A stretch of DNA of 64,000 bases from Carya illinoinensis (Eukaryota; Streptophyta; Magnoliopsida; Fagales; Juglandaceae), in NCBI RefSeq assembly GCF_018687715.1, contig NC_056766.1, positions 37,853,433-37,917,432 on the forward strand, given 5' to 3'. Under the pieces are notes generated by a model that worked only from the letters and a program-made list of their open reading frames with translations, made no database searches and was not told the origin of the DNA. Position numbers and translations under genes: made by a program. This document shows, piece by piece, positions 1 to 64,000 of the stretch. Every line of letters starts with the position of its first letter. The first letter of the stretch is position 1.

Positions 1-496
1 GAATGGTTGCAAGCGGGCACACACGAGTCATTGGCTTTCCACAACAGACAATTCATGTGTACCAAAACATAATCAGCACCGTTGCATGCGAAGATGGAGA
101 TATAAACCTTCATCCTGTTCCTTGTGGGCCGTTCGACTAGGAATAGCATGCATCGTTCTTGTGCTCCACATGAAAATATAAGCTGAAAACGTGTGCAAGG
201 GTATTATATATAGATTCCCTATAATTTGTATTCGAACTCTAAGATTTACAGAGAGAAAGATAGACACTTAAAATAAATACCATAATAATTATAGAGTACT
301 TAGTGTTATGAAAATTTTATATATACTGTTATAAATGTTCTGAAATCTATCAAAGTCGATCAAACCAATAATCTTGTGTGGCATTAAGTGAAGGAGGTTA
401 TAAATTATAATGCAAAGCTAAGGCCTATATTGTGTGGATGATGTATGAAGAGGTTAATGAATATGATTCTTCTTCTTCTTTTCTTTTTCTTTCTTT

Positions 497-535
<39 letters not shown>

Positions 536-561
536 TGGAGATTTGGGGAGGGAGATTGGGG
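1..561. other. Left edge, no gene recognised
   Basis: I see no conserved coding sequence here. A short open frame at the very start (plus strand, ending in a stop at about position 70) could be the tail of a gene lying outside the window, but it matches nothing I recognise. A long T tract occupies about 499-530 and precedes the small transposon at 562. Confidence 0.4.
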
Positions 562-729
562 GTTTGGGTGTTGAGGAGAGTTGTAAATAGTAGTAAAAAA
601 ATATGTGAAAAGTAATAATAAATAATTAATAATAATAAAAAGTAAGGAATAGTAGTAAAAGTAGATAAAAAGTAATAATAAAGTAATGAATAATAGTAAG
701 AAGTGTTAAAGATACCTCAACACCCAAAC
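562..729. mobile_element. 168-bp MITE with perfect 15-bp terminal inverted repeats
   Basis: The ends gtttgggtgttgagg (562-576) and cctcaacacccaaac (715-729) are exact reverse complements. The interior is AT-rich with repeated agtaataata-type words and has no coding capacity. I could not find a clear target-site duplication, so the superfamily is unassigned. A similar AT-rich segment starting gtttgggtac lies at about 12829-12997. Confidence 0.75.
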
Positions 730-1345
730 ACAATAGGCACATCTAAACCACATGCTTTTGACGGTTTGATAAAATCACATTGAGTAGCAACTCCCACGTT
801 GATTTTTTATTAGTTGGAGTTGGATCTATCATGTTTCTAATGATTTTCAATATATAATAACCTTGACTAATCTTTGTTTAAGTCCATATATACTTGATTT
901 TGCTCCAACTTTTATATCATTCAATAATATGAGAAAAAAGTGGCAATAGTTCGACTAGAAAAAATATTAGTGATTTATGCATTATAGAGCACAAGTTTCG
1001 CGCACTCCTTCAGAGAAAAATAAGAAAAATGTGGGACACACAAACTAACTTCTTCATGATGAATCCAATTTTATACAAAATAGAATGAGAGAGAAGTGCA
1101 CACCCTAAAACCGTATCTGGCATTATTAAAAACAAATACAACCTTATGTTAAGAAAGAAAACATCGAATTAACAGCAAGTTCAATACAAGTTGAAATGAA
1201 GAAAAAAAATTGATACCATTCAATTAGCAGACCAAATTAACAGCAGCTTCAAAATTGTGATACATCAGACAGCAGGTCGTTTGAGGGGCAGTTTATAAAC
1301 TACATTCCATATTTTTTAGTGTATGTATTACATGCTTTCTTAAAA

Positions 1346-3924
1346 CTAATTCATCTTACTGATTAGTTCATTGATTTGATCCTCACGATTCCCAGTGTCT
1401 CCCCCTTGCTTGTACAACATTTTGCTTCCTAGCAAGCCTTCTGGCTTCTTGAGTTTAAAGGGATATAAAAATTTAGTAACCTCCTTGAAATGTGGACCAA
1501 CATTTGCGATCTCGTGCACAATATCTTCGATGCATATGATGCCAAACTTCCCTAATGCCTGCAGCAAAAGACAGGCAGAAAGAGGATTAGAAACTTTAGG
1601 CCAAAAAGATGTTTAAACTCCAGGATTCAACTCTATACCTGTTCAATGATGTTATTGTCTGTGAGGGGAACCCGCTGCTTGTCTATCTTTGCATAACCCT
1701 TCTTGTAAATCAGCTCCTTAATGCTCTTTAGATTTGGGTATCTTCACAAACAAGCAAATCTCGTTAGAATAACAAAACACTATAAGGGGCACATCAAGTA
1801 AGGGCATCATAAGAATAATCTTCCTCATTTGAATTTCAAAATGCAAGGAAATTCACGTATCAAGGGAAAAAATCAACTTAAAAGAGCCTGATACTCAGAT
1901 TTCTGTGGCTTGTTAGCATGCCTGATCCAAGAAGGTGGTCACATAGATCTTTTTTTTTTTGATAAGTAGGTGGTCACATAGATCTTAAATAAGTAAAGTA
2001 GAAACCCCCAAGGCAATGTTGATGATCTGATCCAAAATTATAAATATAAATTTGTCGATGCTATCTGGAAAAGAATTAGTTACTGCAGGAAGAGCATTAT
2101 GAAATAATAGTCTATAGAAAGAACCCAAAAGACAGAAAAACAAGTAAACAACAGGAACACAAAGCTACTTACTCCTAGTCCTTAATGTAAAGCTAAAAGC
2201 TTTATTTGAATTATTGTTCAAGTTCCCTCTAGATATTGACATTTATCCTACAGCTTGTTCAGTACATCATTTGTATTGTATCAGAATTAGAAAAACAAGG
2301 TTGTGTATCCTACCCATATGTGACGTATGGCTCCACTCTTTGCAGCTTTTCCATAATCCCTTCATTTACCTTCACAAATATACCACTGAATGTTGACCTC
2401 AAGCTCATGTTGTACAAGACCTTCCTCGTTTTTTGATGGATTTCTCTTTTCCTGGGACACAGAAGGAGATATCAGGAAAAAAAAGGTACATAGACCACGA
2501 AAAATCACCACAAAACATCAGAATCCCACCCATGTATGCGAATGACAAAAAGCAGTTTCGATTTTGTTGGCGCTGATGTCGGTTGTTTCCTCTTTACCCT
2601 ATGTTTCATCTTAATGAGGTCCAACTCCTGCATGAAAACAAAAGATAAGACTTATTCAACAGTTTTCAAATATGAACTGTGTCGAACTTTTGACAGGCAA
2701 CTAGGCAAGTGAATATATTATTAAATTGCAGAAAATGCAAGAACAGCCATCTTGCAAAACATTGGCCTAGGAGACATTAAGCTTAAAATAAAACTCACAT
2801 GACTACCTTTCCAATCCTATAAACTGGACACCTGGATGAGCAAACACATTTTAATGAATATTGCACGCTTCTCACTTAGTTATCATAGAAAACTCCATCA
2901 CACCTACTATCAGGATATTGCACAATAGGCCTGTCTAATATACCAAACTTTGGCAGGAAAGTGCAGGAAAAGCACCTATATAGTTATTCAGACATGGTAG
3001 ATCTTTAAAAACTTAATTATTCCTGAGGGTGTGAACTTCACAACTTCAACAATCAGGACACGTTTCCATTTCCTGATACAACATAACTAAATTTTCTTGA
3101 TCGGTTACAAAACTAAATGGACACTGTCTGAGTCCATTTAACATAGTTTTATATTCTATTATCCTTCCTAACATTTCACTCATCTAACAACATAGTTTTA
3201 GATGCTAAAGTCCTCCTGATATTTTAGCCATGGAGCATTTCCAACTAATCACTCACACCATACCCTCAATTACTACTTTTCTAAATTTTGTATATACTGC
3301 CTAACCCAAAAACTCATGCCTCAAATAAATGAAACAACGGTTTTCACTCCTCCAAAGAACACTAGAAAGAGAACTTCAAATTCCCCTATTCCAACTTTTC
3401 TAAAATGTCAATCTCCTAAACAAATAGTCTACAAATAGAAACAGTCCCAGCTATCTCAACCCCGTGATGGGTACATAATAATGGCCACCATCAAAATAAT
3501 GCCCAATGCTAAAACTTCTGCATTCTGGCGTATGGAACAAGAAGTTATATCAACCAACAAAAAACATGGAAATACATTCTACAAATTCCAACTGCTAAAA
3601 AGCAAATAAAGAAACATTACATCAGTGTCATAAAAAAAACAGTACAACCTTAAACCTCGTGATAAAGTAAAATAAAGCACACGCACGCAAACTGAGATAC
3701 AGGGTTCGCGTACATATATAGATAGAAACAGTTACCCTAGCGCGGTACTCTTTGATGAAGTCCTCGGGCATTCTGATGAAGTCATGCTTGGCTTTCTTCC
3801 TAATCAAAGAGTTTCTCTCTTCATACTGGGCTTTCCTCTTGAGTGCCCATTCTTCATTGCTCTTTCTTTTCTTCAATATTATCTCCGGTATGTAAGTGAA
3901 CGGCTTCGGCTCCTCTTCTGCCAT
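1346..3924 (-). CDS. RPL7: 60S ribosomal protein L7 (uL30 family), five exons
   Basis: This gene encodes large-subunit ribosomal protein L7 (uL30), which binds rRNA in the cytosolic 60S subunit. I placed the exons by GT/AG borders and reading phase: 3736-3924, 2530-2627, 2314-2451, 1639-1741 and 1346-1558. They join to 741 nt, or 246 residues, close to the roughly 247 residues of the Arabidopsis L7-1 isoform. The N-terminus begins [14 protein letters not shown] and is lysine/arginine rich, as in the family's eukaryotic extension. The conserved segments [48 protein letters not shown] and [19 protein letters not shown] follow in the expected order. It resembles the divergent L7-1 (At1g80750-like) type more than the major L7 isoforms; that assignment is from memory. 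No frameshift or internal stop is visible, so it appears intact. Confidence 0.93.
1933..1985. repeat. Tiny poly(A) retro-insertion flanked by an 18-bp target duplication
   Basis: Inside the third intron of RPL7 the 18-mer aggtggtcacatagatct occurs at 1933-1950 and again at 1968-1985. The 17 bp between them are ten T residues followed by gataagt. Read on the minus strand this is acttatc followed by an A tail, which looks like the extreme 3' end of a LINE/SINE transcript. A long target duplication plus a poly(A)-ended insert is the signature of target-primed reverse transcription. Confidence 0.6.
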
Positions 3925-4660
3925 CGTCTTTCTTTTCCTGCCCTGTATGCAATTTATTTAAAGCTGTTCAATTCTTCTCTGCTTAGTTTTTCTAAACTTT
4001 CTTGATAACCAAACGAAAAACAACCCTAAATTGAAATCCCATATAAGCTGTTCAATGCACCACTATAACACCCCTTCTCTATGGTCACCATGCACCTAGC
4101 ATTCAAAACGCCAGTTAGCAATCTGATTCGTTTATTGATATAGAAGCATAATTGAGAACCTTCAAAATGGGGATGAAAGCTCATTGGGTGTCTGAAAAAA
4201 ACAGAGGAAGGACCACTTTCAGCCCATCCAAGATATCCTGAGAAGCTACCTACGACTGTATTTGCCTTCTAAAGGACCAAAAGCTAAATGGAAAATTGGA
4301 ATTTCCTTGAAGCCCTTCTCAAAATATAAAAAAAAACCGCCACTACCATGAGTTCTTAACTATCTGCATTCAGACCTTCCATAAACGATTAAAAGAATAT
4401 GGAAACAGCATGAGTCTCGATAACTCTCCAATGAGTAAAGCTGTGCCAAAGCATCAAACATAGTTCAATCACCAAACGGAAAACAGAGTGGGAGAAAGAT
4501 AGAAGATGCTTACCGGCGTGCAGCAGACCAACGGAAAACAGAGGGCAGACGGCGTGGGTGGCGGCGGGAAAAAATTTACAGAGAAGAGAAAGTGGGTATC
4601 TGGAGGTTGGGGGGACGACGCGCTGGAGACAGGGCATACGGAAGAGATAAAAGGGTTTGG
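3925..4660 (-). promoter_or_regulatory. RPL7 5' UTR with leader intron and telo-box-like motif
   Basis: Upstream of the RPL7 start codon on the minus strand, a good acceptor (TTGCATACAG, exon resuming at 3942) pairs with a consensus donor (CCG|GTAAGC, exon ending at 4514). This suggests a 571-bp intron in the 5' untranslated leader. Further upstream, minus-strand AAACCCTT (4651-4658) resembles the telo box (AAACCCTA) that is frequent in promoters of plant ribosomal-protein genes. The transcription start itself cannot be placed from sequence alone. Confidence 0.55.
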
Positions 4661-4846
4661 TGCGTCGTTTAGAACGTCGTCGTTTTGGTCCTCTTCCAGT
4701 GAAAAATGCTACGTACCTCGCCCACACCACACCCCATCATATAATTTGTTATTTTTTTTTTATTTTATTTAAATGTATATATTTACACATGTAATATGTA
4801 TATTTAAATATAACGGTAAAAATGACAAATCTACGTAGATATATGA

Positions 4847-5637
4847 GGGTTTGGCTTGCATCTGTGTCAAAATAACAGGACATTTCCTATTAAACAATTA
4901 ATGATTATTTGTTACTAACCAGCTATTTAATAACTTTTATTTCTTATATGTCCAACATATATAATCATTTTTAAATATTTATTCATTAAATATAAAGGTT
5001 TGGCTTGCATATTTATTTATTAAATATTCATTAAACATATTTATTTATTAAATATACAGGAGGCAAGCCAGACCTAAATATAATAACTTGTAACAAATAT
5101 ATTTATATCTTTTACTTTTATAATATTTATATATTTTGATTTTATAATATTTATAATAAATAATATATTATATACCAACACGTAATAAATAACCTAACAA
5201 ATGCAAGTGCTTTAAATTTTATTTTAAGAAAATTTTGACAAAACATTTATACGAGTAATGTTAAATATATTTTAGAGTCTATAAATTTCATGTATTTTTT
5301 TTTTAAAATGAGTTTTAAAATTAAAAATATAATTTTTTAAATAAATCTCAAATGAGAATAATATAATTTGTTTTCACACGTCCCAAAATTAAAATTATAA
5401 ATATTATTTTTAAAGTTAGAGGGGGATAAAATATGTTGGGTACTTCATATATGAAAGTTATTAAGTGACAATATGAAAGATTTTGAGTGGACCGAAATGA
5501 GCACAAGTGTATATGGAGAGAGAAGAAAATAAGAAAGAATTTGAACGGTTAGGATTGCTTGTTAGTAGCCAATCATGGCCATTAATTCTTTAGCAGGAGA
5601 TTTCCTGTTATTTTGGCACAGGAGGCAAGCCAAACCC
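4847..5637. mobile_element. Non-autonomous Mutator-like element (MULE-MITE), 791 bp
   Basis: Terminal inverted repeats of about 57 bp begin gggtttggcttgc at 4847 and end gcaagccaaaccc at 5637. Similarity continues inward through caaaataacagga. The element is flanked by a perfect 9-bp duplication, gatatatga, at 4838-4846 and 5638-5646. Nine-bp duplications with long inverted repeats are typical of Mutator-like elements. There is no transposase reading frame, and the interior is very AT-rich. Confidence 0.85.
4996..5074. mobile_element. 79-bp deletion derivative of the same MULE family nested in the larger copy
   Basis: A second pair of ends, ggtttggcttgc at 4997-5008 and gcaagccagacc at 5063-5074, sits inside the larger element. 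It is flanked by taaatataa at 4987-4995 and 5075-5083, a 9-bp duplication of the expected size. The flank is AT-rich, so the duplication carries less weight than the end homology. Confidence 0.6.
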
Positions 5638-5684
5638 GATATATGATATAGGATATGATAGGTAGAGTTTTTCCTTAGGTCCAA

Positions 5685-6116
5685 ATTGGTTACACAAAAT
5701 TAAAAATCTAATCTCATCTCATCTCAATTCATTATTATAATTTTTTTCAAATCTCTATACAAAATATAATAAATAATTTAACTTTTTCAAATTTCAATAC
5801 AAAATTAATATTAAAAAAATTATATTATAATAATATTTTATTCATTACTATTTAAAATATTTCATCTCATATGTGTAACCAAACTGGACTGGCCCTATTT
5901 GGTTACCAAATCCTCTTTAACTCAATTCATCTCATCATTACACATTTTTCAAATCTCCATACACTTTTTCAAATTTCTATACAAAATATAATAAAAAAAA
6001 TTTCACATTTTCAAATCCCAACACACTCATAATATTTAAAACTAACATTCTAACAATATTTTATTTTTAACTCAACTCATCTCAATTCAACTCAACCTAA
6101 CATCAAAACCCAACAT
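5685..6116. mobile_element. Two adjacent MITEs of a ctcatctcatctcaattc-type family
   Basis: The first element (about 5685-5883) has 10-bp inverted ends, ttggttacac and gtgtaaccaa, around an AT-rich core. The second (about 5896-6116) starts tttggttacc and has the same internal order of words (ctcaattcatctcatc, caaatctccatac, aatataataa, aacaatattttat). Related, more decayed copies lie at about 10890-11065, 25836-26232 and 33798-34022. None carries a reading frame. Confidence 0.6.
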
Positions 6117-8330
6117 AATGTTTGGATTCCGAAATCAACCATTTTCCCTACAAACCTTTAATTTAAATTATTTTTAACCCTTTATGAAAATGTTTCATCT
6201 TCACTTTCAGGGATGATTCTAGTTTTGATTTGAGCCAAATTTGTTGCTAGATTTTTACTTTATATTATGTAATTTTTTATGCAATAATTGGAATTTTTAC
6301 CTTTGAAGACAAATTTCTCATAATTTTGGATTTCCATAATTCTATAAGTCCGGCTTGTAAATTTCATGGCTTAGTTTGAATTTTATCAATAAAATTTACT
6401 CTCAATATTTTTTTTTTCTCTATTATGCATCTTTTCTCAATCACAATATCTAGTTTCTGTTAATTAACAATTGTCAGAATCATTCTAATTTTTTCTGACG
6501 TCATCATCACAATTCATAAATTTTTCAGGGAAATATCCTACCCCTGTATATATATTTCTCATTGAAATTATACAATTGTTTGTAACGATTTTTTTTTTTT
6601 CTATTGAAAATGTAATTACTTTTGTGACCATGTGGAATTAATAAGAAATACTCATAATAAGCAACCAAATTATCATCATTTCATTACTCGTTTTCTTTAT
6701 AATTTGCAACAAATTTATTTGTTAAAATTAAAAGGACAAATCGTTGGGATACTTATTTGATACTGTGTATTCTTATTTGCAACCAAATTATGGCCGTTGG
6801 GAATGTGTATTGCAACAACCATCTTCATTGGAATTATTAAAAATATCATTGGGAAATCTATTTTAGTGCTGGCCAGTTAGGGCTGGGCAAAAACTCCTTT
6901 AATTTCGACTCCGTCTAACGCTTGCTTTGACTTTTTCGAAGTTGGAAAAACAGGATTTCGAAGTCGGAATTTATTTTGAATGTCATGCAGAAGTGGAAGA
7001 AGTAGTACTATGCACTGTAAGTCTTAGCCTATTGCGAGGTTTCCTCATACAGCCTTGAGGCTCGTCAGCAGTGTACTCCTTTCCGCCGTTCGTCACTTTG
7101 AGACTCCAACTTCAAGCATGGTTTGATCATCAATCAATTTGATATTGGTAGTTGTTAACTTGTTGTCCGTTGTGGGCCTTAAATTGGATTGGATTATTTG
7201 TGGAGTTTGAGTATAATTGGTGTATCTTTATCTGATGAGTGATGTGCATTGACATCTATTATACTATTGCATGCATTTTCACGTCTCATGGTTGAAAAGT
7301 GAATTTTCGTGTTGAGAAAGGCCTTTGGGTCCATGCGTATCACGACCTCAAGTAAGGCATTATCTTGGTGAATCTCCTCTGTTTATTTAGGAGCGTAATA
7401 AACTGAATGACATCATTTGGATTGTCGTTAGGCAACAACGGAATCGGATAAGATGGTAACAATCTCGTGCCGACTCTATGGCCCCTCTGCTGGTGGGGGT
7501 TAGAGGATGCTTGGTCACGAACGCGTTGAGCGCAGAATTGGGCATCACTTGTTACAAAATCACACACATGTCCTTACCCATGGTGTGTCGAAGGGAGTCA
7601 GAATGTGCAGATAATCCCTAAGGGAGATCATAGTGCAAGTGGAATAAATTGATACATTGGGTTATTTTCTAGAAAAGGGACGGATGTTGATAAATGAATA
7701 TGTGGGTCATTTTCTGAGAAAATAATGGATTTATGTTTGGACAATTTTATGAAAAAATGGCAGATAGTATTTAATCGATGTATTTTGGGCCAAATAAGAT
7801 TTTTGGCGTGAGTTGAAAATATGTTCATTTTCATCGAAAATGATGGTTTTGATCTCATGCATTTTTCATCATGTGCATGCATACATATCGGTTGTTTAAA
7901 TATGTTTTTCTCTCATGGATTGTTTGGTTGGTTACTTATTGAGACTCATAATTTCACGTAGTATTCTTACCTTACTGTTTCGTTTTATGGAATCATAAAT
8001 TTTAATGCAGGGAATGATATTGAGCTCAAGGGATTGGCTTTGCCGAATGAATGACTTGTGGTTGCTTTTTGACATGGCATTTGTTTCCCTTTTCAACTAT
8101 GTATTTTGGCTTGTAAATTATTTTTATGGATAACTGTATAACCCTTTTTAAAATCATTTATTTTGGTAGTTTTGTATTTAAAATTATAGTACTTAGTTAA
8201 CTATCTTTTATTTATCTGCTACGATTTTTACTGTATATTTTTTGCATATATACACATTTAGCACTTATTATTTAGGGCACGTGACACCTATTGTCATCAT
8301 CCCAATATCACGCTTCTCGCATTTTCATAC
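6117..8330. other. Gene-poor stretch with an unidentified, moderately GC-rich repeat-like segment
   Basis: No conserved protein is visible in any frame. The part from about 6880 to 8310 is less AT-rich than its surroundings and reads like a decayed transposon or LTR, with mixed composition, no long frame, and an abrupt return to AT-rich DNA. I found neither terminal repeats nor protein domains, so I do not assign it. Confidence 0.3.
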
Positions 8331-10141
8331 GTGAGATTCGACGAAGCCACAGAAACCAAACTAAACTGACCAGTTTTCAATCCTAACTCAAATGATTTGG
8401 TAAAAGACTGAACCGTAAAGAATAGGCCTAACATGAGAGGTATTGATACTACACAATATAATGTAATTTATTTATGGCAAATCACAATTTGATATACATT
8501 TGAGAGAAAAGGGTACGTCCTCTTTTCTCAATTTGATATACCATCTTCATTTAATGAGATCCTGAAATATTTTATAATAATAGTTAACGGAAATTACTCT
8601 AAAAAGATACCTTTTCTTTTCTCTTTTCTTTTACTTACGAAAAAGGCATGCATAAGAAGATCAAATCCAAACATGTGAAGAAAACTGTAAGCTTCAAGCC
8701 CAATACCAATATGCAACTCGACTGTCATGAACACTTGTTCGACCTATTGCTGGTTTGGGCTGGGTCTCGAAAGACTCTTTCATCGTATGGTAATTTAGAA
8801 CTCTCCACAAGAGCTCTTTGCCTTTTCTCCCATGTGGGTCATGGCATTTATCTTCTCTCCCTTTCTTTCTTTTTTTCTCCCAAGCCTAGTAGCATGAATG
8901 ATGACAAAATCAAGATTGAAGAATAGTATAATTAATCGCTAAAAGGTTATTCTTTCATCTAACCTATCTTTAATTAATATATGTATCTATGTAAAGAAAA
9001 TCTATCTAGAAATCTTACTTTTCACATATCAGTATATTGCTGATGTGGAAACTAGGACCGAAATTTGAGTCTGCCGGTTTGATTTTGGCCCAAACTCGAA
9101 ACCGATCAACTGATTGTTTTGTATAGCCAAAACCGGCAGAAACTGATCGATAGAGAGAAAAAACTTTTCACATTAACCATGTTAAAAAATGATTAGTAAT
9201 TTGATTTTTTTCAAAATTACAGTAGGTTCGATTATAAGTATTATAGTAACACACTAACTTGTATGTACCAATGTATATATATATATACATATATAACGTT
9301 TCACGTGAAGGATAAGCTATATAGGTTAATGTTGCGTGAAAATATTTCAGCCTTCAAGGGACACGAAATTAATTAATCACTCAGGCCGCAGACACATGAA
9401 AGTTTCCTTTTTTTTGAATGATTATATATATATATATATATACACACACGCAATAATTATGTGATGCTCATGTGAATGCTGAAAAAATAATTAATTGCAG
9501 ATTTAAATTGGAGAGAGAAGACTGATAATAGTGTGGTAGGCATCATAAAAAAGGGAAGCCATTTTACGTGATATATATATATAGGCCGAATTTAATTAAT
9601 TATAACCTAAAGTATGTAGCAAGAAAGAGATTTTATGATAAAGTTATGACGACACAACATATTTATACAAAAATTAACGTAAGCTAGCTTTGTCCGGTCG
9701 GTCAATTCATCTACACGTAAGTTTATGAAGTCATGCGTGTTGTCCATTTTCTGCAGCTGGCCGTCGCCTCTGCTGTCCGCTACTACTTTTCTTAACAGTG
9801 ACGATACTTCAAAAAAATCAGTTTTTTACATTTTTGTTTTAAAATAAAAACGTTTTCATAAATTTCATTATAAATGTGAAATACTTAAGTCATATAAACA
9901 AATAAAATTTTTTTATACAAATAAAAATGCGGGAGAAATAAAAAAGATGTAGGGTGGTTTGTCTGCTTGGCTCCTCAAACATAGTCTAGTTCATAGCTCT
10001 TTGGACTTAGATTCAGATTGTATATCCATAATCCAATTAATAATATGATCAATCTTTCATTTTACAATATTCTATATAATTATATATAATAGAATACTAG
10101 ATGCATGCAAAAATATATTAGGGTTAGAAAATATTTAGAAA
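8331..10141. other. AT-rich intergenic DNA with short hairpin-like repeats
   Basis: No gene is recognised. About 9069-9135 contains gccggtttgattttggcc facing ggccaaaaccggc-like sequence, a degraded inverted repeat. TA-rich microsatellites occur near 9276-9290 and 9423-9440. Confidence 0.35.
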
Positions 10142-10215
10142 GCGCTCTTAGTTCAATTCGATAGAAGGCGGGTCTCCAAAACCCAATGTTGTAGGTTCAA
10201 ATCCTACAAAGCTAG
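10142..10215 (+). pseudogene. trnW-CCA: Organellar tRNA-Trp(CCA)-like pseudogene in nuclear DNA
   Basis: These 74 nt follow the plastid-type tRNA-Trp that plant mitochondria also carry. They start gcgctcttagttca, have an anticodon loop ctccaaa with anticodon CCA, and a T-arm gtaggttcaaatcctac. Acceptor pairing has decayed at the 3' side (aaagcta in place of a complement to gcgctct) and a few loop bases differ. It therefore looks like a degenerating nuclear copy rather than a working gene. The adjoining mitochondrial rRNA fragment favours a mitochondrial donor. Confidence 0.75.
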
Positions 10216-10255
10216 CTTCAGCATTGCACGGGTCGATACACACAGCACCTAGTAT

Positions 10256-10525
10256 CCATCGTTTTCAATTAGGACTAATGGGGTATTTAATCTCATTCGC
10301 TTCCTTAGCTTTCATCTCTCAATGCCAGTGTTGGCCCAGTAGAGTGGTTTCGCCATTGGTGTTCTTTTCGATTGCTTCACATTTCAACTCTCCACCAAAA
10401 ATTCCCTTTGCCCCTACCGTACCTCATATTGATAGTTTCCACTGCCTGTTCATGGTTAAGCCCTAGGATTTGACGACAGAATTAAAAAGATAACTAAAAA
10501 CGGTATTTACTTGTTCCAGAATTCA
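10256..10525 (-). pseudogene. rrn18: Fragment of mitochondrial small-subunit rRNA (rrn18), antisense
   Basis: Read on the plus strand, this is the reverse complement of plant mitochondrial 18S rRNA. Recognisable blocks include aggactaatggggtattta, tttcatctctcaatgccag, ttggcccagtagagtg and gcccctaccgtacct, ending near aattaaaaagataac. It carries many substitutions, mostly C-to-T/G-to-A type changes expected of old nuclear organellar DNA. With the neighbouring trnW it forms a nuclear mitochondrial insertion (NUMT). The borders are approximate. Confidence 0.75.
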
Positions 10526-10530
10526 TTATC

Positions 10531-13500
10531 GTTTTCTTGAATCGTTGGGTTTAGAGGTTGGCATGACTAGCATAACAATCATTTCTGGGCATAACTATAA
10601 AACCCCTCTTCGTTGCGAAGCGTCCAGTTTAAGCTATAGCTACTGCATTAAAAGCGAACCCTTCACCACAGCATACTTAAAGTATCCAATTGGTCCAAAG
10701 CATATTCATGGCATCACAAATAGTTTTAATTTATGTCCTGATTTGAACTCCTGACTTTAAAGCTATGAAACACCAGCTCGTACCAACTGGACTACCACTT
10801 TGGTGATTTCAAATATGACATGTACATGGTGTGACTGATTAGAATGATAAAGTTAAAAGATGAATTTTAGCATTATTTAGAGGATAGTAAAAGTGTTTCA
10901 TCTCATTTAATTTTATTATTATAATTTTTTTAAAATTTTCACATAAATTATAATAAACAATTCAATTTTTTTAATTTCTAAAACAATAATAATATTTTAA
11001 TAATATTAAAAAAATATTTTTATTTTATTTTATTTTTTATCTAAAACTAATTCATTTCATCAAACTATATAAATCACGTATAAATTAGTAATGAGTAAGG
11101 CTAGCTATACGATCTAGGTGGCAACAGGAATATAGCATTATAGTACTCGTGTTGAGCTGTGAACTTTTTTTTTTTTGAAATAAGAATCTGATTCCATTGA
11201 TATAATTTCAAAAATAATCATTTTCGTAATTACTAAATAAAAATAAATATAAAATTAAAATAATTTAGTAATAACTTTGAGAGAAATTTTATATAGAAAT
11301 TTTACACTATATGCGGGCTCTATATAATCAATACGTGTTTTGTCATTAATATTTTTATGTCTTAATATTTAAATATATATAAATATATATTTATTTAAAT
11401 AAAATAATAAAAATAATAAATCACATTAATTGAAAATACATGTATGGTATAAGATTTCTTTATAATATTTTTCCTAAACTAATATGATGAATCTTAAAAA
11501 TATATATATAATATTATATTAAAATATAAAATAAATAATAAAATATACTTAAATTTTTGGTACTGCCTCTCACTATAAGACAAATGAGTAATTATAATAA
11601 ATTATTTACTATATTAATAATTATTTAAGATGAAAATAAATTTATTTTAATAAAAAAATAATTGTTTTAATAAAAAATAAGTTAACCTTTGTAATGCCTC
11701 GAATGGCAAATGGCAAATCAAGGGCCAGCTAGAGCTCAGTTTTCCAGACATGTAACACGTAAATCTGACATTACTTTTAGATAGGTTTATAGTTGGCAGT
11801 TGCATTTGACTTGTGGGCTCGGAAAGACTAACCACAATGTCTTCTTCCAATGTGTCTGACGAGAATGTAGAATTTCTTCATTAATAAGAGAAAAAAATAT
11901 TTATAATTATAAAATGTGTGTAATTATATATATATATATATATATTTTTTAAAATAATTAAATATAAGCTTAATACAAAAAAAATTATTTTTTTAAACTT
12001 TGATTCTATTTTAAAAAAATATACAATATTTATATAATTTATAACTGTATTTACGGTTACTCTTTCTTGATACACAGGGCAGGGCATGCATGCAGCATGA
12101 AACAGATATCTGTCTCTGAGAATGTCTGATACATATGAGATTGGTTGCAGATGCTGAGGGGACATGCTTCTAGGGTTTGAAAAATGGAAAAAGTACTACA
12201 GAGCCAGAGCCAGAGCGAGAGAGAGAGCGAATGCATATTTTCCGAGGAACGTACCGATCCAGAGATCGATATATCAGTAGTATTTAAACACTTCCATGTT
12301 AAGCATTAACTGCTTCCTCCGAAACTGATCATTCATCATCTCTCCCGGCCTGTTCATTGTCCTGCCAAGATCATAAGAATATCCCAGCGTACAATATATA
12401 TAAATTTAAAGTAAGTCGGGATTATAAATATCTTGTAATTATTTTAAAAAAAGAATGAAATTTATAATTAAAAAAAAATTTATGTGAATTTTGTACTAAT
12501 TTATTTTTTTAAAAAATTTACACGACGCTTGCACAATTACGACTGCAAATATCATTTTCCATAAATTTATATATAATATATCTCTCTTAATATATATAAA
12601 TATTATATTATTATATATATATATATTATAACGAGTTATTGTAATGAAAAGAATTATTTATAATAATAATAAACTCATTTTAACATAAAATAATTATTTT
12701 AATAAAAAATAATTGACAGTAAATAAATAGGTTTTTGTAGTGTATATTAGATGATCCAATTTGTATATCACTCTTAAATTTTGACATGTAAACAATTGAA
12801 ATCTAGCCCCGGTCAATAGATTGTTGTGTTTGGGTACATAGTGAAATAATTTCAGATATTATGTGAATAGTATTAAAAAATAATAATAAAATATTAAATA
12901 ATAGTAAAAAATAATAAAAATTAAGTAAATAAAAATAATAATAAAATAATAAATAATAATGAAATATTCTCATAACACTCCAATATCCTAACGAAGCCTT
13001 AAATGGCCAGTCTTACAGGATGCTTTGTAAATTGTCAATAAATTTTTAATAGATCTTTCTAGCTTATATATCATGACATTAATTAGAATTTGGTCCTACT
13101 TAAAATTGTATGGTAGCTACATTTTTTTTCTTTTTCTATTTTATTTCAAGAAATTAAAATAGATTTGAATTGTGGACAATATCCGTTCTCTAGATAGCTA
13201 ATTACACTTAAAAAGTTTCAAATATATGATAATAATGATATACATTATTCAATAAAATGAAAAATTTTAATTTATGGTTTACTTATATTACCTCTTTTTA
13301 TAATTTCTATATAGATCGTAATTTTCATAGTTCAACTTCTTTTCTTATTTGCAGCATATGAAAAGTTTAGATGCAAAATTATCAGTATTTATGAAATTAG
13401 AACGCAAGTTTGAAAATTTTTCTTTCTTTTTTTTTTTTTTTTATTGCTTTGTAAAAATAGTATTAATACAAATTTCAATTCAATTATTTATTTCAGACCT

Positions 13501-13667
13501 AAAAATACACGGCCCCTCCAAATTTATAATCATGACTTTGTTCTTGAATTATTATTATATATACACATTTTAAGGGATTATATATATATATATATATAAC
13601 GAAAACTGAGAATATATAATAATTACAACTCATGTTTTCTATGATCTTCAGTATGTACTTTTTAAAT
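10531..13667. other. AT-rich intergenic DNA with decayed MITEs
   Basis: No gene is recognised. A decayed ctcatctc-type MITE lies at about 10890-11065, and a gtttgggt-type AT-rich repeat at about 12829-12997. TA microsatellites occur at about 11927-11946 and 12605-12632. Short open frames in this interval have low-complexity translations and no domain I recognise. Confidence 0.35.
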
Positions 13668-13900
13668 AATTCTCATCATCTTATGATGTGGTATTAAATG
13701 ATTGAATGAGGGATTAATTGGACATGATCAATTGCTTACACTTTGTATATAAAAAATCTATTCATCTTCTATTTTTTTATCATCCTCTCATCATCTCAGG
13801 ATGTGGTATTAGATGATAAGTACACAAATGAAATATAATAAATAGTTTCCAATCATCTAATACAATATTATAAAATGATGATCAGAAGATGATGAGAATT
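13668..13900. mobile_element. 233-bp MITE with 15-bp inverted ends (family copy 1)
   Basis: The ends aattctcatcatctt (13668-13682) and aagatgatgagaatt (13886-13900) are exact reverse complements. The interior repeats the words gatgtggtatta and gatgat and contains a second, internal end-like sequence near 13780, so it may be composite. A related shorter copy lies at about 31780-31890. Confidence 0.6.
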
Positions 13901-14270
13901 GAAATAATGAGTAGCATTATTATATTGCATATATGTTAATGCGCCTGCTCAACTACTAGCTAGCTTGATTATAATGTCAAATTCGAATGTGATGAGAATT
14001 TTAACTCAAGATTCTGGAGATCATTAATATTTTATAAAAGTTGGTGAACACTCTTTTGGGATATTGCATCAAAGTAACTAGATATTATATTTTTCATGAT
14101 TCATGGCTGTAAATATGCTAATTAGGATATTAAAAGGGATATTTGTATGCCTATAATGTACATGAATTCTAAGGCAGAATTGGTTCCTTCGCACAAAATT
14201 GGAAATTTAATTTAAACGAACCTGATCTCAATATAGTTTAAGAAAAGAATGAGTATGTTATGATTATATT

Positions 14271-14345
14271 TGCACTACAAAAATATGGTCCCTTTTTAGT
14301 GCTAGAAATCGTCAAAAAAATGCCAAAAATCGTTGCAAATAAGCT
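14271..14345. mobile_element. CACTA-type transposon end fragment
   Basis: The sequence cactacaaaaa at 14272 followed by subterminal aaatcgt/ttgca words resembles the end of a plant CACTA (En/Spm) element. Only this end is visible before copia-derived sequence begins. A related, more decayed segment with the opposite end type (ttcttgtaatg) lies at about 32870-33093. Confidence 0.4.
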
Positions 14346-14359
14346 TTAATTACCATCGA

Positions 14360-15968
14360 TTTCTATTCAACGCACGGTGGATGCCAAAAAGTGTGAGGCA
14401 ACTACTTTTTTCCAATGATTTGTAATATTGTACTTTTTCATCTTTGCAACTGTAGTTACTTGTAGTATATAAATATTTCCAGATGGTTTCTGCCCCTTCA
14501 TCATTCTTAAGACACCTTTACTCACTTTCATTACTTCACTTACAGATTTGTAATTATACCCATTACAATCTAAAGTGCCCAGTGAAATCAGATTCTTCCT
14601 TAGATCCGGTATGTGTCTAACATTACACAACATTCTAACAACACCATCAAATATTTTAATTCTGATATTCCCTATTCCAACAAATGTGCATAAAGCATCG
14701 TTGCCCATCAAAACAGAACTAGAATTTACCAACCTGTAGGTGCCAAACCAATCTTTATTGGGTGTCATGTGATAAGAACATGTTGAATCCAGAATCCAAG
14801 ATGATCTGAACTGGATGAAACAGAAAGCATATCCCTATCACCGCTCTTTGAGTCTTCTTTTTCTACTATATTCATAGACTTTGATGGACCCTCTTTATTC
14901 TCTGTATTCCCCTTCTTTTTCTCTAGAAAATCCTATTTTATGTGCCCATTTGTCCTGCACTTAAAATATGTTCTGTCCTTCCTCTTCCTGGATTCTGACC
15001 AAGCTTTATTTTTAACTCGATCCGCTTCAGAACTTGTTTCTCCCACGTTCCTGGTTACCCTTCACCACAAGCCCTTCACCTTATAAATTCTCATCACTGG
15101 CTTTCTTCCTATGATGAAAACCTAACAAAGCACTTGTGATATCCTCCAATTCAAGAGTTTCTTTTCCGCACATCAGATTCGTAACTAAATTTTCATACGA
15201 TGGAGAATTCGATAGGGAATTTAGTAACATCAACGCCTTGTCTTTGTCTTTAAACTTCACATCAACTCGCCTCAAATCACTGATGGTTTGGTTGAACACG
15301 TTGATATGCTGGCTCAGATCCGAGCCCTCTGACATCTTAAGACCATACAATTTCTGCTTAAGATAGATCTTGTTCGTCAACGACTTGGACATATACCGAC
15401 TTTCTAGTTTCAAGCAAACTTTCGTCAGTGATTCCTCATCCATAATGTGATACATCATAGTATCAGCCAAACAAAGCCTGATAATCGCCACAACCTTCGC
15501 TTCCAATTCTTTCCAATCCATGTCGTCCATGCCTATTGGTTGCTTTCCGTATAATGCCTTCACCATGCCCTACTGTACTAACAGATCATTCACCCTCCTC
15601 TGCCATAATCTGAAATTTCCAGATCCGTCGAACTTGACCATGTCGAATTTCGCATAAGAGATCCTAGACATCATAACCTAAGATCTTGATACCAGTTGTT
15701 GTGAAACGTGCGACAATTGCTGATGAATTGTACGGAATGATCAACAGAAGAAAAATAGAAATCGACACAAAGATTTAACGTGGTTCAGTAATATGCCTAC
15801 ATTTACAGGGAGCAAGCGGCGTGAACTCACTATCTGTTAATTAGGGTTACATAATATGCATTTATACTAACCCTAGCCGTATGAACGTATTTAAAAAAAA
15901 ATTATAAAAATACCCCCCTACCATAAACGCCCCCACACCCCCAACCTAATGGGCCATATACTTCAACA
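14360..15968 (-). pseudogene. Truncated Ty1/copia retrotransposon with one LTR
   Basis: On the minus strand the order is LTR (15968-15697, 272 bp, TGTTG...CAACA ends), a tRNA-Met-type primer-binding site (tggtatcaagat, about 15683-15694), gag, a remnant zinc knuckle, protease and the GAG-pre-integrase region. Gag starts near 15672, has an in-frame stop near 15570, and continues open from 15566 to 15081 with a UBN2-type gag domain (KQKLYGLKMSEG, HINVFNQTISDLRR). The protease site reads D-S-T instead of D-S/T-G. The pre-integrase fragment (14768-14367) contains IPDLRKNLISLG. Integrase, RT, RNase H and the second LTR are missing, so the element is dead. Confidence 0.85.
15697..15968 (-). repeat. 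LTR of the truncated copia element
   Basis: The boundaries are set by TG...CA ends with 5-bp inverted repeats (tgttg at 15697-15701, caaca at 15964-15968). The abutting primer-binding site lies on the internal side. The partner LTR is absent, so no LTR divergence can be read. Confidence 0.65.
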
Positions 15969-18041
15969 AACTCCTTGGCATTTTCCTTCTCAAATATAAC
16001 ATCTGTCGATGTAGTATAGTTTTGTTTTGTACCAATTCTAAAGGCTGTTGTAAGGAAGACTTTCCATATTTAATTGGTTGGTATGGAATTTAATGGCATA
16101 TATTCAATAAGGTGATACTATAACTGCTTGGAGGACCTGAATGGACACATCGATCTCTATCTCTATCTGATGGCATTCACTTCGTCGTATTAAATAAAAC
16201 CAAAAGACAAAGTAAAGCCTTGCAGATCGATCATTACTTCAATGGAAGCCTAAAGAGTAAATATATTGGGAACATAATATCATTACTTCCATTAAAGCCC
16301 AATACAAATGCACCGGCCCTATAATAAAGACCATTCACAACCTTCTCATTAAGACCTGCAAGTTCTTCTAACTCAAGACTTTCTTTTCCCTGTTCTTTTT
16401 ATTTTTTATTTATTTTTTATTTTTTTTATAGGCATGAACTTTTGAGAAAACCCAATCCTTTTTATTTTATTTTTTATACAAAATGGTAGGAGATTTCGAA
16501 CCCAAAATTTTCATTTAGAAAATCGAGTTACATGCTATTAGCTAGGCTATTAGGCTCTTGACAAATCCAATCCTTGTTAAATATGTGAAAAAATGTAGAT
16601 TTGAACTATAATTGTTTAGTGCAATTACTGCTATTGAAAATACTTCTCATTATTTTAAATGAAAAAAAGAGATTATTTTGAAGTTTGCTTATTAATCCGC
16701 CAGATTTAGATTTGATACCAAAATCTATAAGAAATACGGATTTTTGCCGCGATAAATCACCAGAAAAGGCAAGAAATCGCTGCAATTATCTTTTTCCCAC
16801 GATTTTTCCATTGCCCCCAAGTTGCGGCGAAAGATTTGTCTTAATTGAGATTTTACACAACTATATTTTTACAACAAAAAAATATGATAGCTATAGTACC
16901 ACTTTATTATTTAAAAAGTACTATATATATTTTTTAATTTGAATATCAAAACTTACATAATCTAGTTTAATTTCCTCCATTTATAATTAATAGAGTTATA
17001 AAAATTGTTGTAATAAATATTGTATGTCTACCATTATCCTAATTAATTTTCACCAAATCTTTCAGTACTGCCAGCTAGTTTTAAGAATAATACTAGATAC
17101 AGTTTTAAACAATACAAGTTATGTGTGCATGTACTCTATTTAAAAAATAAATAAATTCCGGCCATCATTAAGAAATGATTTTTTTACGAATATTTTAAAT
17201 TAAAAAATTTCGTAAAATTTATACACTTTAAAATTATAAATATTATTTTGATGTCGTAGTTTTAATCCTCAAATTTATATCTGGCGGGCTTTCTTGTACT
17301 TTCACCGGTATTTTTTTACTCTCTTTTTTCCGAGCAAATAGGTCTTTCACCGACATCGTGCCAATTTAAATTTGGAAAATGATTTATATATATAGGATAT
17401 ACCATGCAGTACTTAACATGATCTTATGATACAGAATATGTAACGTCGAAAGAAGAAAATAACTCTTTTGGCCAAATCCTTTGTCACCTCAACATCAAAG
17501 CCTTACACATCTAACCACCATTTCAGATCCCTTATTTCAACATACGTCAAACTTTCTCATCTTGTTCATTTCAGATCCCGTCAAGGACGTACCCAACTCT
17601 CTCTCTCTCTCTCTCTCTCTCATGCACATTGCAAGAAAATGAAACGCAAGATCGTATCATGATGTGTGGTCAGACAAGGACTGCATCCATTCAAATTTAA
17701 TAAACCACTCATGTGATATTCTCTTGATAAGCGCAAATGTCTGTTTTTATCGGTAAACCGACAAATATGGTCCAAATGCATTTTTAAGGCAACCTTATTT
17801 CATACCCGCATCTTACCCATATTGCATATTCATGATCGATGAAATGTTACATCATTAACAATAAACGAGTCCCATTTTCTATTAAGATTACATGCAACAT
17901 CAGTACTCCAATTACTAAACCTAGCTAGCTATATCAACTTCCATCCATACATGATATATCGCATGGAATATATGAGAATCGACTATATAATATTCCTGGC
18001 CGCCTCTCCTGGCCCACCAAAGATAAACTCCCATGTATGGT
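15969..18041. other. Intergenic DNA downstream of the WOX gene
   Basis: No gene is recognised. About 16735-16870 has gccgcgataaatc/aaatcgctgcaatt words resembling CACTA subterminal repeats. A CT microsatellite lies at 17596-17621. The rest is AT-rich and featureless. Confidence 0.35.
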
Positions 18042-19365
18042 TTAGTTTTTCAATGGAAGGAACTCAAAAAACTGGCAAGGTGTGAAGTTGGCATTCATGT
18101 CTGAATCTGATATCTCAGTCTCTTTGTCGTTAATGTTATCGTTTCCATCCGGCCTCCTGCTACTCCGAAGAGGGAAGAGTTGAAGGGTTTGAGACTCCCC
18201 ACAGCCATGATCATCAATATCTTCAAATTCATCGCTGACATTGTTCAAGTAGTTAAGACCCCTTTCTGATCTGTAGGGTGCTATAAAGATGTTCAGGTCA
18301 CGAGTCTTGATGGACTTTTGGTCAATTGTTGATCTTGTTGTTGCTGGGGCTGTGGTAGTAGCAGCAGCAGCTGCAGCAGAAGATAAAGTAGTAGGGGTGT
18401 TTATGAGGTGGGCGGTTGGAGCACAAAAAGACAACTGCATCATCTGCCACGTGGCATTCGTTTCCACAAAGTTTCTTCTTTGCTGTAATTCTCCTTCATC
18501 GAATTGGATCCATCCATCTGTCCTACATTCTGCCACTGCTGCTGCTTTTGCTGCCTTTTGTGTTGAAACAGATTCCTGAAAATCATTAAAGACATGCATC
18601 TCATGAAATCTCCAAATCTGATATTTGATATAAAACGAACCAAACATTTTTCATTAATTAACCAGGGCACTCCCGGCCTAATTCACTTAAGAAAGTAAAT
18701 TGCTATTCTCTGAATACCAGAGGACATGGTCCAAAAGAAGACAAAATAGACATAGCACCACGCTAATAGGGTTACCATTGTCCTTTCGATATCAAGGTGC
18801 TCATTTCTATAGAATGTCAAGGGGGGGCGCCCCTAAAACTGGCCTAAATGACATGAATAAGCACAAGACCCAAAATCCCAGGCTAAGTTTCATAACAGCA
18901 GCCCCGACAGAAAGGAAGGAATCCAGCTTTTAGACCCTTTTCATTTCCCAACAAACAAAGCTTTTGTTGGTTCCCTAGTGCATATCTTCCAATACCACCT
19001 TTTATTATAAACTCAACATGATCTAGATCGTAATCATATCCAAATTATCCCTGCTTAATTACTTCTTACTGACTTTTTAGAGACTAAAGGCATTTCAAGT
19101 TGAAAAAGGAGGGTTAGTCTATGCTGGAAGACAGAGACAAAGGAAGGTAGAAATAGACCTCTGCAGGAGTACTGCAGTTCGTATGGGGTGCCCAGTTCTT
19201 TGTCTGTTCAACTTCAAACACTGTCTTGCTTGCCCCTGTAGACAAAAAGAAAAACAAAAAGAATACAACTTTACATCTCGAAAGAACTATCAGACTAGAA
19301 AAAAGCAACCCAAATCAAGCATCTCTAACACCAAAGGTAATGGAAGATGCCATACAAATCAGCTC

Positions 19366-19425
<60 letters not shown>

Positions 19426-20111
19426 GACATGAACTCTATGTGACTATAATAATAACAATGGACAGATTAAAGTTAATTATATTACTTTCGTTTTACGTAC
19501 CTAATTCTTTCCTCTCCAAGTTTTCGATATCTCGGTGGTGTGCGTCAGGATCCGATTCCATTTGACGACGGCGTTTCTGTCTCTCTCTCGCCTTGTGATT
19601 CTGGAACCAGTAGAAAACATTCTTCCCTTCAATCTTACCGTATTTTCGAAGCTGTGCTGTAATATGCTGAATTTGCTCAGCCGAAGGAGTCCGCGTCCCA
19701 CGTCTGTATAATTCTTCCAGCGCCCTCAACTGCTCCGGTGTCGGATTCCACCTTGAGCTCACTACAACCGGCGGAGTATTGAACTCTCTCTTGTTCTGCT
19801 CAGCCACAGCTGCTGCAACAAATAGCCATTTGAAACAAACACACACAGAGACACAGACAACCTGGGAACAAGCTTACTAGCACATGACAAAAACAAATTT
19901 ACTCAAACACACAGAAAAAACACATACCCATATGGTGATATTGCGAAAAGAAATCCGTGCCATGAAGACGGCTCAAGCAAGGAGGAGGGGTTGTGGTTGA
20001 ATTGTTGTTTGCTGATAGCAGAGGCCTTGGGATGAGCGGCCGAAGTTTCCGGCCGTTGAATGAGTCAGGCATGTTAAACTCCCCACCATCACTATAACCC
20101 ATCATCCACAT
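18042..20111 (-). CDS. WOX1: WUSCHEL-related homeobox protein, WOX1-like, four exons
   Basis: This encodes a nuclear transcription factor of the WUS clade; WOX1 relatives act in leaf-blade and floral-organ outgrowth. Exons, set by splice borders and phase, are 19928-20111, 19501-19812, 19159-19235 and 18042-18575. They give about 368 residues (Arabidopsis WOX1 has about 350). The start is [10 protein letters not shown] with [13 protein letters not shown], as in WOX1. The WUS-type homeodomain is at about residues 80-146 ([18 protein letters not shown] through [17 protein letters not shown]). ATWQMMQL is conserved in exon 4. The repressive WUS box reads TLQLFPLR (about 321-328), and the C-terminus FFEFLPLKN is the WOX1-type tail. 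An alanine/threonine-rich low-complexity run follows the WQMMQL block. No stop or frameshift is visible, so the gene looks functional. Confidence 0.93.
19368..19423. repeat. CT/GA microsatellite in WOX1 intron 2
   Basis: A run of about 28 CT units lies in the 265-bp second intron (19236-19500); it reads as GA on the gene strand. It may be length-polymorphic. Confidence 0.95.
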
Positions 20112-20586
20112 ATTGATGAAGACCAGGAAAGACAAGTAGGGTTTCTTTCTCTCTCACTCTCTAGGCGGAGCAGATTGAAGTGTTAACTATATGTGAAGAG
20201 CTATAAGATGGAACATGAAGTAGGGGAGTAAAGTGGCGGGGCGCTTTAAATAGATCTCTTACATACTCTCCCTTTCCCTCTAGGGTAACAAGTTTCGATA
20301 CGATGGGTGAAAGTATGGAGTTGTAGTAGTAAATAAAGGAAGAGAGTATTAATATTCAAGAGAATGGCATATTGGAAGTCGACATGCAATTATAAATAGT
20401 ATGTATTGATGCCTTTGAAGAGAGGTAATGTTGAAAATGGGTGAGTTGAGCTGAAATAGTAGTATTTTGAGTTTCAGACATTCAGAGATGGAGATTGATC
20501 ATCACTAGCTAGGCCAAAAGAAAGAGAGAATGGTGTTGGTTTAATATGGAACAAAGTTAGCAAGACATGAGGTTGACTAGGCTATT

Positions 20587-20635
<49 letters not shown>

Positions 20636-20953
20636 ACGACAAAGTAAAAATAAATAAAATAGAGAAAACAAAAGAAAAGAAAGGAAGAAAAAAAGTAAAG
20701 GACGGTGGGGAGAGAGAGAGAGAGAGGAGAGAGAAAGAAGAGGAAGCGTGGAATTCTGGGAGGTTTTTGGGGAGTAGTGAATGAAAAACGACGTGACGAT
20801 CATAAGGGTTATCATAAGCCTCATCACCCTTTTCTTTACCCTCCCTTCTCATTTATTGTTCTCCTCATGTCTCGTGCCTTTCACACTTATTCTCAATCCG
20901 AACTGCCCCTCTCCCTCTCTCGGCCCCTTCCTTTGCCCTTTTCTCTGTCCACA

Positions 20954-21004
<51 letters not shown>

Positions 21005-21010
21005 TTACAT
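20112..21010 (-). promoter_or_regulatory. WOX1 upstream region with TATA-like box and clustered GA/CT tracts
   Basis: On the minus strand tatttaaa (20245-20252) is a plausible TATA box about 135 bp upstream of the start codon. Further upstream are GA tracts at 20588-20632 and about 20708-20733, and CT then AC tracts at about 20956-21002. GA repeats are known binding sites of plant BBR/BPC (GAGA-binding) proteins that recruit Polycomb complexes to developmental genes. Their role here is inferred from position only. Confidence 0.5.
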
Positions 21011-22640
21011 ACAAACCATATAGAAATTAACAGTGGATTATGGATCTGTTTCTTCTCCTATTCTGCTGCTTTTTACCGCCTCATAATCCATCCCATACAT
21101 CTCATGATCCAATCCCATCTCCACTCCATTCTCCAATCAAAAAATATCATATGTATCCATCTCATGTCTAGTTAGTTTGAGATTATATATATATATATAT
21201 ATATATGGTAGAGAACCATGCATATTAATTATTTTGAACACTTTCATTTGCTAGTAAAAATGAGTTATGTGTATGCTGTCTCTTTCTTTGGAATCTAGTA
21301 GTCCGTACCTTTCCTTGCTTTCTAGTAGTGTTCGATAAAACTGGTTTCTTTTTTGTTGGTGCTTGAGTGCCCTCCCATTCAGAATCTACGTTGTGCAGGG
21401 TCCTGGGGATGTGCAGCGCCCAGCATGCAGCTCCTATTTATGCATGATATCTCACAGCTTTCCTTCAAGGTTATAGTCCCTTGGTCATTATGATGGAATG
21501 ACTCTATTCTGGAGTTAGTGTACCTGAATCCAGTGCGTAACTTTGAATGCCATAATTGTTTAATTATATCTCATCTGTTGGATAGAGGGCCTAGCTAGGA
21601 CTGTACATATGCTGAACCCTAGTACTCACTCTATGTCGACTGATCTGTATTCTTCTTTGAAATTTGTATGGGAAAAAACAAAAAGAAAAGAAAAACTGTG
21701 TGAATGTCATGCAATATTACGAAGCATCTCCCTGCCTTTTTCTCTCTTCTCCTTTGAAATAATATCAACGAAAATGATTGATGTTTAGGCTCAAAATCCT
21801 TGGCACATGAAATAATATCAACGAAAATGATTGATGTTTAGGGTCAAAATCCTTGGCACATCGACGATATGCCAAAAATACCTTTTGAGTGGCTCCCATG
21901 ATCACATATCACTGTAAAAGTGATTGTATATAAAATTTTTATTTTTATATACATATTTTTTAGCACTTTCAATTATTTTATTTTATAAAAAAAATTCACT
22001 AATATTATTAAAAAATTATTTTTTTAATTATTAAATAAAAATATAAAATAATTTGTTGGGATACCCGTATATAAGAGCAGCATTTCTCATAACTTTTAAA
22101 CAGACCTTTCATCGCGTTTAACGTCGTAGCTAGCCTAGCTAGATTGTACTTCGGCTTTATAGCAGAGAACCCATACCAAATATGGTAAAATCTCATTACC
22201 AAAAATAAATACGAGTATAATGATAGGATTTATTATCTTCCTACCGTTTTTTTTATTTTTTTTTATTTAACAGTTAAGTAAGTGACTATTAACTAGTAAA
22301 GTTACATATTTTTTTTAATTTTTTTAAATGATTGATAATGTTAGAAAAACACTTAAAAAATAATAAAAAATAAATAAAACTTTCAAATATACTAAGAGTA
22401 GTAAATATAAAGGGGTGATAATAGAGTAGTAAGCCTATCATTATCCTACGATAAAAGTGAAATCGATGCTTTTTAACTCTCTAATATAAATTTTATAAAA
22501 ATAAATTTATAAAGAATAATATTATTTGTCGTTCAGTATGTATCATTGGAGTGTCCTTTAGTGCATTTGAATATTTTTCATTTTTCTTTTAAGAGTTTTT
22601 CAAAAAATTTTAAATATTTTAAAAATACATAAAATCACTA
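21011..22640. other. AT-rich intergenic DNA upstream of WOX1
   Basis: No gene is recognised. A TA microsatellite lies at about 21186-21206. A perfect-looking short tandem duplication (21755-21860) is listed separately. Confidence 0.4.
21755..21860. repeat. Tandem duplication, two copies of 53 bp
   Basis: The 53-bp unit starting tgaaataatatcaacg occurs at 21755-21807 and 21808-21860. A single mismatch (c at 21790, g at 21843) shows it is recent. Confidence 0.95.
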
Positions 22641-22649
22641 ATAATCTTC

Positions 22650-23575
22650 GATCCCACTCTTTATAATATCAGGAAAAGCATATTGAAGTTGACACTACTT
22701 ATTGTTTCTGCATAGAGGAACAAGAGGATCTTGTACATGCTTTTATCTATTGCCCCACACTTAAGGAAGTAAGGAAGAAATTTCTGCCTAGATTGCAAGA
22801 TAGTGAAAATCTGAGTAGTTTCTTTAAGGTAGTTTTGATGCTGAAAGAGAAGGGGACAATGGATGAATTGCTAAACTTTTTTTTTTTTTTTAATTAAATG
22901 GAGTCTTTGGTTTAGAAGAAACAAAATGATACATGAAAATACACTTTATGACCCAAGACAGGTGATTGCCCATGAATTGTCTTTGCAAAAGTTCCACAAA
23001 GAACTAGTGACTATATCTAGCCCTAATCCGAAGATGCAATGCAGATGGAAGGTTCCTCCTCATGGTTTCCTCAAACTTAATGTTGATGCAGGAGCCATGT
23101 TTTTTACTCAACATAAAGCTGGAGTGGGGGCTATACTCAAGGATGAGAAAGGGAATGTGTTATGGTAGTTAGTAAAGTAGAAAATGAAGTTGCTGGTCCA
23201 GAAATGATAGAGTTGTTAGCCATTTTCAGAGGACTTTAGTTTTGCTTGTATGTTGGTTTTTTTTAGTTAATTATTGAAAGTGACTGCTTGGTCATGATCA
23301 ATGAATTACAAACAGCAACTGCAACATCTTATTCCAGGCTTGGAAATCTAATCAAAGAAACTCAAAGTCTAATGAATTTGTTTAGTGTGTGCAAAATTCA
23401 ACATGTTCACATTTTATATAGCAGCACATAGGTTGGCTTGTTATGCTTGGAATGTGGATGATATTGTAATGTGGGGGGTAGATGTTCCATATAATGTATC
23501 CCAAGCTATTTGGGTTTATAAGAATTCTTTGTAATTCTGTTTCTATTAATGAAAGTTTGATTTTAGAAAAAAAAA
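22650..23575 (+). pseudogene. 3' end of a LINE (zinc-knuckle/RNase H region), dead
   Basis: Translated in shifting frames, this reads as the end of plant L1-type ORF2. First comes a zf-RVT-like C-x-H/C segment near 22720-22800, then an RNase H-like domain starting near 23040 (PPHGFLKLNVDAG, AGVGAILKDEKGNVLW). The typical tail ACYAWNVDDIVMWGVDVPYN follows, ending near 23533. A short 3' UTR and an A-rich stretch (about 23568-23577) end the element. Several frameshifts and stops interrupt it, and the reverse transcriptase part is missing, so it is a 5'-truncated dead copy. Confidence 0.8.
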
Positions 23576-23577
23576 AT

Positions 23578-26500
23578 TATTACAAATAATTATTTTCTTA
23601 ACCATTAAATAAAATAAAATAAAATACAAGTGTAGTCACATCTAGAGGCAACCATGGGGTAACCTAGTATTTCCCATTCATGAATGTTGGCATGCTTTGA
23701 GTTTGATATAATGATGTAATACATTAGATTTAAATCATTAGTTAATGAATTTATTGTTTTGGAATATCTTAATTATAACTATTAACTTTAACACTTCTCA
23801 CAATAAAAATGCTTAAATAGATTGAGATTTTCCCACACTTTTTCTTTCAAATATTGTAAAATTCTTTGTTATAATATATTTCATTGTCAATTATATTTAG
23901 TAAATGTTATAAACCTAGACCCATGCTAGGGTTGCTGCTGTTCTCTCTCACACTTTTCTTTTGGGTCTCGCCTCTAGTAAAAACTAGGCAAGGGAGGTGT
24001 AGTTTTGGCTCCTCCCTCCCTCTTCCCATATGTTTAGACCAAACAATGTGTAGTATTTTTTTTCAGTCTTTTGTTATGTTTTCTGACTAAAGGGAGGTGA
24101 AACGCCGATCTGTTGTTCTCTAGATCCCACCGAACACCATGTACTCTACCACAGGATTCCCAAGTCGCCGATCCTTTAGATAGGCAAAAAATTTCATCGA
24201 ACGAAGCAGCATGTGAGTCATATGTGCGGGTCAAAGTGCACGTGAGTTCCACATGCTGCAGTATAGGGAAGCTCTTGCTGTCGCCACGTGTGGCAGGGAC
24301 CAGAGCCCTCGGTTTCTTCAAACCCGATCATCAGCTAAACTTCTAGAATGGCGCGTGTCTCTCACGTGCCACCATAGTCTATTTTCTTTTGTATTTTTTT
24401 CCTAGAATGTTGAAAATGCGGATCTACGATTTTTCAAACTGTAATTCATCATTTTCACATCTATCTTTTATTATTTGCTTTTGTTTAGGTAAAAAAAAAA
24501 AAGAAAGAAATAGTCTCTCATACATTTTATCCATAGAATGAAAGTCCTTATCTCTTCATTTGAAGGGTAAGGTTTGAAAGCCATCTCCTCCTCTAGAGGG
24601 TGGGGGATGAAACTCTGCTTTAAACAGAATGTTATCTTTTAGACGGTTGTCTGTAGAAAGTTATAGAAGTTAAGACTATAGCAGTCACAAAAGAATTTGT
24701 ATATTGGGAGAGCCCCAATTGTGAGTAGTTGGCTTGTAATTGTATCAAGTCACAGATGTAACTTCGCTTTCATGAATTAATGAAGTCTATATCTCAAGAA
24801 AAAAATGCAGTGCACTTTAAGTGTTGATAGAAATTATTTAAATGACAAATATTTAATTAAATGTCTGACATAATAAAATAAAATTAAAAAAATAAAGAAT
24901 GTCATTTTTCTTGTGTAAAGGATAAAAAGTAAAAACAGTCATTACTCAGGGATTGCTAGTGAGTACGTGTCTCTACCCACATTTTTATATAGGGCTCTGT
25001 TATACGGTTGGCCTCCTTATCGATAGGATTTAAGGTTGGATTATTGGATATAGATATAAAAAAATATATATATATATATATATACATATCTACATATCTG
25101 GCTAGAGGGACTATTTGAACCAAAAGGCCAATCTTGCCATAAATATCTAAAAAGGTCCATTAAACTATAAAAATCCAAAGGACAGATCAAGGGGCCTACG
25201 TGAGAAGATAAGGAGAATCTAAAGAAAGATATATACCGCGCCACCTTTGACGGAAGGATAGAGACATCGGGACATGACATGATTACTCAAAATACTGAGT
25301 AGTGATCTATAATGATAAGTTCTGGGTAAGATAAGTATTGCAAGCAAGCCTATATATACCAGGTAACTTTTGATAATTGAGAAGGAACAATTAAGATTCA
25401 TTATGGTTTTCTTTCACTGACTTAAACATCGAATTGTTTTCAGGTGAATCCCCGCAAGACTCTGATGATTTTTAGGTGAATGGTTGCAGATTGGCAATGG
25501 GACACGTCCTTAACACTGGCCATGTCAACATTGCTATTTAATTACTGTTTAAGCTAGCTATGTGCATCCTGATTTCGAGTATCCCAAACACTTTAGGCAT
25601 GCAAAGTAAAAGTCTAAAAAAAAAAAAAGAAAAATGAAAATTGGAATCCAAATTAATTACGTACATGTTTAAGTTAAGCAAAGCATTATTCAAGAATTCA
25701 ACTTTAATTTAAATAATTATTTGTGACAAGTTATTTGTGACAAAAATATACTCATTTTGATAAGAAATATTGAGCATTTTCTTCGAAAATAACTGATTGC
25801 ATAAAGTATTTTTCTTGTAACGAGGCTAACACTTAAGGCAGGTTTGGGGACTCAAATGAGACAAAATTCTAATATGATTTCTTTTCATCATATCCTATCT
25901 TATTCACAAACATAATTCAAATACAAAATTTTTAAACTAATTATTACAACGTTTTAAAATTAATCATTATTACTTTCTCAAACTTTCAAATAAAAAAATA
26001 AAAAACAATTCCAATTTTTTCAAATATTTAAACAAAAATAATATTATAAAACTAAATTCTAACAATATTTTAGCTTTATAATATTTTTCATTGAACTCTC
26101 TCTCTTTTATTTTTCAAAATCTAAAAAATACTCAACTCAAACTATATATCTCACTACTATTTACAAACTATCAGCTTATCACTACTATTTACAAAATTCT
26201 CATCTTATCTCACTCTCCAAACCAACCTTTAATTGGCTATTACAAATTATGTCCAACTTTTGCTCAACGCTTCACTAGGTATTGCAATGGACATAATTCA
26301 AATTAGCTAATTTGAATTTGGCAATACTCAAGCAGCCAACCAAAAATTAAGCCCTAAAGCATAGCATAAATTTTGGCAAAACAAGACATCATTGAGTTTC
26401 AAAATATACCACTTTTTGAGAATTTAGAGTTAGGCTTAATTTTGAGTGCAAAGTTGCAAATAAAAATGAGTCAGTACATATAATATAAGAGGATCATTTA

Positions 26501-27308
26501 TTTTCTTTCTGGCACATAATATGTACATACGTAAAAGGATCATTCCAGAAAATATTCCAAACAAACTTCAAATATATTAAAATTAAGATTGGAATGCATA
26601 AACAACCCCTATGTTCTTGTTTTGCACGTTTATCTTTTGATCCTTACATTTCCAATTTTATCAAATCACTCTTTGGATTTTTAATCTTTATAATAATTAG
26701 AACCCTCCTCGGTCATCTTTTATCTAACAAAAACCTACATGGAAGGCCACAAAGACTACAATAATACATAAGATTGTTCACTCGGGTACCCGACTATACC
26801 CCGGTGTATATTGTGGCTTGGCCGGATACCCACCGGAGTTAACCTGGGTCATAAACAAGGCCAGTACTTAGAAAAGTAAAGATTTTGAAACTTGAAACCT
26901 TGGTACTCGAGTAGACGCAACTTTACAAAAAACTCCATATATTTTTTCTAATTTTTATTTTTTAAATCCTGGTACCTGAATTGTACTAGGGTTAAATTTG
27001 GGTACCTAGGTTGGATATAACTTAATTTTTTTAAAAAAATAAACCGTGATTGCGAATATAGAGTTTTAAACTAGGGTTGCGGGTATAAGGTCTTAAACAC
27101 AATACCTACCCCTTAATATGGATGGATGGGTAATCTAGTTATCCGCCTAAGAATGTTGACAAAATTTATGTCTTGAACTCTAGTTTATGTAAGCAATGAT
27201 GTTACCATTAACTATTTACTGTTCCTTTGGCTGCCAAGCTCTTCTATAAATAGAGTTCATTGTAATGAACAAATTATGATGTGGAGAATAAGAGAATAGA
27301 GAATTTAA
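23578..27308. other. Intergenic DNA with a LINE tail and decayed transposon ends
   Basis: No gene is recognised. About 24600-24810 matches the LINE-type 3' tail found at 41673-41914 (gtcacagatgtaacttc, then catgaattaatgaagtct and an A tract). A decayed ctcatctc-type MITE lies at about 25836-26232. About 26775-27150 is rich in gggtaccc/ggataccc words like the hAT family at 42.1 and 60.2 kb, but I could not define its ends. Confidence 0.4.
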
Positions 27309-28136
27309 GCATTGGCAATGACCTAGCTATTGCCAAGTTCAAAATTTGGTTTGAATCTTACTTTTTGGCCAAAACATAAACTTTTAGATAGATAAGTCTA
27401 TATTGGACTAGCCATCTTAAAATCTAAATAATAATATAATATTATATATTTTAATCATATTTGATAAACAGATGAAAAGGAACATAAAACGCCCAATTTT
27501 GACAAGCATCAAAACTTGAAAATCATGGCCTTCTCAACACAAACCATGGCTATATACCAAGACCAAACTTCTGCATGCATGAAAAACCCCAATCCAATGT
27601 TAAACTGACAGTGAAAAAAGAAGAAGATTTACAGTAACTCATTGCAAACAAAAACCCTTCAAGCCAATTTACAATAACTGGTTGTAGTGGGAGAAAACAG
27701 AAGAATCTAACACTTTGCAATGGGGGAAAATAGAGGAATCTAATCAAGAAAAAAAAAAGATAACATGGGGTAAAGAAAATACCTCTTTGTAGTGGAGAAA
27801 TGGCTTTGATTGCAATGCAGAAGGAGTTAATGACCGTCAGGGACAAAGGAATAGAGATTGTTGCCTAATAGAGTTGTGCCAAGCCTATTCATGGAGAAAA
27901 TTGCACAATCTTCTAGAAGCTTGCAGGTTGAAGAGAGACGAACGAGGGAGAGAACAGAGCAAGGAAGCTTGTGGGTTGAAAAGAGATAAAAGAATGAGGG
28001 AAAGAGTGAGAGGAAAGGAGATAAAATAATAAAATATAGTTTGGTCCATGAACAGTACCTCGCCAGGTTTGGAGAGGGACTAAAAAATATTGTAACACAA
28101 ATGTTAAACTTTGGATGTTTAGTTAGTCCAATGTAG

Positions 28137-28182
<46 letters not shown>

Positions 28183-28244
28183 TTTTTTTACATCTAGTTA
28201 AAATTTAGACTTGCATTGGCATTTGGCTAGGCCATTGCCAATGC
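27309..28244. mobile_element. Non-autonomous DNA transposon with about 45-bp inverted ends
   Basis: The left end gcattggcaatgacctagc (27309) faces a right end ending gctaggccattgccaatgc (28244), with similarity extending inward about 45 bp. The interior has no transposase. It contains duplicated agaagaatcta-type words and a T tract of about 39 bases (28139-28177). A target duplication is not clear, so the superfamily (hAT or PIF/Harbinger) is open. Confidence 0.6.
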
Positions 28245-31200
28245 TCTAAGAGTTGTTCCAAAATATCCTTGAGAAATTGTTCTAAATGTTTTGCTCTTGT
28301 TTCCTAGGTATAATCATTCTATGAGGTGCATAACCAGTGACTTCAACCACTCCAAGCCATCAAACACAGCACTAATAATACTAATATATAAAGTGATCAG
28401 CACACTCTAGATTTTTATAAGAGTACTTTTGGTTTCAAGATTTTTGTGACCCACAAAACTTTTTATCATGAATATAGTATTCATCTGTCAACATTGAGAG
28501 TTATCAATAAAATTTGGAGCCTGGCAGCCACTTAACAAAAAAAAAAAAACTCACTTCTAAATCGACTTAATCCCAACAATTGGTCAATAATTCATTTTTT
28601 TAACAACTTCTTATTTTTTATTATCTAATATTTTTTCTTGTATCTTTTATAAAAGCATCGTATTAGACTTTTTTTTATCTTTTTTTTTTTTTGGTTCCAT
28701 TATTTATTTAAGAAATAATCGATATTTTTTCTCAAAATCTTTAACTCTTCTATGCTACAAATTTGTATAAGACATTAAAGATGCCAAATAATAATATTAG
28801 AGCTTGTAATTAGCAGTAAATTTAGAATAGAGAAATAGTAATTGCAGTCATGAGTGTACACCTGCATAATTACTTTGAAAAATATGAATAAATACCATAT
28901 CCTCATAAAAAATAATTAATTTTTTCACAATAAACTATACTCTTTTTCAATGCAATTGTATGACGTTTGTGCATTGCATAACTATATATAGTATTACTTT
29001 TTAGAAAATCTCTAGCTATTACCCATTTTCATATCCCAAATAATCATTGCATTCATTGTTAATGAAATTTGGGTGACCTACTGACCATAGATTCTTGTTT
29101 TTATTTTTATTTTTATTTTTTGTGATTTAATATTAGCCATTCATATTTCTTATACGGCACTCTGTCTTAGGGCCCTACTAAAAAATGAAAGTCCCTGAAA
29201 AGGGGTCCCACAACCACGGCCCAATTATCTTGCTAGCTTAATCCAAGGCCTAATAAACTTCACTTAAGCCCACTACTAAATATTATGATAATGACATAAT
29301 ACATGATGTCCTTTAAAGACCTTATTGTCTGATATGGACCACAGTCCAATAAATTATCCCCCATGGCCCACACATGAAAATATGACTCCCCTCGTCCAAT
29401 AACCTAAATCTATCATAAAAGCCCATAATTAATTACTCGTTCTTTCACTCAAAAAGTAAAAAAGAAAAAAAAAAAAAAACAATTCTCAAGGACATGTTTC
29501 ACAAAAGATTTTCTCAACAAGTGCTGCTAGGGCCACCGACACTTCTACCCAATTTTTATTTATTTTTTATTTTTATCGACTAGTATAAAGTTTTATTTTT
29601 CTATGTTTTTTTAACAATTTTAAACATATTTATACATTTTTAAAAATATAAAATTTTCAAATTCATTAAAAAATACTCCCTTAATCATTAAGTAAAAATT
29701 AAAAAAAAAAATTCAGTACAAAATGTTCGTAGAAATCCTTGGTGGAACTACCATTTCTCTCTTCTCAGCATCCTCTATCTTAAACTACAACAAAAAGGGT
29801 TACACTTAGGAATGAGAATTTCAAAATTCACCATATATATATATATATATAATATATATATATATTAATAATTCTTTATACTATCTTATGTACGGAAATG
29901 TTTCTATATCAATAAGAGTTTTATTACATACAGTCATCATTATGTACTCCACTGATATAATTGACTAAATTAGTTATTTTATATTAAAACAAGTGATGCA
30001 GTCAATCATATAGAATTTAACCAATCACATCAGTTAAGTACACAAAAAATATGTAAAAGTGACTGTACAGAAAATATTTATATTGGAATGTGGCACGAGT
30101 TATACTACATACAATCACTTTTGCGTACTTATTGAGCACTTAACTAATGTCATTGACCAAATCAGTTATTTTATATTAAAAAAATAATATAACTAATCAT
30201 ATTAATAGGGTGTATAAAAAATATGTAAAAATAATTACATATAAAATTTTTGTTTCAGATGTTACGTTGTGTCTACAAAGAAATTTGTAAATAAGTTTTT
30301 TCACATGCATAGTCCAACTCTTGGGAATGGGAATTGAATATTATTCAATAATTGCAACTTTTGGCCATTCTGGTCGGTGTCATGCTCTTTTGACAAGAAT
30401 CAAGATCTCATGCATGCTTGTCTCCATGAAGTGGCTTTTTTCTCTTGGCAGCATGCTCGTTGAAATGTTTCCAAAGTACAAGGTATATAGCAGTTAGATC
30501 CTATTGGTTGATCGTTTGGTTCTAGAAAACACTCACTTCCAACCACCTCGGATCTAATTAAATATAAGAATTTTGAGATGCATTAAGAATCTTTTTAATC
30601 TCTATTGATTGTACATATATATATGTATATATATTTGTCAGTTTAATCAACTGATGAAGTGATATAAGTTAAGTAGGACTTCATGTCTACTTTAAAAAAG
30701 GAATGAAATCTCTAGAAAAGAAAGAGATAATTAACTACAAATATGGGAAGAGCAAATATCTCATCAAGGAAAGACTTCTACCATCTTAGGGGACTCTCTC
30801 TCCAAAAATGAGGCATCTTCTTCAACTTCTCTGGAACCTTATTTCTTCCATTGTATTGAGAGCTATGAAAGATTATGAAAAATTATAAAATTATCAAATA
30901 TAGTAGATTTCACTCAAACAATCTGTATATATAAACTTTTATGTCAAACCATATAAATCGTTATATTTTTATCTCTTTAATTATAGTTTATATGTTTTAT
31001 TTATCATTTATATATATCATGGATGAACATTCGAGTAACATATCAACACCCAAACCATCATTGTGGGCTATTTAACCGTATTGTTGGACTCTGATCCCAT
31101 CGGAAAAAATGTATCAACAAGTAAGATCTTCATCGCAGTACAAGATGATAATAATTATGTTAATAATAACACATCTTATAATAGAGTGAGAAATACTAGC

Positions 31201-31779
31201 TCATGTATCCTTCCATACTACGTAATAACTAATTCTTTTAAAATTTATTTGAAGTTCAGTAAGCGTAGACATGGCCTTAATTTGTTATTGAAAAAATTGC
31301 CATCGCTTTAACTCTCAAACATGAGAATGTATAAAAGCATGCAACCGTCCTCAACCTTAGCCAATAACAAGGCGGGCCGGCCTATACGCAAGTCTAAATA
31401 AATTTTTCATTGAAATAGAAACATTGAAGCCATCGATGCTTTCACACACCTTTTACGTGAAAGAGTGATTCCCTATCTAACTTCTACTACGAATAATTAA
31501 ATTTATATATTTTTATTAATTTAAACTTTTAAGATAAGTGATAATTTTATATGATATCATAATAAATATTTTGAGTTTAAATTTCGACTCTACTCTTTAT
31601 TTTATTTAATTCAATATTTCATTAGTTGGACTTACTCATTGAGAAGGAGTTTGACCCGTTCGTTAAAAATGAGTGTTAGAAATATAATACAAATAATTAA
31701 ATTTATATTTTTTCCATCCGGTTAATGGACCGCTAAACTGTAAGATTGATTGTAAATGAGTAATACTACTCATCATTTC
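28245..31779. other. AT-rich intergenic DNA
   Basis: No gene is recognised. TA microsatellites occur at about 29833-29862 and 30617-30632. A recurrent AT-rich repeat family (words aaaaaataaaaaaata, ttaattattaa) appears at about 29580-29740. Confidence 0.4.
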
Positions 31780-31890
31780 AATTCTTATCATCTTATGATA
31801 TGACATTAGATAATTAAAAAATATTTATTATATTGTACTTATAAATCTATCATTTAATGTCACATTATGAGATGATAAGATGATGATTAG
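31780..31890. mobile_element. Shorter copy of the aattctcatcatctt-ended MITE family
   Basis: It starts aattcttatcatcttatgat and ends with gatgataagatgatgatta, matching the family copy at 13668-13900 in both ends and in the internal gacattaga/taatgtcac words. Confidence 0.5.
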
Positions 31891-31956
31891 AAAATAGATT
31901 ATAAAAAGATTTTTTCATTACAGATATTAAAGAAAAAATAAGAGATCAATATTTTT

Positions 31957-33556
31957 TGTAGAGCGGTGCTACTCTGTCGCTTAGAGTACATCGCTCAAGC
32001 TTACCGCTAGGTATTTTTTGTGTTTTTTTTTTTCACATTTTTTAATAGATTTGATATTTTCAAAAAATAAAAAAATACACCAATATATTTAAAATTATTT
32101 TTTAATTATTAAATAAATAAATAAATAAAAGGAAAAAGGAAAAAACCAACTGTCAATTTGAACGGTCACAAGGGAGGGGAATACAAGCTTTCCCTTTAAA
32201 GTAAATGACTCAGTACGTACGTACGTAGAAGACAAACCGAATGACACATCTTTTTCTGTCCGTCTCTTTACACATAATCTGTACCAAATATACAAATTGT
32301 TCAAGAACTGCAAAGGTTGCCTCCATTATTGCATGCAGCCTCTTATAAAGTAAACCCTTCTGAAAACTTCTCAACGTACAATCTGCATCAATGGAAAAGA
32401 ACAAAACATATATAGATCATCCTTATAGCTCAACAATCCAAAACTACGTACGAAAGCACAAAACTGTAGGCGTGGGAGAACATGAAAATGGAACAGGTTC
32501 ACCGGTAAAATTAGTTGGATGAGGAATAGTGCATGGAGGCAACTCCAGGTCGTATATTAATTTGAATATCTAAGGAGAAATGCTTTAGTTAAAAATGAAT
32601 CTTATAAAAATGAGAAATGTTAGATATAATCATAAGTTGTGCAAATGCCGTATGTATACTCATTTTGAAAAAGAGTAAGGCTCATTATTAAAAAATTAAT
32701 TAATTTTTTTATGTAGATATTATATTTATTTACTTTTTAAAAAAAAGTACGCGGTGTCTGCGTACTCTATGACTGTAAATATCATTTCTTAAAAAGTAAA
32801 CCATAACATATATAAAAACACCCAAATCTATTGATCGGCCTCGAGGATTTATTTTTAAATGGAGAAGACCATTTGCAACGATTTTTTTGAACATTTGCAG
32901 CAAGAAAAAATCGATTAGAATAGTGGTTTTTATCAATGATTTTTTTTTTCTATTGCTGCAATGATCAAAAATGGCGGGTTAAAAGTGGCGAACATGCAGT
33001 GAGTTTGAAATCGCTGAAAATGATCAAATACAATGATTTTAGTGAATTTTTATGACGATTTTTAAGCGTTGCAAAAAGCCTAATTTCTTGTAATGGATTG
33101 AATGAACTTTCTGGTTTTATAATTTTAACCGTTTTCAATTTTTCTTGAGCAGATCATCAAATTGTGATCAACGTGAAGTGAGATTATTAGAAAATGATGC
33201 ACTTATAATTTTTTGTTTTTTTTTTTTATAATTTTTGTATAATCATAGTTTAAATGAGGGATGTTTTTATAAAAATAATTTATAAAAATAACGTAATTTT
33301 ATATAAATATCTTCGTATTAAACACATGATGTTTATAACAAGGACGATGCTACTATGCTGTCTGGTGTTTACAGTTGGGCGTGCCACTTTTTGTAAATTT
33401 TTTTTATTTTTATTTTTTATTTCACATTTTTTTAATATATTTAAACATTTTTAAAAAATAAAAAAAATATCAATATATTTAAAATTACTTCCTTAATTAT
33501 TAAGTAAAAAAACTATTAAAAAAAAAAATTGTGACCAGCGGTCACGTTGAAAGGGC
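31957..33556. other. Intergenic DNA with two copies of an AT-rich dispersed repeat and a CACTA-like relic
   Basis: Two segments (about 31957-32180 and 33345-33560) share the order tgctac, ttttcacattttttaatat, aaaaaataaaaaaata, tatttaaaatta and taattattaa, then a gc-richer tail. They look like one non-coding repeat family. Between them, about 32870-33093 carries ttgcaacgattttt, aaatcgctg and a terminal ttcttgtaatg, as in CACTA element ends. Confidence 0.4.
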
Positions 33557-35665
33557 AAATAAGAGGGGCATACAAACATTTCCCTTGTAACAATGTTATG
33601 CTTTGTCCCACGAAATGGTTAAAAGACTGAATTCACCGGCAATTGTCAACACCATGTACGCATCGGTAACTTCTGTTTTGTTCTCTCTTTTAGAGGCATT
33701 TCACAGTTTTGGGTTTCGGTCACCTGCTCTTTTCAGTCATGCTTACATGAAAACGTGTACCCCAACTATTTACTGTTTTCCAAGGATGGAAGTGTAGGCT
33801 GGTTTGGATTGTGCGGTAATTTCACTTTATTTTTATTTATTTAATTTTATTATTATTATTTTTTTAAAAATTTTTATATACAATATAATAAATAATTTAA
33901 TTTTTTTAAATTTCAATATAATTTTTTTAAAACTCAAAATAATAATAATAATATTTTATTTAATTTTTATTTTTTTATATAAAACTATCTAATCTCGTTT
34001 CAACTTATTTAACAATTCAACTTTTAAAAGTGCTTAAGTTTCATGTATTCTATTTTAAAATATTATTTTAAAAGAACAAGCCACATTGTTATAAATAATT
34101 TTTTATGAGTCTAGATTTATACATTTTTTTTTTCAAATGGATTGAGGGAAATTTGCACACTATAAGGATTCTAAGTCATGTCCCTTTTTTCCATTTTCAT
34201 ATATATTTTATTTTTCTTATCCTCCTTTTTCTTCTTATTATTATTATTTTAAGTAAATGTGATATGCATGTAAGGAATTGTACACACATATATACCCTCC
34301 AACCAAGATTTCTTTAGACTTTTTACTCGAATTTTAAAGTTTAGAGTGAAAAGAAGATAGACACGTAAAGTGATCTTATAATAATTATGACTGCTTGCGT
34401 AAATTTTTTCATGGATAATATTAAATTCTTAATAAATATAGTGAAATCCACTTAATGTACCTTTCCAGGCTCTAGTAGATCCAAAATCATCAATCAAGCT
34501 CATGTCATTTTTATGTTCCAATATGTTTAGCCAACTTCGGTAGAACATATGGATAGTAATCTTTTCATATTTTCTAATTCTTCCATCAAGATAACTTTTT
34601 TCTTCAAACTTGATCTCATGAGTACTTCACCCCGAAATAGATTATTGACTGGGGACAAAGTTTCAATAAGGATATTGAGCTCGAGCCACTACGCTAATCA
34701 AGACTACAATCTTGTTGAATACAAGATTGTAGTTTAGTCTATAGATTTTATAGAAAGGAAATTTGAAAATTTATAATGCTTCATACTATATTATTATCTT
34801 ATTATCTACAATATCATATTTTTAACTGTCAAGATATAAAGAAATTATACAAAATAAACTCATAAACCAATGTGATTTCTTATAATCTGTTAGATCTACT
34901 TATAAAAAAAATAATTTTACAATCTGATGTGTCATATCAAGTCACATTAATTTATGAATTTACTTTTGTATAATTTTTTTTGTTGTTAAAATATATTTTT
35001 TTTAATGAAAACCTCAAAAGGTTAATTGGCAATATCATCTGATGATTATAGTATAATGGGAGTGGGATGTGAATATGATCCATAGAATTTTCTATGGAAA
35101 ACATAAAAAATTATATGGCTCTATCTCTATTGACCTAACATTGTTTAATAATTTAATCTGTTTATTCTTTTTTAATGAGTGAGATAATAATGGTTTTGTT
35201 AATTTTTTTTTCCTAATATTTCTCTTATGATTTGATATATATTAAGCTCTCCCACGTCTTTATACAAGCTAATAAATAGATGATATTAAATTAATAAATA
35301 GAAAGAATTTTGTTATTAATATAAGGGAGCGTGGATTTCGAATCCAAATTTTTCATTTAGATAACGGGATCATATGGTATTAAGCTATTAGGTTTTAGTA
35401 AAAAAGATTCTTAATCTACATAAAAATTTCACACAAATAAAAAGAAAAACTATCCAATTGTCAAGAACCTGATGATATATATCCGATTCTCAAAATAGAA
35501 AATTTAAATTCTTAACTCCCACCCACCTTGTAAAAAAAAAAAAAAACACATCTAATTGTAATTTATATTTTATTATAAAATAAATCTCATAAATGACATC
35601 AATCAAACTAGACTCCCTCAAAGCATATATAGCTGCTGGCTGCTGGCTGCTGGTGCCACTCGGTC
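33557..35665. other. AT-rich intergenic DNA upstream of the PPR gene
   Basis: No gene is recognised. A decayed ctcatctc-type MITE is present at about 33798-34022. The region immediately before the PPR gene contains repeated ctgctgg words (35634-35653). Confidence 0.35.
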
Positions 35666-35719
35666 ATGCTACCTGGACTGAGAAAAATTAGCATCCTTAT
35701 CCATGCGCGGGACGTTTGA
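35666..35719 (+). promoter_or_regulatory. Possible upstream ORF overlapping the PPR start codon
   Basis: An ATG at 35666 opens a 17-codon frame that ends at 35719, in a different frame from the PPR start at 35703. It overlaps that start. If the transcript begins upstream of 35666, this could reduce translation of the main frame. The transcription start is unknown. Confidence 0.35.
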
Positions 35720-38700
35720 TTCCCATGGAGTTCTCAGAAAACTTGCCTTCTTTTTGGCTATCAATGGTGATCAGCCTTTTCGTTATTGGAGGGGTTCCAT
35801 TAAACGCCTGCATTCCCTTCACCAACATAAACACAAGAAGCCCATTGCTTTGTATAAACGAAAGACGAAGAAGTCTGTCAAATCTGTCGACAGGGAAGAC
35901 ATAGAACCCAACCCGTATATGAGGGATACTGTGGGGAAAATATACGGACTCCTCAGGTTTTCTTCGTGGGATTTTGCTAAGGAGGAGCTAGAAAGGCTCC
36001 CCGTAAGATGGGATTCTTACACAGTTAATAAAGTTCTGAAAACCCACCCACCGATGGAAAAAGCCTGGTTGTTCTTCAACTGGGTTTCAAGGTTAAAGGG
36101 GTTCAAGCACGACCATTTTACTTACACGACGATGCTGGATATTTTTGGAGAAGCTGGGAGGATTTCTTCGATGAAGTATGTTTTCAAGCAGATGCAGGAG
36201 AAAGGATTGAAGATAGATGCTGTGACTTACACTTCGTTAATGCATTGGCTTTCTATTTCTGGGGATGTTGATGGGGCAATGAAGGTGTGGGAAGAAATGA
36301 AGGCTAATGGCTGCTTGCCCACTGTTGTTTCCTATACTACCTACATGAAGCTGCTGTTTGATTATAGGACAGCGAAGGAGGCTACGAATGTTTACAGGGA
36401 GATGCTTCGATCTGGGTGTTCTCCAAGTTGTCACACTTACACTGTCTTGATGGAGTATCTTGTGGAATCTGGTGGGTGCAGTATTATTATTTTGCCTAGA
36501 GCCCTTTACTTGTTCGTTAAATTGTCTACATGGTGGGATAACGCATAGAATATTACTATTTTCCTGCGATCCTCATATTTCTTTCCTCTGCCTGTTTCTT
36601 GTTAGGAAATCAACTGTATCTCCCTAACCAGATTGCAGTACTATTCTTTTTGCTAGAGCCCTTTACTTGTTCGTTAAATTGTCTACATGGGTGGATAACG
36701 TATAGAATATTACTATTTTCCAGCGATCCTCATATTTCTTTTCTCTGCCTGTTTCTTGTTAGGAAAATCAATTGTTTCTCCCTTGTAAGGCTTTGCCAAT
36801 ATGACATGGCAGATATCGTCAACATAGTAAACCAGTAGGCCCTTAGGCTGTGATACCATGTTAGAAACTGTGTCTCGAAAGCTTAACTATCAAAAAGTGG
36901 GTCAAAATTGTAAATGGAACTCACCATATGCTAACACATCCGATGACTTTGTGACTATAATTAGGCTCAACATTGTAAATCAAACTTACCATACACTAAT
37001 TTGGCCGATGACTTCTCTAGGAACACTCTTAGGGCTAGTTTCATTCATAATCAATACGGTTATTCCCAATTATTGACCATTAAATTTCTTGCTTGTCTCC
37101 AACATAGACGTGAGAAATTATGCTCTTTAGAATTATCAGTGAGAGTATTTTTATATGTCAATTCAGTTCCCCCAGCTAATTTGATGAAGTACAATTATGC
37201 ACCCGATTGGATTATATTTTGTAATGTCTATAAGGTTACATTTACTCCATTCTAGTAAAGCTGATTAGCTTTGAGGATACTTTAAAAAAATGAGCTTTGA
37301 GGATACTCACTATACACCATTACCGCTTCCTACTGGCCTCATGTTAGTATCTTACCTCTACCATCCCCAGTTCCAATGGTCAGGGTGAACATTTTGGCAC
37401 TGATACTTGTATAGGACCGATAGCATATATTAAGAATATATATTAATGCATTTAGCAGCTTTTGGGCTCGTGCTAATTTATCTGATCTAAGAGTCCTGAT
37501 TTGTTGAATAATAGACTTGTCGCAGGAGTTTCTTAAATTAAGGAACCCTTTTAAGAATCACAATGTTGTTCTTGCTATGAAGTTTGTGAATTTCCACAAA
37601 ATACAGGCAAACATAATGGTGTATACAGTCAGATGTAGCTGCATTGACATTTTGTTTCCGTATACAGTCAGATATTTTCATTTCTGTGGTCTTTTAGTTC
37701 CACTTTTCTGATAGATGGGCAAACATAATGGTCATTCTGATGTCGACAATCATAAATGAAGGCACCTGTCATACTTGAACTGCTTATTTCTGTTTCCCAC
37801 TCTATGTATTATATGGAATGTGCTGTCTCCCCCTATTTTTATTACTAGAACTTCAATAAGTGCGTGCTGTACTCGTTGCTGCTGATGATTGAGTAGAGCA
37901 CTTGGCTATTTGTTGGCATCTCATAAACTGAAACCCAATATGCTTTGTTTTGGCATGCATGGGTTTTATGCTACATTCTTTATAGTTAAACTGATAGCTT
38001 CAACAGAAAGCATCAGATACAAAACACAGAAAACCTCTCTTATTTTAACACCAAAAATTCTGCAGATAGGTGTTTAATTAATCCTTTTCGTAACTGATTT
38101 CAGGAAAATACAAAGAAGCCCTCGAGATATTTAGCAAAATGCAAGAAGCTGGGGTACAACCTGATAAAGCTGCATGCAATATATTGGTTGAGAAATTCTC
38201 TAAAGTAGGGGAGACAAAGGCTTTGACTTTAATCCTCCAGTATATGAAAGAAAACCACCTTGTTCTTCGTTACTCTGTATTTCTGGAAGCACTTGAAGCC
38301 TTAAAGTTTGCTGGCGAGAGTAGTGCCCTTCTCAGGCAAGTTAATCCACATTTTTCTATAGTTGGAGAGGAGGAGGTAAGTGAGGTTATACCAACGGATT
38401 GTGATGTTCCTTTTTGTATAGACAGTGGGCTTTTACTGATTTTCTTGAAAAAGCAAAATCTTGTTGCAATTGACCGCCTGCTTACGGGGATAATTGATAA
38501 GAATGTACAACTGGATTCTGCAATTATCTCAAGCATAGTTGAGGCAAATTGTGATCATAGCAGACGCAGTGGTGCTTTGTTGGCCTTCAAGTATAGTGTA
38601 AGAATGGACGTTATAATGGAGAGAAATGCATACCTTTCCTTGATCGGCATATTGATCAGATCCAGTTCATTTTTAAAGGTGGTGGAGATTGTTGAGGTCA

Positions 38701-39104
38701 TGCTTATGGCTGGACAATCTCCTGGAACATATCTAAGTGCACTGTTAATCTATAGGCTTGGTTTTGCTAGAAGAGCTGTATGTGCTGCAAAAATATTTGA
38801 TCTTTTGCCTGAAGATCATAAGAGCACAGCTACTTTCACTGCTTTGATTGGCGTTTATTTCACTGTGGGAAATGCTGACAAGGGACTTAAAATATTCAGA
38901 ACCATGCTAGAGAAAGGAATCCGTCCTACACTCGGCACGTACAATGTCCTTTTAGCTGGTCTTGCAAATAGTGGTAGAACTTCTGAAGTAGAGGTCTACA
39001 GGAAAGAAAAGAAAAACCTGCAGTTGGATAGTCGTGATCGGGCAACAATCTCCCTGGAGGAAAAGATCTGCGATCTTCTATTTGCTGGGGTTGTGGTGTC
39101 TTGA
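35703..39104 (+). CDS. P-class pentatricopeptide repeat protein, two exons
   Basis: PPR proteins bind organellar RNA in a sequence-specific way and act in its processing, stability or translation. Exon 1 is 35703-36471 (donor G|GTGGGT). Exon 2 is 38104-39104 (acceptor TTTCAG), resuming the frame exactly, for 589 residues. The basic N-terminus (about 1-65) would suit organelle targeting. A conserved block around KEELERLPVRWDSYTVNKVL precedes the repeats. Typical 35-residue P-type repeats start near residue 136 (FTYTTMLDIFGEAGRISSMK), with further ones through VTYTSLMHWL, VSYTTYMKLL, TYTVLMEYLVESG and, near the C-terminus, FTALIGVYF and TYNVLLAGLANSG. I see no E, DYW or SMR domain. It resembles Arabidopsis At2g01390-type proteins, from memory and with moderate confidence. 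No stop or frameshift is visible. Confidence 0.9.
36472..38103 (+). other. 1.6-kb PPR intron with internal tandem duplication and copia-like LTR relic
   Basis: The intron interrupts a PPR repeat. It contains two diverged copies of a segment starting ctagagccctttacttgttc (36496 and 36653, period about 157). Near 36851 the sequence tgataccatgttagaaac has the look of a minus-strand copia primer-binding site abutting an LTR start, which suggests a relic LTR there. The LTR call is tentative. Confidence 0.5.
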
Positions 39105-40679
39105 GTCCTTGACACCTAATTTGGGACCCTGGAAATTCCCATATTCATTGTATGCTGAGGAGAATTTCTAATGCCATTCAGGGCAGATGACAAACATGAA
39201 TGTTTCTCCTTTCAACATTCCGAAAATGTACAAGGATAGAGGGCATTGGTCCATTGATCCTCAGGGTTGAGGTTCTCATATCTAGATACCGTTGGAAGGA
39301 AGTAGAACTGGCAGATGTGGCTCCCATTGGAAGACTAAGATTGTATTGTATGACATTCTTTTAAGACAGATGATGTATATAGTACATCATGTGATAATTC
39401 AACTTATTTTTATTGTCAATAATACAAATGTTTTCCAAGAGAAAAGCATGATTTGCAAATAATTAGCCATTTGTCTCAATTTGAATATTTTAGTTTACAT
39501 ATCTCTATACTTCTTATCCACATGCAGGGCAACTGGTGTGTTTTTATCTTAAATAAATTATCAATTATAAGTATTCCTTTTTTTCTTAGCATTTAAAAAA
39601 GCTTTATACCATTTTATAAAAGAAGCAATTAATTGCTATAAATTGAGGGGTCAAATCACTACTCTCGCTCTCTCTCTATATATATAGATGTCTTACTGTG
39701 CAAAGAAAAAGAAATTAGAAAAGTTAATTAAGGAGGACAACACAAAAAAATGCAATTTAATCGCATGAAGCAAGTATTTTTTTTTTATTTTTTTTATAAT
39801 AAACATTTCCGTTAACCTTTTCTATCCAGTGAGGCAATTTTTCTCTCTACCAAAAACTCCAAGATTCCTTTGCCTCAACCCAAAGGGGTGGAATTTTTGT
39901 TCCTCCTTTCCTCCCCTTTTGGCTTGTCCAGCTCCTATACAATTTATTTTCTATTGATTTTTTTTTCTAATTTTTCATTCATGGTAAGGAGAAGTGCTAA
40001 TCTACTGCCTTCCGACCCTTATTGACCACCACGCGCTATACCACAAGCCTTCTCAACTGTCAATCTCTCTTGCAACGGGAAAAAAATGTTGATTAGAGTG
40101 GTGTGTGAGCCACACACGCGGCTCAAATACCTTGCGTGGATCTCACACACCTCCGCACCAAGGGAGCCTTGTGCCACCATGCGTGGCATTTCCAAGGCCA
40201 CTACCTTGGATCTTTCGAACCCAACCATTCCTCACTGTCCTAGAGCAACGTGTGGCTCCCACACATTGCCACTGTCCCGGGCGGTCATTTGCTAGCAAAT
40301 TGGTGCATCTCTAGTTTGCTATCTCCCTATATTTTTACTTTCCCTAACCAAAGATTGTGGAAAAGAGATAGTGGAAGTTTCCAACAACTAGTTCAGACTA
40401 GCAAAATGCAGTACACAACTCTTTACTACGACTTCCAGTCGCAGACTTACAGTCCATTTTTGGATTGCATCAAAATTGCTTTAAGCGGCTTCCCTTTGTG
40501 GGAAATGGGTGGGGGTCAAGTCATTGACCCCAGATTCCTCTTTCTTTTTCTTTTCTTTTTTCTTATGTTGAATTTGTTGGTTTGGGATGAATGTTGGGGC
40601 CTCCCACCCTGTTGACTTATGTATCTTGTAACTATTAATTTTATCTATAATATGCTTGCTTAGAAAGAAAAAAGAAACA
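39105..40679. other. PPR 3' flank and unassigned sequence
   Basis: The PPR 3' UTR probably ends near 39430 (aataata/aataca context). From about 39980 to 40670 the base composition is higher in GC and overlapping open frames occur on both strands, but none shows a known domain. The A-rich end near 40660-40672 (agaaagaaaaaaga) hints at a retrotransposon tail. Confidence 0.35.
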
Positions 40680-40689
40680 TTTCCATTAC

Positions 40690-41360
40690 AATAGAAATAT
40701 CATTACAAACAATGTTTATCCACCAATATAACAGATTGAAGAAAATCAAGTACAAACCCTTCCCAAACATCTAGATCCATAATATGTCAAGCATGTTTTG
40801 CCAACTTGTGTGCCCCTTCATTGCCTAGACAACCGACATGCATTGGTGGAAGATTTCATTAGATCCTAAATATCTTTAACCATGTTACCAAGGAGAGACA
40901 TGGAAACCCCTTTGTCTTGAATGGTTTGGACCATTATTAAAGAGTCACTCTCAATCTCCAAGTTTGTTACGCCCCTATGTATGCAAAGTTGTAGACCTTG
41001 TAAGATGGCCGGCAATTATATTTCAATAGTCATTGACATCCATCTTCTTCTTGCTAGCTGCAAATAGCACCTCTCCATTCTCATCTCTAAGGATAGCACC
41101 AATTCCCGATCTTAATTTGTTGATCATGAAATATATCACCATCCACAGTAAGCTTAAGAGATCCAAATGGAGGAGGCAACCAAGTTCCTTTAAGCTTCTT
41201 GTCCACACATTACTCACTTTGTAGTCAGACCATAGTGACAGAGCATTTTGAGCTGCTATAGCAGATTGAACATCTTTATATTCAAACAATTTATGATTTC
41301 GACTATACCTAAACCCCCAAGCCATTAGCAAGACTTTCTCCACTTCTTGATTATAACATG
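40690..41360 (-). pseudogene. LINE RNase H-like fragment, dead
   Basis: On the minus strand, segments such as AIAAQNALSLWSDY, RSGIGAILRDENGEVLF and downstream GNEGAHKLAK-like residues match the RNase H-like end of plant L1-type ORF2. Stops and frame changes interrupt it and no reverse transcriptase is attached. It faces the opposite way to the LINEs further right. Confidence 0.7.
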
Positions 41361-41672
41361 ATGCAAGTTTAATTGTATGATTATAAGGACAGATTTTTCA
41401 TTTAATTAACTAGATCATATATTAGTATATTTCATTTAATAAGTTTAACTAATTTACCTATGATAGTATTTTTATTTGATAAATTTTTTTATGGATATTT
41501 ATATTTAATAGTAACACAACAAGAAGATAATGTGATGTGAATTCTCAACTATAAGATAGCATATTAGCAATTTAATTGGTTGGTATATTTTTTATAGCAA
41601 CTATTATTTATTAATAATATATATAGTGGCTGATAGTCGATGATATGGCTTCATTAAAGCAAAGCTAATTAT

Positions 41673-41914
41673 AGCAATGTCCCGTACTCCGCCTTCCTGG
41701 GAGGATGGAGGGGGTTATTCAGTTCTATTTATATGGAGCACTTTTTCTGTTAGGAGAGAGTTATTAAAAAGTTAAGACAATATTCACCACTATGTGTGCG
41801 GAGATGCTCCAGAGCAGATGCGTAGCTTGGCTTATAGTCTGTATTTTTCTGTATTGATAAGTCACAGTTGTAACTTCAGTTCATTGAATGAAATGAAGTC
41901 TGTTTTAATAAAAA
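41673..41914 (+). mobile_element. 5'-truncated LINE tail inserted in block 1
   Basis: This segment interrupts sequence that is continuous in block 2 (after gcaaagctaattat). It ends in an A tract and contains gtcacagttgtaacttcag and aatgaagtctgtttta. A related tail lies at about 24740-24810. aattat borders both sides, a possible short target duplication. Confidence 0.6.
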
Positions 41915-42057
41915 AAAATTATATATAGGATATATATATATATATATATATGTAAGTATATATTTCTTTTTCCCATAAACTAGTAAATAACAAATTCTTA
42001 ATCAACTAATTTTTCTCCAAATAATAATAATTTTTTTTAATAATGGGATTTATATAT

Positions 42058-42088
<31 letters not shown>

Positions 42089-42125
42089 CAGAAAAACCTT
42101 ATAACCGGTATTTATCAATCCAAAT

Positions 42126-43101
42126 TAGGAATGTTCATCCGGGCCAGATTTTATCCGGCTCGGTCCGGATTTAATCCGGGCCGAAATCCGGATTATAAAA
42201 ACTGGATTTACCCAGTCCGGACCCGAGTCTAAAACCCAGATTTCATATTCGAAACCCAGTTAACCAGGTTTGTGTATAAAAGGGACTGAAAAAGAAAACC
42301 CTAGCCGTCTTGATTTCCTGTCTCCGTCTCCTCTCTCTCTCTCTCTCTCAACAGTCGAAACCCTAGCCGCATATTGCATCTGCACACCCAGTTGGAAGGT
42401 TTACTCCATCTGCACACCCACTCGATTTACTCCATCTGCATACCCAGTTCAACATACAACTCGATGAGAAGACAAACGCCCATATTGCCGACCATGAACT
42501 CTCTCGCCTCATTCGTTTTTCCTTCTCCTCCACTTCCTTTTCTTGAAGATTCTGACTGTGAGACAACCATGGCCACGAATGGTCGTGGTTCTTTGCTCAA
42601 ACCCACGATCTCGTTGTGGTCTCATCGGAGTAGAAGGTCACGATTTTTTCTAGATAGATCAGCGGATTTGGTGAAAAAACTTGGGTTGGTTTTGGATTTT
42701 GTTGTTCTTTTTTGGTTGTGTTTTAATGTGGATGGGCAAGCCGGGTGGGGCAAATGGCCATGGGGTCAATCTGTCCCTCGGCATCCTGATCGAGGGCACC
42801 AATGCATAGGGGTAGGGCCAATTTGTCCACCGGATGGGTTCTTTCTAGAGAGAAAAAAATTAGGAGATAGGAAAAAATTTTGTCACCCAAATTTAGGGAA
42901 AAAATAAAATATTGGATTAAAAAAAAATCCGGGTTCAATCCGAAACCTGGAAGCTGGATTTTTCCAAATCCGGATTCATCCGGGTTTCAGCCCGTTTATG
43001 ACTCAGGATAATCTGGTCTGGATTCCGGTCTGGATTTGAAATCCGGATTCCGGTTTGGGTTTATCCGGATTTCCGGGTTGGAACCCGGATGAATAGGCCT
43101 A
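42126..43101. mobile_element. Non-autonomous hAT-type element, 976 bp, with gene-like interior
   Basis: The ends are taggaatgttcatccggg (42126) and cccggatgaataggccta (43101), which are inverted repeats. The flanks are atccaaat (42118-42125) and atctaaat (43102-43109), an 8-bp duplication with one mismatch, as expected for hAT. The outer about 150 bp on each side are dense in atccgg words, like hAT subterminal binding repeats. The middle (about 42290-42640) resembles a plant gene leader and first exon (aaaccctagccg words, CT run, open frame from 42374). No transposase is present. Confidence 0.7.
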
Positions 43102-43109
43102 ATCTAAAT

Positions 43110-43210
43110 AGCAGAAGAAATAAATTCAGGATATATCACTTCCCATGCACTGATATCATCAATATTCCAAACGTACTTGCTTAGCCAGTTTGTGTACCCC
43201 TTCATTGCCA
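43110..43210 (-). pseudogene. LINE RNase H tail fragment
   Basis: Minus-strand residues such as WLSKYVWNIDDISAWEV match the conserved C-terminal tail of LINE RNase H regions (compare ACYAWNVDDIVMWGV at 23440). Only about 100 bp remain. The fragment is absent from the matching position in block 2. Confidence 0.5.
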
Positions 43211-43814
43211 AATTAATTAGGGAAGGGCTTGACCTGTCACTAAAGTGGCATTTGTTCATCTCTTTTATATGTTTGATGTTATGCACTAGACAATCACAAC
43301 TATAATACGTGAAACTTGGAAAGATAATCATACTAATTAATGCCATTAAGAATTAATTCAGGTGCTCTTGTTTTTTTAAGATTTGAAATTAAATGAATAT
43401 TCCTTTTCAATTATCTTACTTTGCTGGATATATTTATTGGAAACCTTCTTAATTAGCATATACATGCACATAATTACAGACAATAATATATACCTTATAT
43501 ATATATATATGCATGCATGGAAAATATAATGACAAGATTAATAAGGCTAACCAAGTTAAAATAATTAAATGATTTTCATTAAAGCATTAAATACAGACAA
43601 TTTTTCATTCCTACTTTGGAATGAAATAATTAAAGCAATATATTAACGTACATATATACAGACAATTTTTCATTCCTACGTTACATATATGTAACGTACG
43701 TCTGCCATATATTAAAACCTCCCCTCCTTGTTGAGTTTTAGTATATATATGTGTGTGCAGTTTTAGGACTAAAAACAGAATCTAAACGTTTTTGAAAAAA
43801 AAAACTGAGTCAGA

Positions 43815-43982
43815 ATGGAAACTTCGATCGAGAGGTTTGTGTTGAAGTTTGCATTGATAGTGCTGTTGATATTGGTGGCTCTCACGGGAATGTCACAGTC
43901 GTGGACTGTTCCTACTTGCTGCAAATTCGAACCCCTTTGCTGCGTAGATCCTGGCATCCGGCCAACCTGCTTGAAGAACTAG
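43815..43982 (+). CDS. Small cysteine-rich putative secreted peptide, copy 1 (55 aa)
   Basis: The family is not recognised. The frame starts METSIERFVLKFALIVLL and has a strongly hydrophobic segment at residues 8-24, like a signal peptide, with a likely cleavage near GMS (25-27). The mature part is about 27 residues, with CC at 35-36 and 42-43 in the pattern C-C-K-F-E-P-L-C-C and a fifth cysteine near the end (TCLKN). The start is supported by a leader (aaaactgagtcag just upstream) that also precedes copies 2 and 3, and by conservation between copies. A TATA-rich stretch (tatatatatgtgtgtg) lies about 70 bp upstream. It could be a signalling or defence-type peptide; the sequence does not show which. 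Expression is unproven. Confidence 0.65.
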   Translation: METSIERFVLKFALIVLLILVALTGMSQSWTVPTCCKFEPLCCVDPGIRPTCLKN

Positions 43983-44516
43983 AAAATTATATCATGATCT
44001 TCTATCTAATAAGTTTATGTTTTCGTACGTAGATCCCAGATGCATTATTAATTTGAATCTTGCAGAGTTGCATGCAGTGCTACAAGCCATATATGACCAT
44101 AACATATGTAATAGTCTGTTTACAGCTACCAGAATGATCTAAAATAAATGCTAGCTTTTGGGTTTCTGCAATATTTAGATTTCGTTTCTCTCTCTCTTTT
44201 CTTCCGTCTGTTTCTCTTTTCTTTTTGAGAAGTGCTCTTCTTCCATATGACATCAAGAAAGTTGATTTCTTCTATGATGAAAATTGTTGGGTTCTCTCTA
44301 TGGATCGAGCGCTCGATTCATAGAGGCTGCCAGATGGGTTGCTTGGGCTTCAATGGTGATTTGTATCTTTCTCATGAATTGCACCCAATTAATAGTTCGA
44401 ACAACATTTGTAAAGGATCCGGACCTTAAAATTCATCGCATAAGGATAGTACAAGGAGACATTATAATTCATGGTTTTAATTCATGTTCTTTTCGTATAA
44501 GGATAATATAAGAAGA

Positions 44517-44966
44517 CATTATATATATTTCTCATCTCATTTCATCTTATCTCACGATGCTCAAGAATGATATAAGATATTTAACTAAGAATAATTGAGC
44601 ATAATATTTTGAAATATTTTTATATTTTAAAATGTTTTAAATATGTTCTAAATGTTTTGAAGGTGTATACATTATATATTTCTCATCTCATCTCATCTTA
44701 TCTCATAATGCTCAAGAATGATATAAGATATTTAACTAAGAATAATAAGCATAATATTTTGAAATATTTTTATATTTTAAAATGTTTTAAATATGTTCTA
44801 AATGTTTTAAAGGTGTATACATTATATATTTCTCATCTCATCTCATCTTATCTTACAATGCTCAAGAATGATATAAGATATTTAACTAAGAATAATAAGC
44901 ATAATATTTTGAAATATTTTTATATTTTACAATGTTTTAAATATGTTCTAAATGTTTTAAAGGTGT
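44517..44966. repeat. Tandem repeat, three copies of about 150 bp
   Basis: Units beginning attatatatttctcatctc start at about 44518, 44671 and 44821, with few differences between them. Because 150 is divisible by three, a long repetitive open frame (44609-44980) runs through the array. I regard it as an artefact of the repeat. The array is not present after block 2. Confidence 0.9.
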
Positions 44967-45129
44967 ATAAAATGTTTTAGACTCATATTATACGATCTAC
45001 GGTAAAATAATAATAATAATATGAACATTTATAATTTTTTTGATCATTTGTTATGAGAGTTATAACGTAATATAATTAACTTAATATGTTAGTATTAATA
45101 CTATGATATTAGTACTATAGTATGCTTAC

Positions 45130-46476
45130 GGGAGTTAATGCCACTTGGCGAAAAGTACCTAAACAGATCGTCTTTTTTCTATACCAATCACAAATCTATT
45201 GACTCTTGGATTTGGAAGGGTATCCTTAAGCAAAAAGATTTTCTTAAAAAAAGGGATATGTTACCAAATAAACAATGGAGTAGATACCAGAATATGGTTT
45301 GATCATTGGATTCCCAATAATCCAAATTTTTCTCGTGTTCCAAAGGATAGAAATGTTCCAAAAGACCATTCTCTTCGGGTCTCGGAGCTAATGATGGAGA
45401 ACATAGAAGGTGGAACGCCATCCTCCTACAAGCCCTTTCCATCAAAATTCTGTTAGTGAGATTGAAAAGATTCCTCTTGCCAAGTATAATTTCCACAATC
45501 TTTCGGATAAACCTATCTAGATTCATCATAACTCTGGTGCTTATAGCATAAAGTCAGCTTATGCTACCATTAACCTTTCCCATGTCCAAGATAGGATAGA
45601 GAATAACACCACTCAAGCAGATATGTGGAAAAAATTGTGGAAGCTATAGATCCAGGAAATGCTCAAGTTCCTTTGTTGGAAAATTCTAAACAATATCATT
45701 CCAGCACGTGACTGTGTAAAAAAATTTTGTCAAGATGAATAATGAGGACATAGACTACCTTGTTTGTAACACTGGAGAAGAAACAATCTCACCTCTTTTT
45801 AAATTGCAGCTTTACTGGAATATTGTGGCATCATTCTCATTGGCCTTTGAACATTTCCTTTTGTGCACAAGATGATACTAACCAATGGATTAACTGTATC
45901 CTTGACACTGTTAGCACACTAGGAATTCCAAAAGAGGAGGAACATCATTTCCAAATTTTTTCTATTATGGCTATGGATAGTATATGATTCCTTAGAAACA
46001 AGGTCCTTGATGAAGCTTTTAAACCTAATTTACCTTATTTTATTTCTTCCACTAAAGAAATTTTCAAAGGACATTTTGATGCTTGGGGCAATATTCAAAT
46101 TAATTCCAGCAAATCATTAGGGCCTCTCCCTGTGGACTATTATATCCTCACCTTTGATGTTGCGGTCAGACAAAGAGGAAGTATAGCAACAGCTATTTGT
46201 CGAACACTAGATGGCTCCATCATCTTTGTAACTACCATGCACCTTTGCAACACAAATCTTAACCAAGGTGAAGCTACAACAATGCTATTAGGACAACACG
46301 AAGTAAAGGAAAACCAAATTGAAAAACTTTTGATTGTTAGAGACTCACTTAATACTCTGAAAGCTGTTCGAGATTCAAATTATGTCCCAGATTATACTAT
46401 GCAACCTCTCATTCAAGATATAAGGATTACTCTTAAAGGCTTTCACACGTGGGAACTTCGGAAAACACATCGAAAT
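45130..46476 (+). pseudogene. Dead LINE, left part, split by the copia insertion
   Basis: Degraded plant L1-type ORF2 sequence runs through several frames. It includes the zf-RVT-like segment near 45270-45330 (IWFDHWIPNNPNF) and, from about 46130, an RNase H-like domain. It is cut at gaaat (46472-46476) and resumes at 56463. Many stops and frameshifts make it non-functional. Confidence 0.75.
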
Positions 46477-47368
46477 TGTAAAGGCAAAAAGTTGGCTAGG
46501 ATTAGATGAGTAAATGATAAGGCTTATCTTATCATATTATTTATTATTGTTGGATGAATGTAAAAATAATTATTAATTTATGTCTAAACAATGTTGAGTC
46601 TATCTAGAAATATTAGGAGTTGTTTAGATAAGTTCCTGAAGTCAAAATCGAGTTCTGTTAGCAGTACACTTATCTAGAAGAAATCAGAACAGAATTCAGT
46701 CTATATCAGAAGAAGTTATCCCGAAGTGTTAGCAGTCCGTCGGGACGCGTTTTCGCGTCTGTTGCTAACCGTCAGCAGAGTCCTACTGCAACTAGAATTC
46801 TTTTCAGATCTTCTATTTAAAGGGGACTCGGTTTTGTATCTCTTTAAGGACTTCAAGCCATGAATTTTACAGAGGATATTCTGTGTGTTTATGAGAGAAG
46901 ATTCACTTGAGAATTTTCATGGGATTTTTCATATCTTCTTGAGTGTGATCGTGCTTTGAGTGGGAAGCAACATCGATTGAGTGTCAGCCTTTGGAGTTCC
47001 AGAAGGGAGGTCAACATTTGAAGATCGCCAGAGGTTCTGGCTGCTACTGTGGTAGAAGACAAACGGGTCGTTTGTCTAGGCAAGTAAGAGAGTCGAATTG
47101 CAAAGGTTTTGTAATTGATTATTACTTGTAATTGTTTTTCAAATAATGAGATTGACTTTCCTGGGTTTGGCTGCCCCGTAGGGTTTTACCTTTAAAGAGT
47201 TCTTTAAAGGGTTTCCCTTCGTAACCAATCGTTGTGTCTTGCAAGTTTGATTATTTATTTTAAAGTATTTGATTCATTTCATAATCTTTATAATTGAGAT
47301 CTAACTAATTTGTTCAAGGAAATTGGTAGACAATTTCGTGGTTTTACAGGGGTACATTGGGAATTTCA
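46477..47368 (+). repeat. 5' LTR
   Basis: It starts tgtaaaggcaaaaag and ends ggaatttca. A CACGCG-like GC patch (gggacgcgttttcgcgtc) and a TATA-like ctatttaaagggg (about 46813) suggest the promoter region. It is identical in length to the 3' LTR. Confidence 0.95.
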
Positions 47369-47421
47369 ATTGGCATCAGAGCGTGGTTCACTCTTTCGAG
47401 TGTGATCCGTGCCCCTGCAAT

Positions 47422-50400
47422 ATGTCATCATTGACTGCCCCACCGCACTTCAATGGTGAAAATTATGCATATTGGAAAGTACGCATGCGAGCCTTTCTCA
47501 AATCATTAGATGAGCGAGTGTGGAACGCGGTTGTACGAGGTTGGACCAGACCAGAAACAAATATTGATGATTGGACGAAAGAAGAAATCACCAACTGTAA
47601 TTGGAATAGCAAGGGGCTGAATGCTATATTCATGGCTGTATCTCCAGAAGAATTTAAGAGAATCTCCATGTGTGAGATTGCTAAAGAGGCATGGGATATC
47701 CTGGAGGTTACACATGAAGGAACAAAAATTGTGAAGAACTCAAAATTACAAATGCTAACTTCCAATTTGAGGAGATTAAAATGCTGGAAGAGGAAAGTTT
47801 TGATGATTTTTATTCTAAACTAAATGATATTGTGAATTCCAGGTTCAATCTTGGAGAAAAGGTGGAAGATTCAAGAGTTGTAAGAAAGATTCTAAGGTCT
47901 TTACCTGAAAGATTTCGACCCAAAGTTACTGCAATTGAAGAAAGTAAAGATCTGGATGCAATAAAGGTAGAAGAACTGGTGGGTTCTTTGCAAACATATG
48001 AATCTTCACTTCCTCAAACAAGAAAAGGTAAGTCCATTGCTTTAAAGACTATAGAAGAAAACTATAAAAATATTTCTGATGAAGAAAGTCTGAATGATGA
48101 AGAGATTGCTTTACTTGCTAGAAAATTCAAAAAGTTCATGTTTAATAAAGAAAGTGGTAAACAAAAACAAAGAAAAAATGTTTTTGCTAAGAAAAATGAA
48201 ACTGAAAATTGGAAAAAAGAAAAAACTGAGAAAAAAGATAAAGTTCAGTGTCATGAATGTTCTGGGTATGGTCATATAAGAGTTGAATGTCCAAACTTCA
48301 AGAAAAACAAAGGGAAAGCATTGAATGTCACACTTAGTGATAGTTCAGATTCTGAAAATTCATCCTCTGATGATGAAAAATCTTTTATGGCTTTCTCTAC
48401 TATTGTGAATGATTTTCCTGATATTACACTGACAAAATCTGAAAGTAGTTATGAATACAGTGATTCAAATGTATCAGTTGTTGAGGCTGATCAAGAACTA
48501 AGTTTACAGGAGGCTTACAATGATGTGTGTGAAGAAGTGATTAAATTAAAGAAACTCAACAAGAAGTTGTATAAAAAGTTCACTGATATGGAAAGTGAGA
48601 AAAACAACCTGTCTGAAGCTTTAAAAGTCTCTGAGAATGAAATAGCCAGGTTAGAAAATCAAAATACTGCACTAGAAAAGGAATTGAAAAAGGTTGAAGA
48701 AAAAACAGCAACACAAAAATTAGAAGAAATGTTGAGTCTTCAAAAAATGAATAGTGACAGAACTGGTCTAGGATACACGACTTCTAAAGGAAAAGAAAAA
48801 TCTGCCTCATCATTCACTGCTACAACCTCCAAAGGTATTGTTTTTGTTAAAGGAAGTCAAGGTAAGAGTTTTCAAAATCATGCTGAACTTAAGCTAGTTT
48901 ATTCAAAAAATCTACATGATAAATTTGTCCCTACATGTCATAAGTGTGGAATAATAGGTCATATAAGACCACATTGTTTTAACTTGAATCAAGTGCAGAA
49001 ATCTGAAGGAAAAAGAAAAGAGAAGAGCCTACAAACTCAAGTTGATGACATAAGTCAACAAATCAGTCTCATAAATCTTAAGCTTGGGGAACTAGCAGAT
49101 ATTTGCCTTCAAAACAAAGAAAAACACAAGTCAATACTCAAGACAAAATGGGTGAGAAAGAAAGATGCAGTATGTCTTATTGCTCACACAGCACTGAAAT
49201 CAAAGGAAGATTGTCTGTGGTACCTGGACAGCGGCTGTTCTAGGCACATGTCTGGAGACAAAAACTTATTTAAAAAAATTGAAGCATCTCATGGAGGCAC
49301 CGTGACTTTTGGAGATGGGAGCAAGGCTGTCATAGAAGGGAAATGGAGTATTGAAATACCAGGACTACCTGTGTTGCATGATGTTTTATTTGTTAATGGT
49401 TTGAAAGCTAATTTACTTAGCATTAGTCAGTTTTGTGACAATGATTTTTCTGTGCAGTTTTCAAAGGATGCGTGCAACCTATATGATAAAGGTGGAGAAT
49501 GGGTTTTAAAAGGTACTAGAACTACAGACAATTGTTATGGAATTTCTCCAAAACCATTGGAGAAATGTCATAGAGTCACACTTGATGAAGCTGAATTATG
49601 GCATCAACGCCTTGGGCATATCAATTTTAAAAATTTGTCAAAAATCTCAAAAAGAAAAATTATTGATGGACTGCCCAAGGTAATAAAAGTGAAGAAAATA
49701 GTATGTGGAGCATGCCAAGAAGGAAAGCAAACTAGAGCCCAACACAAGAAGATTTCTTATATTCTTACCTCTCGGCCTCTTGAGCTATTGCATATGGATT
49801 TGATGGGTCCCACACAAACTGAGAGTCTTGGAGGAAAGAAGTATATCATGGTGATTGTAGATGATTTTTCAAGGTTCACATGGATAATGCTCTTAAGAGA
49901 AAAATCTGAAGCTTTTGATCTTGCCAAAAAGCTGTTCAAGAAACTACAAATAGAGAAGAAAGTTTCTATCTCTAGAATACACAGTGATCATGGTCGAGAA
50001 TTTGGGAATACTAATTTTACTTCTTTTTGTGATGAACAGGGAATACACCAAGAAGTTTCTGCACCTATCACTCCACAACAAAATGGAGTGGTGGAAAGGA
50101 AAAATAGAGCAATCCAAGAAATGGCACGAACAATGTTAAGCAACAAGAAGATGGCTTTATATTTTTGGGGAGAAGCTGTGAATACAGCAAATCATATCTT
50201 GAATCGAGTGGTTCTAAGACCCGGCACCAATCAAACACCTTACGGTTTGTGGAAAAATAAAAGGCCTACGGTAAAGTATTTCAAAATTTTTGGTAGCAAG
50301 TGTTATATTCTAAAAGACAGAGAAAACAATCATAAATTTGAAAGCAAAAGTGATGAGGGATTGTTTCTTGGCTATTCCTCAAATAGTAAGGCTTATAGAG

Positions 50401-52238
50401 TTTACAACTTACGTACACAAACTGTTATGGAATCAATTAACGTAGTTGTGGATGACATTTCAGCTGAAACTACCATGAAGGAGCTTGAGAATATGAAGGA
50501 ACTAGGGCAGACCAGTGGAGAAGACTTACAAGTGCAAAATGAGGAAGATAATATAAAGGAAACACCACAAAATCCACAAATCAAAGAACCTTCTTCAAGA
50601 ATAACTCAAAATCATCCTAAAGAAAACATTCTCGGTGAGCTAGAAGAAGGTATGAGACTTAGAAGAAGAGTACTAAATCAGGTTTCTTTTGTGTGTTATT
50701 TGTCACAGGTTGAACCCAAGAAAGTCGAAGAAGCACTAAATGATGAAAGTTGGGTCAACGCCATGCATGAAGAACTCCATCAATTTACTAGAAATGATGT
50801 ATGGGAGTTAGTTCCTAAACCAGAAAATTCTAACATAATTGGGACTAAGTGGATCTTTAAGAACAAATCCGATGAGCATGGTACTATTGTGAGAAATAAA
50901 GCAAGGCTGGTTGCACAAGGTTACACACAAGTAGAAGGGATTGATTTTGATGAAACATTTGCTCCTGTGGCCCGGTTAGAAACTGTTCGCATTCTTCTAG
51001 CACTTGCCTGTCATCTAGACTTCAAATTATATCAAATGGATGTCAAGAGTGCCTTCCTAAATGGAGTGTTACAAGAAGAGGTATATGTCAACCAACCAAA
51101 AGGATTTGTTAACCATCTCTACCCTGAATATGTCTACAGGTTGAAGAAGGCGCTGTATGGACTGAAACAAGCACCTCGAGCTTGGTATGAAAGATTAACT
51201 GCCTACTTACTTGATCATGATTTTGTTAGAGGACAAGCTGATAGGACCTTATTCATAAGAAGATCAGGTAAACAACTCTTAATTGCTCAAATATATGTTG
51301 ATGATATTGTTTTTGGAGCAACACTTGAATCTCTTGCTTATAACTTTGCAAATGAAATGAAATCTGAATTTGAGATGAGTATGATTGGTGAGTTAAATTT
51401 CTTCTTGGGTATTCAAGTAAAACAATGTAAAGAAGGAATATTTATTTCACAATCTAAATATGCAAGAGATCTTGTAAAAAAGTTTGGAATGGAAGGAAAA
51501 AGCAATGCTCGGACTCCCATGAGCACTTCAGTGAAAATCAGCAATGACTCCACAGGTAAAAATATTGATCCCACTCTCTATAGAAGCATGATAGGAAGTC
51601 TTTTATATATTACAGCAAGTAGACCTGATATAGCTTTCAGTGTTGGTGTATGTGCTAGATTTCAAGCTAATCCTAAAGAATCCCATCTTACTGCAGTAAA
51701 AAGAATCATAAAATATCTTAATGCCACTGTTGATTATGGGATATGGTACTCAAAAGACACTAATCTTACACTTGTTGGCTATTCGGATGCTGATTGGGCT
51801 GGGAATGCTGATGATAGGAAGAGTACTACGGGTGGATGTTTTTATATAGGTGGAAATCTTGTAGCTTGGATGAGTAAGAAGCAAAATTCTATCTCTTTAT
51901 CCACTGCTGAAGCTGAATACATAGCTGTAGGGAGTTGTTGTACTCAGCTATTATGGATGAAAAAAATGCTTGATGATTATGGTTTTTCTCAAGACACTAT
52001 GACAATATATTGTGATAATTCTAGTGCTATAAGTATTTCCAAAAATCCTGTCCAGCATTCTCGGACCAAGCACATTGATATTCGACATCATTTTATAAGA
52101 GACTTGGTTGAGTCTAAAATTATATCCATGGAACATGTGCCTACTGAACATCAACTGGCTGACTTGTTTACTAAACCTTTGGATGGACTTAGATTTGAGT
52201 TTTTACGAAAAGCCATTGGCATATGTGATCCCAAGTGA
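47422..52238 (+). pseudogene. Sirevirus-like gag-pol polyprotein with one frameshift in gag
   Basis: The reading starts at 47422 (MSSLTAPPHFNGENYAYW). Near 47764-47766 one base is missing, and the frame continues one register over to 52238 (1485 codons open from 47781). Domains in order are gag (UBN2), zinc knuckle C-x2-C-x4-H-x4-C near 48249, a coiled-coil-prone region (about 48520-48740), a second zinc knuckle near 48935, protease ([11 protein letters not shown], about 49218), the GAG-pre-integrase HHCC region ([15 protein letters not shown]), integrase with D-D-E ([22 protein letters not shown]), reverse transcriptase with YVDDI near 51294, and RNase H ([26 protein letters not shown]). All catalytic motifs are present, so only the frameshift breaks it. 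Gag and pol otherwise form one frame. Confidence 0.9.
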
Positions 52239-53258
52239 GGATTTTCTATCCTACTAGTTTAGGATCTTTTCTTCCAGTTTTTTTTTTTTTTTCCTTTCTT
52301 TAAAAGCATAAATGTTTCAGTTTTTTTTTGTTTTTATTTAAAAAAAAAAAAAAACTGGGTTATGTATTTTCTTTAAGGTATATGTTTATTACATCACAGG
52401 TTGAGCATGTATGGAATTGCTTTCAAAAATTTTCTGATCTTATGTGTTACTCCTCTTTGTGCAGCTCTCTTTAAGTGTACTAACCCTATAGGTCTTTTTG
52501 GAAAAGTTCATCTTTATGCATTGTGAGGAACCTATATGTAAGCATTCTTTTTTTTAAAAAAAAAAGGATGCTCATCAAGAGGGAGTTCATGCCTTGAATT
52601 GACTAATACTAGTTGAACCTAGTACTTCTTTAAAGAGCTCTCTTCTTGCCAAACACAAAGAGTGATCCATATAGAAAAAGTCGGTGTTTATTCATTGCGG
52701 AAAAAGACAAACACCCTACACGGATCTATCACCTTGAGTTCTTACAGAAAAAATCGTTGCTCCAATCATTGTGGAAAAAGATGAGCAACCAACATGAACA
52801 AAGGTGGTGTACAAACTAGTGTTTGGAGGAGATGCATATGTATCTAGGCCCTAGCATAAAGTTTGACTTTTAAGGTCAAGAAACAAACTCTAGTGAGCAT
52901 CTTTATAAAAAAATATATTACCTTTCTTTGAACAAAGGTATCAAAAATATAACACAAAAGAGCAATAAACAAAAAAAAAAGGGGGAAAGCTCATAACATG
53001 CTATGATATAAGTATACTCACTCACACACTCACCTGAACTTTGGCATTACTGATTCTATGAGGAGTGAACATCCACAAAGAGACTGTTACAAACATGAGT
53101 GGGCTAAGGATTATTGGATTTTTTTTGGTATATTCTGACTTGATCAAACTAAGATGATTTTAAGCATGTTCCTTTTAAAACCAAAACAACAAAAAAAACC
53201 AAATCTTTTCTACAAAAAAAAAAAAATTTATAGTTTGTTTTTTCATTGCTTTGTTCTG

Positions 53259-53310
<52 letters not shown>

Positions 53311-54014
53311 GGGGTTCCCAGTGTGTTGCATACATGTATCGGGTCTTTTATGCCTAAGTGTAGAAGTCCTAATAGGACTCTTTGGTCCAGCACGTGCACG
53401 GGGAGGGTCTTCTTTTAAAACACTTAAGCATACCTCTTGGCCTTTGTTTCCTACACTCAGCCCGATTCTCATCAGCCTCCCCTTACCCATTTTCACGGCA
53501 GCTCGCTTCCTTCCCCCTAATCCTCCATACACGGTGCTCTTTCCACTCACATTTCTCCATCCTTCCATCTTCAAGGTAAGTATTTTCGGATCCTCTGTTT
53601 TTTTTTCTATTCTTTTCTTCTCTCAAGTTTCGGTTTTTGTTGATATCTACAATTTCTGTGAAGGGTTTTATTTTTTTTATCTTGGTTGTTGGATTGAGCT
53701 ACACTACTCGGAATTAGGTTGTGTGTATTGATTCTTCTCATTCTATGCATGTATTGAGGAAAAATCTCTATTACACACGGATTCTCTGTTTTTTTTCCCA
53801 CGGGTGCACACCAAGTGTTTGTGTTTTTTCCTGACTCACCTCTCTTTTGTTTTGGTCACTTGTTAGGATGGCTCTTTCTTATCTATACATAGTAAGGTTT
53901 TCTGCACATATTGTGTTTGGGTTGTTCTCAACGTTCAAGCTTATAAAAAAAAAAACACCAACCCACCTTTTAATATCACATTTTTGTTTTATCTATTCTT
54001 ATCCTCTATAAGGT
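52239..54014 (+). other. Retrotransposon spacer between pol and the extra ORF
   Basis: No conserved protein is visible. Homopolymer tracts occur at about 52278-52292, 52339-52354 and 53261-53309. Short frames here are low-complexity. The segment could contain a promoter or intron for the downstream ORF. Confidence 0.5.
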
Positions 54015-55247
54015 TTGAGAATTATCTTTCTAAACTTGATTCTTGTACTATTTCATATGAGATTCAAAGAAAGGGCAAAACGCAAAAAGTTCACTACTCC
54101 GGTGCCATCCGAGCACTCTTCAAGTGAGGATGTCCCATCACTTGAACCCATGCAATTAGGCGACACTTCTGCCCCTCCTCCATCTCCATCACCATCGGTG
54201 CCTGTGCCCACAGAAGCACCTACTGATCGCTTCACCTCCATTGAAGCCGAAAATGCCTATAGAAATACCTTTTCCAAGAGACCCATCTTGGGTGAGCGGG
54301 AGGTAAGCATCCATGACTTTCCTTCGGATGACTTCCAAATTATCCACCAAATATTCATTGAAAGAGGTTGGGAGAAGCTCACTCATGCCCTTCCTACACC
54401 TTATGTTGAGGTGGTCCGGGAATTTTATTCAAATATAGCCCACTTCAATTTAGATGATCATAGCATCATCTCTACTATTCGTGGGATTCAGATTGAGGTA
54501 TATCCTGCTATTCTCCGCAATCTATTTACTCTTCCTGAGGTTGAATCCCCTCTATATCCATATAAGGGCATGGGAGCCCCAACCAAGACTGCAATGCGCA
54601 ATCTATTTGTTGGTGTCACTGGCCCCAAATGGACTGCCAAGACACACCGACTGCCCCTTCACAATATGCTTCCTCAGTATCGGCTTCTGACCAAAATTGT
54701 CTTGACCAATTTCTGGCCCATTAGTCGTCACACTGAAATTTCTCTAGAAAGAGCTTATTTTATGTATGCTCTTGCTACTGGTGTGTCTATTGATTTTCCA
54801 CGACATGTCATTGATATTATTCATCGCTCACATGTGGAAAAAGAGTTAAATCTCCCCTTTGGAAGTCTAATTACAAAATTGGCCATGATTGCAAAAGTGC
54901 CCCTTCGAGCCAATGAACCCACCATGAAGCTGCCAGGGCCTATTTCTGCCTTAACCGTGGTTAAATCAGCAGCTGTCATCACCAAGAAGCGCCCCCTTAC
55001 TACTGAGTCAGCATCCTCTCCACCTGAACCATCCATCCCCACCTCACAACTACTTGAGCAACTCACCTTGATATCTCAGAAGATGGATAGCTTCACAGCC
55101 AAGTGGGAGGCCAGTCAGTCCAAGTTGGAGCAACAATTGGCTGCAGTATGCTTTGATTGTGTACAAGCAAACGATCGACTAGTTCAATTGTCCTTGGATG
55201 TCCAACAAATTATGGCCAGCGTAGCAGATTCTGACGAGGAAGTATAG
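54015..55247 (+). CDS. Extra ORF of the retrotransposon, 'putative plant transposon protein' type (410 aa)
   Basis: This frame lies between pol and the 3' LTR, where Sireviruses carry an env-like or accessory ORF. The N-terminal 20 residues are hydrophobic, but ATG choice is uncertain and MRFKERAKRKK (about 54057) is an alternative start. A Pro/Ser-rich stretch (about residues 45-70) follows. The core, about 90-290 (VEVVREFYSNIAHF, STIRGIQIEVYP, LTKIVLTNFWPISRHTEIS), matches the plant-transposon domain I know as Transposase_32/PF20167, an identification made from memory. The C-terminus (about 340-405) is coiled-coil-prone (LEQLTLISQKMDSF). Its biochemical role is unknown. It is fully open, unlike gag. 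Confidence 0.75.
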   Translation: MRIIFLNLILVLFHMRFKERAKRKKFTTPVPSEHSSSEDVPSLEPMQLGDTSAPPPSPSPSVPVPTEAPTDRFTSIEAENAYRNTFSKRPILGEREVSIHDFPSDDFQIIHQIFIERGWEKLTHALPTPYVEVVREFYSNIAHFNLDDHSIISTIRGIQIEVYPAILRNLFTLPEVESPLYPYKGMGAPTKTAMRNLFVGVTGPKWTAKTHRLPLHNMLPQYRLLTKIVLTNFWPISRHTEISLERAYFMYALATGVSIDFPRHVIDIIHRSHVEKELNLPFGSLITKLAMIAKVPLRANEPTMKLPGPISALTVVKSAAVITKKRPLTTESASSPPEPSIPTSQLLEQLTLISQKMDSFTAKWEASQSKLEQQLAAVCFDCVQANDRLVQLSLDVQQIMASVADSDEEV

Positions 55248-55558
55248 ATCTTCATGGCTGATTGTTGACAAAAAGGGGGAGAAAAAGTTTGAGGGGGAGT
55301 ACATTAAAAAGTTTGAGGGGGAGTACATTTGGGGAGCAGCAGCATCTAAGGGGGAGTACATTTGAAAAACTTATCATGTTATTTTTTTGGGACTGTAATG
55401 CAGATACAATTGGGCATGTATTTTGATTAAGCTAACTGACCATTCTGGTTTTATTAAATCACAACTCTTTATAATATTCTATACTTTTTTGTGATTTGAT
55501 AGTTGACATATTTTCAGGAAATCTACATTCATCAAACTGGTTTCGTCATCAATCCGCC

Positions 55559-55570
55559 AAAGGGGGAGAT
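55559..55570 (+). other. Polypurine tract next to the 3' LTR
   Basis: aaagggggaga immediately precedes the 3' LTR and would prime plus-strand synthesis. Extra agggggag copies lie at about 55274-55281, 55291-55300, 55315-55325 and 55349-55357, a Sirevirus trait. Confidence 0.8.
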
Positions 55571-56462
55571 TGTAAAGGCAAAAAGTTGGCTAGGATTAGA
55601 TGAGTAAATGATAAGGCTTATCTTATCATATTATTTATTATTGTTGGATGAATGTAAAAATAATTATTAATTTATGTCTAAACAATGTTGAGTCTATCTA
55701 GAAATATTAGGAGTTGTTTAAATAAGTTCCTGAAGTCAAAATCGAGTTCTGTTAGCAGTACACTTATCTAGAAGAAATCAGAACAGAATTCAGTCTATAT
55801 CAGAAGAAGTTATCCCGAAGTGTTAGCAGTCCGTCGGGACGCGTTTTCGCGTCTGTTGCTAACCGTCAGCAGAGTCCTACTGCAACTAGAATTCTTTTCA
55901 GATCTTCTATTTAAAGGGGACTCGGTTTTGTATCTCTTTAAGGACTTCAAGCCACGAATTTTACAGAGGATATTCTGTGTGTTTATGAGAGAAAATTCAC
56001 TTGAGAATTTTCATGGGATTTTTCATATCTTCTTGAGTGTGATCGTGCTTTGAGTGGGAAGCAACATCGATTGAGTGTCAGCCTTTGGAGTTCCAGAAGG
56101 GAGGTCAACATTTGAATATCGCCAGAGGTTCTGGCTGCTACTGTGGTAGAAGACAAACGGGTCGTTTGTCTAGGCAAGTAAGAGAGTCGAATTGCAAAGG
56201 TTTTGTAATTGATTATTACTTGTAATTGTTCTTCAAATAATGAGATTGACTTTCCTGGGTTTGGCTGCCCCGTAGGGTTTTACCTTTAAAGAGTTCTTTA
56301 AAGGGTTTCCCTTCGTAACCAATCGTTGTGTCTTGCAAGTTTGATTATTTATTTTAAAGTATTTGATTCATTTCATAATCTTTATAATTGAGATCTAACT
56401 AATTTGTTCAAGGAAATTGGTAGACAATTTCGTGGTTTTACAGGGGTACATTGGGAATTTCA
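55571..56462 (+). repeat. 3' LTR
   Basis: It has the same length and ends as the 5' LTR, with five single-base differences by eye (near gttgtttaaataag, gccacgaatt, gagaaaattc, tgaatatcgcc and gttcttcaaa). Confidence 0.95.
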
Positions 56463-56679
56463 GAAATGAAAATCGATGCACGCATTCCATTGCACAATGG
56501 GCGGCCTCCAAATCTTTGTTTGGAAATATTCCACTTATTATAATCCCTCCCTCTCTGTTAACTGTTTAAAGTGGGAAAGACCCACCTACATTTTTATAAT
56601 TTTGATTGTACAAATGCTGCATCAAGTAGTGGATCTTTCTATATTTTAATATCAGATGCTTTATTCCAAACAAAAAAAT
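56463..56679 (+). pseudogene. Dead LINE, right part, resuming after the copia insertion
   Basis: After the duplicated gaaat the LINE RNase H end continues (CTHSIAQWAASKSLFGNIPL) to a 3' UTR and a short A-rich end (about 56671-56678). Joined to 45130-46476 it forms one interrupted element. Confidence 0.75.
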
Positions 56680-56829
56680 AATATTAGTATAGTATGATAT
56701 TATGATATATATTAGTATTATACTATGATATTTGCATAATATTATAACTTATAGTAGTAACATTATAATACTATGATATATTAATATATAATATAAATTG
56801 ACACTTAATTAAAATCAGAAAACTAAACT

Positions 56830-59617
56830 GAACCGAATGAATCCTATTTTTGTGGTAGAAGAGATTAAAAATGATATTTTTCAGATGAATCCTATGAGCT
56901 CCCTTGGACCAGATGGTTTCAATGCTGGTTTTTATTAAGTTCATTGGATATTGTTGGTTAGGATATTTGTAGAGCTGTTCTTGAGTTTCTTAAAAATGCA
57001 AGTGGAGATTTGAGTCTCATTAATGATACTTACATTGTGTTAATTCCAAAAAAGAAGAACCCTAAGCAAGTCTCAGATTACAGGCCAATCTCTCTTTGTA
57101 AGGTTATTGACCAAATCATTTCTAAGATTTTAACAAATCGGTTGAAGAAGATTCTGCCTGAGATCATATCCCTTAAACGCCTTTATCCTTGGAAGGTTGA
57201 TTCTCAACAATGTCATGGTGGCTTATAAAACCATACACTTAATGAATTTAAGGTTGAAGGGTAAGACAGACTATATAGCATTGAAGTTAGACATGAGCAA
57301 GGCTTATGATAAGGTGGAGTGGAAGTTTCTTCAAGCTGTTATAGCCAAATTGGGATTCAATTAGAAATGGATTGGCCTAATCACAAGATGTTTAAACTCA
57401 GTTTCTTATTATATTCTGCTCAATGGCTCTCCTCAGGTTCATTTCAAAGCTTCTAGATGTTTGTGCAATGGATCACCCTACCTTTTCATCTTATGTTCTG
57501 AAGCATTGAGTACTTTACTCAATAAGGCTGAGGTGTCCAAAATTATCACTGGGATACCTATTCTTTGAGGAGACATTTGCATTAACCATTTGTTTTATAC
57601 AAATGACAACTTATTATTTTGCAGAGCTAACTCTTTGGAATGGAGCAATATGATTGGACTATTGGATTGTTATGAAAAAGCTTCAGGCCAAAGACTTAAT
57701 AAGGACAAGACCTCTATTCATTTCAGCAAAAACACAAGTAGGGAAGTCAGGGGGATCATTTTGAGTATTGCTAGGGTAAGATCTTCATCCTCTTATGAAA
57801 AATATTTGGGGTTACTTGCTCTTGTTGTTAGATCTCGTTTCCAAGCTTTTACTAGCACATTGAATAGAGTCAGAAGTAAGGTCAATAACTGGAAAACCAA
57901 GTTGTTGTCCAAAGTAGGCAAGGAGATTCTATTGAAGGCAGTGATTCAAATATTGCCCACTTACTACATGGGTGTTTTTAAACTCCCTAAATCCCTCCTA
58001 AATAAAATTAACTAAGTGATGAGATAGTTTTGGTGGAGCCAACAGCATAATGAAATGAAGATTCATTGGGTTTCTTGGAGTCAAATGAGAAAGGCCAAGC
58101 CAGTAGGAGGCTTGGGATTTAGTTATTTGGAGAGTTTCAATTTGGCACTACAAGGATGGAGGTTTCTATAGAATCTAGAAGCTTTGGCTAGTAAAGTTTT
58201 CAAATTGAAATATTTCCCTCTAACCTCATCATTTCTGGAAGCTAAGTTGGGTGCTAATCCATCTTTTATACGGGGAAGTTTATTTGCAACAAAAAATATG
58301 GTGAAAGATGGATCTCTATGGAGGATTGGGAATGGTGAAAAAGTGAGGATATGGAAGGATCATTGGATTCCCCAGCCTTCTTCTTTCAAAATCCAAAGTA
58401 TGCTTGCTGTCTTGGACTCTAATGCAAAGGTAATAGCTCTCATTGACTCAGACACAAGTGAAGCTTATTCAACAAATGCCTTTCAATTATTCAAATTGTC
58501 CAAATAAGTTAGTATAGAGGTGTAGCATGAATGGCCTTTTTATAGTGAAAAGTACTTACCATTTATAGAAGGAGTTGATTGAAAGATGGAGAGGGCAAGG
58601 TTCAAACTCTAACTCAGATAAGCAAGTCTGGTCTCAAATTTGGAAGCTAAATGATAGTAATGCAACTAAGATTTTCATATAGAGAGCATGTCTGGATTAT
58701 CTGCCAACAAACTCAAATCTTTCAAGAGAAGGGTTATGGATTCATCTTTATGTTCCATTTGTCTGTTAGAGGAAGAGACAGGTATTCATTCAACATGGGA
58801 ATGCCTTGTTGCAAAGGATGTGTGGTGCGTGTGCACAAAGAAGCTTAAAAAATGTGGTTTTTCTGCTGTAAGTTTTTTGAAGTGGCTTACAACTATTTTT
58901 TATTTGTTTGATCAAGAGCTAGTAGAGGAGATTGTCACAATAGCTCAAAAGATATGGCAAAGAAGAAACACTTTTCTCTTCAAAGGATCTTTTATTCATC
59001 CAACAAAAGTCATGCTTCAAGCAAAACAAGCAACCATTGATTTTCAAGCTGCCAATAAGATGGAGAGCAGGGATGAGGCAACTTTGAATATCATCATTAC
59101 TAGCTAGGAACCTCCTCATGTTGGGATCTACAAAGTGAACTGGGATGCAGCTCTTAGTAGGACTACTAGCAAGGTGGGCATTGGGATAATAGTAAGAGAT
59201 AATGAAGAACATATCATTGCTACAAAAAGGATGTAGGAAAGTTTTGTTCAAGATCCTCATCTGGATGAATCCTATGGGACTCTTCAAGCAATCAAATTTG
59301 TTTTGCAAATTGGAATCAGAAAGATTATTCTTGAAGGAGATGCTTTAAATGTTATTAAAAACATTAATCAGAGTGTTGATTCTTGCCACAACTCGAGAGC
59401 TTTTATTTAGAATATAAAATTTGTTCTTGCACAATTAGAGTTTCAGGAAGCTACTCATATCAGAATAGGATCTAATGTTTCTGTAGATGTTCTAGATAAA
59501 AATGCTCTAGGAGTATCTGAGGACATCATTGACATAGAAAGTTGTCCTCCTTGTACTCTTTCCTTCATTTGAGGTGTTTAATCAATGAAGAGTATTTCTT
59601 CTTTAAAAAAAAAAAAA
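56830..59617 (+). pseudogene. Second LINE, 5'-truncated ORF2 pseudogene
   Basis: L1-type ORF2 is readable through many stops: reverse transcriptase (MSSLGPDGFNAGFY, KTDYIALKLDMSKAYDKVEW), a damaged catalytic site (YTNDN in place of Y/FADD), the thumb region (SSSSYEKYLGLL, LLSKVGKEILLKAV), zf-RVT (WRIGNGEKVRIWKDHWIP, then C-x-H/C near 58750-58810) and RNase H to about 59571. It ends in an A tract (59604-59617). The endonuclease domain and ORF1 are absent. Confidence 0.85.
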
Positions 59618-59634
59618 AACCATAAGCAGTTTGT

Positions 59635-59637
<3 letters not shown>

Positions 59638-59724
<87 letters not shown>
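59638..59724. repeat. GA microsatellite, about 87 bp
   Basis: A pure GA run lies just downstream of the second LINE tail and may have grown from that tail. Confidence 0.95.
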
Positions 59725-59731
<7 letters not shown>

Positions 59732-60153
59732 TAAGGAGAGAGAGCAATTAAAATTAGTATGTGATTCTACTGGGTAAGTTTTATGAAACCGTTGAGATGT
59801 CTTTTTCTAGTTGGAATGTGTAAATCTTACATTTTGGCCCCATCCGATTTTAAGATTTTCTCTAATAATATATATAGTGGCCGATAGTTGATGTTATGGC
59901 TTCATTAAAGCAAAGCTAATTATGATTGAAAAATTATATATAGGATATCTATAGGTATATATTTCTTTTTCCCATAAACTAATAAATAACAAATTCTTAA
60001 TCAACTAATTTTTCTCCATATAATTAGGGAAGGGCTTGATGATCTGTGATCACTAAAATGGCATTTGTTCATCCTTTTTATATGTTTAATGTTTTACACA
60101 TGACGGCTGCAACTGTAATACATGAAACTGGGCAAGATAATCATACTAATTAA

Positions 60154-61489
60154 TAGGAGTGTTCAACCGGGTTTCGAACTGGGTATTCGGGTATACCCGA
60201 CCTGGAACCCGGGTTTAAAATCCTGGCTGGGTTTCGGACTGGGTATATCCGGGTTATGACCCGGTCTGAAACCCAGATTAATCCGAATTTTTACAAACTG
60301 GAAATCCGGATTCCGTATGCAACCCAGTTTTTTTTTTTTTTTTAATTGAAGTCATTCTATTATTAATTTTTTTATGTTGAAAAAATATTTATAAAAAATT
60401 CAATATTTTATTACAATTTTTTCAAGAAATAATGTTGAAATGCAAAATTTTTTTATCATATAAAAACTTATATTTTTTTATATTATTGTCCATGATGATA
60501 AAAATATCAACTAATTAACACATACATATAAGCTAATGCTACAAACAACTAAGAGCATCCCCATCCGGTTCCCCAAACATCAAATTCCCTATAATTTGAG
60601 GAAATATTTAGGGATTTCATCCCAAACCACCCCCCATCCCATTCCCCATTTTGGGGTTTAGGGATGGGGTTGCTACAGTAGGTCCCCAAATATGGGGACC
60701 TACTGTTTGTCCCCAAACCATTTTTATATTGAGAGAAATTCTTTGTAGTTAAGTTTATAAAAGGAGGTGAGAGAAAAATGTAATAAAGAAATAATAAAGA
60801 AATGTTATTTTAATAAAATAGAGAAAATATAGGGAATGGGATGTAGGAGGTTTTTGAAAGATGAGTAAAATTTAGGGAAAAATTTTAGGAAATGTACTTT
60901 TTAGTTAAATTATAGGGAATTTTATAGGGAATGGGATGTGAATGCTCTAATTAACCTAAAAGAAAAAAAAATTCACTACATATTACATTGTTTGAACTGA
61001 TTTGTTTAGAACATTACAAACCACATACATTGTTTTAATTAAACTCCAATACACAACAACAAATATGAACTAATTTGGTAAGAACATTCTTGCAACCTCT
61101 ACATCCAAAAGACTATAAAAATTGACATTGCTCTTCAAAAGTCCAACAATAGTACAAGAAGGATGTAGTCTCAAAATGTTGAAAGAAACCTTTAAACCTG
61201 CAAAAGAACACACCTAAAACAATTAGTTATCAGTTATCCTTCCATTTACTAATGCACTTATCACTCCTACAAGTGACAACATTGAACCAAAAACAGAATA
61301 TAGAGGCTGGTTTCGGCCCCAAATCAATAAAACGTAATATATATAAATCCGAGTACCGAATTTTAATACCAGATCTGGATTGTATAGGTTCGGATTATGT
61401 AATCCGGATTTCGGCCCCAGTAACCGGAATCCGGTTTCTCTGGGTTTCGGGTCGGGACGGATAAAATCTGGCCCGGATGAACAAGCCTA
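60154..61489. mobile_element. Non-autonomous hAT-type element, 1,336 bp
   Basis: The ends are taggagtgttcaaccggg (60154) and cccggatgaacaagccta (61489), inverted and related to the element at 42126-43101. An exact 8-bp duplication ctaattaa lies at 60146-60153 and 61490-61497. Subterminal atccgg/acccgg words are dense. A PIF/Harbinger-type MITE is nested inside. No transposase is present. The empty site survives in block 1 near 43331-43341. Confidence 0.85.
60553..60947. mobile_element. PIF/Harbinger-type MITE, 395 bp, nested in the hAT element
   Basis: It starts gagcatccccatccggttcc and ends gggaatgggatgtgaatgctc, which are imperfect inverted repeats. TAA flanks both sides (60550-60552 and 60948-60950), the 3-bp duplication typical of this superfamily. 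No coding capacity is visible. Confidence 0.7.
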
Positions 61490-61905
61490 CTAATTAATGC
61501 CATTAAGTAATTCCCTCTTATTTTTTTAAGATTTGAAATTAAATGAATATTCCTTTTCAATTATCTTACTTTGCTGGATATATTTATTAAATATTAGCGC
61601 ATATATACATGCAAATACTTACAGACAATAATATATACCAATATTATATATGCATGGAAAATATGAAAAAATTAATAAGACTAACCAGATTAAAATAATT
61701 AAATAATTTTCATTAAAGCATTAAATACAGACAATTTTTCTTTCCCATTTTGGAATGAAATAATTAAAGCAGCATTAATATATGTAACGTACGTCTGCCA
61801 TATATCAAAACCTCTCCTTCTTGTTGAGTTTTTGTATATATATGTGTGTGCAGTTTTAGGACTTAAAACAGAAGCTAAACGTTTTTGGAAAAAAACTGAG
61901 TCAGA

Positions 61906-62076
61906 ATGGAAACTCCGATCGAGAGGATTGTGTTGAAGTTTGCATTGATACTAGTGCTGTTGATATTGGTGGCTCTCACGGGAATGTCACATTCGTGGAC
62001 TGTTCCTACTTGCTGCAAATTCGATCCCAAATGCTGCGTAAATCCTGGTACCGGGGCAACCTTCTTGAAGAACTAG
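61906..62076 (+). CDS. Small cysteine-rich putative secreted peptide, copy 2 (56 aa)
   Basis: This is the paralogue of the gene at 43815, in duplicated block 2. It begins METPIERIVLKFALILVL, with a hydrophobic segment at residues 8-25 and a likely cleavage near GMS (26-28). The core is C-C-K-F-D-P-K-C-C (36-44). Relative to copy 1 there is one extra codon (Leu) in the hydrophobic segment. The C-terminal cysteine is replaced by phenylalanine (TFLKN). Leader and TATA-like sequence match copy 1. All differences keep the frame open, which fits but does not prove protein-level selection. Confidence 0.65.
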   Translation: METPIERIVLKFALILVLLILVALTGMSHSWTVPTCCKFDPKCCVNPGTGATFLKN

Positions 62077-62603
62077 AAAATTCTATGATCTTCTAATAAG
62101 TTTATGTTTTCGTATGTAGATCCCAGATGCATGATTTGAATCTTGCAGAGTTGCATGAAGTACTACATGAGGCCATATATGGCCATAACATATGTAATAG
62201 TCTGTTTACAGCGCTACCAGAATGATCTAAAATAAATGCTTTTGGGTTTCTGCAACTCATGTCATGTAATGTGTTTGCAATATTTAGATTTCGTTTCTCT
62301 TTCTCTTTTCTTCCGTCTATTTCTCTTTTCTTTTTGAGAAGTGCTCTTCTTCCATATGACATCAAGAAAGTTGATCTCTTCTATGATGAAAATTGTTGGG
62401 TTCTCTCTATGGATCGAGCGCTCGATTCATAGAGGCTGCCAGAAGGGTTGCTCGGGCTTCAAAGGTGATTTGTATCTTTCTCATGAATTGCACCCAATTA
62501 ATAGTTCGAACAACATTTGTAAAGGATCCAGACCTTAAAATTCATCGCATAAGGATACTATAAGGAGACATTATAATTCATGGTTTTAATTCATGTTCTT
62601 TCA

Positions 62604-63658
62604 GTTATCTTTCAATTCATATTGGAAGTATTAAATAATATTATCAATATCGAAGGATTTTAATGGAATTTATAGAACAAAGCCCAATGCTAGAGTCTAG
62701 AGAAACATAATTATGTCGGACGAAGATCTTTTGTGTTAAATGGAATTTAAGCAATAATCTATGAGCTCCGAGGCATTTTCATGTGCAAATCAATTCAAGA
62801 GGGTTATAATCCTTTTTTTCCATTATAGGATTATATATAGTACTAGCTCTGCATTATTAAACCTTCAATGGAATTCACCTGCCCATCTAGCTAGGACCAG
62901 AAAATGGGCAGATTTTCCGTCATCAGTTTTAAAATCTTCTTTTAAAAATATGAAGATAACTCTAGAATGATGAAAAGCATTGTTATGTTTTATATAATAG
63001 AATGAGAAATGATAATTACAGTTGTGAGTGCGTCAACGCCATTTAATTACTTTAAAAAGAAATTAATTTTTTAATAGTAGATCTTATTATTTTTCAAAGC
63101 GACTAGTACACGGTATTTTATATGCACTTCAACTGTATGTAACATTACTTTAATAGAATTAAGGTAGTGAAATATGTGTTTGAAGTTAATGAAATAAAAT
63201 AGTTCAAAATTTGTAAAGGGGAGCATATAATTAAAAAAACGCCAGCCCACATTTAACCACAATAAAGGTTGATTGGCAAGAAGATCACATATCATGAATG
63301 AATAAAATGTCAACTCTCTTTCCAAATAAATGAGACAGATCGACGTACGTCCTTAAAGCAATTAATAGGTATAACGAATGTGATGTATAATAACGTCGGA
63401 GCCATGCATATTGTGACATTCAAAGAAATAAAAAATAAATGCTCATTGATGACAAAGACGTGAATGACAGTTACATAGTAAATACTATACTAATTAAAAG
63501 TGCCCACAACATGATATCATTAATTAACCTTTTGTGCATGCATGCATAATATTGTTACTGCCATGCTGCTTGCATATATATCAACCCTCCTTGTTAACAA
63601 TTTTATGAACTAAAAAAGAAGGCTAGCTAGCTAAACTTTATTGAAAACTGAGTCAGTA
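62604..63658. other. Spacer between peptide copies 2 and 3
   Basis: No gene is recognised. The last about 150 bp (from about 63530, gcatgcataatatt through tatatatcaaccctcc) resemble the upstream regions of copies 1 and 2 and include a tatatat box, so they probably hold the copy 3 promoter. Confidence 0.45.
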
Positions 63659-63808
63659 ATGGATAATCCGATGAGGCTCGTGTTGAAGTTTACAGTGACA
63701 GTGCTGCTGATCTTGGTGGCTCTCACCGCCAAGGGAATGTCAAAGCCGTCTTATAATTATATGCCTCCTTGCTGCAGGTTCGAGCCCTTGTGCTGTACGC
63801 GCGTCTGA
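63659..63808 (+). CDS. Small cysteine-rich putative secreted peptide, copy 3 (49 aa)
   Basis: This is the more diverged member. It begins MDNPMRLVLKFTVTVLLI, with a hydrophobic segment at about 7-23 followed by AKGMSKP. The core C-C-R-F-E-P-L-C-C is at 38-46, and the protein stops three residues later (TRV). Compared with copies 1 and 2 it has a short insertion before the core and lacks the C-terminal extension. Downstream DNA still resembles that extension (gaccctgggg, then ctagaaa), so the stop is a later change. The leader gaaaactgagtcag is conserved, as is 3' UTR sequence (tgatcttcta, gtaatagtc, gatctaaataaatg). Confidence 0.6.
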   Translation: MDNPMRLVLKFTVTVLLILVALTAKGMSKPSYNYMPPCCRFEPLCCTRV

Positions 63809-63925
63809 TCATCACACCCCGACCCTGGGGAGCTAGAAACTGTGATCTTCTAAGAAGTTTATGTAATAGTCGGCTTACCACCTGACTGATCTAAATAAAT
63901 GGTTTTGGATTTCTAAGATTTTTGT

Positions 63926-63999
<74 letters not shown>
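63926..63999. repeat. CT microsatellite at the right edge
   Basis: A pure CT run follows the 3' UTR of peptide copy 3 and continues to the window edge. A shorter CT run sits at the matching position after copy 1 (about 44187-44198). Confidence 0.95.

Positions 64000-64000
<1 letters not shown>

What the first reader, a model, noticed from the sequence alone, without database searches (positions are those of the whole stretch)
43815..63808. Unrecognised family of tiny secreted CC-x5-CC peptides in a local cluster
Three genes of 49-56 codons share a signal-peptide-like N-terminus (VLKF...LLILVALT), a GMS cleavage region and a core C-C-[KR]-F-[DE]-P-x-C-C. They also share a leader (actgagtcag) and a 3' UTR. 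All three frames are open despite indels in multiples of three, while DNA around them has drifted. I know no plant peptide family with this core. Paired vicinal cysteines in a mature part of about 25 residues suggest a disulfide-folded secreted peptide, which is inference.
Basis: partly seen in the sequence, partly recalled or inferred. Interest (0 to 1): 0.9.

Follow-up and report, generated by a model that had tools for sequence, protein, structure and literature searches.

The report
Paired-cysteine secreted peptides in pecan
Three neighbouring short open reading frames on what is likely a pecan chromosome, and a fourth on another chromosome, likely encode peptides of about 50 residues, each with two pairs of adjacent cysteines, that are predicted to be secreted and would fold into tiny disulfide-tied loops likely used in defence or signalling; no relative outside this family turned up in the searches run.

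Summary
Open frames of 55, 56 and 49 codons lie at 43815-43982, 61906-62076 and 63659-63808, with a hydrophobic start, GMS and CC-[KR]-F-x-P-x-CC. A fourth intact copy (54 codons) lies on contig C4. Two whole-genome protein searches and one for the exact core found no further member. In neutral simulations, four open frames plus CC-x5-CC arose in 0 to 0.37% of runs, depending on settings. This favours real genes.

Frame and cysteine core are what is kept; the rest of the mature part seems to change fast, on a small sample. The split of copies 2 and 3 looks nearly as old as the C15/C16 genome duplication, so walnut relatives are expected but were not searchable. Expression, secretion, disulfides and function are untested. 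My reading: a small family of apoplastic two-disulfide peptides, most likely defence or stress ligands; a new family of a known general kind with an unusual cysteine frame.

The parts
43815..43982 (+). copy 1, 55 aa, core CCKFEPLCC, predicted mature part of 28 residues after GMS
61906..62076 (+). copy 2, 56 aa, core CCKFDPKCC, predicted mature part of 28 residues
63659..63808 (+). copy 3, 49 aa, core CCRFEPLCC, predicted mature part of 21 residues, short C-terminal tail; identical to a protein already in a public protein set (P0001)
43331..44494 (+). duplicated unit around copy 1 (85% identical to 61488-62601)
61488..62601 (+). duplicated unit around copy 2
43804..43813 (+). shared leader ACTGAGTCAG before copy 1
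61895..61904 (+). shared leader before copy 2
63647..63656 (+). shared leader before copy 3
43742..43750 (+). TATA-like stretch upstream of copy 1 (inferred promoter element; a second candidate lies at 43706-43719)
   Evidence: sequence read by eye
61835..61843 (+). TATA-like stretch upstream of copy 2 (inferred)
   Evidence: sequence read by eye
63575..63581 (+). TATA-like stretch upstream of copy 3 (inferred)
   Evidence: sequence read by eye
44143..44148 (+). AATAAA, candidate poly(A) signal of copy 1
   Evidence: sequence read by eye
62231..62236 (+). AATAAA, candidate poly(A) signal of copy 2
   Evidence: sequence read by eye
63894..63899 (+). AATAAA, candidate poly(A) signal of copy 3
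   Evidence: sequence read by eye

Best explanation
Four short uninterrupted frames, three in this cluster and one on contig C4, share a hydrophobic start and a CC-[KR]-F-x-P-x-CC core and likely encode a small family of secreted peptides that would be clipped after GMS, tied into a tight loop by two disulfides, and likely act in the cell wall space as defence or stress ligands. Shown: the frames, the shared core, four copies found, the duplicated units, and retention of frame and cysteines beyond simulated neutral drift. Inferred: transcription from the shared upstream region, entry into the secretory path, cleavage after G-M-S, pairing of cysteines across the 5-residue spacer, and display of the conserved [KR]-F-x-P turn to a receptor or other target. 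The changing residues around the fixed frame suggest a partner that changes, as in defence. The C4 copy's likeness to the others ends 67 bases before its start codon, so it is probably silent or differently driven.
For: Four intact copies; no fifth in two whole-genome protein searches or the exact-core search. Neutral simulations of 20,000 runs per setting and root: four frames open in 0.11-0.19%, with CC-x5-CC in none; at lower divergence 0.7-0.9% and 0.005%; with few indels as well 3.3-5.8% and 0.24-0.37%. Substitution-only simulation: four Cys kept in 2.5-3.1%, the seven-residue core in about 0.2% of runs (core chosen after seeing it). 15-residue hydropathy 2.6-3.3 in the four starts; 6 of 121 ATG frames of 45-100 aa in the window reach 2.5, three of the six values being those of the window copies. 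Nonsynonymous changes between copies 1 and 2: about 2 up to GMS, 9.5 after (p = 0.03 on rounded counts). Copies 2 and 3: K about 0.15, against 0.16 and 0.20 for two stretches of the C15/C16 pair, so the frame may have lasted tens of millions of years.
Against: No transcript or peptide evidence could be had. dN/dS is not below 1 in two of three close pairs (2.3, 1.7, 0.97) and is only 0.65-0.86 against copy 3. Coding DNA is no slower than flanks in copies 1 and 2. In the substitution-only control the number of invariant columns (24 of 45) is unremarkable (p 0.13-0.14). The AF2 model gives no confident mature fold (mean pLDDT 66; 52-56 over residues 31-55), so the disulfide loop is not seen. No homolog in another species was found, though short genes are often unannotated. 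Net charge is only +1 to +2, weak for a membrane-active antimicrobial peptide. Nothing tested points to a receptor.
Confidence: 0.45

Rival explanations
1. The frames are decaying or chance open frames inside a duplicated non-coding or once-coding unit, kept open because the sequence is poor in stops and the copies are young.
For: Coding part diverges as fast as its flanks in copies 1 and 2; dN/dS about 1 or above in close pairs; two other frames are also open in copies 1, 2 and C4; the C4 copy's upstream likeness ends 67 bases before its ATG; with few indels a neutral run keeps four frames in 3.3-5.8% of cases.
Against: Copy 3 is much older and still open with the same core; neutral runs seldom keep four frames with CC-x5-CC (0 to 0.37%); the copy 3 protein is already in a public protein set.
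Confidence: 0.2
2. Small antimicrobial or anti-herbivore peptides: the same secreted two-disulfide fold, acting directly on microbes or gut membranes and not through a plant receptor.
For: Fixed cysteines, changing mature part, local duplication.
Against: Net charge only +1 to +2; only four copies found; amphipathicity not tested.
Confidence: 0.2
3. A tiny canonical protease inhibitor: the nine-residue ring C-C-[KR]-F-x-P-x-C-C presents K/R as P1 and the invariant proline as P3', as in the Bowman-Birk loop CTP1SXPPXC.
For: Same ring size, basic residue at P1 in 4 of 4 copies and proline at P3' in 4 of 4 (alignment); motif from the abstract of PMC7760496 (search listing).
Against: Thr before P1 and Ser after it are Cys and Phe here; second proline present only in the C4 copy; no profile match.
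Confidence: 0.06
4. Membrane-anchored rather than secreted: the start is a signal anchor and the paired cysteines bind metal or lipid.
For: Long hydrophobic stretch modelled as helix 5-30; vicinal cysteines can bind metal (general knowledge).
Against: Conserved small residues of the GMS motif sit where a cleavage site would lie; no signal-peptide predictor was available.
Confidence: 0.09

Closest known systems
T-superfamily (T1) conotoxins, cysteine framework V (CC-CC)
   Same: Short secreted peptide whose cysteine frame is two vicinal pairs a few residues apart; two disulfides (PMC7216822, passages).
   Different: Spacer is x4 in the 19 T1 peptides that paper lists, x5 here; cone-snail venom genes grouped by their own conserved signal sequences; no sequence relation shown. 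An analogy of frame only.
CTNIP/SCREW plant signalling peptides (HSL3 ligands)
   Same: Short plant precursors with predicted signal peptide and cysteines needed for activity (PMC9191895, passages); a model for how a small cysteine peptide could work as a ligand.
   Different: CTNIPs were filtered for two cysteines 9-11 residues apart; here four in two vicinal pairs.
Bowman-Birk inhibitor loop / SFTI-1
   Same: Nine-residue Cys ring, basic P1, proline at P3'.
   Different: Thr-P1-Ser and the double proline are missing; the motif was checked only against one abstract in a search listing (PMC7760496).
Plant cysteine-rich defence peptides (defensin-like, NCR, thionin, hevein, GASA, RALF)
   Same: Secreted, duplicated locally, fixed cysteines and variable rest (recalled).
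   Different: No Pfam family reached its cut-off for the 3 window copies; those families have other cysteine spacings (recalled).

Membership tests
CTNIP/SCREW | two conserved cysteines spaced 9-11 residues (PMC9191895, passages) | tested here: not met
   four copies: cysteines as CC-x5-CC; copy 1's extra C-terminal Cys is Phe, Leu or absent in the others
CTNIP/SCREW | binding to the receptor kinase HSL3 | not testable with these tools
   needs experiment
T-superfamily conotoxin, framework V | cysteine frame CC-CC (PMC7216822, passages) | tested here: met
   4 of 4 copies; copy 1 has a fifth Cys in its tail
T-superfamily conotoxin, framework V | four-residue spacer of the listed T1 peptides | tested here: not met
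   spacer is five residues in 4 of 4 copies
T-superfamily conotoxin, framework V | T-superfamily signal sequence | not tested
   no such sequence was fetched; plant genome, so relation is not expected
Bowman-Birk inhibitor | loop CTP1SXPPXC (PMC7760496 abstract) | tested here: not met
   ring size, basic P1 and P3' proline match in 4 of 4; Thr and Ser positions in 0 of 4; second Pro in 1 of 4
Any Pfam family (defensins, late nodulins/NCR, thionins and others) | score above the curated cut-off | tested here: not met
   3 window copies scanned, C4 copy not: matches were Sex_peptide 15 of 25 bits (residues 14-34) and Orexin 13.6 of 22.6
NCBIfam families | score above the curated cut-off | tested here: not met
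   4 copies scanned; 3 families at E 0.055, 0.2 and 0.22, to bacterial membrane proteins; the two with scores shown reach 9.2 of 1768 and 10.1 of 452 bits
Secreted plant peptide (general kind) | N-terminal signal peptide | tested here: inconclusive
   hydropathy and small residues around GMS fit; no predictor or localisation test available
Secreted plant peptide (general kind) | expressed and released | not testable with these tools
   no RNA or peptide data in reach

The most novel reading that the evidence does not exclude
A previously undescribed class of plant peptide ligand or inhibitor built on the smallest double-disulfide frame, CC-x5-CC, kept in the walnut family for tens of millions of years with a fixed [KR]-F-x-P turn while the rest of the mature peptide changes under diversifying selection: a plant counterpart in form to framework V conotoxins.
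Probability: 0.15. Interest if true: 0.7.

Novelty: new variant of a known kind. Interest (0 to 1): 0.45.

Why it matters
Short secreted peptides are under-annotated in plant genomes, and each new family is a possible ligand for an orphan receptor kinase or a defence molecule (general knowledge). This one has a cysteine frame that I found in no plant family in these searches, is small enough to synthesise, has four members found in the genome, and makes clear predictions: intact copies in walnut, stress-linked expression, and activity that depends on the cysteines.

Tried and rejected
Larger spliced gene: rejected as the simple model, because copies 1, 2 and C4 share one stop and copy 3 stops earlier, and the conserved stretch 0.2-0.45 kb downstream (open as 65 aa in copies 1 and 2) carries, among other changes, a 4-base insertion and a 1-base deletion in C4 and has no Pfam match at E 0.01. 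Non-coding RNA: no Rfam family at gathering score near the cluster. Genome-duplication origin of the C4 copy: not supported; the WOX1-like neighbour's duplicate is on C16, and about 170 kb around the C4 copy showed no match to the upstream flanks, the PPR gene or the last WOX1 exon. A C16 counterpart of the cluster: none in the stretches read nor in the whole-genome searches. Structure prediction: uninformative for the mature part, so no fold search was run. PDB and NCBIfam: chance-level only. Papers holding any of six core strings: 0; papers holding at least four of six terms for a plant CC-CC signalling peptide: 0. Two weak protein hits on C3 and C14 (E 0.77 and 0.86) show no CC-x5-CC core in the matched frames.
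Full report
What was checked. They share a hydrophobic start, G-M-S and the core CC-[KR]-F-[DE]-P-x-CC, the leader ACTGAGTCAG, an upstream TATA-like stretch and an AATAAA site 3' of the frame (read by eye). The window lies on contig C15 of a 674.39 Mb assembly with 17 contigs. This fits the pecan 'Pawnee' assembly of 674.27 Mb in 16 scaffolds (PMC8257795, passages); the species is therefore inferred.

Family size. A whole-genome search with the copy 1 protein gave the three window copies, a fourth intact copy at C4:13275227-13275388 (54 aa, core CCKFHPPCC) and two weak matches (E 0.77 and 0.86) without the core in the matched frame. The copy 3 protein gave the same four and nothing else at E 10. 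The exact core CC-x-F-x-P-x-CC at DNA level has 6 matches genome-wide: the four copies and two places whose frames lack a signal-like start; the backwards pattern gave 2. The protein searches are limited by a loose first look. A DNA search for decayed copies did not complete.

Relatives elsewhere. Two searches of a 5.8-billion protein collection returned one protein, identical to copy 3, in a cluster of two sequences whose longest contig is 41.6 Mb (C15 here is 47.1 Mb), so at least one public set already holds it, without a Pfam domain. One search scored 7971 candidates, the ones sharing most words; one search scored 84. A control with part of the neighbouring PPR gene returned 149 proteins, with many named plants among the 120 listed. 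Pfam, NCBIfam and PDB gave nothing convincing. No paper in the library holds any of six core strings. A plant peptide-hormone review (PMC11756074, passages only, of a text held in part) showed no matching family in the passages seen.

Duplication history. Copies 1 and 2 share a 1.2 kb unit at 85% identity. Copy 3 shares its gene and pieces of 3' flank with copy 2. The C4 copy matches copy 2 from 67 bases before its ATG to about 1.35 kb beyond, with interruptions, and then breaks upstream beside a frame that I take for LINE-like (read; label recalled, untested). An LTR element with 99.3% identical ends (46472-47368 and 55566-56462) lies between copies 1 and 2 and, by that identity, likely came later than their duplication. 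The WOX1-like neighbour has its duplicate on C16 (94% over 55 aa), and C15 beyond the window is collinear with C16. No peptide copy lies in the C16 stretches read (4 kb between them unread). K is 0.05 for copies 1/2, 0.15 for copies 2/3, and 0.16 and 0.20 for two C15/C16 stretches (local alignments, so low, and coding and non-coding DNA mixed). The copy 2/3 split thus looks nearly as old as the genome duplication, put at about 60 million years in PMC8257795 (passage). On this view walnut should have the gene; an absent C16 copy means loss there or an origin after the duplication.

Selection. Between copies 1 and 2 the coding part differs at 13 of 168 sites, upstream at 43 of 418 and downstream at 23 of 503; Fisher p 0.44 and 0.12, and 0.08 against a second alignment of the flanks. 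The coding part is not slower. dN/dS by counting is 0.096/0.041, 0.094/0.056 and 0.098/0.101 among copies 1, 2 and C4, and 0.285-0.318 over 0.37-0.44 against copy 3. About 2 nonsynonymous changes fall up to GMS and 9.5 after it between copies 1 and 2 (p 0.03); all changes after GMS against the flanks give p 0.08, and up to GMS p 0.16. This is uneven but small-sample.

Coding nonetheless favoured. Only the stated frame is open in all four copies; two others are open in three. Indels in the coding part are in frame in 5 of 5 cases by my count, with the limits given under the observation check, against 10 of 36 pooled flank indels. Neutral simulations kept four frames with CC-x5-CC in 0 of 20,000 runs for each of two roots, and in 0.005% to 0.37% under two milder settings. 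With substitutions alone, four cysteines survive in about 3% and the seven-residue core in about 0.2% of runs, the core having been chosen after the fact; the overall count of invariant columns is not unusual (p 0.13-0.14). CC-x5-CC appears nowhere else in about 123 kb read in six frames, nor in about 170 kb around the C4 copy, nor in 40 kb of C15 and 30 kb of C16; these stretches overlap in part.

Reading. The four starts are strongly hydrophobic (values 2.6-3.3; 6 of 121 ATG frames of 45-100 aa in the window reach 2.5), and the AF2 model is confident only in that helix. If cleaved after GMS the mature peptides have 21-28 residues with net charge +1 or +2. The cysteine frame resembles framework V conotoxins in form (CC-x4-CC in the T1 peptides listed in PMC7216822, passages). 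How it might work resembles CTNIP, whose two cysteines are needed for receptor binding (PMC9191895, passages), but it is not a member. A Bowman-Birk-like loop reading is possible by ring size, P1 and P3' but fails the motif (PMC7760496, abstract in listing). I commit to an apoplastic two-disulfide peptide, most likely a defence or stress ligand, with moderate confidence that it is a real secreted peptide and low confidence in the target.

Noticed in passing
window 46472-56462: Young LTR retrotransposon (ends 99.3% identical over 897 bases) between copies 1 and 2, with one long copia-type frame (label recalled) and an extra downstream frame at 54015-55247 that matches Pfam Transposase_32 (101.9 bits, cut-off 45).
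   Followed up: partly
window 18042-20111 (-): WOX1-like homeobox gene (name recalled from its homeodomain and start); duplicate on C16:25265290-25265451 at 94% over 55 aa.
   Followed up: partly
window 35703-39104 (+): Pentatricopeptide repeat gene, in at least two long frames; the second has At2g01390-named relatives.
   Followed up: partly
window 10144-10509: Bacterial-type small-subunit rRNA fragment beside a tRNA match, probably an organelle DNA insertion.
   Followed up: no
window 44180-44440 and 62290-62550: Stretch 0.2-0.45 kb 3' of copies 1 and 2, within the 3' flank that differs at only 23 of 503 sites; it holds a 30-base inverted repeat at 44296-44325. Reason unknown; gene conversion is possible.
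   Followed up: partly
C4:13275389-13275455 (in L002): Leader of the C4 copy reads ACTCAGTCAG instead of ACTGAGTCAG, and homology ends 67 bases upstream of its ATG.
   Followed up: partly
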